From IMG/VR virus record IMGVR_UViG_3300009285_005933, positions 1-44,928 of that record: a DNA stretch of 44,928 nucleotides. One strand, 5' to 3'. Numbering within the stretch: position 1 is the stretch's first letter; each line of letters starts with the position of its first letter. Under the pieces are notes generated by a model. The model searched no databases. It saw only the letters and a list, made by a program, of their open reading frames with translations, and had not been told where the DNA came from. Position numbers and translations under genes: made by a program. This DNA is from a virus. This document shows positions 1 through 44,928 of the stretch, piece by piece.

Positions 1-10
1 TCGGCTGGAG

Positions 11-217
11 ATGCTTGATTTCCAGAACGTCTCCGAGTTGGACACCAAGTCGGCAAAGGCCAAGCTCGACGCCCTGGTCGGGCAGGTCGAGCGGATCATC
101 TGTTGGATCGAAGCATACCATCTGGATTGGCCTATGGAAGAAGTGGGTGTCCACATGAATGACGACAAAGATGGGGAGTGCCGTTGCTCACATGTAAAGG
201 AGCCCGACCGTGGATGA
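11..217 (+). CDS. Hypothetical protein, possibly 5'-truncated by the window edge
   Basis: The product is 68 aa, acidic, with a helical N-terminal half and two Cys near the C-terminus (CRC). The frame stays open to the window edge and the ATG has GGAG directly against it, too close for a good SD, so the true start may lie outside the window. The stop overlaps the GTG of the next gene (GTGGATGA), the first link of an overlap-coupled gene chain. No family is recognised. Confidence 0.5.
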   Translation: MLDFQNVSELDTKSAKAKLDALVGQVERIICWIEAYHLDWPMEEVGVHMNDDKDGECRCSHVKEPDRG

Positions 218-659
218 GACCTATGATGATCTCGGCGACGAAGTACCAATGATAGACACCCGATGCCCTGGATGGATCGAACACTTGGAGCATGCGCTTT
301 GCAACCATCGGAACGTCTGCCATCGACTGCGCCCCTACGATGGGCAATCATGGACGGATGACGGAGTGCGCGGACAGACGAAGGTCGCCGGATTAACCAT
401 GCGAGACATTTCCGACTGCCTGGCTATCGCCTTTGTTCACTCGGCCGCACCGACCGCAGAGGAGAGCCTCGCGCACTATGAGTGTGCTGATCCTGAGTGT
501 AGTCGAATCCGGTGCAAGCTGGAGCGGCGGAGACTGTCGTGGGAGGACATCTATAGTTTGGACCTTGCACAGATGGACCCCAAAGCTATCGCGCAGAATC
601 TCGTCTGTGAAATCGAAAGGCGAATGGGCATCTTCCCGAACATACCTAAACCCAAGTAG
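210..659 (+). CDS. Hypothetical protein, 149 aa
   Basis: The GTG start is preceded by AAAGGAG at good spacing and overlaps the upstream stop. The protein is soluble-looking and mixed alpha/beta, with scattered Cys in the middle (around residues 90-102: ECADPECSRIRC), which could be a metal site. It is coupled to both neighbours in the left-arm cluster. I do not recognise the family. Confidence 0.65.
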   Translation: MDETYDDLGDEVPMIDTRCPGWIEHLEHALCNHRNVCHRLRPYDGQSWTDDGVRGQTKVAGLTMRDISDCLAIAFVHSAAPTAEESLAHYECADPECSRIRCKLERRRLSWEDIYSLDLAQMDPKAIAQNLVCEIERRMGIFPNIPKPK

Positions 660-666
660 GTTGACC

Positions 667-840
667 TTGGCTACGAAGCTGAAGCCCTGCCCGTGGTGTG
701 GACAGACGCCGAGAAGGGTTCATGTTGGGGACTGGTACGATGTCCGATGCGAATTCATCGCCTGCCTCGTTAGGCCGAATACCATCTGGAGAGAGTCGCA
801 AGCCGAAGCGACCAGAGCGTGGAATAGGAGAGACCGATGA
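667..840 (+). CDS. Lar-like restriction-alleviation zinc-ribbon protein, 57 aa
   Basis: The product begins close to the pattern LKPCPWCG, continues with a second Cys pair (VRCEFIAC) and ends AEATRAWNRR. This is the layout of the Lar family: CPxCG, then two later Cys, then EAIxAWNRR. Lar of the Rac prophage alleviates EcoKI-type restriction; most phage members are untested. The start is probably TTG at 667, with AGTAGG upstream formed by the preceding stop region; TTG at 661 is an alternative. The stop overlaps the next ATG (ATGA). The gene is too short for many gene callers and the start is uncertain. Confidence 0.7.
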   Translation: MATKLKPCPWCGQTPRRVHVGDWYDVRCEFIACLVRPNTIWRESQAEATRAWNRRDR

Positions 841-1295
841 CCGACCAGACTGATCCGCTCGCGGCACTACGGGGACGCGGGCCGTTCACGGCTACTCCCG
901 GGATACCTTACGTCTGGCAGGGTGATGAGGGCTGCTGTGCGATGGCCGGGGATTTGGCTGAACCAATCGCCCACGCCCTCAACCTCGCCCTCGCGGCCGA
1001 CAAAGCTCTGGCCGCCAAAGACGCCGAGATCGCCGCCGAGTCCAACCGCGCCGACCTGCACGCCAACTTAGTCCGGCGCACAGCGGCCGCCCTGGGGAAG
1101 CCTACGTCTGGCGAAGGCTCTGATTGGTCCGACATCCCCGAGCAGGTTGCGGCGCTGAAGGTTCAGATCTCGGAACAGTGCGAGACGTGCACACTGTACA
1201 TGAGGGTCGCCTCGCTCAAGGCCCACGTCCGCAAGCTGGAGGCGGCGCTGCTGATGCAGTCCATTGACGCCACCGACGAAACCCTGAAGGAGTGA
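837..1295 (+). CDS. Hypothetical coiled-coil protein with a CETC motif, 152 aa
   Basis: The ATG overlaps the previous TGA. The N-terminal third is globular, followed by an Ala-rich helical segment (about residues 45-75) and a C-terminal helical segment rich in Lys/Glu. The motif CETCTLY near residues 115-121 recurs as CETCALY in the gene at 1569, with 12 identical bases (1179-1190 and 1746-1757). This suggests shared ancestry or exchange of the end of a zinc-knuckle module. Function unknown. Confidence 0.65.
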   Translation: MTDQTDPLAALRGRGPFTATPGIPYVWQGDEGCCAMAGDLAEPIAHALNLALAADKALAAKDAEIAAESNRADLHANLVRRTAAALGKPTSGEGSDWSDIPEQVAALKVQISEQCETCTLYMRVASLKAHVRKLEAALLMQSIDATDETLKE

Positions 1296-1299
1296 GGCC

Positions 1300-1554
1300 A
1301 TGTCTCAGACCTGTACGCGTTGTGAGTGCTCTGGGTTCCTCAACCGCGAGCAGTGCCCATTACCAGACGAAACTGAGACACCCGAGGTGCTTGCCTGGAT
1401 TGCTGCCAACGCCGACCACGACGTACAGGTCTGTGACTGCTGTGGCGATGGAGAGGGATGGTATGGAGAGCCTGGATATCACTATACCAGCCAAGATCCC
1501 ATTGGCAGATACGGGCCTTACGCATATAACGGCGGATTGTGCGAGTGCCATTAA
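1300..1554 (+). CDS. Small Cys-rich putative zinc-binding protein, 84 aa
   Basis: An N-terminal CTRCEC cluster and a later CDCCGDGEGWYG cluster give two CxxC pairs about 40 residues apart, with a terminal CECH. The DnaJ-like CxxCxGxG flavour suggests structural zinc. The ATG has AAGGAG at 8 nt. It sits 4 nt after the previous stop in the left-arm cluster. Role unknown. Confidence 0.65.
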   Translation: MSQTCTRCECSGFLNREQCPLPDETETPEVLAWIAANADHDVQVCDCCGDGEGWYGEPGYHYTSQDPIGRYGPYAYNGGLCECH

Positions 1555-1568
1555 CGAGGAGGGATGCC

Positions 1569-1874
1569 ATGCTGACGCGCTACTACTGGACCGAGGACGG
1601 GATGGAGAAGCAGGAAGACTTAGGAAGCCGACGGCCGGTCTACTACAATGTGGGTGACGTGAACATCAATGAAGACACAATCTATCGGCTCACGCAGAAG
1701 GTCCTCGCCCTGGAAGCTCGCCTTGCGGAGATCGAAGCCCAGCGCTGCGAGACGTGCGCCCTCTACCACCCAGTGAATGCGGACTACGGGCTATGCGTTC
1801 GCAACCAGTCTGTCATGGTGTTTCCCGATCACGGCTGCCGAGCCTGGGTAGCGAAGGAAGAACGAGATGGCTGA
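1569..1874 (+). CDS. Hypothetical protein with C-terminal Cys motif, 101 aa
   Basis: The start at 1569 is chosen over upstream in-frame codons because GAGGAGGG lies just before it. A helical middle (KVLALEARLAEIEAQ) leads into CETCALYHPV, then single Cys residues (GLC and HGC) spaced like a four-Cys metal site. The Cys end resembles the gene at 837. The stop overlaps the next small ORF. Function unknown. Confidence 0.65.
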   Translation: MLTRYYWTEDGMEKQEDLGSRRPVYYNVGDVNINEDTIYRLTQKVLALEARLAEIEAQRCETCALYHPVNADYGLCVRNQSVMVFPDHGCRAWVAKEERDG

Positions 1875-1953
1875 CCTGCCACGGTGGGAATTCTACCGGA
1901 ACGGTCGTGAGTTCAAGCAGGTCCGTTGCGTCCACGTGAAGGAGAAGCCATGA
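1867..1953 (+). CDS. Microprotein, 28 aa
   Basis: This ORF fits the coupling pattern of its neighbours: its ATG overlaps the end of the previous gene, AAGGAAG precedes it, and its TGA overlaps the ATG at 1950. The peptide is basic and aromatic (WEFYRNGREFKQV) with one Cys. It could be a real microprotein or a translational relay between its neighbours. Confidence 0.4.
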   Translation: MADLPRWEFYRNGREFKQVRCVHVKEKP

Positions 1954-2180
1954 TAATGCCAGGATCAAGGGTTATGGCCTTCGATTTTCTACTATTCAAG
2001 GACGACAATCGCACTCCGCTTTCTTATACGGTCAGGCCAGCAGTCGTTCTTCGCCGCTATGGGTTTCGCTCGGAGTATAACAGAGCGTGGGTTTATCCTG
2101 ACGTTGTTGATCTTCGCTTTGACCATGACGGCCGAGAGTCTCATGGTCACTTCATTGAGGGCGTAAAGGAACTGCCATGA
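1950..2180 (+). CDS. Hypothetical protein, 76 aa
   Basis: The ATG overlaps the preceding TGA and has AAGGAG at 6 nt. The protein is beta-rich and aromatic (PAVVLRRYGF, RAWVYPDVVDLRF), suggesting a small barrel. The stop overlaps the ATG at 2177. No family is recognised. Confidence 0.6.
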   Translation: MIMPGSRVMAFDFLLFKDDNRTPLSYTVRPAVVLRRYGFRSEYNRAWVYPDVVDLRFDHDGRESHGHFIEGVKELP

Positions 2181-2341
2181 CCGACGCCGGCCGGACCTGC
2201 TGGTTCACCGGCAGTTACGCCGACTGCTCGTGTGGACATCCCTGCCAGGTGTTCACCGACGGCGACTGCAAGTTCGCCCACTGCTACGACTGCGGCAAGA
2301 CCTGGGACGTAGACACCCAAAAGGAGGTCGAGAAGCCATGA
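2177..2341 (+). CDS. Cys-rich putative zinc-binding protein, 54 aa
   Basis: Seven Cys in 54 residues (CSC, CQ, CK, HCYDCGKTW) give a typical zinc-ribbon look. The ATG overlaps the previous stop (ATGA) and the TGA overlaps the next ATG. Position and Cys spacing support a real gene despite its size. Function unknown. Confidence 0.55.
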   Translation: MTDAGRTCWFTGSYADCSCGHPCQVFTDGDCKFAHCYDCGKTWDVDTQKEVEKP

Positions 2342-2496
2342 AGTCAAGCCATATCAACCACCTCATCGCCATAGCTGGGATGTGCGCGTCCGCAGCCCTG
2401 TGGCACTACGGCCACCCATGCTACTCTGGGGCGGTAGCCGTATTAGCATTCGAAGCATTGCTGTTTGCTATTTTCGACCGCACGGAGGACAACTGA
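2338..2496 (+). CDS. Small membrane protein, 52 aa
   Basis: Two hydrophobic stretches (about residues 9-22 and 31-46) separated by a short HYGHPCYSG loop suggest a helical hairpin in the inner membrane. The ATG has AAAGGAGG upstream, though about 13 nt away, and overlaps the previous stop; the TGA overlaps the next ATG. A holin role is possible from topology but the endolysin is 1.3 kb away, so this is only a guess. Confidence 0.55.
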   Translation: MKSSHINHLIAIAGMCASAALWHYGHPCYSGAVAVLAFEALLFAIFDRTEDN

Positions 2497-2933
2497 TGAC
2501 CGCACTACTGCTCGTGTTACTCTGCGCCACCGCCTGGGGACAGGATGCTATGAGGGACACCATCATTGACGAAGCCGGCGTAACTCTTACTAAGATCACC
2601 GGCGCCGAAGGTAATTCTACGCTTCGGTGGGGATTCCAAAACGTTCCAGACTTGCCCGACTCCCTCTGCGCCACCTGCGGCGACACCTGCCGGGTGGTGC
2701 AGGTCCCGTGCCCGTCGTATGGGGGAATCCAAACCCTCCAGATCTGCTACGCCCCTCGTTGCCCGCAGCACGGCCGGCATGCCGAATGGATCAACGAAAC
2801 GTGGAAGGCGCGGGCAGATAGTATCTACGGTGACAAAACAGACTGGTCGGTCCAGTGGTGGATCGAGTCTAAGCGAGGGCTCGTTGAACTCGGCCTCCGC
2901 GAGGACGGCGTCGTCGTCTGGAGGAAGAAGTAA
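2496..2933 (+). CDS. Secreted Cys-rich protein with signal peptide, 145 aa
   Basis: The N-terminus MTALLLVLLCATAWGQD is a compact Sec signal peptide, with probable cleavage after AWG. The mature part has a central Cys cluster (CATCGDTC, VPCPSY, ICYAPRCPQH) and a Trp-rich C-terminus. In the periplasm the Cys could form disulfides. The start overlaps the previous TGA. A phage-encoded exported small protein could act in superinfection exclusion or lysis; nothing in the sequence decides this. Confidence 0.6.
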   Translation: MTALLLVLLCATAWGQDAMRDTIIDEAGVTLTKITGAEGNSTLRWGFQNVPDLPDSLCATCGDTCRVVQVPCPSYGGIQTLQICYAPRCPQHGRHAEWINETWKARADSIYGDKTDWSVQWWIESKRGLVELGLREDGVVVWRKK

Positions 2934-3007
2934 TGATATACATGCTACTCTACTTCCTAACCGGGCGTTGGTGGAATAAGAACTATCATTGGGAGGACCA
3001 ACCATGA
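2933..3007 (+). CDS. Microprotein, 24 aa, hydrophobic N-terminus
   Basis: The ATG shares its A with the upstream TAA and the TGA overlaps the next ATG, continuing the coupling pattern. The peptide starts MIYMLLYFLTGRWW and ends charged. AGGAAG precedes the start. It may be a tiny membrane peptide or a coupling ORF that also carries the GGAGG SD of the next gene. Confidence 0.4.
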   Translation: MIYMLLYFLTGRWWNKNYHWEDQP

Positions 3008-3177
3008 CTCACCGTGGAACCACCTCTGGCCCACGCGAACTCTGCCCGCTCTGCCACGGCCACGGCATGGTCCACGAAGGGACCTCCGCCACGCAGATGA
3101 TCGGGTGGATGCTAGTCATACTCTTCACTGCCGCTGTTGCCTTCGCTATCGGCTTCGGGATCGGAACAATATGGTAG
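3004..3177 (+). CDS. Zinc-knuckle plus transmembrane protein, 57 aa
   Basis: The start at 3004 is supported by TGGGAGG upstream. A CPLCHGHG half-knuckle is followed by one strongly hydrophobic C-terminal segment (about residues 33-56) ending TIW. It is likely a tail-anchored membrane protein with a cytoplasmic metal-binding head. Function unknown. Confidence 0.55.
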   Translation: MTHRGTTSGPRELCPLCHGHGMVHEGTSATQMIGWMLVILFTAAVAFAIGFGIGTIW

Positions 3178-3551
3178 ACTCCCTCTTTGGAGCTAGCCTC
3201 CCCACTCCAGACTCCGCCACCCCTCCTACCTTCACTCGAGTAGACTGGCCCGCGGTTGCTACCATCTCTCCCCGAGTAGACCTCCTCGGCCTTGACTCCG
3301 CGGAACTCTGGTACTTCCTCGGGGAGTTCCGAGAGACGCTATTCTACTCCTATGACTCTCTCGGAACCCTTGGAGTAACTTGTCGCCCAACTATATCCTG
3401 CCCCCACTTTAGCGGATGGACGATCACTAGCCCTCTACCTTTCTTTCCTAGCTGCGCTCAGAAGATACCACTCCCACTACTCCCTGAGGCTCGCTGCCTC
3501 CTCACCCTTCAACTCTCCCTGGAGAATAACCTCTTATGCCTCCACTCTTAA
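3171..3551 (+). CDS. Hypothetical protein, 126 aa
   Basis: The ATG overlaps the end of the previous gene. From here on the base composition shifts to the CTC/TCC-rich style of the phage core. The middle (LDSAELWYFLGEFRETLFY) looks protein-like. The TAA stop lies inside the 25-bp palindrome at 3544, just as stops of secure genes do at 10931 and 14849, which supports this frame. Function unknown. Confidence 0.5.
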   Translation: MVDSLFGASLPTPDSATPPTFTRVDWPAVATISPRVDLLGLDSAELWYFLGEFRETLFYSYDSLGTLGVTCRPTISCPHFSGWTITSPLPFFPSCAQKIPLPLLPEARCLLTLQLSLENNLLCLHS

Positions 3552-3844
3552 AGAATATCTTGAAGAGTGAGATCGAGCGCCTCTCTCTGGAGGCTGCTAC
3601 GACTCTCGCTGGGGCCCGTTCCGCGGAGACGGAGTATCACCTTCTCCTTACGAAGTATAACTCCATGGAGGTTGACCTTCGCCAACTGAAAGGACGGCTC
3701 GCAGATGCAGAGATGGCTTCGGCTAGTGATGATGCTCCCGCTGGTAATAGTCTCGACCCCTTACCATTCTCAGGACACCTATGTTCCGGAGCCGAGCGTG
3801 ATTCCGGGACTTCCCTCGGAGGTATCCAACATGCCAATCAGTAA
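3536..3844 (+). CDS. Hypothetical coiled-coil protein, 102 aa; N-terminus encoded by palindrome element
   Basis: ATG at 3536 with GGAG about 10 nt upstream. Codons 4-11 (LLKNILKS) are the palindrome at 3544. Residues 12-60 form a heptad-like helix (EIERLSLEAATTLAG to KGRLADAEM). The last 40 residues are low-complexity and overlap an alternative frame that encodes a signal-like leader of the endolysin. Position before the endolysin would suit a lysis accessory protein, but no transmembrane segment is seen. Confidence 0.5.
   Translation: MPPLLKNILKSEIERLSLEAATTLAGARSAETEYHLLLTKYNSMEVDLRQLKGRLADAEMASASDDAPAGNSLDPLPFSGHLCSGAERDSGTSLGGIQHANQ
3544..3568 (+). repeat. 25-bp palindrome element, copy 1
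   Basis: Arms ACTCTTAAAGAA and ATCTTGAAGAGT. The stop TAA of the gene ending at 3551 lies in the left arm. The element is also inside the gene starting at 3536, where it encodes LLKNILKS. Confidence 0.85.
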
Positions 3845-4346
3845 GCGCGGGGTAGAGTTCCTTAAGAAGATCGAGACCGCTGTGCCCCATATTTACCCCG
3901 ATGCGAGCGGGTTCTCGGTGGGCTACGGTCACTTCCTCTCGAAGCAGGATCTTTCCACCAAGACGGTAGTAATCAAAAGTAAGAATGTCTCGATTAGCTC
4001 TCCGCTTTCTCAAGCCTCTATGGACTCTCTTCTCGAGCAGGATCTCCAGTGGGTAGACTGGGCTATCAAGAGGCATGTGCAGCCTACCCTCGCTCAGCAC
4101 CAGTACGACGCCTTAGCTTCTTTCGTCTTCAACATTGGGGAGCCCGCGTTTGCCAAGTCCACCCTTCTCCGAGAGATCAACGCTAAGCGTCTCGACTCAG
4201 TTCCGACAGAGATGCGAAGGTGGATTCACGCTACCGATCCCAGGACTAAGAAGAAGGTGATCAAGTCCGCCTTAGTTTCTCGCCGGGAGAAAGAAGCGAT
4301 GCTTTGGGATAACCAGTGGCCGGACCAGATAGCTCTCCCGATATAA
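3831..4346 (+). CDS. Endolysin, T4-type lysozyme (muramidase), GH24-like
   Basis: The protein cleaves the N-acetylmuramate-N-acetylglucosamine bond of peptidoglycan. The family signature E-x8-D-x4-T is seen as Glu15, Asp24 and Ser29 (Thr replaced by Ser), followed by GYGH. C-terminal helices include the usual QYDALASFVFNIG and a Trp-rich end. There is no wall-binding domain, as in phages of Gram-negative hosts. Start at 3831 is preferred: GGAGG sits 8 nt upstream. An in-frame ATG at 3705 would add a 42-aa signal or SAR-like leader (RWLRLVMMLPLVIVS) but has a weak SD, so dual starts are possible. Confidence 0.9.
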   Translation: MPISKRGVEFLKKIETAVPHIYPDASGFSVGYGHFLSKQDLSTKTVVIKSKNVSISSPLSQASMDSLLEQDLQWVDWAIKRHVQPTLAQHQYDALASFVFNIGEPAFAKSTLLREINAKRLDSVPTEMRRWIHATDPRTKKKVIKSALVSRREKEAMLWDNQWPDQIALPI

Positions 4347-4355
4347 GTCCATCTT
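4343..4355 (+). promoter_or_regulatory. Upstream box ATAAGTCCATCTT before promoter P1
   Basis: This 13-mer overlaps the endolysin stop and lies exactly 21 nt before the -35 box of P1. The same 13-mer lies at 44496-44508, also over a stop codon and also 21 nt before a -35 box. It may be a shared activator site or a duplicated promoter cassette. Confidence 0.5.
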
Positions 4356-4376
4356 AACAAGTGAGTGAGATTCTTC

Positions 4377-4405
4377 TTGACAGCCCCATAAGAATTGTCT
4401 ATATT
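4377..4405 (+). promoter_or_regulatory. Promoter P1 (TTGACA, 17 nt, TATATT)
   Basis: -35 TTGACA at 4377-4382 and -10 TATATT at 4400-4405 with 17 nt between. It faces the HNH gene at 4447 and possibly the replication genes beyond. It matches five other promoters in this window. Confidence 0.85.
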
Positions 4406-4446
4406 ATAGAATACAAATTGTAGGATTTCTGCGGAGGTATTAACTA

Positions 4447-4986
4447 GTGAACGAGCGGCCGACTCCATACGAACTAGAGATACTTTGCGCGGAGACTAAA
4501 GAGGAGCGCGAAGAAATAAAGGATAAGTATGCCAGCTTAGATAAAGTGGCGCCTTTATTCTGGGCTCTAGTTGTGAAGTCTGAGGGCTGCTGGTTATGGC
4601 AGGGTGGGCGGAGGGGGGACTACGGAGTTTTTAGTTTCCTTGGGCGCTCTTGGGCCGCACATAGGCTATCTTGGGAACTATCTTATGGAAAGCCCCCAGG
4701 AGAGTACTATATCTGCCATAAGTGCGACACGCCCTTGTGTGTAAATCCAGGGCACTTGTTCATGGGCACGTTAGCTGACAACATGCACGACAAAATAGTA
4801 AAAGGTAGAAACTGCAGGATGCAGGGGTCTCGCCATGGGCGGGCGAAGTTAGTAGAGTCACAAGTGGTAATCATTAGAGACCTCGTTGCTAAGGGAGTTC
4901 CCCAAGGAGCTATCGCGTCTGTACTAGGGCTATCTGCCTCAACCGTGTCAAGTATAGTCCGCCGGTGTAGGTGGACTCATATCTGA
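4447..4986 (+). CDS. HNH endonuclease with C-terminal HTH, free-standing homing type
   Basis: GTG start with GGAGG at 8 nt. Domains: an N-terminal helical lead, an HNH_3-like core (GCWLWQG at 48, AAHRLSWELSYG at 70-81, then C-H-K-C-x4-C-V-N-P-G-H at 90-103) and a C-terminal helix-turn-helix (GAIASVLGLSASTVSSIVRR). His91 and His103 and the Cys ligands are present, so it looks intact. Such genes nick or cut DNA and often move between phages. It has its own promoter and is a separate insertion-like unit between the endolysin and the replication genes. Confidence 0.88.
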   Translation: MNERPTPYELEILCAETKEEREEIKDKYASLDKVAPLFWALVVKSEGCWLWQGGRRGDYGVFSFLGRSWAAHRLSWELSYGKPPGEYYICHKCDTPLCVNPGHLFMGTLADNMHDKIVKGRNCRMQGSRHGRAKLVESQVVIIRDLVAKGVPQGAIASVLGLSASTVSSIVRRCRWTHI

Positions 4987-5069
4987 AAGGAGGTGCAATC
5001 GACACCGGAGCCCGCGCTAGCTGAGGAGTAGCGCCCTCAACCTCTTTTCTCTTTCAAGGAGTACTAGAA

Positions 5070-5519
5070 GTGGCCGAGCATATCGTAGTGAAGAGTGCCA
5101 AGACCGGACGCACCGTCGAGTTCGATTACGAAGCCGGAGCCAACTACGAAGAGGCCGTCGCGCTCTTCGGCGCCGAGGCCATATTCCACGGGTTCATCCG
5201 GGCGACCACCATCGCCGTGCAGAACTCCGCGCGGGTTGTGCTGGACAAGCGGAACGAAGCCGGCGGCCCCGCCAACACCCCTGAGGTGGCCGTCGCTGCT
5301 GGGATGGGATACAAGCCCGGCTCCGCCCGCCGAGCTCCCGGTGCTCCCAAGAAGGACCCAGTGCAGGCTCTCGCCGAGCAGCTCGCTGGTGGGAAGGTCA
5401 CCCTGGCCGACCTCCAGAAGATGCTCACGGCGAAGGTCGAGGAGCTCAAGGCCCAGCAGGCTAAGGCTCCCACGGTGGAGCCTCCCAAGACCCCCAATCC
5501 GGCTCCGGGCAAGAAGTAG
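5070..5519 (+). CDS. Hypothetical protein leading the replication cluster, 149 aa
   Basis: GTG start with AAGGAG 9 nt upstream. The first 65 residues are mixed alpha/beta (TVEFDYEAGANYEEAVALFG), the middle is Gly/Ala/Pro-rich and basic, a short helical segment follows (ADLQKMLTAKVEELKAQQAK) and the tail is Pro/Lys-rich. A basic flexible tail would suit nucleic-acid binding, but I recognise no family. A strong hairpin follows the stop. The gene at 42104 has a broadly similar size and order of segments, but no clear identity. Confidence 0.7.
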   Translation: MAEHIVVKSAKTGRTVEFDYEAGANYEEAVALFGAEAIFHGFIRATTIAVQNSARVVLDKRNEAGGPANTPEVAVAAGMGYKPGSARRAPGAPKKDPVQALAEQLAGGKVTLADLQKMLTAKVEELKAQQAKAPTVEPPKTPNPAPGKK

Positions 5520-5534
5520 CCCCACGCACCCCTC

Positions 5535-5572
5535 GGTGGAGAGAGCCCTATGGGAGAAGGGCTCTCTCCACC
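5535..5572 (+). terminator. Perfect 14-bp hairpin after the 5070 gene
   Basis: Arms GGTGGAGAGAGCCC and GGGCTCTCTCCACC, loop of 10 nt. It starts 15 nt after the stop. There is only a short T run after it (CTTCC), so it may be an attenuator, an mRNA-protecting 3' hairpin or a processing site rather than a strong intrinsic terminator. Confidence 0.7.
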
Positions 5573-5594
5573 TTCCACTCTTGGAGACCGCACC

Positions 5595-5669
5595 ATGAAG
5601 ACCACGCTCATTCGGATCGGCTACATGCAGCTCTTCGAAGGGGAGGCCCCAGTTGGCGAAGCTGCTTGA
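5595..5669 (+). CDS. Possible 24-aa leader peptide
   Basis: ATG with TTGGAG 8 nt upstream, just after the hairpin at 5535. The ORF (MKTTLIRIGYMQLF) ends 17 nt inside the nuclease gene, whose start is a weak TTG. It may therefore serve to couple translation. Supported only by SD and position. Confidence 0.4.
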   Translation: MKTTLIRIGYMQLFEGEAPVGEAA

Positions 5670-6615
5670 CATTCTCCCGGCGCAGGAAACCTGGACTCGC
5701 CAAGACTCTTCCAAGACCCAGGACTATATGAAGTGCCCGCGCTTCTACTTCTTCCGTCATGTACTTGGATGGGAAGATCCCGAGCCCCGGATCGAGCTGG
5801 AGTTCGGATCTGCTTGGCATAAGGGGATGGCCATCTTAATCGAGGACGGTACCTACGACGCCCCTTCTATTCTTCGAGCGGTAGATGCCTTCATGCTCCA
5901 CTATCGGGAGAACTTCTCCGCTTTCGACGATGAGGCTCGCCGACCTCGAGATCCCGCCACGGCTATCGACGCTCTCGCCTCCTACGCGGCTACCTTTGGA
6001 GACCAAGACTCCCAATGCCGTGCGGAGCATGTAGAGATCGGGGGAGAAGTTTCTCTCACTGAGACCCTCTCCCTGTTTTTCAAGATGGATGCAGTGCTTC
6101 GAGACCCGGAGTCCAACCAAGTCTTTGCTCTGGAGCACAAGTCCACCACCCGCCCAATGGCCGGAGCCTGGCTAGCCCAGTGGAGGCAGAAGTTCCAAGT
6201 CTTCGCCTACACTCACGCTCTCTACTGTATCTACCCTGCCGAAGAGGTATTCGGGGTCAAAGTAAATGGGATGCAGCTACCCAGGGCTAAGAGTGGTGTA
6301 GCTACCTTCCTTCGAGTCCCCATCGCGGCCTCTCCCGCGGCGATGAACTCTTGGTGGTACCACGCGGTCCATTGGCTCACCATGATTCAGCAAGACTGGG
6401 AAACACTCCATGTCACCGATACCCAAGACCAGCTAATGGCCGCCTTCCCAAAGAATACTGAGAACTGTGCTACCTGGCGAGAGTGCCAATACATGGACCA
6501 ATGTGCCGCGTGGCCCAACCCACTCGCCAAGTGTGAGCAAGTTCCCACGCGGATGCAAGTTCGCCATTGGGACCCTGCTCGTACCGATACCCTCAAGGAG
6601 GTAATCAAGCTGTGA
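5653..6615 (+). CDS. PD-(D/E)XK nuclease, Cas4/RecB-like with Fe-S cysteines
   Basis: A 320-aa protein likely to process DNA ends in phage recombination. Visible motifs: Cys28 in KCPRFYFF, His56 in GSAWHKG, Asp146 in FKMDAVL, and the E-x-K motif at Glu161-Lys163 (ALEHKST). Three Cys cluster near the C-terminus (NCATWRECQYMDQC), which with Cys28 match the four ligands of Cas4/AddB-type 4Fe-4S nucleases. Start is TTG at 5653 with GGGGAGG upstream. It overlaps the next gene (GTGA) and pairs with a Sak4-like ATPase, a common phage combination. Confidence 0.85.
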   Translation: MAKLLDILPAQETWTRQDSSKTQDYMKCPRFYFFRHVLGWEDPEPRIELEFGSAWHKGMAILIEDGTYDAPSILRAVDAFMLHYRENFSAFDDEARRPRDPATAIDALASYAATFGDQDSQCRAEHVEIGGEVSLTETLSLFFKMDAVLRDPESNQVFALEHKSTTRPMAGAWLAQWRQKFQVFAYTHALYCIYPAEEVFGVKVNGMQLPRAKSGVATFLRVPIAASPAAMNSWWYHAVHWLTMIQQDWETLHVTDTQDQLMAAFPKNTENCATWRECQYMDQCAAWPNPLAKCEQVPTRMQVRHWDPARTDTLKEVIKL

Positions 6616-7424
6616 ATAAGCCTGATCTCTTTCTAAAGGTGCAAGAGCGGGCTACCAAAGCGCGGGAGCTCTACGCTACAAGTGCCCGTGCGTACTGCAA
6701 CACTCTTGTATACGGCCCCTTCGGTGGGGGGAAAACCCGCTTGGCTACTACTGCCCCAAGGCCAGTTTGGATAGACTCTTTTGACCCGGGGGGAACCAAG
6801 ATTGTCGCTTTACAACCGCTAATTGAGAGCGGAGATGTAATCGTGGATAATACCTGGGAAACTGATTCTTGGAAGGCGCCTTTCGCTTTCAAGGAGTGGG
6901 AAAGAGAAATGATGGGGCGTATCTCCGATGGTTTCTTTGAGCACATCGGAACATACTTTCTCGACTCTTCTACCAGGTGGACCATGAGCATTATGTATGA
7001 GATCCTGAAGATTGGGGACGTGAAAAAAGGTTCCCGTACTGGGAAGACCCCAGAGCTTCAAGACTACCTAACTCAACAACTAACCGCGGTAGATTGGTTG
7101 GGCAAGCTTATGGCGCTTCCTTGCCACTGTGTTGTTACTGGGCACATTGGTATACATACCGACGCGGTTAGCGGCCGGATGGAAACCGGCCTACTCATGT
7201 GGGGGCAGCTTGCTACTCAGTTCCCACTAGTATTCGATGAAAAGTGGATAGCCCTAAAGAAATCCGATGAGTGGGTACTTCAGACTAGTACTGAGGGTAT
7301 CTACGCTGCAGAAACCCGTATGGGGGAGGGTATCTTGAAGCAGTTCGAGGCTCCCGACCTTCGGGGAATGCTCGAGCGTTGTAAGAAGTCCTACCAAGAT
7401 AAGCCCCGAATTTCGGGGGAGTGA
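6612..7424 (+). CDS. Sak4-like RecA-fold ATPase (phage recombinase type)
   Basis: A 270-aa P-loop protein. Walker A is GPFGGGKT at residues 35-42, followed by RLATTAPRPVWIDSFDPGG, as in phage nucleotide-binding proteins of the Sak4 group. A Walker B-like segment TYFLDSSTRW occurs near residue 118 and a central GHIG. Sak4 proteins promote single-strand annealing with a partner SSB. The GTG at 6612 is chosen because AAGGAGG lies upstream and it overlaps the nuclease stop. The TGA stop touches the palindrome at 7424. Confidence 0.82.
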   Translation: MNKPDLFLKVQERATKARELYATSARAYCNTLVYGPFGGGKTRLATTAPRPVWIDSFDPGGTKIVALQPLIESGDVIVDNTWETDSWKAPFAFKEWEREMMGRISDGFFEHIGTYFLDSSTRWTMSIMYEILKIGDVKKGSRTGKTPELQDYLTQQLTAVDWLGKLMALPCHCVVTGHIGIHTDAVSGRMETGLLMWGQLATQFPLVFDEKWIALKKSDEWVLQTSTEGIYAAETRMGEGILKQFEAPDLRGMLERCKKSYQDKPRISGE

Positions 7425-7448
7425 CTCTTCAAGAATTTCTTAAGGAGT
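7424..7448 (+). repeat. 25-bp palindrome element, copy 2
   Basis: Arms ACTCTTCAAGAA and TTCTTAAGGAGT. It begins on the last base of the Sak4-like gene, and its right arm supplies AAGGAG, the SD of the protease gene at 7455. Confidence 0.92.
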
Positions 7449-7454
7449 ATAGAG

Positions 7455-8549
7455 ATGCCGAAACCAATCGACTTACTAACCCTACGAAATGTAGTGGGGT
7501 TCGGTGATGGGCAGAAGCTCAAAGGCGACGAGGTTACTTCTCGCCATTGCCTCACGGTATTCGTGAAGAGCAAGGTTGCTAAGAAGCAACTCTCCGAGAG
7601 CGAGATGGTGCCGAGTAAAGTAGATGGGGTTCCCACCGACGTAGTAGAGACTGGAGATCTAAAGCCACTCTCTGCCCCCTTAATGGGGGGTGACGCAGTG
7701 GGAGCTTATCCCTCCGGTACCTGGGGAACCCTCGGAGGAGTGTTCCGCGTGAATGGCCAGGATCTCGGGCTGACCAACTACCACGTCGTCACCAATCTCT
7801 CCGACACTCGCCGGGATAACCGTGGGGATTTCGTAGGCACTATCAACCCGAATACTGGAGAGCGCCTTAACCCCTTGGGACAAGTCCTAACGCACTCCAG
7901 CTTTCTCCCGGTAGATGTCGGGGCGGGCCAGAGCGGGTGCCTCTCAGACGCCGCTTTCTTCACCCTCACCAACTCCGGTGGGGACCCGCTCGTAGGGGAG
8001 CTTGGCTACTCCATCCCGGGCTCCAAAATGGATAGGTGGCATGATCAGCTTATCGGGCTCCCAGGAAAGCCGCTCGCTGGCTGGCCTCACTATCACCGCA
8101 ACTACTGCGGAATGTATCGTAGCCTGGGCTCTCCTCAAGACTTCACCCCGGCCGGCTTGGGAATCGCCCAGAAGCCAAGCGCGCTACTCGATACGGCGAT
8201 TCCCCTCCAGAAGTTCGGTGCCCGCACGGGCTACACGCGCACGGACATGACGTGGTGGAACACCACCTTCTCCTTGGACTACGGTGGTACTGTGGGAGTG
8301 GTGAACTTCTTCAAGCAGGGGTTCACCCGCAGAGGCCCGAACCAATCCCGTGTAATCTGTGCTCCGGGAGACTCAGGCTCCGCGTGCTTCGATATGCAAG
8401 GCTACCTCGTGGGCCTCTTGTTTGCGGGCTCCGAAATAGGCTACATCTACACCCCAATCTGGCTCGTCTTTAAGCAGCTATTCGCAGCTGAGCTTGTTTC
8501 GAAGCTCTGCCTGGATACCGAAACTTGGCGAAGGGTTCACGGGCCGTGA
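7455..8549 (+). CDS. Trypsin-like serine protease
   Basis: A 364-aa protein with a chymotrypsin-fold triad: His110 (LTNYHVV), Asp165 (CLSDAAFF) and Ser307 (APGDSGSACF). The N-terminal segment (CLTVFVKSK, then IPxxVDGVPTDVVETG-like) matches bacterial trypsin-like peptidases of the type that carry a small domain before the protease. No signal peptide is seen, so it should act in the cytoplasm. It lies inside the replication and recombination cluster, with its SD in a palindrome element. Substrate unknown; possibilities are host proteins, a phage precursor or a defence protein. Confidence 0.88.
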   Translation: MPKPIDLLTLRNVVGFGDGQKLKGDEVTSRHCLTVFVKSKVAKKQLSESEMVPSKVDGVPTDVVETGDLKPLSAPLMGGDAVGAYPSGTWGTLGGVFRVNGQDLGLTNYHVVTNLSDTRRDNRGDFVGTINPNTGERLNPLGQVLTHSSFLPVDVGAGQSGCLSDAAFFTLTNSGGDPLVGELGYSIPGSKMDRWHDQLIGLPGKPLAGWPHYHRNYCGMYRSLGSPQDFTPAGLGIAQKPSALLDTAIPLQKFGARTGYTRTDMTWWNTTFSLDYGGTVGVVNFFKQGFTRRGPNQSRVICAPGDSGSACFDMQGYLVGLLFAGSEIGYIYTPIWLVFKQLFAAELVSKLCLDTETWRRVHGP

Positions 8550-8597
8550 GCATTCGAGGCGCTCACTTGGGGAACCCCGTAACCCTTCGCTCGGAGG

Positions 8598-8618
8598 GTA
8601 GAGGCCACACCCCTCTAC
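8598..8618 (+). terminator. Hairpin in the 150-nt gap after the protease gene
   Basis: Arms GTAGAGG and CCTCTAC with a 7-nt loop. A smaller hairpin (ACCCT and AGGGT) lies just before it. There is no T run. The gap 8550-8699 otherwise holds no convincing gene or promoter. Confidence 0.45.
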
Positions 8619-8699
8619 TCTCCACCCTCGTAACCCGCTCTGGAAGCGCGGATACGCAAGAAAACTATCTCTCACACACTCTCACTCATAGGTGCTCTC

Positions 8700-9116
8700 A
8701 TGACCGAAGCTAGCCCTCTCGACCTAAACATGAACGACCGTCAGGATTTCCACTGCCTTCCCGCGGATGCCGAGGTGGAGCTGCGTATCACTAAGGCTGA
8801 GGTAAAGCCCACCAATTCCGGAGACAAGGTGGGGCTCAACCTAACTCTCGATTCCCCGAGCGACCCCCTCGCTTGGGATGTCCGCTACTGGATCGAGGTT
8901 CCCAAGGCGTGCCACCCGGGGGACGATGGGTACAAGAACTACCAGCGCACGCTCAACAACTACAAGGAACTCGGCGCTACGTTCGGTGTGGACTTCAACC
9001 GGCCCGTGGACCCGCGGGAGTTGGTGGGCCAGACCGGCTACGCCATTCTCGGACTGGAGGAGAACGAGGGCCGCACGCAGAACCGCGTGAAGAGGTTCTG
9101 TCCTCGTAGGCGCTAG
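8700..9116 (+). CDS. DUF669-like candidate ssDNA-binding protein
   Basis: 138 aa. The order of segments fits the OB-type DUF669 family: an N-terminal FHCLPADAEVELRITKAEV strand pair, a GDKVGLNLTLDS strand, a middle helix (NNYKELGATFG) and a final strand with LVGQTGYAILGLEE and NRVKRF. DUF669 proteins often sit with Sak4-like ATPases and act as their SSB partner, which fits the neighbours here. The tail is basic (RRR) and lacks the acidic end of classic SSB. Assignment is from pattern only. Confidence 0.6.
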   Translation: MTEASPLDLNMNDRQDFHCLPADAEVELRITKAEVKPTNSGDKVGLNLTLDSPSDPLAWDVRYWIEVPKACHPGDDGYKNYQRTLNNYKELGATFGVDFNRPVDPRELVGQTGYAILGLEENEGRTQNRVKRFCPRRR

Positions 9117-9130
9117 TCCTTTTACCAGAG

Positions 9131-9163
9131 AGGGCCCCGAGGGAGCTATTCTCTCGGGGCTCT
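9131..9163 (+). terminator. Terminator-like hairpin after the 8700 gene
   Basis: Arms AGGGCCCCGAG and CTCGGGGCTCT pair over 11 bp with one G-T wobble, followed by a pyrimidine run TTCTCT. It begins 14 nt after the stop. It may reduce readthrough into the following small genes. Confidence 0.65.
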
Positions 9164-9182
9164 TTCTCTACTCGGAGGAGGT

Positions 9183-9515
9183 ATGCCAAGAATAAGCTAC
9201 GATGTGAACGACGAGGTGTTTGAGTTCCTCCACAACCGAATCCCTCATGGCCAACGCCAACAGGTCTATGGGGCGATTCTTTCTTTGCTTGTTAGGGAAC
9301 TCCAGCGGGATTACCGCAACACTATGATCCTACTATTCTCGGATCAGCTCACCATGAGGGAACTCCACGATGGACTTACTAACGCAGAGGAAAGGGCTGT
9401 TGCAGCTACCACGCGCCGAGGCGCTGGAGGCGCTGATCCAGATCCGCCAGAAGCGCCGGGACCGGTTCGCCCAAAAGCGCGCCGTGGGGGGAATAAGAAC
9501 CCCGCGCAAGGGTAA
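9183..9515 (+). CDS. Hypothetical protein, 110 aa, overlaps the next gene by 146 nt
   Basis: ATG with a very strong GGAGGAGG. Residues 1-62 look folded (NDEVFEFLHNRIPHGQRQQVYGAIL, then a helix), like a small DNA-binding or RHH-type protein. Residues 63-110 are low-complexity Pro/Gly/Arg and are read from DNA that codes more convincingly in the frame of the gene at 9370. Either the genes truly overlap or a frameshift joins them. Confidence 0.6.
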   Translation: MPRISYDVNDEVFEFLHNRIPHGQRQQVYGAILSLLVRELQRDYRNTMILLFSDQLTMRELHDGLTNAEERAVAATTRRGAGGADPDPPEAPGPVRPKARRGGNKNPAQG

Positions 9516-9615
9516 GATTCAGGTTAACCAACTCGAGAAGGCTCTCTCGGGGCTAACCTTGGAGCAGCTCGAAGCACTCCAACTATCACTCTTGGAAGGA
9601 AACTCAGATGGGTAG
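9370..9615 (+). CDS. Hypothetical basic helical protein, 81 aa
   Basis: ATG inside the previous gene with AGGGA 8 nt upstream. The N-terminal half is helical and basic (EALEALIQIRQKRRDRFAQ), the C-terminal half helical and acidic (LEKALSGLTLEQLEALQLSL). It overlaps the next start by 8 nt. Function unknown; an alternative view is that it is the frameshifted end of the gene at 9183. Confidence 0.55.
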   Translation: MDLLTQRKGLLQLPRAEALEALIQIRQKRRDRFAQKRAVGGIRTPRKGKIQVNQLEKALSGLTLEQLEALQLSLLEGNSDG

Positions 9616-10933
9616 CGAAGTTCTGATGCTTAACATTCCGATGGCTAATATAGCCTTTGGGGATAGAGTCCGGCAGGACTATAAGAATGTAGACACGCTC
9701 GCCTCCGATATCCAGAGGCGCGGGCTTATCCACCCAATCGCGGTACTCGCTACCCCAGGGGCCGAGAAGCCTTATCTCCTTCTTGCGGGTGGCCGCCGCT
9801 ACCTTGCCCTTGCTCTCCTTAGCACTCCCACCATTCCCTGTCGAGTCTACGAAGGGGAGCTCTCCACCCTTGACCGGAAGGAACTTGAGCTCTACGAGAA
9901 CCTCCAGCGGGAGAACCTAACCTACGCGGAACAAGTCGCCCTCACCAAGGAGATCCACGAGTTAGAGGTAGAGAAGCACGGCGCCGCGCTTGGCCCCTCT
10001 CCAGGCCAGTCTATGAGTGACACCGCTGCCATGCTTGGGAGGAGCGCTACCCAAGTCTCCCAAGATATAGCCCTCGCCCGCGCTATCGAGGAGAACCCCG
10101 AACTCGCTCAGCTTCGTAACAAGCACGAAGCGATGAAGGCCCTCAAGAAGCAGCAGCAAGAACTCTTGGACAAACTCCAAGTTGCTACCTTCGCTGCGAG
10201 CCAGCCCACGGCCACCACTCTCCTCAAGCAGAAGATCATAGATAGTTACCTCGTCGAGGACTTCTTCACTGGTGTTCAGAAGCTCCCAGATAGGACTATG
10301 AACTTCGTGGAGCTAGACCCACCCTATGGTATAGAGATGGACACCTCTATGAAGGGTGGGGAGATCACCACCAAAGACTACAACGAGGTAGATCGCGCAA
10401 CCTACCCCGAATTCATCACCCACGTTGCGAGGGAGTGCTACCGAGTCCTTCTCCCCAATGGGTGGCTCATCGCTTGGCACTCTGCCCAACACCACTCTGC
10501 CGTTAAGGCTGCTCTGGAAACCGTGGGGTTCCGAGTGGCTCCTGTGATGGCTGTCTGGGTAAAGCTCGCCGCAGGGATGACTCACCAACCCTACCTAACT
10601 CTCGCCTCTCAGTGGGAAGGCTTCTTCTACGCCTCTAAAGGCTCTCCCCAACTCATGAAAGGGGGAGTGGGAAACACCTTCCTCTATAAGCCCCCGGACG
10701 TAGCCCGGAGAATCCACCCAGTCGAGCGCCCACTCCTTCTTATGCAGGAGCTCGTCTCGCTATTCTGCCCGCCCAACGGCTACATGCTAATCCCCTTCGC
10801 TGGAAGCGGGGTGACTATTCTCGCCGCCCACAACCTCTCGATGAAGGCTATCGGGTTCGACCTATCTCAAGTTTACAAAGACGCCTTCGCTGCCCGCGTT
10901 GTCTCGGCGGATCTCCCGTTCATAACTCTTTAA
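9608..10933 (+). CDS. ParB-like / DNA methyltransferase fusion
   Basis: 441 aa. Residues about 1-110 form a ParB/Srx-type domain (RQDYKNVDTLASDIQRRG, LLAGGRRYLALALL, YENLQRENLTYAEQ). A helix-turn-helix follows near 130-160 (MSDTAAMLGRSATQVSQDI). The C-terminal half is an amino-methyltransferase with the catalytic DPPY at 237-240 before the AdoMet motif FAGSG near 397-401, the beta-type order. Likely role: site-specific adenine or N4-cytosine methylation guided by the ParB/HTH part, protecting phage DNA or marking sites. ATG with AAGGAAAC upstream. The TAA stop lies inside the palindrome at 10925. Confidence 0.88.
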   Translation: MGSEVLMLNIPMANIAFGDRVRQDYKNVDTLASDIQRRGLIHPIAVLATPGAEKPYLLLAGGRRYLALALLSTPTIPCRVYEGELSTLDRKELELYENLQRENLTYAEQVALTKEIHELEVEKHGAALGPSPGQSMSDTAAMLGRSATQVSQDIALARAIEENPELAQLRNKHEAMKALKKQQQELLDKLQVATFAASQPTATTLLKQKIIDSYLVEDFFTGVQKLPDRTMNFVELDPPYGIEMDTSMKGGEITTKDYNEVDRATYPEFITHVARECYRVLLPNGWLIAWHSAQHHSAVKAALETVGFRVAPVMAVWVKLAAGMTHQPYLTLASQWEGFFYASKGSPQLMKGGVGNTFLYKPPDVARRIHPVERPLLLMQELVSLFCPPNGYMLIPFAGSGVTILAAHNLSMKAIGFDLSQVYKDAFAARVVSADLPFITL

Positions 10934-10949
10934 GAATTTCTTGAGGAGC
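10925..10949 (+). repeat. 25-bp palindrome element, copy 3
   Basis: Arms ACTCTTTAAGAA and TTCTTGAGGAGC. The left arm contains the TAA of the ParB-methyltransferase gene; the right arm gives GAGGAG, the SD for the start at 10956. Confidence 0.9.
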
Positions 10950-10955
10950 TTGCCG

Positions 10956-11318
10956 ATGCGTCCGATGAAAGTCTACATCGCGGGTCCCTACTCCACCGAG
11001 GACCCAATCAAGAATACCGCTCGAGCTATTCGGGCGGGAAACGAGTTACTCAACCGGGGCTATTGCCCCTTCATTCCCCACCTATCACACTTCTGGCACC
11101 TTCAACACCCACAAGAGTGGGCTACCTGGATAGAGTATGATATCCAGTGGCTAGACTCCTGTGACGTGTTGCTCAGGTTGGTAGGCTCCTCTCGAGGCGC
11201 AGACCTTGAAGTAAAACATGCCTACCGAAACCGAATCCCTGTGGTAATAGAGGGCCCTGGGGACTTGGAAGCTCTCGCTCTCTTGAGGGAGGAACTAGGT
11301 GCACGCGGCATATTGTGA
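10956..11318 (+). CDS. Nucleoside 2-deoxyribosyltransferase-like (DUF4406-type) protein
   Basis: 120 aa. The N-terminus MKVYIAGPYS, the central WLDSCDVLLRL and the segment GSSRGADLEVKHA (with the candidate catalytic Glu) match the nucleoside deoxyribosyltransferase-like fold. Such phage proteins may act in nucleotide salvage, base modification or NAD-type metabolite turnover. Start at 10956 is chosen over the upstream TTG at 10941 because the palindrome provides GAGGAG 7 nt before it. It overlaps the polymerase start by 20 nt. Confidence 0.75.
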   Translation: MRPMKVYIAGPYSTEDPIKNTARAIRAGNELLNRGYCPFIPHLSHFWHLQHPQEWATWIEYDIQWLDSCDVLLRLVGSSRGADLEVKHAYRNRIPVVIEGPGDLEALALLREELGARGIL

Positions 11319-13713
11319 AGGCCCACTCGAGGCCAAGATTTGCCTAATCGGTGAGGCACCCGGGAGGGACGAAGTAGCCGCTGGTCGCCCCTTCGTCGGA
11401 CGGGCCGGGCAAGTTCTCAACCGAACCCTTATCGCTGCGGGGATACAGCGACACGAGGTACGAATCGAGAATGTGTTTCAGTTCAACCCAGTGGGGAATA
11501 ACATAGCCCCGTATATCGAGTTTCGCTCAAAGGGGCCACCTAAGATCTCTACGGAGTTCCTGGAAGCGCGAGAAGCACTGTTCCATCGCCTCCGCGATTG
11601 CTACGCGAACGTGTTGGTGCCCTTTGGGAATGTCCCACTCTACGCCCTAACGGGTATCGACCAACCGGCTATCACTAAGCGCCGAGGATCTATCTTGTGG
11701 TGCGAGGAGCTATCTCGTAAGGTCGTGCCTTGTATCCATCCAGCGGCTGCCCTCGAGCACCGAGACCCGATGAGTGAGTTCCTTATCGCCCATGATCTAC
11801 GGAGAGCGGTAGCCCAGAGTGCCTTTCCCGAGAGACACCCGCGGGAGCGGAATCTACGCCTCGAGCCATCCTTCACTGAAACTCTTGAGTTCATTCGGTA
11901 CTGTAGTACTCTCGAGTCCTGCGCGGTAGATATCGAGACTGATATCACCGTCAAGGAGATGACCCACCTAAGTCTGGCTTACTCCGCAGACGAGGCCATC
12001 TGTATCCCCCTCTCAGACGGCGCTAAGGACTACTGGTCCCCCGATCAAGAGCTCGAGATTATGGAGGCTATCCAAAGCCTCCTTGAGAATCCCGCTGTGC
12101 GAAAGGTGGGGCAGAATATCACCTTCGATGCTACCTTCCTCTTTACTCGCTTTGGCATCGTGACCCGCCCGGTGGACGATACGATGGTAGCCCAAGCCTT
12201 CCTCATGCCGGACTATCCTAAGGGCTTGGACTTCATCACCGCCATGTATTGTGCGGGGGAGCCCTACTATAAGGACGATGGGAAGGCGTGGCGCGCGGGC
12301 TCCTTAGTCTCCAGTGAACTCTCCTTCCGTCGCTACTCCGCAATGGATTCTGCCGTGGTGATGGAAGCCTTCCCCCAACAGCGTCGAGACCTCGAGCGAC
12401 AGAATAACTGGGACGCCTATCGCCGACAAGTAGCCCTAATCGAGCCCTTGGTTTATATCGCTACCACCGGTGTCCAGATGATCCCAGAGAAGCTGGTCCA
12501 AGGAAGTGAGGCTACTGGGGCCCGCTGCCAAGAGCTCCTCGATATACTTCGTAAAGACGCTGGTCCCGAGTTCAACCCAGATAGCCCTAAGCAAGTCGCG
12601 GACTTCTTCTACATCACCCTGGGGAATCGTGCCTACTACGGGAAGAGTGGCTCCCCCACCACCGACGACAAAGCGCTCAAGCGGCTTGCCAGCAAAGGTG
12701 TAACTCAAGCCGATATCCTTCTTGAGTACCGCCACCTCGCCAAGATGAAGGGAACCTACTACGACATAACTCTCGACCCAGATAACCGCCTCCGCTGCTC
12801 TTGGAACCCGGTGGGGACTAAGCAATCACGGGTGTCCAGTTCCAAGACTATCTTTGGGACCGGCGGAAATATGCAGAACCAGCCTCCCGAGATGAGCTCC
12901 GCTATGATCGCGGACCCAGGCAACATCTTTATAGAGCATGACCTAGCCCAGGCAGAGAACCGCGTTGTTGCCTACATCTCTCGAGACATCCGGATGAAGG
13001 AAGCCTTTGCTCAAGGTATCGACCTCCACCGTCTTACCGCTTCCCTTATTTACGGCGTCCCGATTGAGATGGTAACCCTCGAGCAGCGCCAGTGGGGCAA
13101 GCGCGCGAACCATGGGCTCAACTATGACCTCGGTCCAGGACAGTTCGCTATCTATTACCAGATCACCCAACCCGAGGCTAAGTTCATCGTGGAGCGCTAC
13201 CACGAAACCTATCCCGGGGTCCGCGAGTGGCACCGTTCCATTAGGGACCAGCTCGCTAAGAGTCGTACCCTTGTTAACCTTCTTGGCCGCGCCTACCAAT
13301 TCCGCACTCCCTGGAGTGTAGACTTATTCAAGCAGGCTTACTCCTACGTCCCCCAATCTACTGTCGCGGGCGTCCTTAACGAGTGGGGGATGGTCTACCT
13401 CTACCAGCACCAAGACCTATTCCCAGAGGTAAGCCTTGTAAACAACGTCCATGACTCTGTTAAGTACCAAGTCCCGCTCTCAGTAGGCCCCTCCCGAATA
13501 CTCGAGATCATTCGACTAATCGCCACTAACCTCTCCCAGCCACTCTTCCACCAAGGCGAATCCTTCATAATCCCCACCGATACCGCTATCGGGTTCACTA
13601 TGGACAAGCCCACCATGCTGGAGTGGAAAGCAAAGAAGGTATCCACCACTCCTGACGCTGCTTTGGTAGAGGAGCTCGAGTCCTATGTCAAGGGAAGTGC
13701 CGGACTGGGTTGA
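11299..13713 (+). CDS. Uracil-DNA glycosylase domain fused to family A DNA polymerase
   Basis: 804 aa. Residues about 1-160 are a family 4/5-like uracil-DNA glycosylase (GEAPGRDE at 18-25, GRPFVGRAGQ, NVFQFNP, later CIHPAAAL) but lack the usual N-terminal Cys pair. A 3'-5' exonuclease follows with VDIET, the GQNITFDATF box and YSAMD. The polymerase has motif A DLAQAENR, motif B R-x3-K-x3-H-x3-Y, and motif C VHDS in place of VHDE. His605 stands where E. coli Pol I has Phe762. GTG start with GAGGGAGG upstream. This is the replicative polymerase, with a built-in uracil-sensing or repair module. Confidence 0.9.
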   Translation: MHAAYCEGPLEAKICLIGEAPGRDEVAAGRPFVGRAGQVLNRTLIAAGIQRHEVRIENVFQFNPVGNNIAPYIEFRSKGPPKISTEFLEAREALFHRLRDCYANVLVPFGNVPLYALTGIDQPAITKRRGSILWCEELSRKVVPCIHPAAALEHRDPMSEFLIAHDLRRAVAQSAFPERHPRERNLRLEPSFTETLEFIRYCSTLESCAVDIETDITVKEMTHLSLAYSADEAICIPLSDGAKDYWSPDQELEIMEAIQSLLENPAVRKVGQNITFDATFLFTRFGIVTRPVDDTMVAQAFLMPDYPKGLDFITAMYCAGEPYYKDDGKAWRAGSLVSSELSFRRYSAMDSAVVMEAFPQQRRDLERQNNWDAYRRQVALIEPLVYIATTGVQMIPEKLVQGSEATGARCQELLDILRKDAGPEFNPDSPKQVADFFYITLGNRAYYGKSGSPTTDDKALKRLASKGVTQADILLEYRHLAKMKGTYYDITLDPDNRLRCSWNPVGTKQSRVSSSKTIFGTGGNMQNQPPEMSSAMIADPGNIFIEHDLAQAENRVVAYISRDIRMKEAFAQGIDLHRLTASLIYGVPIEMVTLEQRQWGKRANHGLNYDLGPGQFAIYYQITQPEAKFIVERYHETYPGVREWHRSIRDQLAKSRTLVNLLGRAYQFRTPWSVDLFKQAYSYVPQSTVAGVLNEWGMVYLYQHQDLFPEVSLVNNVHDSVKYQVPLSVGPSRILEIIRLIATNLSQPLFHQGESFIIPTDTAIGFTMDKPTMLEWKAKKVSTTPDAALVEELESYVKGSAGLG

Positions 13714-14851
13714 GGGATGGCTGGAGCTGACCGCGAATACCGAGCCCCGGCCGATGTATCGGAGGTGGTGTGCGCTAAGCACAGTCGCGGCGGCCTTGAG
13801 ACGGAAGTGCTTTCTCGAGTGGGGGAGTGAGACCTTCTACCCAAACATGTATATAGTCTTAGTGGGCCCTCCCGCTGCTCGTAAAGGTACCGCTATGCGT
13901 CCCGCGGTGGAGATGATGGCTGCTCACGGACTAAAGATCGCCGCAGACGAGACCTCTCGGCAGAAGCTGGTCAAAACACTCCAGGACGAGCGGGAGCAGA
14001 TAGTCCACTCCGATGGGAGGATAAACTTTCATTCCAGCCTGACCATTCTCTCCACGGAGCTCACTGTCTTTCTCGGCTATAAGAACGCGGAGTTCCTCAC
14101 CATCCTCTGTGACTGGTTTGACTGTAAGAGTCGCTTCGTCTATGATACCTTTCTCCACGGAGAGCAGGAGGTAATCAACCTATGGGTAAATCTACTTGGG
14201 GCTACCACCCCCTCTACTCTCCAAAGCTCCATGCCCGAGGGAGCCGTAGGCACTGGCTTCACCTCTCGCACCGTCTTTGTCTATGAGGAAGACAAAGCTG
14301 GGGTCATTATCAAACCCACCCTCGGGCCCCCTATGCTCTTCGAGGCCATCTCCCGAGACTACGCCCGGATAAAGAGTATGGACGGGCCCTTTCTCACCAC
14401 CCCGGGCTTCGACGACCTATACACCACCTGGCGTACCAACGCTGAGAGTGACCCACCCCAATTCAACGAGCTCCGCTTGGAGTTCTACATCGAGCGGCGG
14501 ATGCTACACATAATGAAACTCTCCATGCTCTACTCCGCCGCCCGCAGCGGCGCCATGGAAATCACGGAGGATGACCTTGCCAAAGCTATCTGGACCCTGG
14601 AAACCACCGAGCAAAAGATGGCCCAAGTCTTCCGCGGGGTAGGCTCCAACCCCCTCGCCGTTGTCCAGATCCGCTTGATGAAAGTCCTCGCGGAGCGTGG
14701 GGCTGTCCCTTTCCACGCCCTTGCTGAGATGTTTTTCAATGATGTAAGCCAGCGGCAACTTGGAGAGATTATTGCCTCTCTGGAGGCGATGGGCTTCTGC
14801 AAGGTAGACCCAAACACCAAGTCCCTACTATATACACGTAAACACTCTTAA
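13685..14851 (+). CDS. DUF3987-like P-loop ATPase, candidate replicative helicase/primase-associated protein
   Basis: 388 aa. An N-terminal helical region (PDWVEGWLELTANTEPRPMY) leads to a modified Walker A, LVGPPAARKGTAM, near residue 60, then LTILSTEL as a likely Walker B region. A long helical C-terminal part ends with a winged-helix-like stretch. This matches DUF3987-type phage proteins found beside PolA genes. With no other helicase visible it is the best candidate for unwinding DNA at the fork. ATG with GAGGAG 10 nt upstream, overlapping the polymerase end by 29 nt. Confidence 0.7.
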   Translation: MSREVPDWVEGWLELTANTEPRPMYRRWCALSTVAAALRRKCFLEWGSETFYPNMYIVLVGPPAARKGTAMRPAVEMMAAHGLKIAADETSRQKLVKTLQDEREQIVHSDGRINFHSSLTILSTELTVFLGYKNAEFLTILCDWFDCKSRFVYDTFLHGEQEVINLWVNLLGATTPSTLQSSMPEGAVGTGFTSRTVFVYEEDKAGVIIKPTLGPPMLFEAISRDYARIKSMDGPFLTTPGFDDLYTTWRTNAESDPPQFNELRLEFYIERRMLHIMKLSMLYSAARSGAMEITEDDLAKAIWTLETTEQKMAQVFRGVGSNPLAVVQIRLMKVLAERGAVPFHALAEMFFNDVSQRQLGEIIASLEAMGFCKVDPNTKSLLYTRKHS

Positions 14852-14868
14852 CGAAATTCTTGAGGAGT
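14844..14868 (+). repeat. 25-bp palindrome element, copy 4
   Basis: Arms ACTCTTAACGAA and TTCTTGAGGAGT. The TAA of the ATPase gene (14849-14851) lies in the left arm; the right arm gives GAGGAG, the SD for the start at 14874. Confidence 0.9.
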
Positions 14869-14873
14869 TAGAG

Positions 14874-15206
14874 ATGACCTTACCTCCCATGCTGCGTATC
14901 GGAGCTTTTGATTTCAAACTGGTTTCTTGGGCCCACCTGGACGCTAGTGCTGCAGGTCGTTTTGGAGAGCTTTCGGTGCTCAGCATGACCATACGTATAG
15001 ATACAACTATGGATCGCTACAAGGTAATCGACACGCTGCTACACGAGGTTCACCATGCTATATGGTGGGCCTATGGAATTCAAGACTCAGATGCGGAGGA
15101 GCGTACCGTGAGTACACTATCCTCTGCGCTACTGCAGGTACTCCGAGACAATCCCGAGTTGGTAGTATGGATTCGTACTATGCTACAGAAAGCAGGTCTT
15201 AGGTGA
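14874..15206 (+). CDS. Small zincin-like metalloprotein (HEVHH)
   Basis: 110 aa with HEVHH at residues 57-61 in the helix LLHEVHHAIWWAYG, and a downstream EER at 75-77 that could give the third zinc ligand. This arrangement occurs in small phage zincin-like proteins. A one-domain cytoplasmic peptidase or a structural zinc protein would fit. The SD lies in the palindrome element. The GTG of the next gene overlaps its stop. Confidence 0.7.
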   Translation: MTLPPMLRIGAFDFKLVSWAHLDASAAGRFGELSVLSMTIRIDTTMDRYKVIDTLLHEVHHAIWWAYGIQDSDAEERTVSTLSSALLQVLRDNPELVVWIRTMLQKAGLR

Positions 15207-15625
15207 GTGATCCCAGCCAGGTTCTAGCCGAGCTAATCAAGCGGGGTAAGATCACTGAGCTAGATATCCACGAAGTCTCCGGCTACCCCGAGGAATTCAA
15301 GCTCCTCACCTCTGTCGTAATGCAGATGCTTGGAACTGCAGCCGAGGCAGAGGAATACCACACCGAGGCTACCCTTCCCAACGAGTGGGAGCGCCCGCAG
15401 CATAAGCAGTGGGTGAAGCTTACCTATTGGCTTATCCAGCGATACAAGACTGATGTCCTGGGCCTCCAACAAACGCTCGCACAAGCGGTGGGGCTTTATC
15501 GTAAGACCCCACCACCTGTGCGAGAGGTACTTTGGTGGCTCCTTGATCGGAATATGTTCGAGGTGGCTACTATCGAACTTCGGCCGCCCCACTCGAAACC
15601 CAGTCCCGATGAGCCCGAGAGGTAA
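15203..15625 (+). CDS. Hypothetical protein ending the replication cluster, 140 aa
   Basis: GTG start overlapping the previous TGA. The protein is helical with a Trp-rich middle (HKQWVKLTYWLIQRY, VREVLWWLLDR) and a Pro-rich acidic tail. Its 3' end overlaps the 3' end of the opposite-strand 1714-aa gene by 56 nt, so the two blocks converge here. Family not recognised. Confidence 0.65.
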   Translation: MSDPSQVLAELIKRGKITELDIHEVSGYPEEFKLLTSVVMQMLGTAAEAEEYHTEATLPNEWERPQHKQWVKLTYWLIQRYKTDVLGLQQTLAQAVGLYRKTPPPVREVLWWLLDRNMFEVATIELRPPHSKPSPDEPER

Positions 15626-18600
15626 TGGGCGCCCGGACCTTACCCAGGGTCCGCCCCATTGCCTTCGTCTTCCCCACGTCGGTTAGTCTCGCGTAGCCCG
15701 GGCTGGCAAAGAGGCGACCTAAGGCTTCTTTGCCAGCCTTCCCGTACGAGAGAAGGTAGTCCCGATAGAACTCATCCGACATTAGATAGCGCTTCCCCAA
15801 ATACTCAAAGCTGTTTTGTGGGAAGCCTACCCCGCTCGGTTGCCCTACAAGATCCAGGCGGCGAAGCTCTATTTCTACTGCGTCATGCTTGGTCTCGCTC
15901 CACTTATACGGGAGCCACTGTCGGAACACACCTCCCGGGAGTACTATCTCTTCCCCCCACCTATTCAAGCGGGGCTTGGCATACTCCTGAAGGCTACTCG
16001 AAGGAATAACCTGCCCGAGGACATTCAGTAGCGTTAGACTCTCCCGCACCTTCGCGTCCCCAGTATTCCATGCCTCAGTCGCCCGCGCGAGAGAGCGCCA
16101 GAAACTCGAGTAGGGGATCAACCCCGTGGGAATGTTGGTGAACCTCTGAGTCCACCCTTGCTTCTCGCTAAAGGCGGCGAAGTTCTCCAGCACGCTCCCA
16201 GCTATGACTGTCTCAGTTAGCACTGCGGCTACTCCCGAGAACATGTCTATAGCCTTATCTACCCCTTCCAAGTTGGGATTCGTAGGTGTGTCATTCACAT
16301 ACCGAATGAAGTCGGCCACCATAGCCAGAGGTAGGGCGAGGGGCTCCGCCTTACGGTAGCTCACCCAACTATTCTTAATCTTGACGGCGTAAGGCACCTT
16401 CCCTTGGCCATAGAAGGCATCCTTATATGCTGGATGCGTAGGAGCGGCGCCGGTTAGCCTCCACTCTCCATCATCTTCGTCGTCGAAGGCTAGCGCCAGC
16501 ATCAGGGCTAGGCTCGCTCCCATCATCTGCTTGGCTACCAAACTCTGCACCGAGTCCTTTCCCTGGGAAACTCGGTAGAGTAGCGGAAGTACTCCCGCCC
16601 CAGGAGCCATCTCCAACCCCCGCTGTAGGATATTGGAGAGAGTGTTTACAAAGGGGAATAGAAAGAACCCCACCTTAGTCTTGTCCCTAAGCCGAATGAG
16701 GGAGTTCGTAACCGAATCCCGCTCCATCAAGGTAGCATAGGTGCTAAACTTCACCGCCTGGGCAATAAGCTCATCACTCGGATCGGCCAGAATGTCACTA
16801 GTCGACCTTCCAGTCTTATGGGACTCCCGCACAGCTAGTGCGTTCATCTGCGCATCATAGGCGAGACTCTTGAAGTAAAGGTCCGCATACCGCATCCCGG
16901 TGGTGGGAAGCGTGAAGGCGGTGGCTAGTCCCTTAAGCTTTCCCTCTACATGCTCGAAGGGGTTATAGGCTGAGTTCATCTCGATGTCCAGCTTACTCGA
17001 GCCCCCGAATACCTCGTGTAGTGCGGGCGGCTCTACTCCACGCTTGCCCCCAAGCCTCCAAGAGATCTGCGCCTTGATCGCCTCATTATTCTTAGTCTTA
17101 GCCGTCTCTACGCCTTGCCACATCGCCAGTACTTCATCGAGGAAGATCTGGCGAGCGCGCGGGGCGTGGCTTGGCCGGATCGCCTGGACAATCTTGCTAC
17201 TCAACGCTGCGTCTACTCCAGCCTCCAGCGCTCTCTGCCCCATCTGCATAGTGAGAAAGAGAGTATTCCCACCAACATTCACCAGCTGAGTGGTAGGACT
17301 CGAGAGCCAATTCACGTAGACAAAGGCCCGTAGCCAGTCCAATGCCTCAGGCTTCTTCACCTCCCGCGCGAACCGCTTGAACACGTCCACCTCAAAGATA
17401 GACCCATCGTCTATCATCTGCTTGAGCTTCTCCCGAAGGTCTTTCCCAAGATCCGCCTTCGCGGCCCAAGAGAGAATAGTCTGGGGGTCCACCATGATAT
17501 TATAAGCCTGCAGCCTCCGCCCTGCATCAGCGGCAAGTTTACTTGCTCCACGGAACCTGTTCTCCGCCTCCTCAAGAAGCTGCTCCCCGAGTACCCTTCT
17601 CACCCTATCATCGGGCTCATCTAGGAACCGCTGAATAAGGTAGGTTCCATCCCCCACCTCCAACATCCGCATAGCGAGGCTTTCCTCAAGCGAGATCCGC
17701 CCAGTCTTAGAGAATCTCGCGGCTATCTGCATCACGCCCTTACGCCCGCGTTCCTGGATGATGCGCTTTGCGCGGGCCATGAGTTCCTGATTCGAGAGCT
17801 TCGTCCTCTCGATGTTAGGCTCTACCTGTTCCGTCAGAACCTTCTTCACTGCATCGGTGAGGACTACTCTCTCGGTATTCAGGTTCCCGATATACTTCTC
17901 CTCACGCTCCTTACTTTGTGCCTCGAAGCGCTCATCTACCGCTGAAGACTTCTCCTCTTGCTTGTTGCTGTAATACAGCCGCTCTTGAAACTCATACCCC
18001 TCTTGCCCCCGGCCATTCCACGGACCCTTCAACCGAATGTTGGCTGCCTTAACAAACTCATCCTGCGTTAGACTAAGCCCAAAGTCACTCTTAGCCGCGG
18101 CCCACATCTCCTTGAGCCATAGCCCTATTCTTCCCACCATCCCTGCGCGGGACCTAATCGCATAATAGTCCCCCACCGCATCTCCTGCCTTCTCGGCATC
18201 CCCCCCAAACAAGTCCAGTCCCGCGGCTATCTTCGGATGCTCCCGCCCCATGAGGTCTACCAACCTATGAAACGCCTCATGCCCCACCGTATTCCACGCT
18301 ACATCTTCAGAGAGGTAAACCGTCCCAGTCTCACGGTCTAAGATAGCATTCTTAGGTCTTCCATCCGGTCCCCACAGCTGCCCGGAACTCTGAATAACCA
18401 TGTTCAGCACGCCCGCAGCCTGTAGGGGGCCTACTAATCTTTGGCGCTCCATCAGCGTGGGAACTTTACTCCCCTCCACCCTTCTCCCCTGAAAGATAAG
18501 GTTCCCCTCATCTACCATTCCCTCACCTTCAACCGACTCATCCGCCGCCGGAGTCTCATCTAAGATGGAGAAGTCTTCCTCCGCCACTCCCTCAACCTTA

Positions 18601-20714
18601 GCGAGCTTCTTCAACGCTGCCTTAGGAGTCTCCACAGGGGTCTCTACTGAAATCGCGGCTCCCGGAGCGATCTTCCTTACCTTGAATCCCGCAGGTAACT
18701 CTGTCCGTCCCACCCTCTGCGGCCTTGCCTCCGCGGCCCTCTGTAGCATCCGCTCGCTTTCAGATTCCTCCACTCTTGAAGAAATTCTTAAGAAGCTTGG
18801 GATCTCTCCACCCCGCGCAGGGGGCTCTCGGAGAGCTTCCTCCGCGTCCAGTCTAGCCTGCTCTTCAGGCTTTCTCGACTCCTTCTGCATCTCCACCATG
18901 AGGCGCGCAAGGTCCTCATCGGTGAAGTTCTTTCGCCCCGCGGCTATGCCTCGGAACCTTCGCTTCTGGAGACCATTCGCAGGAGGTGTAGGCTCTACCA
19001 CTGGAGGAGCTACCTCTACCTTCTTCGCCGTGGGCCTCGCCTTCTTACTTTCTCTACTCGCGGCAATCTTCTTCTTAGCCAGAACGAAGCTAGTCTCTCC
19101 CGTGGCCTTGTAATTCAACCAATCCAGCAACCCCTCCCCAGCTACATCATCCGGGTTAAGCTCATTCCACGTCCGTAGCATCTCCGCTTGAGCCTTTTCA
19201 TAAACCGAGAAAGCTCGAGAGGGATCTTTACCTACAGCTAGTCTACTTTCCGCACTCTCTGCCGCGAGAGCTGCTGCATCGAAGGCCGCGTCCAACCTCA
19301 CGCTACCCTTACGTGGCGTCTTCAGGGGAATATCTACTGGAGTGTTGTCCGGTATTCCTATGGAAGTCCCATCCTCGATAGCATTTTGGTTACCCAAATC
19401 TAACGCTTGCCTCGCGGGCTCTTCATGGGGCTCTACCCCATTCAGCACATTGTAGAGGCTCTGCCATCTTCGAGCCTCTTCCACCGTGACCCGAGTCTCC
19501 CCAGTGAGTACCTCCGCAGTCTTGAGCTCCCGCGCGGCTGCCACATTCCCAAGAAGGTCAATCCGGCGCCCGCGAGAAAGGTTCGCCACGCTAGTCTGGG
19601 CCCCTACCACACTAAGGGCCTCCCCACTAGCCCGAAGAGGAATAGTCCCATACCTCTGGTCGCTCCCAGCTTCCCGAGCTCCCCATCTCGCGGCCATTCT
19701 ATCCGCTAGTGGCGTGGTAGCCTGCTCCTCTTGTGGCCCTCTCGCCCAAGCTGGGAGACCCCCCGCGAGTAGATCGCCTTCTTCTCCCGAGACTATACTC
19801 CCTCTCTGCTTCTTGTTCTGCTGCATCCGCCAAAGCATCCCGTGGGAAATACCGCCTCCTACAAACCCCCCCGCGAAGCTCTGCATCGTCCCATCAAGTA
19901 TTCCCACCTCTCGAAAGTTTCCATCCTCCACAGCCCGCGCACCCTTGACTAGCGCGTTCTGCATGAGCTGCTCCGCAACCTCCTCCGCCCCTTCGATAGC
20001 CCCCACTTCGGCCGCCCCACGAATAGCCGCGGGAATGTTCCGTATTAGAAGGCTTCTCCCAATCCCCTCGATTAGGTGCGCAGGAGCCTTGGCCAACGCC
20101 GCCCGTAGAAGCACCGAGCTTCCCAGCTCCGCAGCGAAGGCTGTCGCCCCAAAGCCCACCGCAAGAGCTAGCTCAGTCTCCCCGCTTACCTCTTGCCCAG
20201 TTTCCTTCTCATAGTCATATACCATTCTCCGCGCGGAGCCCGCGTTCTGGGCTGCATATAGCCCAAACGTAGCCCATAGCGCAGGGATTCCTACCATCGG
20301 TGCGGCCACAGCCAACCCCAGGGCTGCTGTCGTAGGGGCCACGCTCCCCAAGGCGCTCCCAAGAAACTCCCCAGCTCCTTGCGCGGGCCTAAGAATCTCT
20401 CCACGCCTCTGAGCCTCTACCGACTTGTCAAAGAACCCCGCGGTAGCATAGAGATCACTCGCCGTGAGATCTCCAGTGGGTAGACTTCTCCAGAAGGCGT
20501 TCCAAGTACTCTCCATCGCCCCTGCGTAGGGAAGGACTCCAGCCTTACCCCAGAAGTTTACCTCTACCTGTTCTTGCTGGTCCGAATCCAGCTTACCCCA
20601 TCGGGAGTCTTTCTTCACCTGCTGATTGAAGTACCTCTCCGCAACTGTAGACTTTCCCTTCTCAGAAAGCCCCTTCCACCGCGGGTCCTGCTGGATACTC
20701 TGGAACCCTGCCAT
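15570..20714 (-). CDS. Large polyvalent/ejection-type virion protein with zincin motif, 1714 aa
   Basis: Two short tandem motifs open the protein (DPRWKGL, DSRWGKL). An Ala/Gly-rich hydrophobic region follows (about 90-270), then a long charged linker (about 300-720). A metallopeptidase motif GHEAFH occurs near residue 808. The C-terminal third holds LSSPTTQLVNVGGN and FPFVNTLSNILQRGLEMAPG, resembling domain LPD38 of large polyvalent proteins. Proteins of this type in podoviruses are carried in the capsid and injected, and some domains act in the host. It is the last gene of the late block. A palindrome element sits inside it at 18772. Confidence 0.75.
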   Translation of the reverse strand: MAGFQSIQQDPRWKGLSEKGKSTVAERYFNQQVKKDSRWGKLDSDQQEQVEVNFWGKAGVLPYAGAMESTWNAFWRSLPTGDLTASDLYATAGFFDKSVEAQRRGEILRPAQGAGEFLGSALGSVAPTTAALGLAVAAPMVGIPALWATFGLYAAQNAGSARRMVYDYEKETGQEVSGETELALAVGFGATAFAAELGSSVLLRAALAKAPAHLIEGIGRSLLIRNIPAAIRGAAEVGAIEGAEEVAEQLMQNALVKGARAVEDGNFREVGILDGTMQSFAGGFVGGGISHGMLWRMQQNKKQRGSIVSGEEGDLLAGGLPAWARGPQEEQATTPLADRMAARWGAREAGSDQRYGTIPLRASGEALSVVGAQTSVANLSRGRRIDLLGNVAAARELKTAEVLTGETRVTVEEARRWQSLYNVLNGVEPHEEPARQALDLGNQNAIEDGTSIGIPDNTPVDIPLKTPRKGSVRLDAAFDAAALAAESAESRLAVGKDPSRAFSVYEKAQAEMLRTWNELNPDDVAGEGLLDWLNYKATGETSFVLAKKKIAASRESKKARPTAKKVEVAPPVVEPTPPANGLQKRRFRGIAAGRKNFTDEDLARLMVEMQKESRKPEEQARLDAEEALREPPARGGEIPSFLRISSRVEESESERMLQRAAEARPQRVGRTELPAGFKVRKIAPGAAISVETPVETPKAALKKLAKVEGVAEEDFSILDETPAADESVEGEGMVDEGNLIFQGRRVEGSKVPTLMERQRLVGPLQAAGVLNMVIQSSGQLWGPDGRPKNAILDRETGTVYLSEDVAWNTVGHEAFHRLVDLMGREHPKIAAGLDLFGGDAEKAGDAVGDYYAIRSRAGMVGRIGLWLKEMWAAAKSDFGLSLTQDEFVKAANIRLKGPWNGRGQEGYEFQERLYYSNKQEEKSSAVDERFEAQSKEREEKYIGNLNTERVVLTDAVKKVLTEQVEPNIERTKLSNQELMARAKRIIQERGRKGVMQIAARFSKTGRISLEESLAMRMLEVGDGTYLIQRFLDEPDDRVRRVLGEQLLEEAENRFRGASKLAADAGRRLQAYNIMVDPQTILSWAAKADLGKDLREKLKQMIDDGSIFEVDVFKRFAREVKKPEALDWLRAFVYVNWLSSPTTQLVNVGGNTLFLTMQMGQRALEAGVDAALSSKIVQAIRPSHAPRARQIFLDEVLAMWQGVETAKTKNNEAIKAQISWRLGGKRGVEPPALHEVFGGSSKLDIEMNSAYNPFEHVEGKLKGLATAFTLPTTGMRYADLYFKSLAYDAQMNALAVRESHKTGRSTSDILADPSDELIAQAVKFSTYATLMERDSVTNSLIRLRDKTKVGFFLFPFVNTLSNILQRGLEMAPGAGVLPLLYRVSQGKDSVQSLVAKQMMGASLALMLALAFDDEDDGEWRLTGAAPTHPAYKDAFYGQGKVPYAVKIKNSWVSYRKAEPLALPLAMVADFIRYVNDTPTNPNLEGVDKAIDMFSGVAAVLTETVIAGSVLENFAAFSEKQGWTQRFTNIPTGLIPYSSFWRSLARATEAWNTGDAKVRESLTLLNVLGQVIPSSSLQEYAKPRLNRWGEEIVLPGGVFRQWLPYKWSETKHDAVEIELRRLDLVGQPSGVGFPQNSFEYLGKRYLMSDEFYRDYLLSYGKAGKEALGRLFASPGYARLTDVGKTKAMGRTLGKVRAPITSRAHRDWVSSGAAEVR
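15622..15660. terminator. Imperfect hairpin at the convergence of the two gene blocks
   Basis: The segments AATGGGCGCCCGGACC and GGGTCCGCCCCATT can pair imperfectly across the loop TTACCCA just after the last + strand stop, inside the 3' end of the - strand gene. It could stop + strand transcription. Pairing is not perfect, so this is tentative. Confidence 0.35.
18772..18796 (-). repeat. 25-bp palindrome element, copy 5, inside a coding region
   Basis: On the + strand the arms read ACTCTTGAAGAA and TTCTTAAGAAGC. It lies in the linker of the 1714-aa gene and encodes part of SFLRISSR. It is the most diverged copy, and the only one deep inside a gene. Confidence 0.65.
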
Positions 20715-20716
20715 AG

Positions 20717-21790
20717 CTAGGGCCTTTCCTCATTCAGACCATGGAAGTACTCGTCATTAGAAGAAGTCCCCTTGGGAGTGTCTACCGTCTCTACTGTAGT
20801 CAGCATCCCGGGCGCCAGCGCCTCCGCATACTTCTCCATTCCCGGCCTACCCCGAAGCATCTTCAAGAGTAGCTCCTGTCTCTTTACCATCAACTCCGGC
20901 GTAACATTTCGAGCCCCTGTCGCATCCTGCTGGCTGGGATACATAGCCTCCGCGGCTATCTGGTACCCCGCCATCGTGTTAGCAAACTGCTGATCCTTCG
21001 CGGCGAACGTGAGAAGCATCTGCGTCAACTGATTCTGCTGCTCCCGAACAGCACTAAGTCCATTAGCCAAGTTGAGTTGCTGCTTCAGCGCTTGTGCGTC
21101 CCCGAAGTTATTCATAGCCGCGATTACCACCTGCCCCTGGAGTCCTTGGAGAGCGATCTTCTCCCGGCTGGTAAGCTCCTTTTCCAGTGCCACCATTTCT
21201 GGCGCCTTAGCTGCTCCCACCGCAGGAGCCGCCGCCGTCACCGCGGCTCCCTCGGGCCCCCCCATCACTGTTCCCAGCTCACTCGCCACCTGATTATACA
21301 AGTCCCCCTCAATACCAAGCCCTTGAAGATCCTTCAAGAGCTTGACCACATTCTGCGCCGCAGCGATCTTTCCGCTCTTGGCTCCAGCTACCGCGGTCAC
21401 TGCTGCATTAACCTGCTCCGGCACCAACCCCCTCATATCTTCCGCCGTCAGCACCTCCCCCGCCAACAGCTTCCCCATCACATCCCCTTGCTTCTGCGTC
21501 GCCACCTGCTGTTGGACAAACCCCGCCAGATTCTGTTGCCAACTACCCTGCGGAGAAATAGCTCCCCCGATCCCCGCTAGCATCTGCGCTATATCTATCC
21601 CACTCGTCTTCCCACCCACAGGCCCACTTATGGGCTTCGCAAGTCCCTTCGCACCTACACTCACCTTCCCCGGGACTCCACTCGCCAGTAGCCCTCCCAG
21701 TGTAGGGTCCGGAGGCACTCTCCCAGGGGCTATCGCCGAGCCCGCCGCGCCCCCCACCAGGCTCATCTTTATCGGGTCAAACTGATTCAT
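20717..21790 (-). CDS. Ala-rich structural protein, 357 aa
   Basis: Gly/Pro/Ala-rich N-terminus with no sharp motif, a long helical Ala/Gln-rich centre (EKIALQGLQGQVVIAAMNNF, LKQQLNLANGLSAVREQQN) and a charged tail. It is 2 nt from the 1714-aa gene and directly follows the GAV-rich 416-aa gene, so it is probably another internal virion or tail protein. ATG with AAGGAG from the palindrome at 21797. Confidence 0.6.
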   Translation of the reverse strand: MNQFDPIKMSLVGGAAGSAIAPGRVPPDPTLGGLLASGVPGKVSVGAKGLAKPISGPVGGKTSGIDIAQMLAGIGGAISPQGSWQQNLAGFVQQQVATQKQGDVMGKLLAGEVLTAEDMRGLVPEQVNAAVTAVAGAKSGKIAAAQNVVKLLKDLQGLGIEGDLYNQVASELGTVMGGPEGAAVTAAAPAVGAAKAPEMVALEKELTSREKIALQGLQGQVVIAAMNNFGDAQALKQQLNLANGLSAVREQQNQLTQMLLTFAAKDQQFANTMAGYQIAAEAMYPSQQDATGARNVTPELMVKRQELLLKMLRGRPGMEKYAEALAPGMLTTVETVDTPKGTSSNDEYFHGLNEERP

Positions 21791-21796
21791 GTCTAA

Positions 21797-21821
21797 GCTC
21801 CTTAAGAAATTCTTGAAGAGT
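21797..21821 (-). repeat. 25-bp palindrome element, copy 6
   Basis: On the coding strand: arms ACTCTTCAAGAA and TTCTTAAGGAGC. It starts on the last base of the 416-aa gene and gives the SD of the 357-aa gene. Confidence 0.92.
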
Positions 21822-23071
21822 TACTGGATAGACCCAGCTAGCAGCCCCGCGAGACCTCCGATAGCGGCTCCCGCGCCTACCGAGAGACCCCCAGTAGGAG
21901 CCGCGAGGTAGGCTCCCAAAGCCGCCCCTGAAGCGGCCCCCCCAATAGCACTCTGCACACGACTTGGCCCAGGCTGCGCTGTGACCACTGCCCCGCTGAT
22001 CCCACTCACCATGTTAACCCCCGCTTGAAACAGCATAGGGTCCCACATCAGGTCCTTAACATCGTACTCAAGATTGTGGTCATACTCCTCAGACTTAGCC
22101 ACAATTTTGATACGGTTACCTTCTATAGAGACCCGCGCTAGTGCCTCTTGTCCCACGAGCTGTGCCCGAAGCGCCTCCAGCATCAGCTGGCTCCCCCGGA
22201 GGGTATACTCCACCTCCAGTTGCTGCTCCACCTGGTTATTCTGCACATAAGTCACAAGGTGTTCCTTAACCTGTTCCATGAACACCCCAATATACTGGGT
22301 GAAAGCCTCCCGCATCATGGGAAGCGTGAAATCTGCATCATACTGTGCGGAGCGGTCTTCGTAGCTACTCTCTAAGAGCGCCAGTCCCAATACAAAAGCG
22401 GAGCTCTGCACCGCGTTCCCATCTACCATCCCCGCAACGAAGCGGTTGACCTCAGCCGAGTGTACCGCTCTCTGTCTTGCGTTGAAGGCGGTAAGCGCGG
22501 CCGTCTGGACCGCATCATTCCCCGCCTGTGCCGCTGCGTCGATCGCCTTTATCACCACCTCATCCACGATCGGCAGGGCGATCTGGCGAATGTCACTCAT
22601 CACGGTGTTGATGTCCAGCGGGGTGATATCTCCAGTAGCCCGCGCATTAGCTCCATCGAGATAAGCCTCCACATCAGTCTGCGGAGCCCTCGCCTGCATC
22701 AGCGTAGTCAGTGCGTCCACCTGGATGGAGTATTCCATTAGGTCTGCATCTGGATTATAGGCGCTCACCCCCGTATACGGCGTTCCCCGCCCTTCCATAT
22801 CTAGCCCGTAGTCCAGCATCCACCGCATCATGTTGGGAGCATCGCTATACGAGATTAGCACGGGAGTTTCGCTTCCGTCATACCAACGGGTAGGCAAGTA
22901 GGTATACGTTGCATCGCTTACTCCCCAAGGCACTGCATACCCTGTGGGCCGGGTAACACCATCAGCGTCCGCTACCCACCCCACACTGCCAGCCAAAAGT
23001 GCGTGAGCCGGCATACCAACCGACGCAGGGATACTAACTGACTGCGTAGCACCACCACCTCCAGAGCCCAT
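21821..23071 (-). CDS. Virion protein with glycine-zipper C-terminus, 416 aa
   Basis: The middle is helical (EEVVIKAIDAAAQ-like) and the C-terminus is a Gly/Ala-rich hydrophobic stretch (AIGGAASGAALGAYLAAPTG and AGAAIGGLAGLLAG), a glycine zipper able to insert in membranes. In a podovirus late block this fits an internal or ejection protein that helps form a DNA channel. ATG with GGTGGAGG upstream. No closer family assignment. Confidence 0.65.
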   Translation of the reverse strand: MGSGGGGATQSVSIPASVGMPAHALLAGSVGWVADADGVTRPTGYAVPWGVSDATYTYLPTRWYDGSETPVLISYSDAPNMMRWMLDYGLDMEGRGTPYTGVSAYNPDADLMEYSIQVDALTTLMQARAPQTDVEAYLDGANARATGDITPLDINTVMSDIRQIALPIVDEVVIKAIDAAAQAGNDAVQTAALTAFNARQRAVHSAEVNRFVAGMVDGNAVQSSAFVLGLALLESSYEDRSAQYDADFTLPMMREAFTQYIGVFMEQVKEHLVTYVQNNQVEQQLEVEYTLRGSQLMLEALRAQLVGQEALARVSIEGNRIKIVAKSEEYDHNLEYDVKDLMWDPMLFQAGVNMVSGISGAVVTAQPGPSRVQSAIGGAASGAALGAYLAAPTGGLSVGAGAAIGGLAGLLAGSIQ

Positions 23072-23072
23072 G

Positions 23073-23516
23073 TTAGACCTCCACCGTTACGTAAGTTGTA
23101 TCTGTAGTCCACCCAAGAGAAGCCGCTACTTCTCTAATCCTGGGTACCTTCGTATAAGCCGCTAGCTGCGAACACCCAATTCCCTTAGCGAACTCCTTCA
23201 ACCTTTCCATCCCCTCTTTCCACAGCTCCTCGGGAATGAAGGTATACCCATATACCGCATAAAGGAGCAAGCTTGGATATCCCGAGCCTGGGTCTACTAC
23301 CTTAGAAGTCACTGCTAGCCCATAGATCTTAGCCTTACCCTCTGGAGTGTACTCAAACAGCACCCACGCCTGCATCACCCCAAGAAGCAGCGACTCCATC
23401 ATGTTAGATAAGTAGGCTGGGCTACTCCTACTAATCGGGGGCACTGCTGCCCGGAGCGCGGTCTCAATGTCACCCCAGTAAGTCCTAATCTGGTCATTCT
23501 CAAGCCTGAGTAACAT
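23073..23516 (-). CDS. GNAT-like protein of podovirus tail cluster
   Basis: 147 aa. The layout KIYGLAVTSKVVDPGSGYPSL, a helix (ELWKEGMERLKEFAKGIGC) and the end KVPRIREVAASLGW followed by short strands resemble a GNAT acetyltransferase fold. Genes of this kind are common beside tail genes in podoviruses; a real acetyl-CoA activity is uncertain. It overlaps the upstream gene by 17 nt. Confidence 0.65.
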   Translation of the reverse strand: MLLRLENDQIRTYWGDIETALRAAVPPISRSSPAYLSNMMESLLLGVMQAWVLFEYTPEGKAKIYGLAVTSKVVDPGSGYPSLLLYAVYGYTFIPEELWKEGMERLKEFAKGIGCSQLAAYTKVPRIREVAASLGWTTDTTYVTVEV

Positions 23517-25026
23517 TGACCCCCCTTACAGTGCGCTTGCCCACCCCTTGCACGTGCACCGTGAGATAGTCCAGCCTAATCGCAGCGTGGTCACTCGCCA
23601 GCACCACAAACCTAAACTCTACCGCGGTAACCTGCACCCTTGCAAAGCCCTCCGCGTTCACGAGTACCAATCCAGAAGCGCTCCAAGAGTCTGCCTTGGA
23701 GTTCCGATAGTATACCCGCACCTGGACAGTATACGCTGTGTCGACTCCGACCTCGACCGTAGTGACTGTCTTAAAGTCCCTAACGCCGAAGTCAGTCTCG
23801 TGGGTAATGACGTGAGCTTGCTGAGCCACGGCTCCCGAGGAGTAGCTCGCGATTGCGTAGAGCTGGCTCCCAATGTTCCACATACTAGTGACCTGCTGGC
23901 GGTTCTGCCCGAGCCCTTGGGGAGTAAGTACCCACGCGCGGATACTTCCCTCACTCGTGGCCCCGCTGATATAGTATTCCCTTCGCGCTGTGTCAAGAGT
24001 GATAATGACGGCCTTGCTAAGCATCTCCAAGAGGTGCTCTTTGTATCCCAACCTTCGAAAGCCCTCACTGGCCGAGACCCTCCACAAGTCACCCGTGGTG
24101 TCCATGAAGACGTGTTCACTATCATCGCCTCCTACCGCCCCTCTATGAGCTACCCCCACCGGGGCACTCCCCACGATTCCGTAGCTCGGCGCGGGTACAT
24201 TAATGGGGCCCAGGATAGTGACCCCCGTGGTCCCATATACTACTACCCTCTCTCCCAGCGGCTTGATTGCCTGCACCGTCCCATTCCACGGCATAGGCAT
24301 GAAGCCAAACTGGTTATCCTGAATGAGACTCTCCGGGTCACTCGGAGGGCTAAACAGAGAGAGGGCATACTGGCCGGGTGGTGTCCACAAGACGAAGTTC
24401 GCACGGAGGTTATTATTATCATACGTAGTAATCGTAGTCTTCGCTAGCCAAGCGCTAAAGATCGCGTCCCAAGTAGCTGGCCAGCTATCACTCGAGTTAA
24501 ATCCCCCAAAGAGGAACCTTCCCCTGTGTGCGGCTACCGCTTGGACCACCACGCTTGTATCGACAAAGACCTTATTCGCCACCCCCGTAGTCGCGTAAGG
24601 ATTATACTGTAGCACGCTACAGATCCCATTCGTAGCGATCCACTCATACCCCAGCGTGGCGAAGTGCCAGACTCCCCCCGTCGTGATGGCCAAGGGCGTA
24701 CTCTGTGCCCGGTAGTTATACGTCGTGGCTACCGTTCCCTTCGTGAAGCTTGGGCTACTCCCCGTCACCGGATAGACCGCCGTCGCCTCAAAGAGCCACC
24801 TCTCCCGCTGTGTCTCGAACAGTTGGGGGAATGGCCACACATCGGTAACAGCGGGAACCCCACTCGCAAAGGGGCTCGCAATTAAGGCTACTCCCCACAA
24901 GCCATCCGCCTGGGGCTTCATATTCTTACAAGCCGTGAGCCACTCTGCCCCGTGAGCAGCCTTGCTCTCCGGCCTGAGTCCCCGCTGGAAGTACTTACTT
25001 AGCGTTAGGGATATTTCCTGCATCAC
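23500..25026 (-). CDS. Tail protein, likely beta-rich, 508 aa
   Basis: Repeated short beta-type segments with Gly/Trp/Tyr (GRFLFGGFNSSDSWPATWDA, GERVVVYGTTGVTILGP, EHVFMDTTGDLWRVS) suggest a propeller-like structure, as in podovirus tail or nozzle-type proteins. It follows the adaptor and precedes the GNAT-like gene, the position of the tail hub/nozzle. The start is GTG at 25026 or ATG at 25023. Confidence 0.65.
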   Translation of the reverse strand: MMQEISLTLSKYFQRGLRPESKAAHGAEWLTACKNMKPQADGLWGVALIASPFASGVPAVTDVWPFPQLFETQRERWLFEATAVYPVTGSSPSFTKGTVATTYNYRAQSTPLAITTGGVWHFATLGYEWIATNGICSVLQYNPYATTGVANKVFVDTSVVVQAVAAHRGRFLFGGFNSSDSWPATWDAIFSAWLAKTTITTYDNNNLRANFVLWTPPGQYALSLFSPPSDPESLIQDNQFGFMPMPWNGTVQAIKPLGERVVVYGTTGVTILGPINVPAPSYGIVGSAPVGVAHRGAVGGDDSEHVFMDTTGDLWRVSASEGFRRLGYKEHLLEMLSKAVIITLDTARREYYISGATSEGSIRAWVLTPQGLGQNRQQVTSMWNIGSQLYAIASYSSGAVAQQAHVITHETDFGVRDFKTVTTVEVGVDTAYTVQVRVYYRNSKADSWSASGLVLVNAEGFARVQVTAVEFRFVVLASDHAAIRLDYLTVHVQGVGKRTVRGVNVTQA

Positions 25027-25207
25027 CTAGTATCCCAATAGGAGGAGGCGCAATGAGCGAGCCACCTTCTTGCACCACAACCTCCACGGGCTGAGGTCCC
25101 GCGGGCGGAGGGGCTCCCTTTGCGTGTCTTGCTGCAAAGGAACTCGAGTACCGCTTGTTAAACTTCCTCCGCGCACTCTCATCACGATAGGCTCTTTTCT
25201 GTAGCAC
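24995..25207 (-). CDS. Small basic protein, 70 aa
   Basis: GTG start with GGAGGGG upstream, 2 nt after the adaptor stop, and a 32-nt overlap with the tail gene. N-terminal third is highly basic (KRAYRDESARRKFNKRY), then Pro/Gly-rich. Possibly a tail assembly or DNA-contact protein; no family known. Confidence 0.6.
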   Translation of the reverse strand: MLQKRAYRDESARRKFNKRYSSSFAARHAKGAPPPAGPQPVEVVVQEGGSLIAPPPIGILGDAGNIPNAK

Positions 25208-25209
25208 TT

Positions 25210-25902
25210 CTACCCCTCCATTTCCATCTGCTCATCGACGAGGCCCTCTTCCACCTCGTCGTGGTCCACCGCCTCCACTCCATCCATCGCGGCCCTTCGA
25301 TAGTCCTCTGCCCCTTGGGCGTTCCTATAACTTTGCTCCAGGATCATCAGAGAGGCGCTAACTAGCGTCTCGGGAAAGTTCACGCTCCACCAGCACACAT
25401 CGTCATTCTGAGTCAGACTCCGACTCGCGAACACTCCCTGCACTTCTATATCTATCGCCTCCTCCGTCGGGGGCATAATCAGCACTCGTGTAGTCTCTTC
25501 CTTCCCACCATCTCCCCACTGCCCTGGAGCGCTCCGCACGATCTGCCGGCACCAATCCTCGGGCGTTCCGCTATCCTCCGCACCCAGCTCAGGGTAATCC
25601 TGCTGGATCTCCTCGTAGGTAGACTTATGAAGCTTCTCCCGTGCTCCATCAGAGTCTACCATCCACACCGACTTGATCGCCCGGGCGCCCTCAATATCTA
25701 CGTAGTACTCGTCTATCGCCAGGCTCGCTTTCCACACCGCGTCTTGCTGCGGCACGTCCCTCTGGCGATCCAGCCACCTCACCGCCGCGCCGATAAAGTA
25801 ATCGGCACCCGCGTCTGTATCGTAGCTCCTATCCGTCGTTGTAGCCAGATCCAGCCGCCCACTTAAGGCGATGAACTTCTGCCTGATCTCCAGTAGGGTC
25901 AT
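25210..25902 (-). CDS. Head-tail adaptor, SU10-like
   Basis: 230 aa. The N-terminus (EIRQKFIALSGR), the segment YDTDAGADYFIGAAVRWLDRQ and the strand DEYYVDIEGARAIKSVWM match the podovirus adaptor type of SU10-like phages. The acidic tail (EVEEGLVDEQMEMEG) is typical of a flexible end. It would form the ring under the portal. It follows the capsid gene; its SD comes from the palindrome at 25908. Confidence 0.75.
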   Translation of the reverse strand: MTLLEIRQKFIALSGRLDLATTTDRSYDTDAGADYFIGAAVRWLDRQRDVPQQDAVWKASLAIDEYYVDIEGARAIKSVWMVDSDGAREKLHKSTYEEIQQDYPELGAEDSGTPEDWCRQIVRSAPGQWGDGGKEETTRVLIMPPTEEAIDIEVQGVFASRSLTQNDDVCWWSVNFPETLVSASLMILEQSYRNAQGAEDYRRAAMDGVEAVDHDEVEEGLVDEQMEMEG

Positions 25903-25907
25903 TACCC

Positions 25908-25932
25908 ACTCCTTAAGAATTTCTTGAAGAGT
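25908..25932 (-). repeat. 25-bp palindrome element, copy 7
   Basis: On the coding strand: arms ACTCTTCAAGAA and TTCTTAAGGAGT around one base. It lies in the 75-nt gap after the capsid gene and gives AAGGAG for the adaptor. Confidence 0.92.
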
Positions 25933-25935
25933 ATA

Positions 25936-25968
25936 CAGGGGAGGGAGCCGGCTATCCTCCCTCCCCTG
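25936..25968 (-). terminator. Perfect 12-bp hairpin after the capsid gene
   Basis: Arms CAGGGGAGGGAG and CTCCCTCCCCTG with a 9-nt loop, 9 nt past the capsid stop. There is no T run after it on the - strand, so it more likely protects or limits the capsid mRNA 3' end than stops transcription fully. Confidence 0.75.
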
Positions 25969-25977
25969 CTACTACAC

Positions 25978-27270
25978 TTAGGCGTTGTCCACACCTAAGT
26001 TGTTCAGGTACCCACAGCTCTGCGGGAAGTGCATCTCCAAGCCGCACTCGGTCAGGAACTCCTCGTCCTTCCCGTCCTTGCCAGTGCCCCCACCATTCCC
26101 ATAGCTGGTGTCCGGCATGAACTTGGTATCCGTGATGAAGCTGTAGACCAAGTTCGCGGGCTCAAAGACGAGCATCGCGTTTCGAGTTGTGGCTTCGTAG
26201 CTGAAGAGCGGATGACTCTTCAGATAAACCACTCCGAAGGGAGTGACCCACTCCATCACCTTGATCCCATAGGCTGCTTCTCGGACCGAGATGTTGTAGG
26301 CCCCTACACTCTTCACGAGCCGCTGGATTGCCAGGAGTGCCCCACTTCCACAGAAGGCCAGCCTCTCGTCGCTTCCGTACCGGAACATCTCCTCCAGGTG
26401 CTCATCGAGCCACTGGTCTCCAGCCTGGAGCCAGGTCTTCCCATCGTAGGCCGTCCCTGCATCCAGGCTGTAGTCCTCTACCGTCCCATACGACTTGATG
26501 TAGGGGATGATACCGTTGGTGGTAAGCTCCGGCTTCCCGTTGGAGCCCACGTTGCTGGAGAGCACCCCATGTAGGAACGCCTTCTCCATCTGAATCCCGT
26601 GCTGCTCCAAGGCGTCCCGCTTGACCTCCAGATAGGCGTCCTCAGTTCGGAGCTTGGTCTCCATCAGAGTACGCGTGATCTCCAGCGAATCGCGGAAGAT
26701 CTGAGTGTAGTTCTCGAACTCCGTAGGCCCCTGGCTGATCGCCTCGGGACGAGTACCACCCTGAGAATTGACACTTCCCACGATCAGCGCCGTATCACAG
26801 TCGGAGAGGTCATTCCCCGAGCCGTTGTCGTCCGCCTCGAGCAGCTTGACCGCGATGAAGCTACTCGCCCCATTCGCCACTACCCCAGTGACCTTCCCCA
26901 CACAGTCAACGGTGTAGTTGCTCGCGTCCCGCAGGAGCACCTGGTGTCCCACACGGAACAAGGCGTTATCCGCGGCACTCATCTTGAGGTAGAGGGTGCT
27001 CCCCGCCACGGCCCCACTTGCGTAGGCCGAATCCAGAATGGCATCCAAATACCTACCCGTGATGGTCGCCCGCTGGCTGGTGAGAGTCTTGGTCCACCAG
27101 TGGAAGTGCGGGTCGGTAACCTTCTGCTGCTTCATCATGTTCGTCAGCGCCGTTAGGGTAAGGCTCCCATTCGGGAAGAGCCTCAGCATCCCGGCCCGAT
27201 AGTGCTCCGCTCGCTCGTTGCTCACGAGGTCATCAGTTCCGCGGAGTCCCGCGAAATACGTATCAGCCAT
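25978..27270 (-). CDS. Major capsid protein, SU10-like HK97 fold
   Basis: 430 aa. The N-terminus (LRGTDDLVSNERAEHYRAGM), the FENYTQIFRDSLEITRTLM segment, the spine-helix-like KRDALEQHGIQMEKAFLHG and the C-terminal KSHPLFSYEA match SU10-type capsid proteins. It sits between scaffold/decoration candidates and the adaptor, and is followed by a strong hairpin, as expected for a highly expressed gene. Confidence 0.85.
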   Translation of the reverse strand: MADTYFAGLRGTDDLVSNERAEHYRAGMLRLFPNGSLTLTALTNMMKQQKVTDPHFHWWTKTLTSQRATITGRYLDAILDSAYASGAVAGSTLYLKMSAADNALFRVGHQVLLRDASNYTVDCVGKVTGVVANGASSFIAVKLLEADDNGSGNDLSDCDTALIVGSVNSQGGTRPEAISQGPTEFENYTQIFRDSLEITRTLMETKLRTEDAYLEVKRDALEQHGIQMEKAFLHGVLSSNVGSNGKPELTTNGIIPYIKSYGTVEDYSLDAGTAYDGKTWLQAGDQWLDEHLEEMFRYGSDERLAFCGSGALLAIQRLVKSVGAYNISVREAAYGIKVMEWVTPFGVVYLKSHPLFSYEATTRNAMLVFEPANLVYSFITDTKFMPDTSYGNGGGTGKDGKDEEFLTECGLEMHFPQSCGYLNNLGVDNA

Positions 27271-27273
27271 TGC

Positions 27274-28089
27274 TTATACTCCCCTGAGTTGGACGACTTT
27301 TACCCAATCAACGATAAGAGCCGCAGCAACTGCCTCGCCATTCAAGATGACAAAGACTGGTGCCAGCGGGACGTTGTTGGGTACGGTGGCGGTATGAGTG
27401 GCAACCAGGCTTCCGTCTACCCAAAACTTAGCCGTGGTGCCGTCGAAGGTAAATCCTACTGTCATGTAGACCAGCGTGCCGATGTCCGCGAGGTCGAGAG
27501 AGGTTAGGGTAGTCGTGGTGTCATTATAGTCCTTCCGAGAGTACGCCTTCCACACTCCGAGAGTTGACCGCTCGAAGAATAGACCATCTTCCACACCGCT
27601 AGCCGCGTTTCCCAAGCAGTTAGTATCCCGCGTCATCAACCCAACGCGGAGGCTAGCCAAGGATGCAGCTATCTGGTACGGAATGATTCGTGCGGCGAAC
27701 CAAAGCTTGGCTCCCACACTAGCGCACGCCCGCGTGACATCATGGTGCCACTGCACATTGACACCATCGCCACTGGACGCCCCGGTAGTGACCACCATCT
27801 CTCCCATCCCGGGCACAGTCGCACCACTATCTCCTACCTCGACTGTGTTAGTTCCCTGAATAGCAGAGATCAACCACCCTACCTCATCGGAGCTATTCTT
27901 GAGGACCTGGTTAAACTCCTCAAAGAACTCTCCTGCAACCTCCGGGTCGACATGCGGCCCGGGAGCCTTCCCGAAGGGGCCATTCGAGGGGCTCTGCGCA
28001 AGTAGTCCATCCCTCACATGCGCCCGAGACTCCGACGAGGTCACCCCTACAGAAACCCCCTGAACCAGTAGCCTCCCCTTATCACTCAT
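27274..28089 (-). CDS. Lectin-like (ConA-fold) structural or decoration protein
   Basis: 271 aa. The second half reads as a concanavalin-like jelly roll: KLWFAARI, GLFFERSTLGVWKAYSR, VYMTVGFTFDGTTAKFWVDG and a final LIVDWVKVVQLRG. Such domains bind sugars or form beta sandwiches on virions. Its place just before the capsid gene suggests a decoration protein or head fibre. Confidence 0.65.
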   Translation of the reverse strand: MSDKGRLLVQGVSVGVTSSESRAHVRDGLLAQSPSNGPFGKAPGPHVDPEVAGEFFEEFNQVLKNSSDEVGWLISAIQGTNTVEVGDSGATVPGMGEMVVTTGASSGDGVNVQWHHDVTRACASVGAKLWFAARIIPYQIAASLASLRVGLMTRDTNCLGNAASGVEDGLFFERSTLGVWKAYSRKDYNDTTTTLTSLDLADIGTLVYMTVGFTFDGTTAKFWVDGSLVATHTATVPNNVPLAPVFVILNGEAVAAALIVDWVKVVQLRGV

Positions 28090-28092
28090 AGC

Positions 28093-28437
28093 TTAGTCCC
28101 CCGAGACCGAGACCAGCGGAAGCCACCGGTCGCCCGTGCTAAACAGCAGCACATAGTCCCCAGTGTCCTCGATGTCCTCGCTGTAGTTATCCACCGTATC
28201 GTCCTGGTCCTGCACGGTGATAGTCTTCCCCCCACCCGTCACCGTCCGAATGAAGACTATCTCCCCCATCGCCTCCAGCACCGGGGGAAGGGTGATAACC
28301 AGATCCGCGTCCCCAGCAATCTGGACGTAGTTCTGCCCCACCTTGAGGGTCGTACTCGCCGTCGGGAAAACCATGCGCTCCCGCATGGGCTCCCCGTTAC
28401 CCACATCCTGAAGCGTCTGCCGCACCCCGTAGGTCAT
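28093..28437 (-). CDS. Small beta-rich virion protein, 114 aa
   Basis: Segments LKVGQNYVQIAGDADLVITL and the end DYVLLFSTGDRWLPLVSVSG give a short beta fold often seen in decoration or head-fibre tips. It sits between scaffold and lectin-like genes. SD from the palindrome at 28444. Confidence 0.55.
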   Translation of the reverse strand: MTYGVRQTLQDVGNGEPMRERMVFPTASTTLKVGQNYVQIAGDADLVITLPPVLEAMGEIVFIRTVTGGGKTITVQDQDDTVDNYSEDIEDTGDYVLLFSTGDRWLPLVSVSGD

Positions 28438-28443
28438 CTCTAT

Positions 28444-28468
28444 ACTCCTTAAGAAATTCTTGAAGAGT
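28444..28468 (-). repeat. 25-bp palindrome element, copy 8
   Basis: On the coding strand: arms ACTCTTCAAGAA and TTCTTAAGGAGT. It begins directly after the scaffold stop codon and supplies the SD of the 114-aa gene. Confidence 0.92.
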
Positions 28469-29302
28469 TTACCGCAACCTCGACATCTTGGCCAGTTCCT
28501 CAGCCAACGATGGCGAAGGGGCAGTCTTAGTCACCGGTGCCCGCCCCGCGGGGGCACTCCGAGCTTTAGCCGGGGGCGCACCCCCGCCGGGCTGCTTCCC
28601 TGCACCCGCGCGCCTCGGGAGCCCGAGATCATTTCGGACCCTAGCTGCGACTACGTCGAGAAGCTCCACCGCTGTCTTACTCGGATTCTTTGCCCGCATC
28701 TCAGTGAACACCATTCCGACATACTTCCTCACAGGAAGTAAGTCATCATGCCTCCGATAGAAGTCTCGAATGATGGTCTCGTTAGCCGACGCGACAGCGA
28801 CTTCGCGCTGCACCAACGGCCCCATGCGTCGCATGACGAGCCGCGCGGCGACTATCGTAGCCTGCTTATAGACTTCATTCAGAAGCGTGTTGAAGGACTC
28901 TCGAGACTCTACCGCCTTGGTATACGCCTCATCGTCCTTTAGGAAATCTACGGCTTCCACTGTCTCCTCGGGCTCCTCCTCCGCGGGAGCCGCTTCAGTC
29001 TCCTTCGCCTCTACCTGTGCTTGGAGTTCCGCGATTTGCTTTCTTAAGGCGATCTTTTCTGGATCAGTTTCCTCTGTGCCTTCCTCACCTGCTTCCTCAG
29101 CTTCAGCACCTCCCGCTTCTCCGCTCTCCTCAGAGGGCACCTCTTCGCCTTCAGCGTCACCTTCGGCTGTAACATCTTCAGCCTCCTCTTCTTGCGGCTC
29201 CTCAACAGGTGCGGCCGCGGGGGCCTCCTCCGTCTTCGCCGCTTCCTTCTTAGGCATCCCTAAGGTGAGCAACTTGGCAATATCATCCTTCTCGTCAGGC
29301 AC
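28469..29302 (-). CDS. Scaffolding-like protein, 277 aa
   Basis: GTG start at 29302, chosen because GGGGAGG lies upstream and it overlaps the stop of the preceding gene; an upstream in-frame start gives an unlikely basic leader. The N-terminal half is extremely Glu/Ala-rich, then a coiled coil (EKIALRKQIAELQAQVEAKE), and the C-terminus is basic with Pro/Ala. This is the usual design of a capsid scaffold, and the gene lies between portal and capsid. Confidence 0.75.
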   Translation of the reverse strand: MPDEKDDIAKLLTLGMPKKEAAKTEEAPAAAPVEEPQEEEAEDVTAEGDAEGEEVPSEESGEAGGAEAEEAGEEGTEETDPEKIALRKQIAELQAQVEAKETEAAPAEEEPEETVEAVDFLKDDEAYTKAVESRESFNTLLNEVYKQATIVAARLVMRRMGPLVQREVAVASANETIIRDFYRRHDDLLPVRKYVGMVFTEMRAKNPSKTAVELLDVVAARVRNDLGLPRRAGAGKQPGGGAPPAKARSAPAGRAPVTKTAPSPSLAEELAKMSRLR

Positions 29303-29597
29303 CTTCTGCCTCCCCTGAAATGGCGAGCCTCTCCGGCAGCTCCAGTACCGTGCGCAGGCTAAAGATCTCGCCCTGTGTGAACGCAATAGCTTCCAGCCGG
29401 AAGCCTTCTTGCGTGTTGGGACCCATGGTCTCGAGCTCATCTCGAAGGTTCATAATCAGCTGCAAGAGCGCAGCGCGATAGGCTAGCCAAATCTTAGTTC
29501 CTTGGAAGAGCTCCAAATCGCGAGGGGCTATTCCATACTCCTCAAACTTCTGTGCTAGCCCATTCTCAAAGGCGTGAACTATACTATCCCCTTTCAT
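29295..29597 (-). CDS. Hypothetical protein between portal and scaffold, 100 aa
   Basis: ATG overlapping the portal stop (ATGA), helical throughout (FENGLAQKFEEYG, YRAALLQLIMNLRDELETMG, ERLAI). In many phages this slot holds a small head-assembly protein. No family recognised. Confidence 0.65.
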   Translation of the reverse strand: MKGDSIVHAFENGLAQKFEEYGIAPRDLELFQGTKIWLAYRAALLQLIMNLRDELETMGPNTQEGFRLEAIAFTQGEIFSLRTVLELPERLAISGEAEGA

Positions 29598-31546
29598 CGC
29601 TGGGCTCCAACAGGTACCACGTTCCCCGCCTGGGCCATCTGTGCTACCTGCTCATCTGGCATTACCTGAGCCTGCATAGGCTTGGTAAAGTCCGAGATAT
29701 TCTTAGCCCCTGCCAGTGAGGCAAAGTGCTCGAAGATCCTCACTACATCGAACTGCTGCGCCAGTAGAGGATTAGCCCCCACTATCTGGAGTACCTGGCT
29801 CCACACATAGGGGTCTCCAGAGTTGGGTAAGCTTCCATCCCCCACTATAATATCCGCATCCACCAAGACATCCATAGGGTTCACCAATACCCGCTTGGCA
29901 TCCCCAAAGCGCTTCCGAAGCACCTCCTCCGAGTTGCCCATCAACCTTACATACTGTTCCCGCTCCAGAAACTGTTGGACATTCGACGCCAACATATATC
30001 CAAGGGGCTGAAGCGCCTGCATCCCACCTATCCGCGCGGCTTTCTCTATTCGGTTTAGCGCCGCAGTCTGGGTCCCCTGGAACTCCGCCGCGGTTACCCG
30101 CTCACCCCCTCCCCGAACAACCCCTTTGACGGCGTCCGTAGTACCAGTAATCATGTCCAGCAAGCGCGTCAGTCCCGCCACCTCGTCCACATTCGAGCGG
30201 GTGATGTCGGTCACGTTAAGCTGCATGACCGCATCCTTCACTCCATGCCCCCACGCCTTCTTTCTCAACCTAATGAGCTTCCCCGGCGCGGGCCTCTTCA
30301 AGTCTTCCATGTTGATAAGGGAGGGATCTACCACGAGCATGTCGTTCACGGCCTTCCTCACATTAGCCACATGGCTATTGTAAAGGAAGTTAGCCAAATG
30401 CTGGAGCCCGTATACCATCTCAAGCCGCGAGATCGGAGTGACTCCATACCCATCATAGTCCGGTGCGCAGGAGACTACTGGAAACATGTCATGGTCCAAG
30501 TTAGTCGGACCCGCGGTGATAAGTACCTGGTCCCCCGCTAGGCCAAAGACCCACTTCTCCGGGTAGTCCTTCTGCCCAAGCCCCCACTCCGCCGGGATGA
30601 TCTTGATATACATATAGGTGACATCCACCGGGCGACTCGCCTGCGCGCCCGGAGGCACCGAGTCCTTCACGCTATACCTATCCCGCGCGGATTGGTCTTC
30701 CCCGAGAACACTCAGCCCGGTGATATGCTTTACATACTTCCCATTGAAGTAGCTCGGATCATTAAACTCCCGAGAGAGCACATCACTCAGAGACTCCCTT
30801 CGAATCCACCCAATATACTCCCCCCGCTGAGTATCAGTCACCCCCACCGCGGTGTCGGGGAGTATGCTATACGGGTCGATATTATACAACTCATTCGTCT
30901 CGAACTTCAGGACCCGCTCCCGCTGCTTAGTCGCCCCCGTACCGAGCCATCCACTCACCGCCGAGAAGAACCCCTTCTCCACTGGCCTCGTCTGATAGGC
31001 GTATATCTGGCTCCACTGCGGGGTCAGCCATCCTGCCCCATAGCAGAAGGCGTCCCGAAACATCGTGTGGACCTGTAGCCCCATCCTCATCCGGCGGACC
31101 TGCTGGTCAATTAGTCGCTCCAGCAGCGCTGATCCCAACTCATCCTCGGGACCCACTCCCTCATACTTAAACACCGGGTTCTCCAGAAACGCCGCCACCA
31201 CATAAGCCAACAGTGTCTCCAGCACCGCATAGCTCAAGGGGACCACCAACGACACCGGCTTATTTGGGTCTTCACTCTGGAGTTTCTGCTCCGCCTCTGT
31301 AGTGGGAATATACGCCGTCATGGTCTCGTCGATCTTACGCCAACCATCATGCCTCTGGCTCATCGCGCCATGACTGAGCATCGCCCGCACTAACACCTCT
31401 TGCCGAAGCTTCTCGTGGAGCGCGGTTCCAGGCCTAAGCGCATTCCCCAAGGGATACTTATAATCATACTCTATATCCCAGAGGTTTCTCTGCTGCTCCG
31501 GCGGCCGAACGCTTCCAAAAGAGCTTGTATTTAGCACGACAGGCAT
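29594..31546 (-). CDS. Portal protein
   Basis: 650 aa, normal for podovirus portals. It shows RQEVLVRAMLSHGAMSQRHDGWRKID near the N-terminus, then VVPLSYAVLETLLAYVVAAF and later the GLTRLLDMITGTTDAVKG region before a helical C-terminal domain. It forms the dodecameric DNA channel and motor docking ring. The start overlaps the TerL stop (TAATG), and the stop overlaps the next ATG. Confidence 0.85.
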   Translation of the reverse strand: MPVVLNTSSFGSVRPPEQQRNLWDIEYDYKYPLGNALRPGTALHEKLRQEVLVRAMLSHGAMSQRHDGWRKIDETMTAYIPTTEAEQKLQSEDPNKPVSLVVPLSYAVLETLLAYVVAAFLENPVFKYEGVGPEDELGSALLERLIDQQVRRMRMGLQVHTMFRDAFCYGAGWLTPQWSQIYAYQTRPVEKGFFSAVSGWLGTGATKQRERVLKFETNELYNIDPYSILPDTAVGVTDTQRGEYIGWIRRESLSDVLSREFNDPSYFNGKYVKHITGLSVLGEDQSARDRYSVKDSVPPGAQASRPVDVTYMYIKIIPAEWGLGQKDYPEKWVFGLAGDQVLITAGPTNLDHDMFPVVSCAPDYDGYGVTPISRLEMVYGLQHLANFLYNSHVANVRKAVNDMLVVDPSLINMEDLKRPAPGKLIRLRKKAWGHGVKDAVMQLNVTDITRSNVDEVAGLTRLLDMITGTTDAVKGVVRGGGERVTAAEFQGTQTAALNRIEKAARIGGMQALQPLGYMLASNVQQFLEREQYVRLMGNSEEVLRKRFGDAKRVLVNPMDVLVDADIIVGDGSLPNSGDPYVWSQVLQIVGANPLLAQQFDVVRIFEHFASLAGAKNISDFTKPMQAQVMPDEQVAQMAQAGNVVPVGAQR

Positions 31547-33051
31547 TAGATTAGCACCCCACCTTCAAACGCGGGTTCATACTCAAGCTCCCGAAACTCG
31601 TCTTCTGGATCACTAGCATCCTCTAGCGGCTCGAAGTACTGCTCGTAGTGCTCCAGCACGAATAGTATTCCACTCACCGTATCAATAATATCCCACATCT
31701 CGGGGCGTGGCCACTGTAGTAGATACCTCTCCAACTTCCCAGCGATACGGCTATTGTGCCACACCAACCCCTGCCGGTAGAGAGGAATAAGCCCCGCGCT
31801 TCGCTTGGGCCCAGTCTTACCCTCCCGAGGCTTCACCTCCGCCACGATATAGTGAAGCCCCCGCCTAATCATTTCATTCTTTAGCGGGAAGGTTACGTAT
31901 TCATTAAGCCCCGTGACCTCAGGAGCCAAAACTAGTGCTCCTGTGCGCTGCGCCATGTTCAGCATAGCGTCATACATCTGGTCCGGGCTAAACTTCCCCG
32001 CTTCAATATCCCGCACATAAAGTGCGTTCGTTACGGTGTTCACCGCCACGCAGGTGACCGCGGTGTCCGCGGAGCCCTTAGTCATAGTTCGCGCGGGGTC
32101 TGCTAAGATAACCGAAGTTACGTCCGGGTTCCTCATCAACTCCGCTTCCGTTACTCCCATCTGGTCATAGTAACGAAAGTACTCCGCCTTGAACCCTTGG
32201 TCTTCCTTAGCTATCGGGATGTTCCTAAACTCTCGATATGCTACTTCCAGCTTCCCCGCGCGCCTATACTCGTCCAGGAGCTCCGCTATTCCTTGATCGC
32301 TAATGTGCGCGGGCCAATTCGAGTGCCCAAAGTCATCCCAAAGCTCTAATCTCGTTCTAGCCCACCGCGGGAACTGCTCCGGATTAAGCAGATTCGACAG
32401 GAGCGAGTCCTCGTGGAGTACCGTACCAATCACGATCACACGCCACTGCCGCAGGCTAATATCGACGCTATTGAGCAGCGCCGAAAGGAACCACCTCTTT
32501 AGCTTGTCCCGCCCTTCCTCGCTCTCCACGTCCTCATCATTCTCCAGGTCGTCCACAAGTATGGTGTCCGGCCTTACCATCTTGTGCTTTCTTCCGCGGA
32601 TCTGCTGGCCTGCGCCTCGGGGAAGCACCTTACATCCCGTACTCGTTACCCATGCCTTCTGCCCAAACTGATCCTCTTGCCGCTGGGGCTCGAAGTTCCC
32701 AAACACCAGCTGCAAGTCTTCATTATCAATCAGGGCATTTTTAATTTCCTCCCCTTGCTCCACCGCACTATCGTTCGTAGCGCTCACTGGGACGATATAC
32801 CGAGTCTCCCTAAGCACTATCCTCCTCACCGCATACACCGTCCCAACTATTGTACTCTTTCCGATCCCGCGTGGAGCAGCAATCACCGCCCGCTGTATTG
32901 TGGGATCGTCCAAAATAGTGAAGATCTCCTCGTGCAGCTGCGAGAAGGGTTTAGTAAAAGCCTGTGGAAAGAAGCTCTGTGCGAAGACCTTATTACTCCG
33001 CACGCACTCCGCCACCAGCTCTTCTATTTCCTTCTCGTTGTTAACTAGCAC
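31546..33051 (-). CDS. terL: Terminase large subunit
   Basis: 501 aa. ATPase: Walker A PRGIGKST at 60-67, Walker B TILVDDLE at 163-170 and a coupling GT near 209. RNase H-like nuclease: first Asp in SVILADPA near 303, then APEVTGLNEY. It packages DNA into the capsid with the portal. The small subunit lies 7.7 kb away, split off by the fibre and exported-protein genes. SD is formed in the end of the preceding 102-aa gene. Confidence 0.92.
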   Translation of the reverse strand: MLVNNEKEIEELVAECVRSNKVFAQSFFPQAFTKPFSQLHEEIFTILDDPTIQRAVIAAPRGIGKSTIVGTVYAVRRIVLRETRYIVPVSATNDSAVEQGEEIKNALIDNEDLQLVFGNFEPQRQEDQFGQKAWVTSTGCKVLPRGAGQQIRGRKHKMVRPDTILVDDLENDEDVESEEGRDKLKRWFLSALLNSVDISLRQWRVIVIGTVLHEDSLLSNLLNPEQFPRWARTRLELWDDFGHSNWPAHISDQGIAELLDEYRRAGKLEVAYREFRNIPIAKEDQGFKAEYFRYYDQMGVTEAELMRNPDVTSVILADPARTMTKGSADTAVTCVAVNTVTNALYVRDIEAGKFSPDQMYDAMLNMAQRTGALVLAPEVTGLNEYVTFPLKNEMIRRGLHYIVAEVKPREGKTGPKRSAGLIPLYRQGLVWHNSRIAGKLERYLLQWPRPEMWDIIDTVSGILFVLEHYEQYFEPLEDASDPEDEFRELEYEPAFEGGVLI

Positions 33052-33360
33052 CTATGCCACCCCCGCCTGGGCGGTCCAATCTACCCCACCACTCACATTG
33101 ATATTCAGTATGTTGATTAGCCTATCCGTTACGGTGTCATCTGTGCACGCCACAAGCGCCACATCTGTCCCACTCTTCGGAGGGCCACCCGAGGCAAGCA
33201 TCAGGTTCATCGTGATCTCTACTGCTGCCTCATCCAGCCCCTGCGCCTCCAGCTGCGTTTCCAGCCTCGCGGCATTCTCATTGATCGACACTAGCTGCGT
33301 CAGCAGCGTCTGCGCCCTTGCGAGAATCACCCTTCGCGCGGCACAAGTAATCCCAGCCAT
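33052..33360 (-). CDS. Hypothetical protein before TerL, 102 aa
   Basis: Helical N-terminal half (RAQTLLTQLVSINENAARLE) and a C-terminal half with small beta segments. It abuts TerL and follows the membrane-protein genes by 5 nt. Function unknown; a packaging accessory role would fit its place. Confidence 0.6.
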   Translation of the reverse strand: MAGITCAARRVILARAQTLLTQLVSINENAARLETQLEAQGLDEAAVEITMNLMLASGGPPKSGTDVALVACTDDTVTDRLINILNINVSGGVDWTAQAGVA

Positions 33361-33365
33361 CTCTC

Positions 33366-33623
33366 TTACCTCCTCGCGCCTAGCGCGGCTACTAACTGCC
33401 CAAGAGCTTTCAAGTCCCTCGCCATCTCCCGCTGGTCCTGTACCATGGTATCCAGGGAACTCTTAATCACCTCGATCTTACTATCTACCGCCAGGTTGAC
33501 CTTTCTCTCTATTACCCTATCGAGCCCCAAGACCGCGGTTACTGTCAGTACCACCGCCGCTACAACTATTGAAACCACCACCGACAGCCTAACCTCTACC
33601 TTGGATACCTCGATTCCTACCAT
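33366..33623 (-). CDS. Single-pass membrane protein with coiled coil, 85 aa (spanin- or holin-like)
   Basis: One transmembrane segment (about residues 12-34, VVVSIVVAAVVLTVTAVLG) near the N-terminus, then a coiled coil (about 45-78). This is the topology of an inner-membrane spanin subunit or of small hemolysin-type holin-like proteins. ATG with AGGAGGAG upstream. A candidate lysis gene in the late block; not proven. Confidence 0.6.
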   Translation of the reverse strand: MVGIEVSKVEVRLSVVVSIVVAAVVLTVTAVLGLDRVIERKVNLAVDSKIEVIKSSLDTMVQDQREMARDLKALGQLVAALGARR

Positions 33624-33628
33624 TCTCC

Positions 33629-33805
33629 CTACTCCTCCTGCTTACGGCCCGTCATGACCTTCAGCGCCTCTCGAATCGTGTCCACCACAAAGTCGTCCAC
33701 TGGCCAAGGCGTCACCTTCGCTATCTTATCGAGGATATACAGAACCCCAACAGTCTTCAGCCAGTTCGCGCTCACCCATGCCACCACCAGGTCTACGTAT
33801 TCCAT
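33629..33805 (-). CDS. Small amphipathic protein, 58 aa (holin-like candidate)
   Basis: Too short for a 60-residue cut-off. The N-terminal helix (EYVDLVVAWVSANWLKTVG) leads to VLYILDKIAKVTPWPVDDF and a charged tail. SD AAGGAG lies in the palindrome at 33812, 7 nt before the ATG, which firmly supports the start. The next gene follows after 5 nt. Pattern and neighbours suggest a lysis or membrane-linked role. Confidence 0.65.
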   Translation of the reverse strand: MEYVDLVVAWVSANWLKTVGVLYILDKIAKVTPWPVDDFVVDTIREALKVMTGRKQEE

Positions 33806-33811
33806 TTCTCC

Positions 33812-33836
33812 ACTCCTTAAGATATTCTTGAAGAGT
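33812..33836 (-). repeat. 25-bp palindrome element, copy 9
   Basis: On the coding strand: arms ACTCTTCAAGAA and ATCTTAAGGAGT. It starts on the last base of the fibre gene stop and gives the SD of the 58-aa gene. Confidence 0.92.
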
Positions 33837-36800
33837 TAGTTCGCGCAAGCACACTTGGACACTTTGGCCTCCAACACCGAGACCCGCTGCAGCAAATCTT
33901 GGATAAGCAGCGTCTGGGCGTTGGTAATAATACCCGAGTTGAGCTCTCCTTTCTTAGCTAGCGCGGGAGCCAAAAGCCTCTCTATCGGGTAACTCTCCTG
34001 GGCAATAGGGCCAAAGCCCGGCTTCCCATCGGCCTTCCAGGCGTATCGGTATACTCCCATCTTGGCGAATTGCTGCCGAAGCTCGACAATGCTGGACTGG
34101 GGAACCTTCTGGAACTGGGCCTTCAAGGTAGAATCCGAGGAGACAGTAAACGTCGCGGAACCTGCATCGATCTTGCTATACGTAGCGCCTTCATACACCG
34201 AGAGCCCGTATCCTCCATCGTCCCCGCTACCGAAGGTTACATTCCCACTCCCCTCAAAGCGGTGTTGGGTCAGGGTACCTCCAGTATACATAAACCACTT
34301 CCGGTACGCTCCATTCTCATTCCCACTATCGGCATACCAGATATCGCCCAGAGAAAGATTCTTAGCAGTACCGAGATACCCAGCCGTAGCACTAAGGATA
34401 GTATTAGTCGAGATGTCGTTGCTGTAGACTAGGTACTCTTGAACCAACCCTCCCGCGCGAGTGAGTTTGGTGGTATTAACTAAGTTGGTAGCGCTAAAGC
34501 CCCCATTATTTTTAGTTCCATCTCCCACTAGAATGGAGTGTTCCCCCACAAAGAGTACGTCTCCATCCTGCTGCACGGAGATTCTAACCGAGTCCATCGT
34601 AGCTAAGTGGAGTCCTTGAGTATCGGCTACAGCCCCCGCAGAGATTACCATGTCCCCAGCGAGAGCTCCAATCGCAAGCCCCCCAGCGGCCACCCGGTTG
34701 ACCCCAATCTTGGCACTCGACGCGCTATTAGCAAACCGCATCCACGCCGAGGAGTCCCCAAAGGTCCACGCGGCAATCGCGGGCTTTGTCTCACTATAGA
34801 CATCCAGAAGCTCTGCTTGGTCGGTAGCAGCCGTAGTTCCTACCCTCATGCCCTCGGCGTAGATGGTAACCGCGCGCCCTGCAGCCCCTTGGGTAGCGAG
34901 GAACACCGTAGAACCCGTTAGATAATCATTAGCCTTCCGCGTGATTGAGAAGCTTCCCCCAGTGGTATACAGCTCCCAGTTCCTATATTCCGTCGTGCCC
35001 CCGGGGTTGTGCAGTAGTAAGGAAGCTTTGTTAGCCGAAGGCGTCCCCCGCACTTCCATTGGGCCAATCGCAGTCACTGTTCGCTGCGGCACCGCGGTTG
35101 TCGTAGCCCGTTGGAACTCCATGACCGTGGTGGAGTCCGCTCCTACTGGGGTCCACCCAGTAACCCGGAGCCCTCCATCCTTCAGGCCAACCTGCCACAC
35201 ATCATCCGTATCGGGCAAATCCTCAGAGAATAGTATCTTGGGCTCCGTAGGAGCTCCCTCCAGCGAGAGGCCCCCCTTCACATTAGCAACCAACCCACCA
35301 AGATAGGCGCCGTCATCATCGTCGTAGCCCAAGTTAAAGGCTAGCCCCGTAAACGTCCACGAAGCCGCCGATCCGGCGCCATTAGTAATATGAAGCACCG
35401 TATCGCTAGCCGCATCCGCGCTGCTCCGAAGCGTCCAGAGCATATCCCCACCGGCGTTTTCCAGTTGCCACTTCGCCTCGCTAGCCGCAGCGTTCGTATC
35501 CCATATCTGCAAGTTGGGAGTAGTGTTCTTAACCGCCACATCTGGGCGGATCATCAGGTTGGCAATAGCACTCCCACTATAGTCCGAATACATCAGCGTA
35601 TCATTATTTTGGTATATCTGGAAGTCTGGCCCCGTGCCTACCGCCTGCAGGTAGACCCGCTCGTCGCCTCCAGTACTCATCAAGCCAAGATACCCTGTCT
35701 GAATGAGTTGGTTCCCCGCCACCACGATCTTGTCCAACGAAGTATAACTGGTCCCAGCCCCCGTAGGGCTAGCTACCCTAACCGAGTCAAACGCGGTAGT
35801 ACTAATCGCAGTGGTAAGCCCCGTCACCCTCGCCGCAGGAACCGTCCCGTGCAGCAGCACCCCATTCGAGTCCCACCCTGCGACGAACTCACTATCTCCT
35901 TGGGTCATACTAAAGGTGAGAGTTCCGGCTCCAGGGAGATATACCATCTGTACCGTGTTGCCGTAGTCCTCGCGAGCTACCAACCGTAGCTGCGTTGCCC
36001 ACGCCGAAGCGGAGGCAACCTCGATCGCTACAGTAGAGTCATTAACCCCGCCCGCGCGCTCCCCAAGCTGGAGCTTAGCATAAGCCCCCGAGGGCTGCGC
36101 GGTCCCGCGGATCTTTGCATTAGTACTCCCATCGAGAATCAGCACGCTGTCTACAATAGCGGCCTTGATCGTGGGCTGGAGCTTTCTAACATACTGCCCA
36201 GTACCCGTCGAGTAGAAGTCTGCAACAAAGGAGTCCAGAACCGCGGCTCTCGGCTGCGCCCCAATGCTATCCCGGGCCCCCGCCGCTGTCGCCGCCCGGT
36301 ATACCCCTCTCCCAATGACTCCCATGGAGTACTTCGCCGCGGTATCCAAGTCGGCGTCCCAAGCCTGCACGTTAGTCCCAATTGCAAGACCAAGGTTAGT
36401 CCTAGCCGCCGAGAAGTCCGCCGAACCAAGCAACGTTTGAACATTGGCACTTGGGGTGATTCCAGCATAGGTAGTGAGATCGGCATCATACGCCTGAACG
36501 TCAGTTCCCACTACCACATCCAGCGAGTCCCGAATCGCGGCGAAGGTAGCCCCCTTAAGAATGGACTTTCCTTTAGCTCCCGCCGCGAAGGACGCCAGCG
36601 TGTCCAAGTCTGCGTCCCATGCCTCAACATCCACTCCCGCTACCACATCAAGGCTATCTCGAGCAGCAGTGTAGGTTGCTGCCTTGTTAAACCCCTGAAT
36701 GTTAGCGCTCGGGGTGATAGCGCCCCATAGGTCTAAGTCACTATCTTTCCTCTGCAGGCTATCCCCAATCACACTAACCCGCATGAACGCGCCAGTACCA

Positions 36801-39800
36801 AGGCTCCCCGCGATAAATAGGTCCTTCGGAGCCCCAGTCAACTTAAGCGTTCCAGTCGTGCTAATTGGCCCCCCGGTGATTCCACTATCGCTAGCCACAT
36901 TCGTAACAGTTCCAGCTCCAGCCGCGGCCATTTGAGAGAGCACCCATCCCCGGTTGGCAACCTGTAGCGACTCCGCTGGGTCCACTGCAACGAATAGGCG
37001 CTGTGCGCGGGTGGTATCAGTCACCGCGTCCCCCAGTGTCGCCCCGCCGGTCTGCCAGGTGCCGCCCTCGCCGTCGAGAATCCAGACGGTGGTGTTGTAG
37101 TTGCGGATAGAGAACAGGTTGCCGTTTGCCGCTACAGCCTGACCACCCGCGCCGCCATTAGTGACAGCGACGTTGGCGTTAATGATACCGTAGCCCGCCG
37201 TTGATTTAGTGGTGTTTGCAGCCTCTCCCAGATAGCCGATCAAACTCAGGGCATACCCAGCAATGCCAGCACTGTCTTTGTATCCACGGATCTGAAGGCC
37301 GCCCGATGTGTCCTCGGCCTTACGGAAATCTCCCCAGGTGGTCGCATCAGCGTCACCAGTGAACGGGTGTGCTACCTCTGATGCTTGAAATGTCAAAGCG
37401 TTATCGTCGTTAGCTCCCTGCGCCACGAGCAGCGACGGCCCAGCGGCGAAGGCGGAGGCCGTAGCGGTGCCGATGAGGACGGGACCACCTTTCTGTAGCG
37501 CCAAAATATCTGTGCCAGATTGAGGATCACCATCAGCAGCAGCACTAACAGTGAAGTTCATGTCCCCGTAAACATTGCGATTGGTCGAGATGGACCAGTT
37601 GCGAGCATCTGGTTGTGCTGCAACTGTAGTATACATTCGCAACACAGTTCTACCGGGACTAGTAACCCTCATGCCGTCAATAGTGGCCGTAACGACATCC
37701 AATGGGTAGCCCGGGCTCACCGTCCCGATGCCGACGTTGCCGCTGCCCAGGACGGTGACGAGGTTGGTGCCGTAGTTATCTAACTGCATCACCGTTTCGG
37801 AAGCGTCAAGAGCTTGCCAGCCAGTGCTGCCATTAGTTTTACCACCACGGATGTTGATAGCAGGTCTGGTGTCAGCGGGATTAATTGATCCAATAATTCC
37901 AGTTAGCACCATACCAGTGCCGTCGTCATCCGATAAGCCCCACAGACGAACACCTCCCACTGTATCGCTAACTGGATCTATGTGTAGTAGTGCATTGGTT
38001 GGCGCTAAGGCCGTCATCCCATGCACTATATCCGCATCCGTCAGGCTGAAGTTCCCATCCCGCAGGTCTAGCTTGCTCGCGGGAGCAGCGATACCGATGC
38101 CGACGCCAGTAGAGGTAACAGATGCTATCAGCGTTCCTGTGCGTGTCGCGTTGTTGGCTGCGGCGTATAAATTGATCGCCGTAGCTGCATTTGTACTAGC
38201 GTCACCCCCACCCAGGCTGACGACATTCGTCGCTGTTCCACCAAAGCCAAGTAGCGTCGAAAAACCTTCAGTCTCCGTCCCACTATCGTAGTTCGGAGTG
38301 ACCAGCTGGAAGTACTTGTTTGCATCATCAGTAGAGACATTTGATCCTGTAATTATGCCAGAACCACCTACGAAGTTAATATCTCCTGCTGCTGTAATGC
38401 TGACTGCCGGGTTCGGCGACCCGTCGCTGGCGCTCAGTTCCGAGTGCCGATGGAGCGCGTCCGCCATCGAGTCGTCCCGCAGCGTATTCAAGTTCGCCAT
38501 CGACCCAGTGTAAGCGACACCCCCGAGCTTGAAGTTCGTCGCCGTGCTAATGTTGGCTGATGCCGCCGTCAGCCCTGTCGTGAACGTGCTCGCAATCGTC
38601 GAGGTCAGCCCCGCCGGGAACGTCGCCAGACCGGTCAGCGTCGAGGTCCCCGTTACCTTCAGCGTCGAGGCCGTCAAGCCGCCCGTGAACGCCGGCGCTA
38701 GAGCGCTCGTCACTGGGCCATCGAGATTCGTAGTGCCCGTTACCTTGATCGAGGAGGCAGTCAGTCCCCCAGAGAAGCTCGGTGCGAGGGCACTCGTCAC
38801 TGGGCCATCGAGATTGGTCGTCCCAGTTACCGTAATACTGGAGGCAGTCAACCCCCCACTGAAAGCAGGCGCCAGCATCGAGGTGACCGGCCCAGTCAGT
38901 TGTAGGCTAGCGATCTTCGCGTGGTTCGCGGTCAACCCCCCGCTAAACACTGGGGCCAACGCAAACGTCGCGGGGCCCGCAGACTGTAGACTCGCTATCT
39001 TTGCGTGGTTAGCCGTCAAGCCCCCGCTGAACACCGGAGCTAGTGCGAACGTAGCGGGACCAGTAGCCTGAAGACTTGTGACCTTCGCATGGCTCGCGGA
39101 GAGACCCCCAGTGAAACTGGGGGCTAAGGCACTCGTAATAGGCCCCACAAAGTTCATCGTGCCAATGAATCTTGTAGTGCCCTTAATCGTATCTGGGGTG
39201 ACTGAAGTAGCCGCTATTGTCTGCCCCGCGGGAATTACCAATCCCCCATCGGCCCTCACCACTCCCGAGAATACCAATGAGTCAACCGTAGAATCCTCAA
39301 AGCGAATCCGAATACCCCCCACGATGCCTATCACCGCTCCATCAGTAACCTGAATAGAGTCTGCGGTAAAGAGTACCGTGTCCAGCGCGGAGTTCCCAAA
39401 GGTTACCTTCCCCTGCGTAGTAAGCAGCCTAACCGCCGCAGAGTCCAGAAAGACCAACCCATTAACACTGTCTACCTGAATCGCCCCATGGTTATTTCTC
39501 AGGGAGTCCCCAAAGGCTACCCTCAACAGAGTAACCGAAGTGTCTCCTACGATAAGCTTAAGCGCGGTTACCGAGTCCACCAGCGCTTGCCGAATACTAT
39601 CACTCGTGTCCGATAGAACTCCGCGAATCTCCAACATCGAGTCGGGAAGCGCTACGCCGGTCACGCTACTACGAATAGCACTCGCTGTATCCGCGAGCTC
39701 TGGCCGTCTAATCGCGGTCCCACCCCACTGAGCATAAACGCTAGTAGCCCCCAACACCAAGGCTACCAGCGCACTCTTCAAGAAATTCTTATAGAGTCTC

Positions 39801-39802
39801 AT
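33836..39802 (-). CDS. Giant tail fibre with signal peptide and S74 chaperone domain, 1988 aa
   Basis: The N-terminus (RLYKNFLKSALVALVLG, then TSVYA-Q) is a model Sec signal peptide, unusual for a virion fibre. Residues about 215-395 are six tandem 28-29-residue repeats; about 1020-1170 are repeats of the type ITPSANxQ and VxAWDADLDT. The C-terminus (about 1885-1985) has SSDSTLK and a final coiled coil, the intramolecular chaperone of Peptidase_S74 type, which trimerises and self-cleaves at the Ser-Asp step. ATG at 39802 has AAGGAG 8 nt upstream. Codons 2-10 are a palindrome element. Likely receptor-binding. Confidence 0.85.
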   Translation of the reverse strand: MRLYKNFLKSALVALVLGATSVYAQWGGTAIRRPELADTASAIRSSVTGVALPDSMLEIRGVLSDTSDSIRQALVDSVTALKLIVGDTSVTLLRVAFGDSLRNNHGAIQVDSVNGLVFLDSAAVRLLTTQGKVTFGNSALDTVLFTADSIQVTDGAVIGIVGGIRIRFEDSTVDSLVFSGVVRADGGLVIPAGQTIAATSVTPDTIKGTTRFIGTMNFVGPITSALAPSFTGGLSASHAKVTSLQATGPATFALAPVFSGGLTANHAKIASLQSAGPATFALAPVFSGGLTANHAKIASLQLTGPVTSMLAPAFSGGLTASSITVTGTTNLDGPVTSALAPSFSGGLTASSIKVTGTTNLDGPVTSALAPAFTGGLTASTLKVTGTSTLTGLATFPAGLTSTIASTFTTGLTAASANISTATNFKLGGVAYTGSMANLNTLRDDSMADALHRHSELSASDGSPNPAVSITAAGDINFVGGSGIITGSNVSTDDANKYFQLVTPNYDSGTETEGFSTLLGFGGTATNVVSLGGGDASTNAATAINLYAAANNATRTGTLIASVTSTGVGIGIAAPASKLDLRDGNFSLTDADIVHGMTALAPTNALLHIDPVSDTVGGVRLWGLSDDDGTGMVLTGIIGSINPADTRPAINIRGGKTNGSTGWQALDASETVMQLDNYGTNLVTVLGSGNVGIGTVSPGYPLDVVTATIDGMRVTSPGRTVLRMYTTVAAQPDARNWSISTNRNVYGDMNFTVSAAADGDPQSGTDILALQKGGPVLIGTATASAFAAGPSLLVAQGANDDNALTFQASEVAHPFTGDADATTWGDFRKAEDTSGGLQIRGYKDSAGIAGYALSLIGYLGEAANTTKSTAGYGIINANVAVTNGGAGGQAVAANGNLFSIRNYNTTVWILDGEGGTWQTGGATLGDAVTDTTRAQRLFVAVDPAESLQVANRGWVLSQMAAAGAGTVTNVASDSGITGGPISTTGTLKLTGAPKDLFIAGSLGTGAFMRVSVIGDSLQRKDSDLDLWGAITPSANIQGFNKAATYTAARDSLDVVAGVDVEAWDADLDTLASFAAGAKGKSILKGATFAAIRDSLDVVVGTDVQAYDADLTTYAGITPSANVQTLLGSADFSAARTNLGLAIGTNVQAWDADLDTAAKYSMGVIGRGVYRAATAAGARDSIGAQPRAAVLDSFVADFYSTGTGQYVRKLQPTIKAAIVDSVLILDGSTNAKIRGTAQPSGAYAKLQLGERAGGVNDSTVAIEVASASAWATQLRLVAREDYGNTVQMVYLPGAGTLTFSMTQGDSEFVAGWDSNGVLLHGTVPAARVTGLTTAISTTAFDSVRVASPTGAGTSYTSLDKIVVAGNQLIQTGYLGLMSTGGDERVYLQAVGTGPDFQIYQNNDTLMYSDYSGSAIANLMIRPDVAVKNTTPNLQIWDTNAAASEAKWQLENAGGDMLWTLRSSADAASDTVLHITNGAGSAASWTFTGLAFNLGYDDDDGAYLGGLVANVKGGLSLEGAPTEPKILFSEDLPDTDDVWQVGLKDGGLRVTGWTPVGADSTTVMEFQRATTTAVPQRTVTAIGPMEVRGTPSANKASLLLHNPGGTTEYRNWELYTTGGSFSITRKANDYLTGSTVFLATQGAAGRAVTIYAEGMRVGTTAATDQAELLDVYSETKPAIAAWTFGDSSAWMRFANSASSAKIGVNRVAAGGLAIGALAGDMVISAGAVADTQGLHLATMDSVRISVQQDGDVLFVGEHSILVGDGTKNNGGFSATNLVNTTKLTRAGGLVQEYLVYSNDISTNTILSATAGYLGTAKNLSLGDIWYADSGNENGAYRKWFMYTGGTLTQHRFEGSGNVTFGSGDDGGYGLSVYEGATYSKIDAGSATFTVSSDSTLKAQFQKVPQSSIVELRQQFAKMGVYRYAWKADGKPGFGPIAQESYPIERLLAPALAKKGELNSGIITNAQTLLIQDLLQRVSVLEAKVSKCACAN
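38610..39160 (-). repeat. Six tandem ~28-residue repeats in the fibre gene
   Basis: Each unit contains LAPxFxGGL followed by TAxxxKI or SSIKVTG and ends near GP. Units 2 and 3 are nearly identical, which suggests recent expansion. They should form a long, thin shaft. Confidence 0.75.
39773..39797 (-). repeat. 25-bp palindrome element, copy 10, encoding the fibre signal-peptide n-region
   Basis: On the coding strand: arms ACTCTATAAGAA and TTCTTGAAGAGT. It begins 5 nt inside the gene and encodes RLYKNFLKS-like residues, parallel to LLKNILKS encoded by copy 1. Confidence 0.85.
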
Positions 39803-39814
39803 CAGCGGGGCTCC

Positions 39815-40237
39815 TTAGTAGGTACGATTCAGCTGAGGATCACGGACTACTGTAGCCGCACCATTAGCAGTAAATCCGCGGAAGATGAAGCGAAGCCTTC
39901 GAGAGACTGGCACGGAGGGCTGCCAAAGCACCTTCCCCGATGCCGTCACCGCGAGAGAGTCTACCCGAACCCACGAGGTGTCGTTCCCCGCCTGGGCTAC
40001 GATGTAGACTTTCACCGAGTCTCCTCCGAGTACGCAGGAGATGCTATTGTAGGCGAGGGGGCCCCAGGTATTAGTCGTATCTTTCCCAGTGGCCCCAATC
40101 ACCCTTAGCACGGTACTATCAGCGGTAGCGGAGCCCCGATAGAGCTTATTCGTGACAATATCGGGGGGCTGAGCAGCAGCAGAGACAGCCAGAAGCAAGG
40201 CTACCCCTCCAAGCCAGTACGCGAAAGGCTTGCTCAT
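39815..40237 (-). CDS. Exported protein with signal peptide, 140 aa
   Basis: MSKPFAYWLGGVALLLAVSAAAQ is a clear Sec signal peptide with AAA-Q cleavage. The mature protein is beta-rich and Thr/Val-rich (STVLRVIGATGKDTTNTWGP, SVKVYIVAQAGNDTSWVRV), like a small Ig or jelly-roll domain. ATG with GAGGGA upstream. It lies between a lipoprotein and the signal-bearing fibre, so the three may act together at the cell surface. Confidence 0.7.
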   Translation of the reverse strand: MSKPFAYWLGGVALLLAVSAAAQPPDIVTNKLYRGSATADSTVLRVIGATGKDTTNTWGPLAYNSISCVLGGDSVKVYIVAQAGNDTSWVRVDSLAVTASGKVLWQPSVPVSRRLRFIFRGFTANGAATVVRDPQLNRTY

Positions 40238-40238
40238 C

Positions 40239-40760
40239 TTAGCTTCCCTCAGTTATGATGGTACCTCGTGCGATAGTGGGACGGGCCTCGGAGATTCGAC
40301 GAATCTCGGGGATTGCCCACTCCAGAAGAGCCTGGTATGTAGCAATTCCTGCGGGAGGAGTCACATCTTTGTTGAGCGGCACGGCCGCATCGCCGTCTCG
40401 GAACACCCAATGGAGGCGGAGAGCTACCTTGAGGGGACCGCTGCGCACGATCACCCGCTCGTCGTAGCTTGCGCGAGAGATAGTAGAATCCTTGGCCGCA
40501 AAGGTCTCCACTAGCTCCAGCGCGCCCAAGTATTCTTCGGGCAATGCCCTCCCAAGCATTACCTCGACGGGGCTAACCGCGGAGTCCAGCGGGGTTCTGG
40601 TAAGCACGATAAAGCGGTGCTGCACCGTGCCGCTCTCTTGGAGAAGATGAGTAGCCACAAACAGGGAGTCCTCGGCAACGACTAGGGGACGTCGCTCGCT
40701 TTGCTCGCCGGAGCAAGCAACGAGTAGTACTACGCAGAGGAGGGAGGATAACTTCTTCAC
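40239..40760 (-). CDS. Lipoprotein, 173 aa
   Basis: The N-terminus MKKLSSLLCVVLLVAC has a basic start, a hydrophobic core and a lipobox LVAC, with the acylated Cys followed by SGE. The mature part has mixed strands and helices (LFVATHLLQ, HRFIVLTRTPLDSA, QALLEWAIPEIRRIS) with no known domain. GTG start overlaps the TerS stop (GTGA), with CAGGAG upstream. Phage lipoproteins often block receptors or DNA entry of rivals, which fits its place beside the fibre, but this is inference. Confidence 0.75.
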   Translation of the reverse strand: MKKLSSLLCVVLLVACSGEQSERRPLVVAEDSLFVATHLLQESGTVQHRFIVLTRTPLDSAVSPVEVMLGRALPEEYLGALELVETFAAKDSTISRASYDERVIVRSGPLKVALRLHWVFRDGDAAVPLNKDVTPPAGIATYQALLEWAIPEIRRISEARPTIARGTIITEGS

Positions 40761-41263
40761 GCTGCAATCTCCTGGAACTCCACTACGAGGGGTTCCTCTA
40801 TAGAGTTGTGGTTGCGTGCGCGGGCCTTAATCTCCTCGATCTTCTCAGAGGTAAGGAACCCATGCGCCACGGCGGCTTGGACCTTCTGAACCCTACCGTA
40901 CCCCGCGCGAGATAGCAAATCGCAGGCTACCTGAACCCGGAGCTTGATCGGGGCGTCTGGAGCATCCCGGACTTCTTGTAGGAGCTCCAGACTCCTCACG
41001 GCGTCTTCCTGAAGCGCCTCCATCACGTCGATAGTAGCCCCGTCCGCTTGAGCCTGGAGCATCTCCAAACGCCGCTGGACGATGGGGCTACTCAATACAT
41101 CATGCACATTCTGGGGGGTTCGCCCGGTGATCTGGGCAATATCCCGCTGGTGAAGCCCCAGCGCCGCGAGACGGATCATCTCGTGGTGGGTCTGCTGGAT
41201 CTTCTGGACAGCATATCCGGTACCCGCGTCCACTTGGAGTACCGTGGGGGAAGTCCGGGACAT
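40757..41263 (-). CDS. Terminase small subunit (candidate)
   Basis: 168 aa. An N-terminal HTH (HHEMIRLAALGLHQRDIAQI, then GRTPQNVHDVLSS) is followed by a helical oligomerisation region (QEDAVRSLELLQEV) and LRVQVACDLLSRAGYGRV, as in many phage TerS proteins that recognise the packaging site. It is near the head of the late block. It is far from TerL, so the call rests on domain pattern. Confidence 0.65.
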   Translation of the reverse strand: MSRTSPTVLQVDAGTGYAVQKIQQTHHEMIRLAALGLHQRDIAQITGRTPQNVHDVLSSPIVQRRLEMLQAQADGATIDVMEALQEDAVRSLELLQEVRDAPDAPIKLRVQVACDLLSRAGYGRVQKVQAAVAHGFLTSEKIEEIKARARNHNSIEEPLVVEFQEIAA

Positions 41264-41266
41264 AGT

Positions 41267-41650
41267 CTAGCTCGCTCTGGTTACCAATTCCGCGAGGAAG
41301 GCGGGGGTGGGCCACTGTGTCGAGAAGTAGATCGCGCGGTGGGACAAGAGAGGCACGCCGGGCGGAGTCTCAAAGAGATAGCTAACCCGCGCGGAAAGGT
41401 ATCTGCGCGGAAGCTCATCTGAGATTCCCGCGGCCTTCCCCATCTCTCGCCACGGAGACTCCAGGTCATTTAGCCAGGCCATCAACTCATGTCGGGGGGT
41501 CTCTCGGGAGTGGATTAGGATAACCTCAAACACGTCTGCGTAGGCGTGGAGCGCGGGAATAAGGTTACGCGCGGGAGCCTTACTCCTCTCTCCCTCTCCC
41601 TCCCACATTGTTCCCTCTACCTCTATCGCGACTCGCTTCATTGGAGTCAC
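41267..41650 (-). CDS. HAD-like protein lacking the nucleophile Asp
   Basis: 127 aa. The start (KRVAIEVEGTMWEGEG) aligns with the HAD motif DxDGT but both Asp are Glu. It is followed by LIPALHAYADVFEVILIHSR, resembling HAD motif II with Ser. Many phage HAD-like phosphatases have this size. With the nucleophile changed it may bind but not hydrolyse phosphate. GTG start with GGGAG at 8 nt. It is the first gene of the late block, about 95 nt from promoter P2. Confidence 0.55.
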   Translation of the reverse strand: MTPMKRVAIEVEGTMWEGEGERSKAPARNLIPALHAYADVFEVILIHSRETPRHELMAWLNDLESPWREMGKAAGISDELPRRYLSARVSYLFETPPGVPLLSHRAIYFSTQWPTPAFLAELVTRAS

Positions 41651-41750
41651 TACTAGTCTCCCTTCCCAGGACGTTGTTCGCTACACTCACCGGACCTTCC
41701 GGTTGAGCCCCGCCTCCACCCTCTCCCTTAGTCCTTCTCTCTCTATCTTA

Positions 41751-41779
41751 AATATAAACTCTCCTTCCCAAGTTGTCAA
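41751..41779 (-). promoter_or_regulatory. Promoter P2 for the late block (TTGACA, 17 nt, TATATT)
   Basis: On the - strand -35 is 41779-41774 and -10 is 41756-41751, separated by 17 nt. It is the only - strand match seen and faces the whole 26-kb virion block. The leader to the first gene is about 95 nt and purine-rich. Confidence 0.85.
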
Positions 41780-41816
41780 ATCCTATTTTTCCCGGGTTCC
41801 CGTCTAGCTCCCCCTT

Positions 41817-41841
41817 ACTCTTCACGAAATTCTTAAGGAGT
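41817..41841 (+). repeat. 25-bp palindrome element, copy 11
   Basis: Arms ACTCTTCACGAA and TTCTTAAGGAGT. It lies upstream of P2 in the divergent region, with an SD-type right arm on the + strand but no convincing + strand gene behind it. Confidence 0.88.
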
Positions 41842-41954
41842 TTCTTGGTTTCCTATTTTTTCCTCCTAAGTATAAAGTCATTCGGCAACTTGAAAGGGAC
41901 TCTCGTGGCATCGCCGAGCCTCTCCCCCCCGTGCCCAGGCGGGCCCCCGCGCGT

Positions 41955-41968
41955 GTATCGCGCGATAC
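41955..41968. promoter_or_regulatory. Perfect 14-bp palindrome GTATCGCGCGATAC upstream of P3
   Basis: It lies 19 nt before the -35 box of P3 in the divergent region, a typical activator or repressor site position. No regulator gene is identified. Confidence 0.5.
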
Positions 41969-41987
41969 CTTATGCGCGAAACGGACC

Positions 41988-42016
41988 TTGACACAGAAGG
42001 GGGAATACCATAGATT
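41988..42016 (+). promoter_or_regulatory. Promoter P3 (TTGACA, 17 nt, TAGATT)
   Basis: -35 41988-41993, -10 42011-42016. One mismatch to the TATATT of the other copies. It faces the gene at 42104 after an 88-nt leader. The whole gap 41651-42103 holds P2, a palindrome element, the 14-bp dyad and P3, but no gene I trust. Confidence 0.78.
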
Positions 42017-42103
42017 GTGGACAAGGTTCGAAGAGGGGCAAGAAGTAGATAGGAACTAGTCCCAAGACCGAACCAAGATACTACCTCGGGACTTGGTGCA
42101 TAC

Positions 42104-42565
42104 ATGGGGAATAAGACCATGAATGGCACTAGGACCGAACCCACCACTCCCGCGATTGTTCCTGAGATCGCGAAGAAGCAGGAAGGGGTACAGAAGCAGT
42201 CCATGCCGGCACCCTACGCCGGTCCGTGGACCTACGCGACGCGGGGCAAGGCAATCGGGGACCAGCGAATCACTCTGTCCGTGAGCATGGATGGAGTGGG
42301 ATGGGACAAGATTCTCTACCTCGCTGAGCGCGAACTCGCCCGGATGGTTCAGGACTGGATTCGGAGGCAGTCCACCTTGAAAGGCCCGATGTTGGAGTCT
42401 CTCAAGAGGGACAGCAAGGCGAGCATCACCTTCGCGGATCTCGAAGGCAGGCTCCGCGTCCAGCCGGACCAGACTCCGCAGCAGTTGATCAATAAGTTGC
42501 TACTGATCTGCGGAGGGGACAAGGAAAAGGCGTTGGAACTTCTCGACGCCTTGGGGAACAAGTAG
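42104..42565 (+). CDS. Hypothetical early protein, 153 aa
   Basis: N-terminal 40 residues are polar and Pro-rich. Residues 48-90 are strand plus helix (ITLSVSMDGVGWDKILYLAE, then RMVQDWIRRQ), followed by a basic stretch and a C-terminal UBA-like or helical end (NKLLLICGGDKEKALELLDAL). SD before 42104 is poor; ATG at 42119 with GGGA upstream may be the real start. Unknown function; first gene of the P3 unit and followed by a strong hairpin. Confidence 0.65.
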   Translation: MGNKTMNGTRTEPTTPAIVPEIAKKQEGVQKQSMPAPYAGPWTYATRGKAIGDQRITLSVSMDGVGWDKILYLAERELARMVQDWIRRQSTLKGPMLESLKRDSKASITFADLEGRLRVQPDQTPQQLINKLLLICGGDKEKALELLDALGNK

Positions 42566-42591
42566 GACAAGGTAGCACCAAAGCCCGAGGG

Positions 42592-42619
42592 GAAGGTAGG
42601 GGAACTCGCCCCTACCTTC
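42592..42619 (+). terminator. Perfect 11-bp hairpin after the 42104 gene
   Basis: Arms GAAGGTAGGGG and CCCCTACCTTC, loop of 6 nt, 26 nt after the stop. No T run, so termination may be partial or factor-linked. Confidence 0.65.
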
Positions 42620-42713
42620 TAAGGAACGGGGAAGGTCCCAAGTCCTTCCAAAGAGAGAAAGAAATAGGAACCTGGAGATGGCAATCTCTCCCTATTCCTT
42701 CCTATCTCTCGGG

Positions 42714-42738
42714 ACTCTTCAAGAAATTCGTGAAGAGT
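42714..42738 (+). repeat. 25-bp palindrome element, copy 12
   Basis: Arms ACTCTTCAAGAA and TTCGTGAAGAGT, nearly perfect symmetry (one mismatch). It is in a non-coding region and lacks the SD-type change. Confidence 0.92.
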
Positions 42739-42765
42739 GGGCACTAATATAGGAAATTTGGGGGC

Positions 42766-42796
42766 GGGGGAATGGTACTAGCGGGGCTATTCCCCC
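42766..42796. repeat. Hairpin-forming inverted repeat in the non-coding region
   Basis: Arms GGGGGAAT and ATTCCCCC with a 15-nt loop, between the palindrome element and the large inverted repeat. Confidence 0.6.
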
Positions 42797-42817
42797 CTCT
42801 AACATTCAGGGACCCGA

Positions 42818-43050
42818 CTACCATTCTATTATTCTATGTTTGTATTACGGGGGTACCCCTGCTCCCTCCCGAGATCCCCCCGGAACTTCCTTAAGGCTTC
42901 TTATAAAAAAAAATATATAATGAAAAGGTACATTCAGGGGTGAGAGTGGTGGAAGGGGCGAAAGGTGGGAGAGAGGGAAAAGTGGCAAGAGGGGATATCG
43001 AGGGGGCAGGGTTAGCCCCGTAATACAAACATAGTTTGGTAGAATAGTAG
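42818..43050. repeat. Large inverted repeat flanking an AT-rich tract (origin-like region)
   Basis: A 19-bp perfect core lies at 42834-42852 (CTATGTTTGTATTACGGGG) and, inverted, at 43016-43034. Imperfect matching extends each arm to about 60 nt (42818-42881 and 42991-43050). Between them are an AT-rich tract at 42898-42926 with nine A in a row, and a purine-rich stretch from 42936 to about 43010. The 10-mer ACATTCAGGG occurs at 42802 and 42930. The gap 42566-43153 has no believable gene. A replication origin or control region is the leading guess. Confidence 0.6.
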
Positions 43051-43071
43051 GAATAAAGGAAAAGATTTCCC

Positions 43072-43100
43072 TTGACAAAGAGGGATGTTAGCGGTATATT
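43072..43100 (+). promoter_or_regulatory. Promoter P4 (TTGACA, 17 nt, TATATT)
   Basis: -35 43072-43077, -10 43095-43100. It lies 22 nt past the right arm of the large inverted repeat and faces the HNH gene. TTTCCC before and GGGAT after the -35 box faintly echo the operator at P6. Confidence 0.85.
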
Positions 43101-43153
43101 CTCTCTTAGAGGTACTCCGCGCCAGCAACCTTTCTTCAAGGGAGAGACAAGCC

Positions 43154-43444
43154 ATGGAAGTCAGGCTAGAGCAGGTGCTGCTGAACGTGCGAAAGTTGGA
43201 GAGTGGTTGTTGGGAATGGTTAGGCCCTTGGTACAAAAATGGAAGGGGATGTATTCGTACCGAAACAGGAGAAGTAGACGCGGCAAGAGCCATGTGGATA
43301 GCAGTATACGGACCATTGGCTAAGCAGCGCGGGATTCACTTTAGATGCCGAAATAAAGAGTGCGTGAACCCCGCGCATATGTACCTTTGGAATCCTACCA
43401 AACGGATGGTGCGGGAGAATAAGCAGGAACTGTTTACTCCCTAG
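43154..43444 (+). CDS. HNH endonuclease, short
   Basis: 96 aa from the ATG at 43154, with AGGGAGAG upstream; an in-frame start further up would overlap promoter P4. The core reads GCWEWLGPWY, ARAMWIAVYGPL, then H-F-R-C-R-N-K-E-C-V-N-P-A-H, an HNH_3-like site with the terminal His. There is no C-terminal HTH, unlike the HNH at 4447. Probably a free-standing homing-type enzyme with its own promoter. Confidence 0.8.
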   Translation: MEVRLEQVLLNVRKLESGCWEWLGPWYKNGRGCIRTETGEVDAARAMWIAVYGPLAKQRGIHFRCRNKECVNPAHMYLWNPTKRMVRENKQELFTP

Positions 43445-43462
43445 TCCATCAGAGAGAAGTAC

Positions 43463-43491
43463 TTGACAGAGATCGGAACCTTTCGTATATT
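43463..43491 (+). promoter_or_regulatory. Promoter P5 (TTGACA, 17 nt, TATATT)
   Basis: -35 43463-43468, -10 43486-43491. AGTCCATC, the core of the upstream box seen at P1 and P6, lies 12 nt before the -35, about one helical turn nearer than at P1 and P6. Confidence 0.85.
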
Positions 43492-43504
43492 AGAGGTACG
43501 GGAA

Positions 43505-43521
43505 TCGGGGAGAGTCCCCGA
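43505..43521 (+). promoter_or_regulatory. Leader hairpin just after P5
   Basis: Arms TCGGGGA and TCCCCGA with a 3-nt loop, starting near +8 of the expected transcript. It may protect the mRNA 5' end. Confidence 0.6.
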
Positions 43522-43593
43522 GACCCGCGCACATAGGTGGAGAGAGAAAGAGACTATTCTCTCTTCACTCTTCCCCTGAGGAGAAGGCTAAGT

Positions 43594-43905
43594 ATGAAAG
43601 ACTATATGAAAGACTATATCTACCTTGGATCGGCACCCCCGGATGAAGAGTGCGTCCAAGTGGAGTCGAGCGGGAACTATCTCGAGCCCATGCTAAAGGA
43701 GGCAAGAAGGTTCCAAAAGTTGATGGAGAAAGTCCATCCAGTGCCGGAGTCGCTCAAAGGACTCGTGGGGTACTCGGTCAAGTGGGAACCCCACAATTTC
43801 GGCCCTTACGTGGAAGTGGTCGCCTGCTACGATACCGCCGATGGAGACGGGCAAAGGTGGGCACTCGAAGCAGAGGAGAAGGTTCCGCCCACTTGGGAAG
43901 GATAG
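43594..43905 (+). CDS. Hypothetical early protein, 103 aa
   Basis: ATG at 43594 with GAGGAG 10 nt upstream. The first 24 bases are a 12-bp tandem duplication (ATGAAAGACTAT twice), giving MKDYMKDY and two possible starts. The rest is soluble, acidic, with a helix (MLKEARRFQKLMEKV) and strands (LVGYSVKWEPHNFG, YVEVVACYDTADGDGQRW). Family not recognised. Single gene behind P5. Confidence 0.65.
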   Translation: MKDYMKDYIYLGSAPPDEECVQVESSGNYLEPMLKEARRFQKLMEKVHPVPESLKGLVGYSVKWEPHNFGPYVEVVACYDTADGDGQRWALEAEEKVPPTWEG

Positions 43906-43943
43906 AAGGATAGAAGAATAGCTTCTTTCTCTCTCTCTTTCTC

Positions 43944-43976
43944 GGGACCCGCTCAGTCTAGTCCAAGGCGGGTCCC
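43944..43976 (+). terminator. Hairpin after the 43594 gene
   Basis: Arms GGGACCCGC and GCGGGTCCC, loop 15 nt, 39 nt after the stop and preceded by a pyrimidine run. Confidence 0.65.
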
Positions 43977-43979
43977 ACT

Positions 43980-44018
43980 CTACCTCTCCCGTGCGCTAGC
44001 GCAGGCCCGGGGAGGTAG
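43980..44018 (+). terminator. Second hairpin with inner palindrome
   Basis: Outer arms CTACCTC and GAGGTAG enclose the inner palindrome TGCGCTAGCGCA. Together with the hairpin at 43944 it likely ends the P5 transcript. The gap 43906-44069 holds nothing else visible. Confidence 0.6.
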
Positions 44019-44069
44019 ACTAGAGAGCTACTCTCCCTTCCCTATACATTATATATGGAGTCCCCCCAG

Positions 44070-44150
44070 ATGAATCGCCTAGCAAGCATTCTCACCGTCC
44101 TCGCCACTTCTTACCTCACCACCCGCGTCCTTCTTTGGGCGCTTCACTAG
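44070..44150 (+). CDS. Possible 26-aa membrane peptide
   Basis: ATG with TGGAG 9 nt upstream; the peptide (NRLASILTVLATSYLTTRVL) is one hydrophobic helix with a basic start and ends LLWALH. It stops 3 nt before the palindrome at 44154. The arrangement of stop, palindrome and next gene fits the pattern of true gene junctions here. Confidence 0.45.
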   Translation: MNRLASILTVLATSYLTTRVLLWALH

Positions 44151-44153
44151 TCC

Positions 44154-44178
44154 ACTCTTCAAGATATTCTTGAAGAGT
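44154..44178 (+). repeat. 25-bp palindrome element, copy 13
   Basis: Arms ACTCTTCAAGAT and TTCTTGAAGAGT around one base. It precedes the gene at 44197, whose own SD (AAAGGAAG) lies just after the element. Confidence 0.92.
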
Positions 44179-44196
44179 AGAAAGGAAGTACTCCCT

Positions 44197-44499
44197 ATGA
44201 TCTCGGAGATCCCACGCGAAGAGCCAGAGGACGATATCGAGCGGCTTGTGAAGGAGCTCCAAGCCACGCCCCTAGTGGAAGTCCCGGTAGCCTTCCTGGA
44301 GCTACTGGTAGATTTGGCGGTCGCCTCGCTGCTCAGCATGAGCACGAAGGGACTCTTGCAGAAGCTCCCCCCACAGGAGCTCTACTCCCTCTTGGCTCCC
44401 ATCGCCTGGGCAAGCGAGAAGTTTCCAGAGAACCTCCTGATCAAGCAATGGGAAGCCACCATGGACGCCATGGGGAAGGAAGGAGAAAGCCCCGGATAA
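44197..44499 (+). CDS. Hypothetical acidic protein, 100 aa
   Basis: ATG with AAAGGAAG 8 nt upstream. The N-terminus is strongly acidic (REEPEDDIERLVKELQ), the middle helical and hydrophobic (VAFLELLVDLAVASLLSM), the rest helical. It could be a small anti-host protein, as expected in an early region, but there is no family match. Confidence 0.65.
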   Translation: MISEIPREEPEDDIERLVKELQATPLVEVPVAFLELLVDLAVASLLSMSTKGLLQKLPPQELYSLLAPIAWASEKFPENLLIKQWEATMDAMGKEGESPG

Positions 44500-44508
44500 G
44501 TCCATCTT
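44496..44508 (+). promoter_or_regulatory. Upstream box ATAAGTCCATCTT before promoter P6
   Basis: Same 13-mer as at 4343, again spanning a TAA stop and again 21 nt before the -35 box. Confidence 0.5.
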
Positions 44509-44514
44509 TCCAAC

Positions 44515-44558
44515 TATACGAAATATCCCTTGACAACCCACGGGATATTTCGTATATT
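44515..44558 (+). promoter_or_regulatory. Promoter P6 with overlapping 15-bp operator-like inverted repeat
   Basis: -35 TTGACA 44530-44535, -10 TATATT 44553-44558. A perfect inverted repeat (TATACGAAATATCCC at 44515-44529, GGGATATTTCGTATA at 44542-44556) encloses the -35 box and covers most of the -10. A bound protein would block RNA polymerase, so this promoter is likely repressed or autoregulated. Confidence 0.85.
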
Positions 44559-44611
44559 TGTCCTGGGTTCAATGTTTCGCGCGACCACCTCTCTTGAAAG
44601 GAAGCCTCTCA

Positions 44612-44928
44612 ATGGAAGACTCTCCCACGCCGCGAGTTCTCACCTCCAAGGAGTTCGATCTAGTCTACAACTTGATACTGGCCAAGCGCTACGCCTCGAT
44701 CTTGGAGCTCAAGGGGCTCCACTCCTACCCCGTGGAGTACGCCGCGATCGTTCTCACCCAGGTGGTCTTGCTCTTGGACTCGAGTAAGACCCCGGTGTTC
44801 AAGATCCCGGCGAGCAAGTTCGTGCGGGACTTCGCCTGCGTCGGGCTCCACGAGGCCAAGGCGATCGTGGACTACCTCGCGGAGAGGCTCACCCCAGTCA
44901 CCCAGGTCCCTGTCACCTTAGAGTTCCA
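44612..44928 (+). CDS. Partial gene running off the window; segment like the L7/L12 C-terminal helix pair
   Basis: ATG with AAAGGAAG upstream; 105 codons are present and no stop is reached. The segment KIPASKFVRDFACVGLHEAK, followed by AIVDYL, resembles the ribosomal protein bL12 C-terminal helices (I-x-x-VR-x5-GLxEAK-x-x-VD). The N-terminal part is helical (EFDLVYNLILAKRYASILEL). It is driven by the operator-controlled P6. bL12-type genes are known in some phages, but the likeness here is limited to one segment. Confidence 0.65.
   Translation, partial: MEDSPTPRVLTSKEFDLVYNLILAKRYASILELKGLHSYPVEYAAIVLTQVVLLLDSSKTPVFKIPASKFVRDFACVGLHEAKAIVDYLAERLTPVTQVPVTLEF

Follow-up and report, generated by a model that had tools for sequence, protein, structure and literature searches.

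Tail fibres and tailspikes are, in the textbook view, folded and mounted on the virion in the cytoplasm. Phage fibres and spikes with a C-terminal S74-type chaperone, such as the K1F endosialidase and the L-shaped fibre of phage T5, are not known to use a signal peptide in their assembly. In phage SU10, the long tail fibres dock on the adaptor via their N-termini (PMC9509320). A search of open-access papers turned up no account of tail fibres or spikes being exported. The MAT fibres of Bdellovibrio form a group whose members share a conserved beta-rich domain of ~130 aa right after the signal. These mosaic adhesive trimers sit on the cell surface and have a signal peptide, and 13 of 21 end in an autoproteolytic S74 domain (PMC10769870), a precedent indicating that S74 trimers with a signal can be exported and displayed.

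Here, we analyze a 44,928-base IMG/VR virus record, IMGVR_UViG_3300009285_005933 (hereafter, the window), in which a giant fibre encoded next to the terminase genes starts with a predicted signal peptide. Its major capsid protein (25978-27270, minus strand; PF17236, SU10_MCP, E 6.7e-32) and portal protein (29594-31546, minus strand; PF23899, SU10_portal, E 2.2e-20) are of the SU10 type and, thus, the virus is an uncultured podovirus of an SU10-like lineage. The nearest named relative is Desulfofustis phage LS06-2018-MD01 (MD01; OP947158.1), which has the same gene order in the core block and in which the capsid and portal proteins are 44% and 38% identical to those of the window. One gene (9608-10933, plus strand) joins a ParB_N domain to an N6/N4 DNA methylase; at the same place, MD01 has a "ParB-like partition protein". 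On the minus strand, the late genes run from TerS through the lipoprotein and the small Sec protein to the 1988-aa fibre; three small genes then separate the fibre from TerL, after which come portal, scaffold, capsid, adaptor, nozzle, and ejection proteins. The slot of interest is bordered 5' by the terminase small subunit TerS (40757-41263, minus strand; PHROG 2538, E 0.01), homologues of which are up to 50% identical within the lineage, and 3' by the large subunit TerL (31546-33051, minus strand; PHROG 38, E 4e-70). Upstream of TerS and the three genes lies a promoter-like site, TTGACA-17-TATATT (41751-41779, minus strand; 11 of 12 consensus bases), and the number of such sites in the region is not above chance. 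Directly 3' of the fibre is a small membrane protein with no function assigned (33629-33805, minus strand; PHROG 402, E 3e-4), and just before TerL is a 102-aa gene (33052-33360, minus strand), of which the relatives L037, L031, and L035 have two tandem copies (55-57% and 50-53% identical). Beside the capsid gene, a weak LamG/ConA-like protein (27274-28089, minus strand, E 0.003; 42% identical in L032) is probably a head decoration and is the only candidate binding protein of the window's virion besides the fibre.

The initial annotation had placed three adjacent genes for exported proteins in this slot, and all three open reading frames are found there on the minus strand, each starting with a signal as a sequence feature and each preceded by a Shine-Dalgarno sequence. 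The first (40239-40760) encodes a lipoprotein of 173 aa; its GTG start overlaps the TerS stop, with CAGGAG 8 nt upstream, and its signal, MKKLSSLLCVVLLVA, is followed by the Cys of a canonical lipobox, LVAC, with Ser at +2. The second (39815-40237) encodes a small Sec-type protein of 140 aa, for which the heuristic predicts the signal MSKPFAYWLGGVALLLAVSAAA followed by QPPD and for which the AlphaFold model has a mean pLDDT of 36. The third (33836-39802) encodes the giant fibre, 1988 aa, with a repeat-rich shaft and a coiled-coil tail. Its Sec-type signal (39731-39802, minus strand), MRLYKNFLKSALVALVLGATSVYA followed by QWGG, is predicted by the heuristic to be cut after residue 24. The fibre's ATG has AAGGAG 8 nt before it and an in-frame stop 5 codons upstream, and a scan of the first 90 codons found no other in-frame start with a Shine-Dalgarno sequence. 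Because this sole Shine-Dalgarno start precedes the signal, translation beginning downstream of the signal, a possibility raised initially, is unsupported by the sequence. Sequence searches with the fibre gave no matches in phages, IMG/VR, or the PDB; after these direct searches came up empty, relatives of the lineage were reached through TerL and portal profiles.

The fibre was also said to end in an S74 chaperone, and this description holds in part. An S74-like intramolecular chaperone with a C-terminal coiled coil is placed at residues 1889-1988 (33839-34138, minus strand). The SDxxxK motif (S1889, K1894; residues 1889-1894) sits exactly at the start of the domain, and its Ser and Lys, but not its Asp, are kept in L035 and L037; the Pfam match itself (PF13884, residues 1889-1938, E 7e-4, 20.3 bits), however, falls below the curated cut-off of 22. 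The AlphaFold model of this end has a pLDDT of 34. The only two Cys in the 1988 residues (1984 and 1986) lie within the last five, CACAN (33839-33853, minus strand); in an exported fibre, they could link the chains by disulphides.

Signals were scored with a hand-written n/h/c-region heuristic rather than SignalP; the features scored are basic residues in the n-region, a hydrophobic core free of charges, and either an AxA site or a lipobox. We applied it to the open reading frames of ~160 related loci of the SU10-like podovirus lineage, with starts picked blind to the signal. Signals were called in 0 of 450 core virion and packaging proteins (capsid 70, adaptor 54, nozzle 31, portal 117, TerL 111, TerS 42, and ejection 25) and in 50 of 389 other open reading frames of at least 250 aa. 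These 50 are mostly fibre- or beta-helix-like, and a few are false calls, e.g., on glycosyltransferase-like proteins. The background of the heuristic is 0.6% of shuffled N-termini and 0.15% of internal segments. An earlier, looser version was replaced because it made false calls on terminases and glycosyltransferases, and, owing to their non-canonical lipoboxes, lipobox-like calls on the long spikes of L087 and L117 were discarded. A phage lysozyme (3705-4346, plus strand; PF00959, E 5e-27), encoded far from the late operon, has an N-terminus that is signal-like by the looser score; the protein is probably a signal- or SAR-type endolysin and, thus, lysis too may use export.

The trait recurs across the lineage. 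Half of the near-complete contigs (14 of 28, the window and MD01 being among the 28, which were reached by TerL and portal profiles and not by the trait, and are not a random sample) encode at least one late-strand protein of at least 250 aa that the heuristic calls exported, while none of their 283 classified core open reading frames received such a call. Seven named phages were also scored: six relatives (Kuura, VS-ABTNL-3, Mel-JY34, PaP2, Tiera, and MD01) and MD02, a long-tailed phage from the same aggregates as MD01 that lies outside the lineage. Their 118 open reading frames of at least 250 aa gave no signal calls except one on a helicase at an internal start; none of the fibres sampled in these phages carries a signal, in agreement with the initial view that a signal on a phage fibre is unexpected. 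On a portal tree, the trait is scattered over the whole tree; truncated contigs make the label "none" unreliable, and we therefore claim no count of gains or losses. In L004, a contig with a far more distant TerL (27%), an 862-aa protein (6404-8992) also has a Sec-type signal, which hints that the trait extends beyond this lineage. A scan of genome contigs for hosts returned five MAG contigs only, one of them nominally archaeal. These contigs (L178-L182), which have names such as Clostridia, Micrarchaeum, and Patescibacteria and carry a TerL of this lineage, are probably misbinned phage contigs, and we therefore make no host call.

The initial annotation had further proposed that the three exported proteins may form one complex, with a possible role as decoys, in receptor masking, or in exclusion of other phages. 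The closest relatives do not bear out the single complex. In L037 and L035, TerL is 57% identical to that of the window, and L032 and G014 are the same phage as L037 or nearly identical to it. L037/G014 and L035 keep the order TerS, small Sec protein, and giant signal-bearing fibre of ~1900 aa. The small Sec proteins of L037 and L035 are 30-32% identical to that of the window and occupy the same place (36% for L037 over the best segment); the one in L035 has a signal-like start that the strict score missed. By contrast, no homologue of the lipoprotein was found in the lineage loci compared or, by a pattern-based scan, in IMG/VR. Thus, conservation extends to only two of the three genes, those for the small Sec protein and the fibre, which travel together.

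Comparison of the slot between TerS and TerL across relatives reveals a swap between two kinds of N-terminus. Conventional fibres of the lineage start with the motif PTDxxLVSELPxYIR, which, judging from its position at fibre N-termini, would dock fibres to the tail. In G032, the slot holds a 930-aa spike that starts with this motif, EPVDTVEVSELASYIR, and has no signal. MD01 resembles the window in having its fibre gene next to TerL and a lipoprotein gene nearby; unlike in the window, this fibre (37139-39109) lacks a signal and has the docking motif, PTDDVLVSDLPSYIR, at its N-terminus. In many other relatives (e.g., L015, L064, L066, L073, L095, L105, L107, G023, G030, and G034), the same slot holds beta-helix spikes that start with a Sec signal and lack the docking motif. 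No docking-motif protein was called as exported, and no signal-bearing protein has the motif. In the window, the motif is absent by pattern and by profile. Between the portal and scaffold genes, several exporting genomes also encode a cytosolic protein of ~154 aa with the docking motif; this protein is absent from the window and G014. One homologous module occurs both ways, after the adaptor gene in each case: exported in L085 and cytosolic in G026. In some relatives, genes that look glycosyltransferase-like and radical-SAM-like from their translations are inserted between TerS and TerL (L011, 2421-6357; upstream of TerL in L089, L095, L105, and L107).

The exported spikes also inform on the nature of the signals. 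In the best-sampled family of beta-helix spikes, the family sequence begins right behind a called signal in 15 members. Across 17 exported beta-helix spikes, identity is 36% in the signals, 54% on average in the first 112 mature residues, and 30% in the remainder. At 36% identity, the signals still have basic n-regions, cores free of charges, and sites of the AxA type. Because they keep their character and not their letters, they behave as export signals do. A conserved N-terminus followed by a variable remainder is typical of receptor-binding proteins that attach via the N-terminus; here, the partner may be the virion or something in the envelope. The exported beta-helix spikes of G018, G022, G023, G025, G030, and G034 start with a module of ~90 aa repeated several times in tandem.

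Given that the signals exist as sequence features, would not be expected on phage fibres, and recur across the lineage, their likely meaning is export, and we consider Sec export of the fibre highly probable. We suggest a model in which the host Sec pathway exports the 1988-aa fibre and the signal is cleaved. Folding outside the cytoplasm follows from Sec export, and the fibre would fold and presumably trimerise there aided by its own C-terminal S74-type chaperone; an intramolecular chaperone needs no ATP and would, thus, suit the periplasm. After its release at lysis, the fibre may bind receptors or glycans outside the cell. Its conserved partner would be the small Sec protein, and the lipoprotein would be a local addition that may serve as envelope anchor or outer-membrane spanin. 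Altogether, we favor this account, i.e., export by Sec, folding outside the cytoplasm, release at lysis, and action outside the cell by a device that recurs across the lineage, as moderately likely to be correct in full. In a diderm host, Sec reaches the periplasm only, and we found neither an outer-membrane exporter nor an anchor for the fibre. As to the fate of an exported fibre, the chances are about even that it stays unattached to virions, either in the medium or at the cell surface, in decoy, receptor masking, or exopolysaccharide processing; loading onto virions after lysis is somewhat unlikely, and some other fate distinctly so.

Among the alternatives, the one that survives best is a free decoy or receptor-masking fibre, or an exopolysaccharide-processing enzyme, that never enters the virion, which we regard as possible and hold tentatively. 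In purpose, it would be closest to phage receptor-blocking lipoproteins such as Llp of T5. The signal taking the place of the docking motif in the same gene slot points in this direction, as do the several different exported beta-helix proteins per genome of some relatives, which match the Pfam Beta_helix or pectate-lyase-like families, and the canonical lipoprotein gene that adjoins the fibre in the window. However, no other tail-fibre candidate was found in the window, which counts against a free fibre, as it leaves the window's virion without an identified one; moreover, both the enzymatic sites and a surface anchor are putative, and the lipoprotein is not conserved.

That same lack of another tail-fibre candidate, in the window and in G014, speaks for a second alternative, in which the virion binds its receptor with this fibre, which would be produced in the periplasm, apart from head and tail, and join the tail only when lysis mixes the compartments. 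The conserved first 112 mature residues and variable rest of the exported spikes fit the pattern of virion-docked receptor-binding proteins, and the N-terminal module that follows the signal in L085 is cytosolic in G026, where it is encoded, as in L085, after the adaptor gene. It also counts in favor of such loading that P22 tailspikes join finished particles in vitro. However, no protein with a signal has the docking motif of the lineage, several of the exporting genomes encode an additional, cytosolic protein with that motif, and dilution at lysis would make loading inefficient. We consider this alternative rather unlikely, and give a similarly low probability to a two-compartment virion assembly in which heads and tails are built in the cytoplasm and fibres and spikes in the periplasm, the two meeting only at lysis.

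Less probable again is that the hydrophobic N-terminus is a structural element, e.g., a membrane-inserting or packing peptide, of a virion fibre assembled in the cytoplasm. Fibre N-termini normally bind the tail, as in SU10; however, a docking peptide should keep its sequence, whereas here the signal architecture is kept at 36% identity. In addition, the adjacent small protein also bears a signal in the window and in L037, and in the window the gene just upstream of it encodes a canonical lipobox, which makes this reading doubtful. Finally, chance hydrophobic starts or wrong start codons are a very improbable explanation: although the heuristic gives a few false calls, e.g., on glycosyltransferase-like N-termini, the shuffle rate of 0.6%, the absence of calls among the 450 core proteins, the Shine-Dalgarno sequences at most signal-bearing starts, and the signal conserved before the N-termini of 15 members of one spike family all argue against it.

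Returning to export followed by action outside the cell, a lineage with export signals on its fibres would either finish its virions outside the cytoplasm or routinely release free receptor-binding proteins, which would then be a routine weapon or shield of phages. Both readings are testable, and they bear on host-range prediction because fibre annotation assumes a location in the virion.

The window fibre can be compared with several described systems. With SU10 and the kuraviruses, the window shares the major capsid and portal families; unlike in SU10, no docking N-terminus of the SU10 type is visible. With the S74 fibres and spikes represented by the K1F endosialidase and the T5 L-shaped fibre, the window fibre shares a putative C-terminal S74-type chaperone, the SDxxxK motif, and a long repetitive fibre, and it differs from these in its Sec-type signal. 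Like the MAT fibres, it is phage-like, starts with a signal peptide, called by the heuristic in the window, and has a C-terminal S74-like end, comparable to the S74 domain of those 13 MATs. However, whereas the MAT fibres are a predatory bacterium's own and are displayed on its own surface, the window fibre is encoded in a phage late operon.

Follow-up and report, generated by a model that had tools for sequence, protein, structure and literature searches.

The early-gene boundary and its features

The window, by which we mean the whole 44,928-nucleotide stretch of viral DNA that was analysed, has a bidirectional gene layout: the minus strand carries the late genes, which reach to about 41.65 kb, and the plus strand the early genes, which begin at 42.1 kb. 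The features considered here lie around the leading end of the early genes:

41988-42016, plus strand: sigma-70-like promoter (TTGACA-17-TAGATT) ahead of the leader gene, agreeing with 10 of 12 consensus positions, a consensus match only
42104-42565, plus strand: leader gene, a 153-aa ORF of no known family that ends 18 nt upstream of the ribozyme
42584-42647, plus strand: type-P5 twister ribozyme (Rfam RF02684, 43.3 bits against a gathering cut-off of 37.6)
42592-42619, plus strand: twister stem P1, 11 bp, -20.1 kcal/mol
42678-42752, plus strand: 24-aa ORF, 30 nt past the ribozyme; AGGA precedes its ATG by 8 nt
42714-42738: 25-bp palindrome with 11 of 12 pairs, one of 13 copies
42772-42894, plus strand: 40-aa ORF
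42818-42868: left arm of the long inverted repeat, 51 nt, 84% ungapped match to the right arm
42901-42921: 100% AT core, a candidate unwinding element
42940-42999, plus strand: G-rich purine stretch between AT core and right arm
43000-43050: right arm of the long inverted repeat, 51 nt
43072-43100, plus strand: sigma-70-like promoter (TTGACA-17-TATATT) directly right of the long repeat, 11 of 12 consensus positions
43154-43444, plus strand: HNH-endonuclease-like gene, probable ATG at 43154 (PHROG 1872, E 6e-16 for the longer frame)

A preliminary description of the region 42566-43071 treated it as one origin-like block of stacked inverted repeats into which no gene fits. Its individual structures are all present: the perfect 11-bp hairpin (42592-42602/42609-42619), the palindrome element, an 8-bp hairpin (42766-42773/42789-42796; 8-bp inverted pairs are common in the window), and the long inverted repeat, which has a 19-bp perfect core, extends to about 60 nt per arm at 82% when gaps are allowed, and encloses an AT tract (A9, 42905-42913) followed by the G-rich purine stretch. 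The region does not behave as one block, since it consists of three elements, namely the P1 hairpin of a twister ribozyme, a member of a genome-wide palindrome family and the long inverted repeat; neither the twister identity of the first hairpin nor the family membership of the palindrome had been suspected. That no gene fits is correct for genes of ordinary size, but small ORFs exist, of 24 and 40 aa on the plus strand and of 77-93 aa, with TTG or ATG as start, on the minus strand. The ORF at 42678-42752 is a possible small gene or relic.

The leader gene had no PHROG or Pfam match, and no relative of it was found in viral_contigs. The Pfam match of the HNH-like gene (HNH_3, E 9e-5) lies under the Pfam cut-off. 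A search for tRNA genes returned none, and blastn in the phage collection found no close DNA relatives of the region. Promoter-like sites of the form TTGACA-17-TATATT occur four times within 2.8 kb (41779-41751, 43072-43100, 43463-43491 and 44530-44558). Elsewhere in the window, a single protein (11299-13710) has a uracil-DNA-glycosylase-like domain N-terminal to DNA polymerase A, and a 1988-aa ORF contains two long tandem repeats, with periods of 87 and 84, at 38646-39099.

A type-P5 twister ribozyme behind the leader gene

With type-P5 twisters in general (RF02684), the copy in the window shares the conserved core, P1, P4, the pseudoknots T1 and T2, P2 in part, and the U-A cleavage site, which places the predicted cut between U42620 and A42621. 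Our own twister model, whose alignment includes the window sequence, scores it at 52.5 bits. An Rfam scan of the whole window gave no second match at the cut-off and nothing else credible at a relaxed threshold, leaving a single twister. P1, more stable than 117 of 144, and the 4-bp P4 (AAGG/CCUU) are intact, T1 pairs as GGG/CCC and T2 as AC/GU, and the paired substitutions in P4 and T2 relative to the Rfam consensus indicate selection on the fold. The copy departs from the family in P2, which consists of two G-C pairs and a C.A mismatch at the outer pair; this outer pair is unpaired in just five of 142 sequences, the window among them.

The ribozyme begins 18 nt past the stop codon of the leader gene, and downstream of it there is only the 24-aa ORF. 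Related records lack the twister (0/8 others, 0/6, and 0/16, where three of the 16 are controls). In the relative G025, the gene adjoining the repeat is followed, 18 nt past its stop codon, by a 7-bp hairpin and TTTTT, a gap equal to that of the twister in the window; a consensus scan reported the hairpin on the other strand only, and this gene has no detectable homology to the leader gene.

In the leader-gene mRNA, the twister would cut between U42620 and A42621. Because P1 lies 5' of the cut in type P5, the upstream mRNA would keep the stable P1 hairpin and have a 2',3'-cyclic phosphate as its 3' terminus, and the downstream RNA would start with a 5'-hydroxyl. Cleavage would form a 3' end in place of a terminator, such that the leader-gene mRNA stops before the origin-like element. 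It is from the motif, the covarying fold and the position that we infer cleavage in vivo and its use in 3'-end formation.

Twisters between genes in other viral contigs

Scanning viral contigs with the twister core as a pattern gave at least 119 loci. Rfam, applied to 15 of them, confirmed 57 twisters, with confirmation in all 15, and 55 of these matches together with the window sequence made up alignment A1 (L046:8013-8091 and L053:10171-10221 were excluded). When 91 of the at least 119 loci were examined with our own model, 60 had a twister, and the matches listed comprise at least 145 twisters in 98 sources. The same pattern in prokaryote genomes led to a model match (E 0.01) in three of 80 loci examined, out of at least 118.

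The fold is well supported by covariation. Across 142 distinct sequences, 19 of 19 pairs, pseudoknots included, change on both sides, and T1, T2, P1, P2 and P4 all covary in an alignment that was fitted to P1, P2 and P4 of the model, but not to T1 and T2. In the same sequences 96.5% of alignment cells pair, compared with 64.6% in shuffles, and sliding abolishes the signal. P1 is stable across the set (median -14.6 kcal/mol, versus -5.2 for shuffled sequences).

The placement rule of stop codon, ribozyme and ribosome-binding site in phages was measured here with 134 of the 145 twisters, after 11 near stretch ends had been dropped. Among the matches listed, a same-strand ORF of at least 60 aa ends no more than 60 nt upstream or about 12 nt downstream of the 5' edge of the twister in 106/134 cases (20% at random), a ribosome-binding site and start follow within 70 nt downstream in 119/134 (22% at random), and both hold for 96/134, compared with 6% of random same-strand positions. 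Counted per contig, with the window as one, 38 of 50 have at least one listed twister in this geometry, and at every locus with three or more listed twisters all copies lie on the same strand. In addition, 10 of the 145 matches listed have an upstream ORF whose stop codon starts within the ribozyme itself, in its first 6 nt.

Whole virus records contain up to 20 twisters (G008), with 15 in G004 and 14 in G012. By Rfam, the loci L253-L256 (G008, G012, G004 and G001) have 11-20 type-P5 matches each. The genes between array twisters, as far as tested, have mostly no known function. Comparison of the array phages with GenBank phages gave no counterpart; one comparison yielded two 63-nt matches in a protease gene, the others none.

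Twister ribozymes were reportedly described by Roth et al. in 2014. One review calls their biological role speculative (PMC5408937). For another ribozyme class, Perreault et al. (2011; PMC3088659) describe hammerhead arrays around single prophage genes, with cleavage demonstrated in vitro, and propose that they process long phage RNAs to single-gene mRNAs. Twister-array viruses resemble these prophages in having several ribozymes around single genes, but the ribozyme class is different, there are up to 20 twisters per virus record, and the stop/start geometry has been measured; the window has only one copy. In a further article, twister and hammerhead ribozymes are linked to Mu-like phage genes for reasons reported as unknown (PMC10085705). 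No paper on arrays of type-P5 twisters lying between the genes of phages came up in searches of an open-access library, and an earlier description is possible.

The strict intercistronic placement (96/134) suggests that operon transcripts may be trimmed autocatalytically. In such operons, nearly every stop codon would be separated by a twister from the ribosome-binding site that follows, and the transcripts would self-cut, without any protein, into single-gene mRNAs with a 3' P1 hairpin, a cyclic phosphate and a 5' hydroxyl. 3' ends with a cyclic phosphate and 5' ends with a hydroxyl withstand the common decay enzymes of bacteria, and by extension both ends of the trimmed phage mRNAs would resist the usual decay enzymes of the host. 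Strict stop-ribozyme-start geometry in viral operons offers a concrete and testable role for twisters. More tentatively, and with somewhat more doubt than belief, we propose that many phages punctuate their early operons with self-cutting type-P5 twisters, and that the lone copy in the window may serve as a terminator substitute just before an origin-like element that a clade of phages keeps by its shape and not by its letters.

A long inverted repeat around an AT core

With a score of 27, the long repeat outranks every other inverted repeat of the 44,928-base record, the runner-up scoring 16, and also the best of 30 Markov-1 shuffles, which reaches 17. The 20-mers of its AT core are the only 100% AT 20-mers of the record, and the GC skew is +0.76 across the part of the spacer to the right of the core. 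Short tandem repeats are significant in the left arm (p 0.010), but not in the right (p 0.444). No second copy of the repeat was found in the record, and its core, used as a pattern, had no match in viral_contigs. An arm-coded protein was considered and rejected by eye, since the arms, although in a common frame, diverge at positions that change amino acids.

Recurrence of the layout in related viruses

A search with the major head protein found relatives at 48-63% identity. G025 (50,318 bp; major head protein 60% identical) is syntenic with the window, lacks the twister, a counterpart of the leader gene and the palindrome of the window, and has a best inverted repeat that surrounds the AT-richest tract of the record and contains 7-nt tandem repeats in each arm. 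The same layout is seen in OP947158, a complete GenBank phage with a 43% identical head protein.

In a formal test, we asked whether the best inverted repeat of a record encloses its AT-richest 20-mer. This is the case in seven of 16 related records besides the window (G025, OP947158, G021, Mel-JY34, VS-ABTNL-3, MW202489 and MW202554, with ties for the AT-richest 20-mer in VS-ABTNL-3 and MW202489) and in none of 13 control records (Fisher p 0.008), nor in any of 56 viral stretches, for which the minimum spacer was 100 rather than 60. The test was framed after four positives (the window, G025, OP947158 and G021); among the records that came later, four of 13 pass, compared with 0/13 controls. 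The nine failures (Kuura, PaMx41, CRP-810, Aeromonas P5, Tiera, EBPR3, MW202455, TF17 and BK063670) are mostly found among the more distant relatives.

The 16 related records are 10 and 4 from two relative listings, plus G025 and G021; two of 16 listed Pseudomonas records were tested. G021, related by a 27% terminase match only and no closer than two of the controls, was included because it looked positive, and without it the count is 6/15. Five of the 13 controls distantly match one window protein, namely BalMu-1 and FP_Mushu (terminase), Yakult and G023 (polymerase) and G017 (HNH); they were assigned as controls before the test. The 24.5 kb fragment G020 failed the test and is outside the 16-record count, and the fragment G024, the fetched part of which apparently ends short of the region, was left out of the test.

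The AT core lies between the arms in all eight positives, the window included. Positives other than G021 were oriented with the early genes to the right. By eye, the repeat is at most about 2 kb from the divergence of early and late genes in the window and in six of the seven other positives, those with gene order. Short tandem repeats reach p<0.03 in both arms in four of the eight positives (OP947158, G025, VS-ABTNL-3 and G021), in one arm in the window and MW202489, and in neither arm in Mel-JY34 and MW202554. Among six repeats failing the layout test, tandem repeats occur on both sides in BK063670 and on one side in G010; iterons alone are therefore not specific. Genes to the left of the repeat in three records have no homology by pairwise BLASTP. 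The records share a layout, not one sequence. The dyad conservation that the preliminary description had named as a test is thus found for the layout, but not for the letters.

A putative origin and its alternatives

Inverted initiator sites that flank an AT-rich unwinding element are known from archaeal ORB/DUE origins, lambda ori and iteron plasmids. The repeat resembles these origins in its inverted arms, its AT core, the adjacent early genes and, in some records, short direct repeats; it is unlike them in that its sequence varies by record, and the origin is a putative one for which no initiator gene was identified. A search on origins in an open-access library listed no paper that matches the repeat layout. 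The recurrence of the same layout with different letters in related viruses suggests a start site of DNA copying, and on the strength of layout, genome rank and recurrence, 42818-43050 is most likely a phage replication origin, a cis-acting DNA element. The inverted arms, partly with short direct repeats, would bind an initiator on both sides of the AT core, and the core would melt. The earlier origin or control-region reading is strengthened, if still unproven, for the long repeat and its AT tract, but does not extend to the whole block. On balance we lean slightly towards a joint reading in which this putative origin and a type-P5 twister in the leader mRNA are adjacent elements at the leading end of the early module. 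It would provide an origin candidate that is defined by layout and holds a fixed position in a clade of which some members are cultured (Microcystis phage Mel-JY34 and Vibrio phage VS-ABTNL-3). The repeats of these two phages lie at 44129-44291 and 40665-40790, respectively.

GC skew, suggested earlier as a check, was considered as proof of an origin and rejected: the cumulative minimum in the window (41,994) is 0.8 kb from the repeat, near the transcription divergence, and follows transcription. In three records the minimum is 0.8-1.6 kb from the repeat, confounded by transcription.

Early RNA of phage T7 is cut at RNase III hairpins, and the long repeat might similarly act as RNA, by forming a stem of about 50 bp in the part of the early transcript that separates the leader gene from the HNH gene; the stem could be a target of host RNase III, an attenuator or a stability element. 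The plus strand folds with a z of -6.5 (-103 kcal/mol), and the repeat lies between two same-strand promoter-like sites and beside a ribozyme, which makes RNA processing likely nearby. However, the minus strand folds as strongly (z -6.8), and a processing stem does not need the long, AT-cored loop that is present in 8/8 records and that fits DNA unwinding, so that we regard an RNA role of the repeat as unlikely. Less probable still is a site of DNA packaging, recombination or attachment. Large inverted repeats do occur at such sites in general, but the repeat keeps to the point where the early module begins, and the large terminase gene lies at varying distances from it, about 10 kb in the window and about 2.4 kb in OP947158; no integrase was found among the proteins searched, a subset of the ORFs. 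A remnant of a mobile element with the arms as terminal repeats, raised in the preliminary description, would account for the inverted arms and the HNH gene next door, yet the arm ends show neither a transposase nor a target-site duplication and the record has no second copy; like-placed repeats in relatives speak for a resident element, and we consider such a remnant highly improbable.

A separate doubt concerns the ribozyme part only. The twister in the window could be a decayed, inactive copy without a role, given the C.A mismatch at a nearly invariant P2 pair and its occurrence as a single copy that no relative has kept. All other paired elements are intact, however, P4 and T2 carry paired substitutions, and the site behind a stop codon matches that of copies in other phages. 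We therefore think decay rather unlikely and prefer a functional twister.

Dispersed palindromes

Besides the copy in the region, at 42714, the 25-bp palindrome occurs at 3544, 7424, 10925, 14844, 18772, 21797, 25908, 28444, 33812, 39773, 41817 and 44154. Twelve of the 13 copies were found by pattern; the one at 18772 is weaker. They lie mostly at gene junctions, about 1-6 kb apart, and by eye seven of the 13 have AAGGAG or GAGGAG within one arm and, on the same strand, an ATG 5-6 nt beyond the palindrome, an overlap with the ribosome-binding site. As a pattern in viral_contigs, the window palindrome had no match. An RNA hairpin was rejected by eye, as changes between copies are mostly one-sided, which favours a DNA site.

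Palindrome families of their own, with other letters, are present in G025 (8 copies), OP947158 (9) and the fragment G024 (4), and none was found in the more distant related records examined. In OP947158, five of nine palindromes are wholly intergenic, compared with 4.9% of the record, and the copies carry no ribosome-binding site. The window, G025 and OP947158 each have one copy that neighbours the long repeat. To judge by their letters, the families differ between relatives as if the specificity of a binding protein had diverged. If the readings proposed here are true, a control region could be kept by its shape while its letters and companion repeats diverge.

Start-associated sequences of cluster K mycobacteriophages, described in PMC3203893, which also names the L5 stoperators, are comparable in that they, too, are short repeats scattered over gene junctions, and some of them overlap the ribosome-binding site. 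The elements in the window are unlike them in being 25-bp palindromes with a sequence of its own in each relative, and the letters of the window palindrome differ from the start-associated-sequence consensus given in PMC3203893. The window also encodes a DNA methyltransferase fused to a ParB-like N-terminal domain (9608-10930), and this protein could be a candidate reader of the dispersed palindromes.
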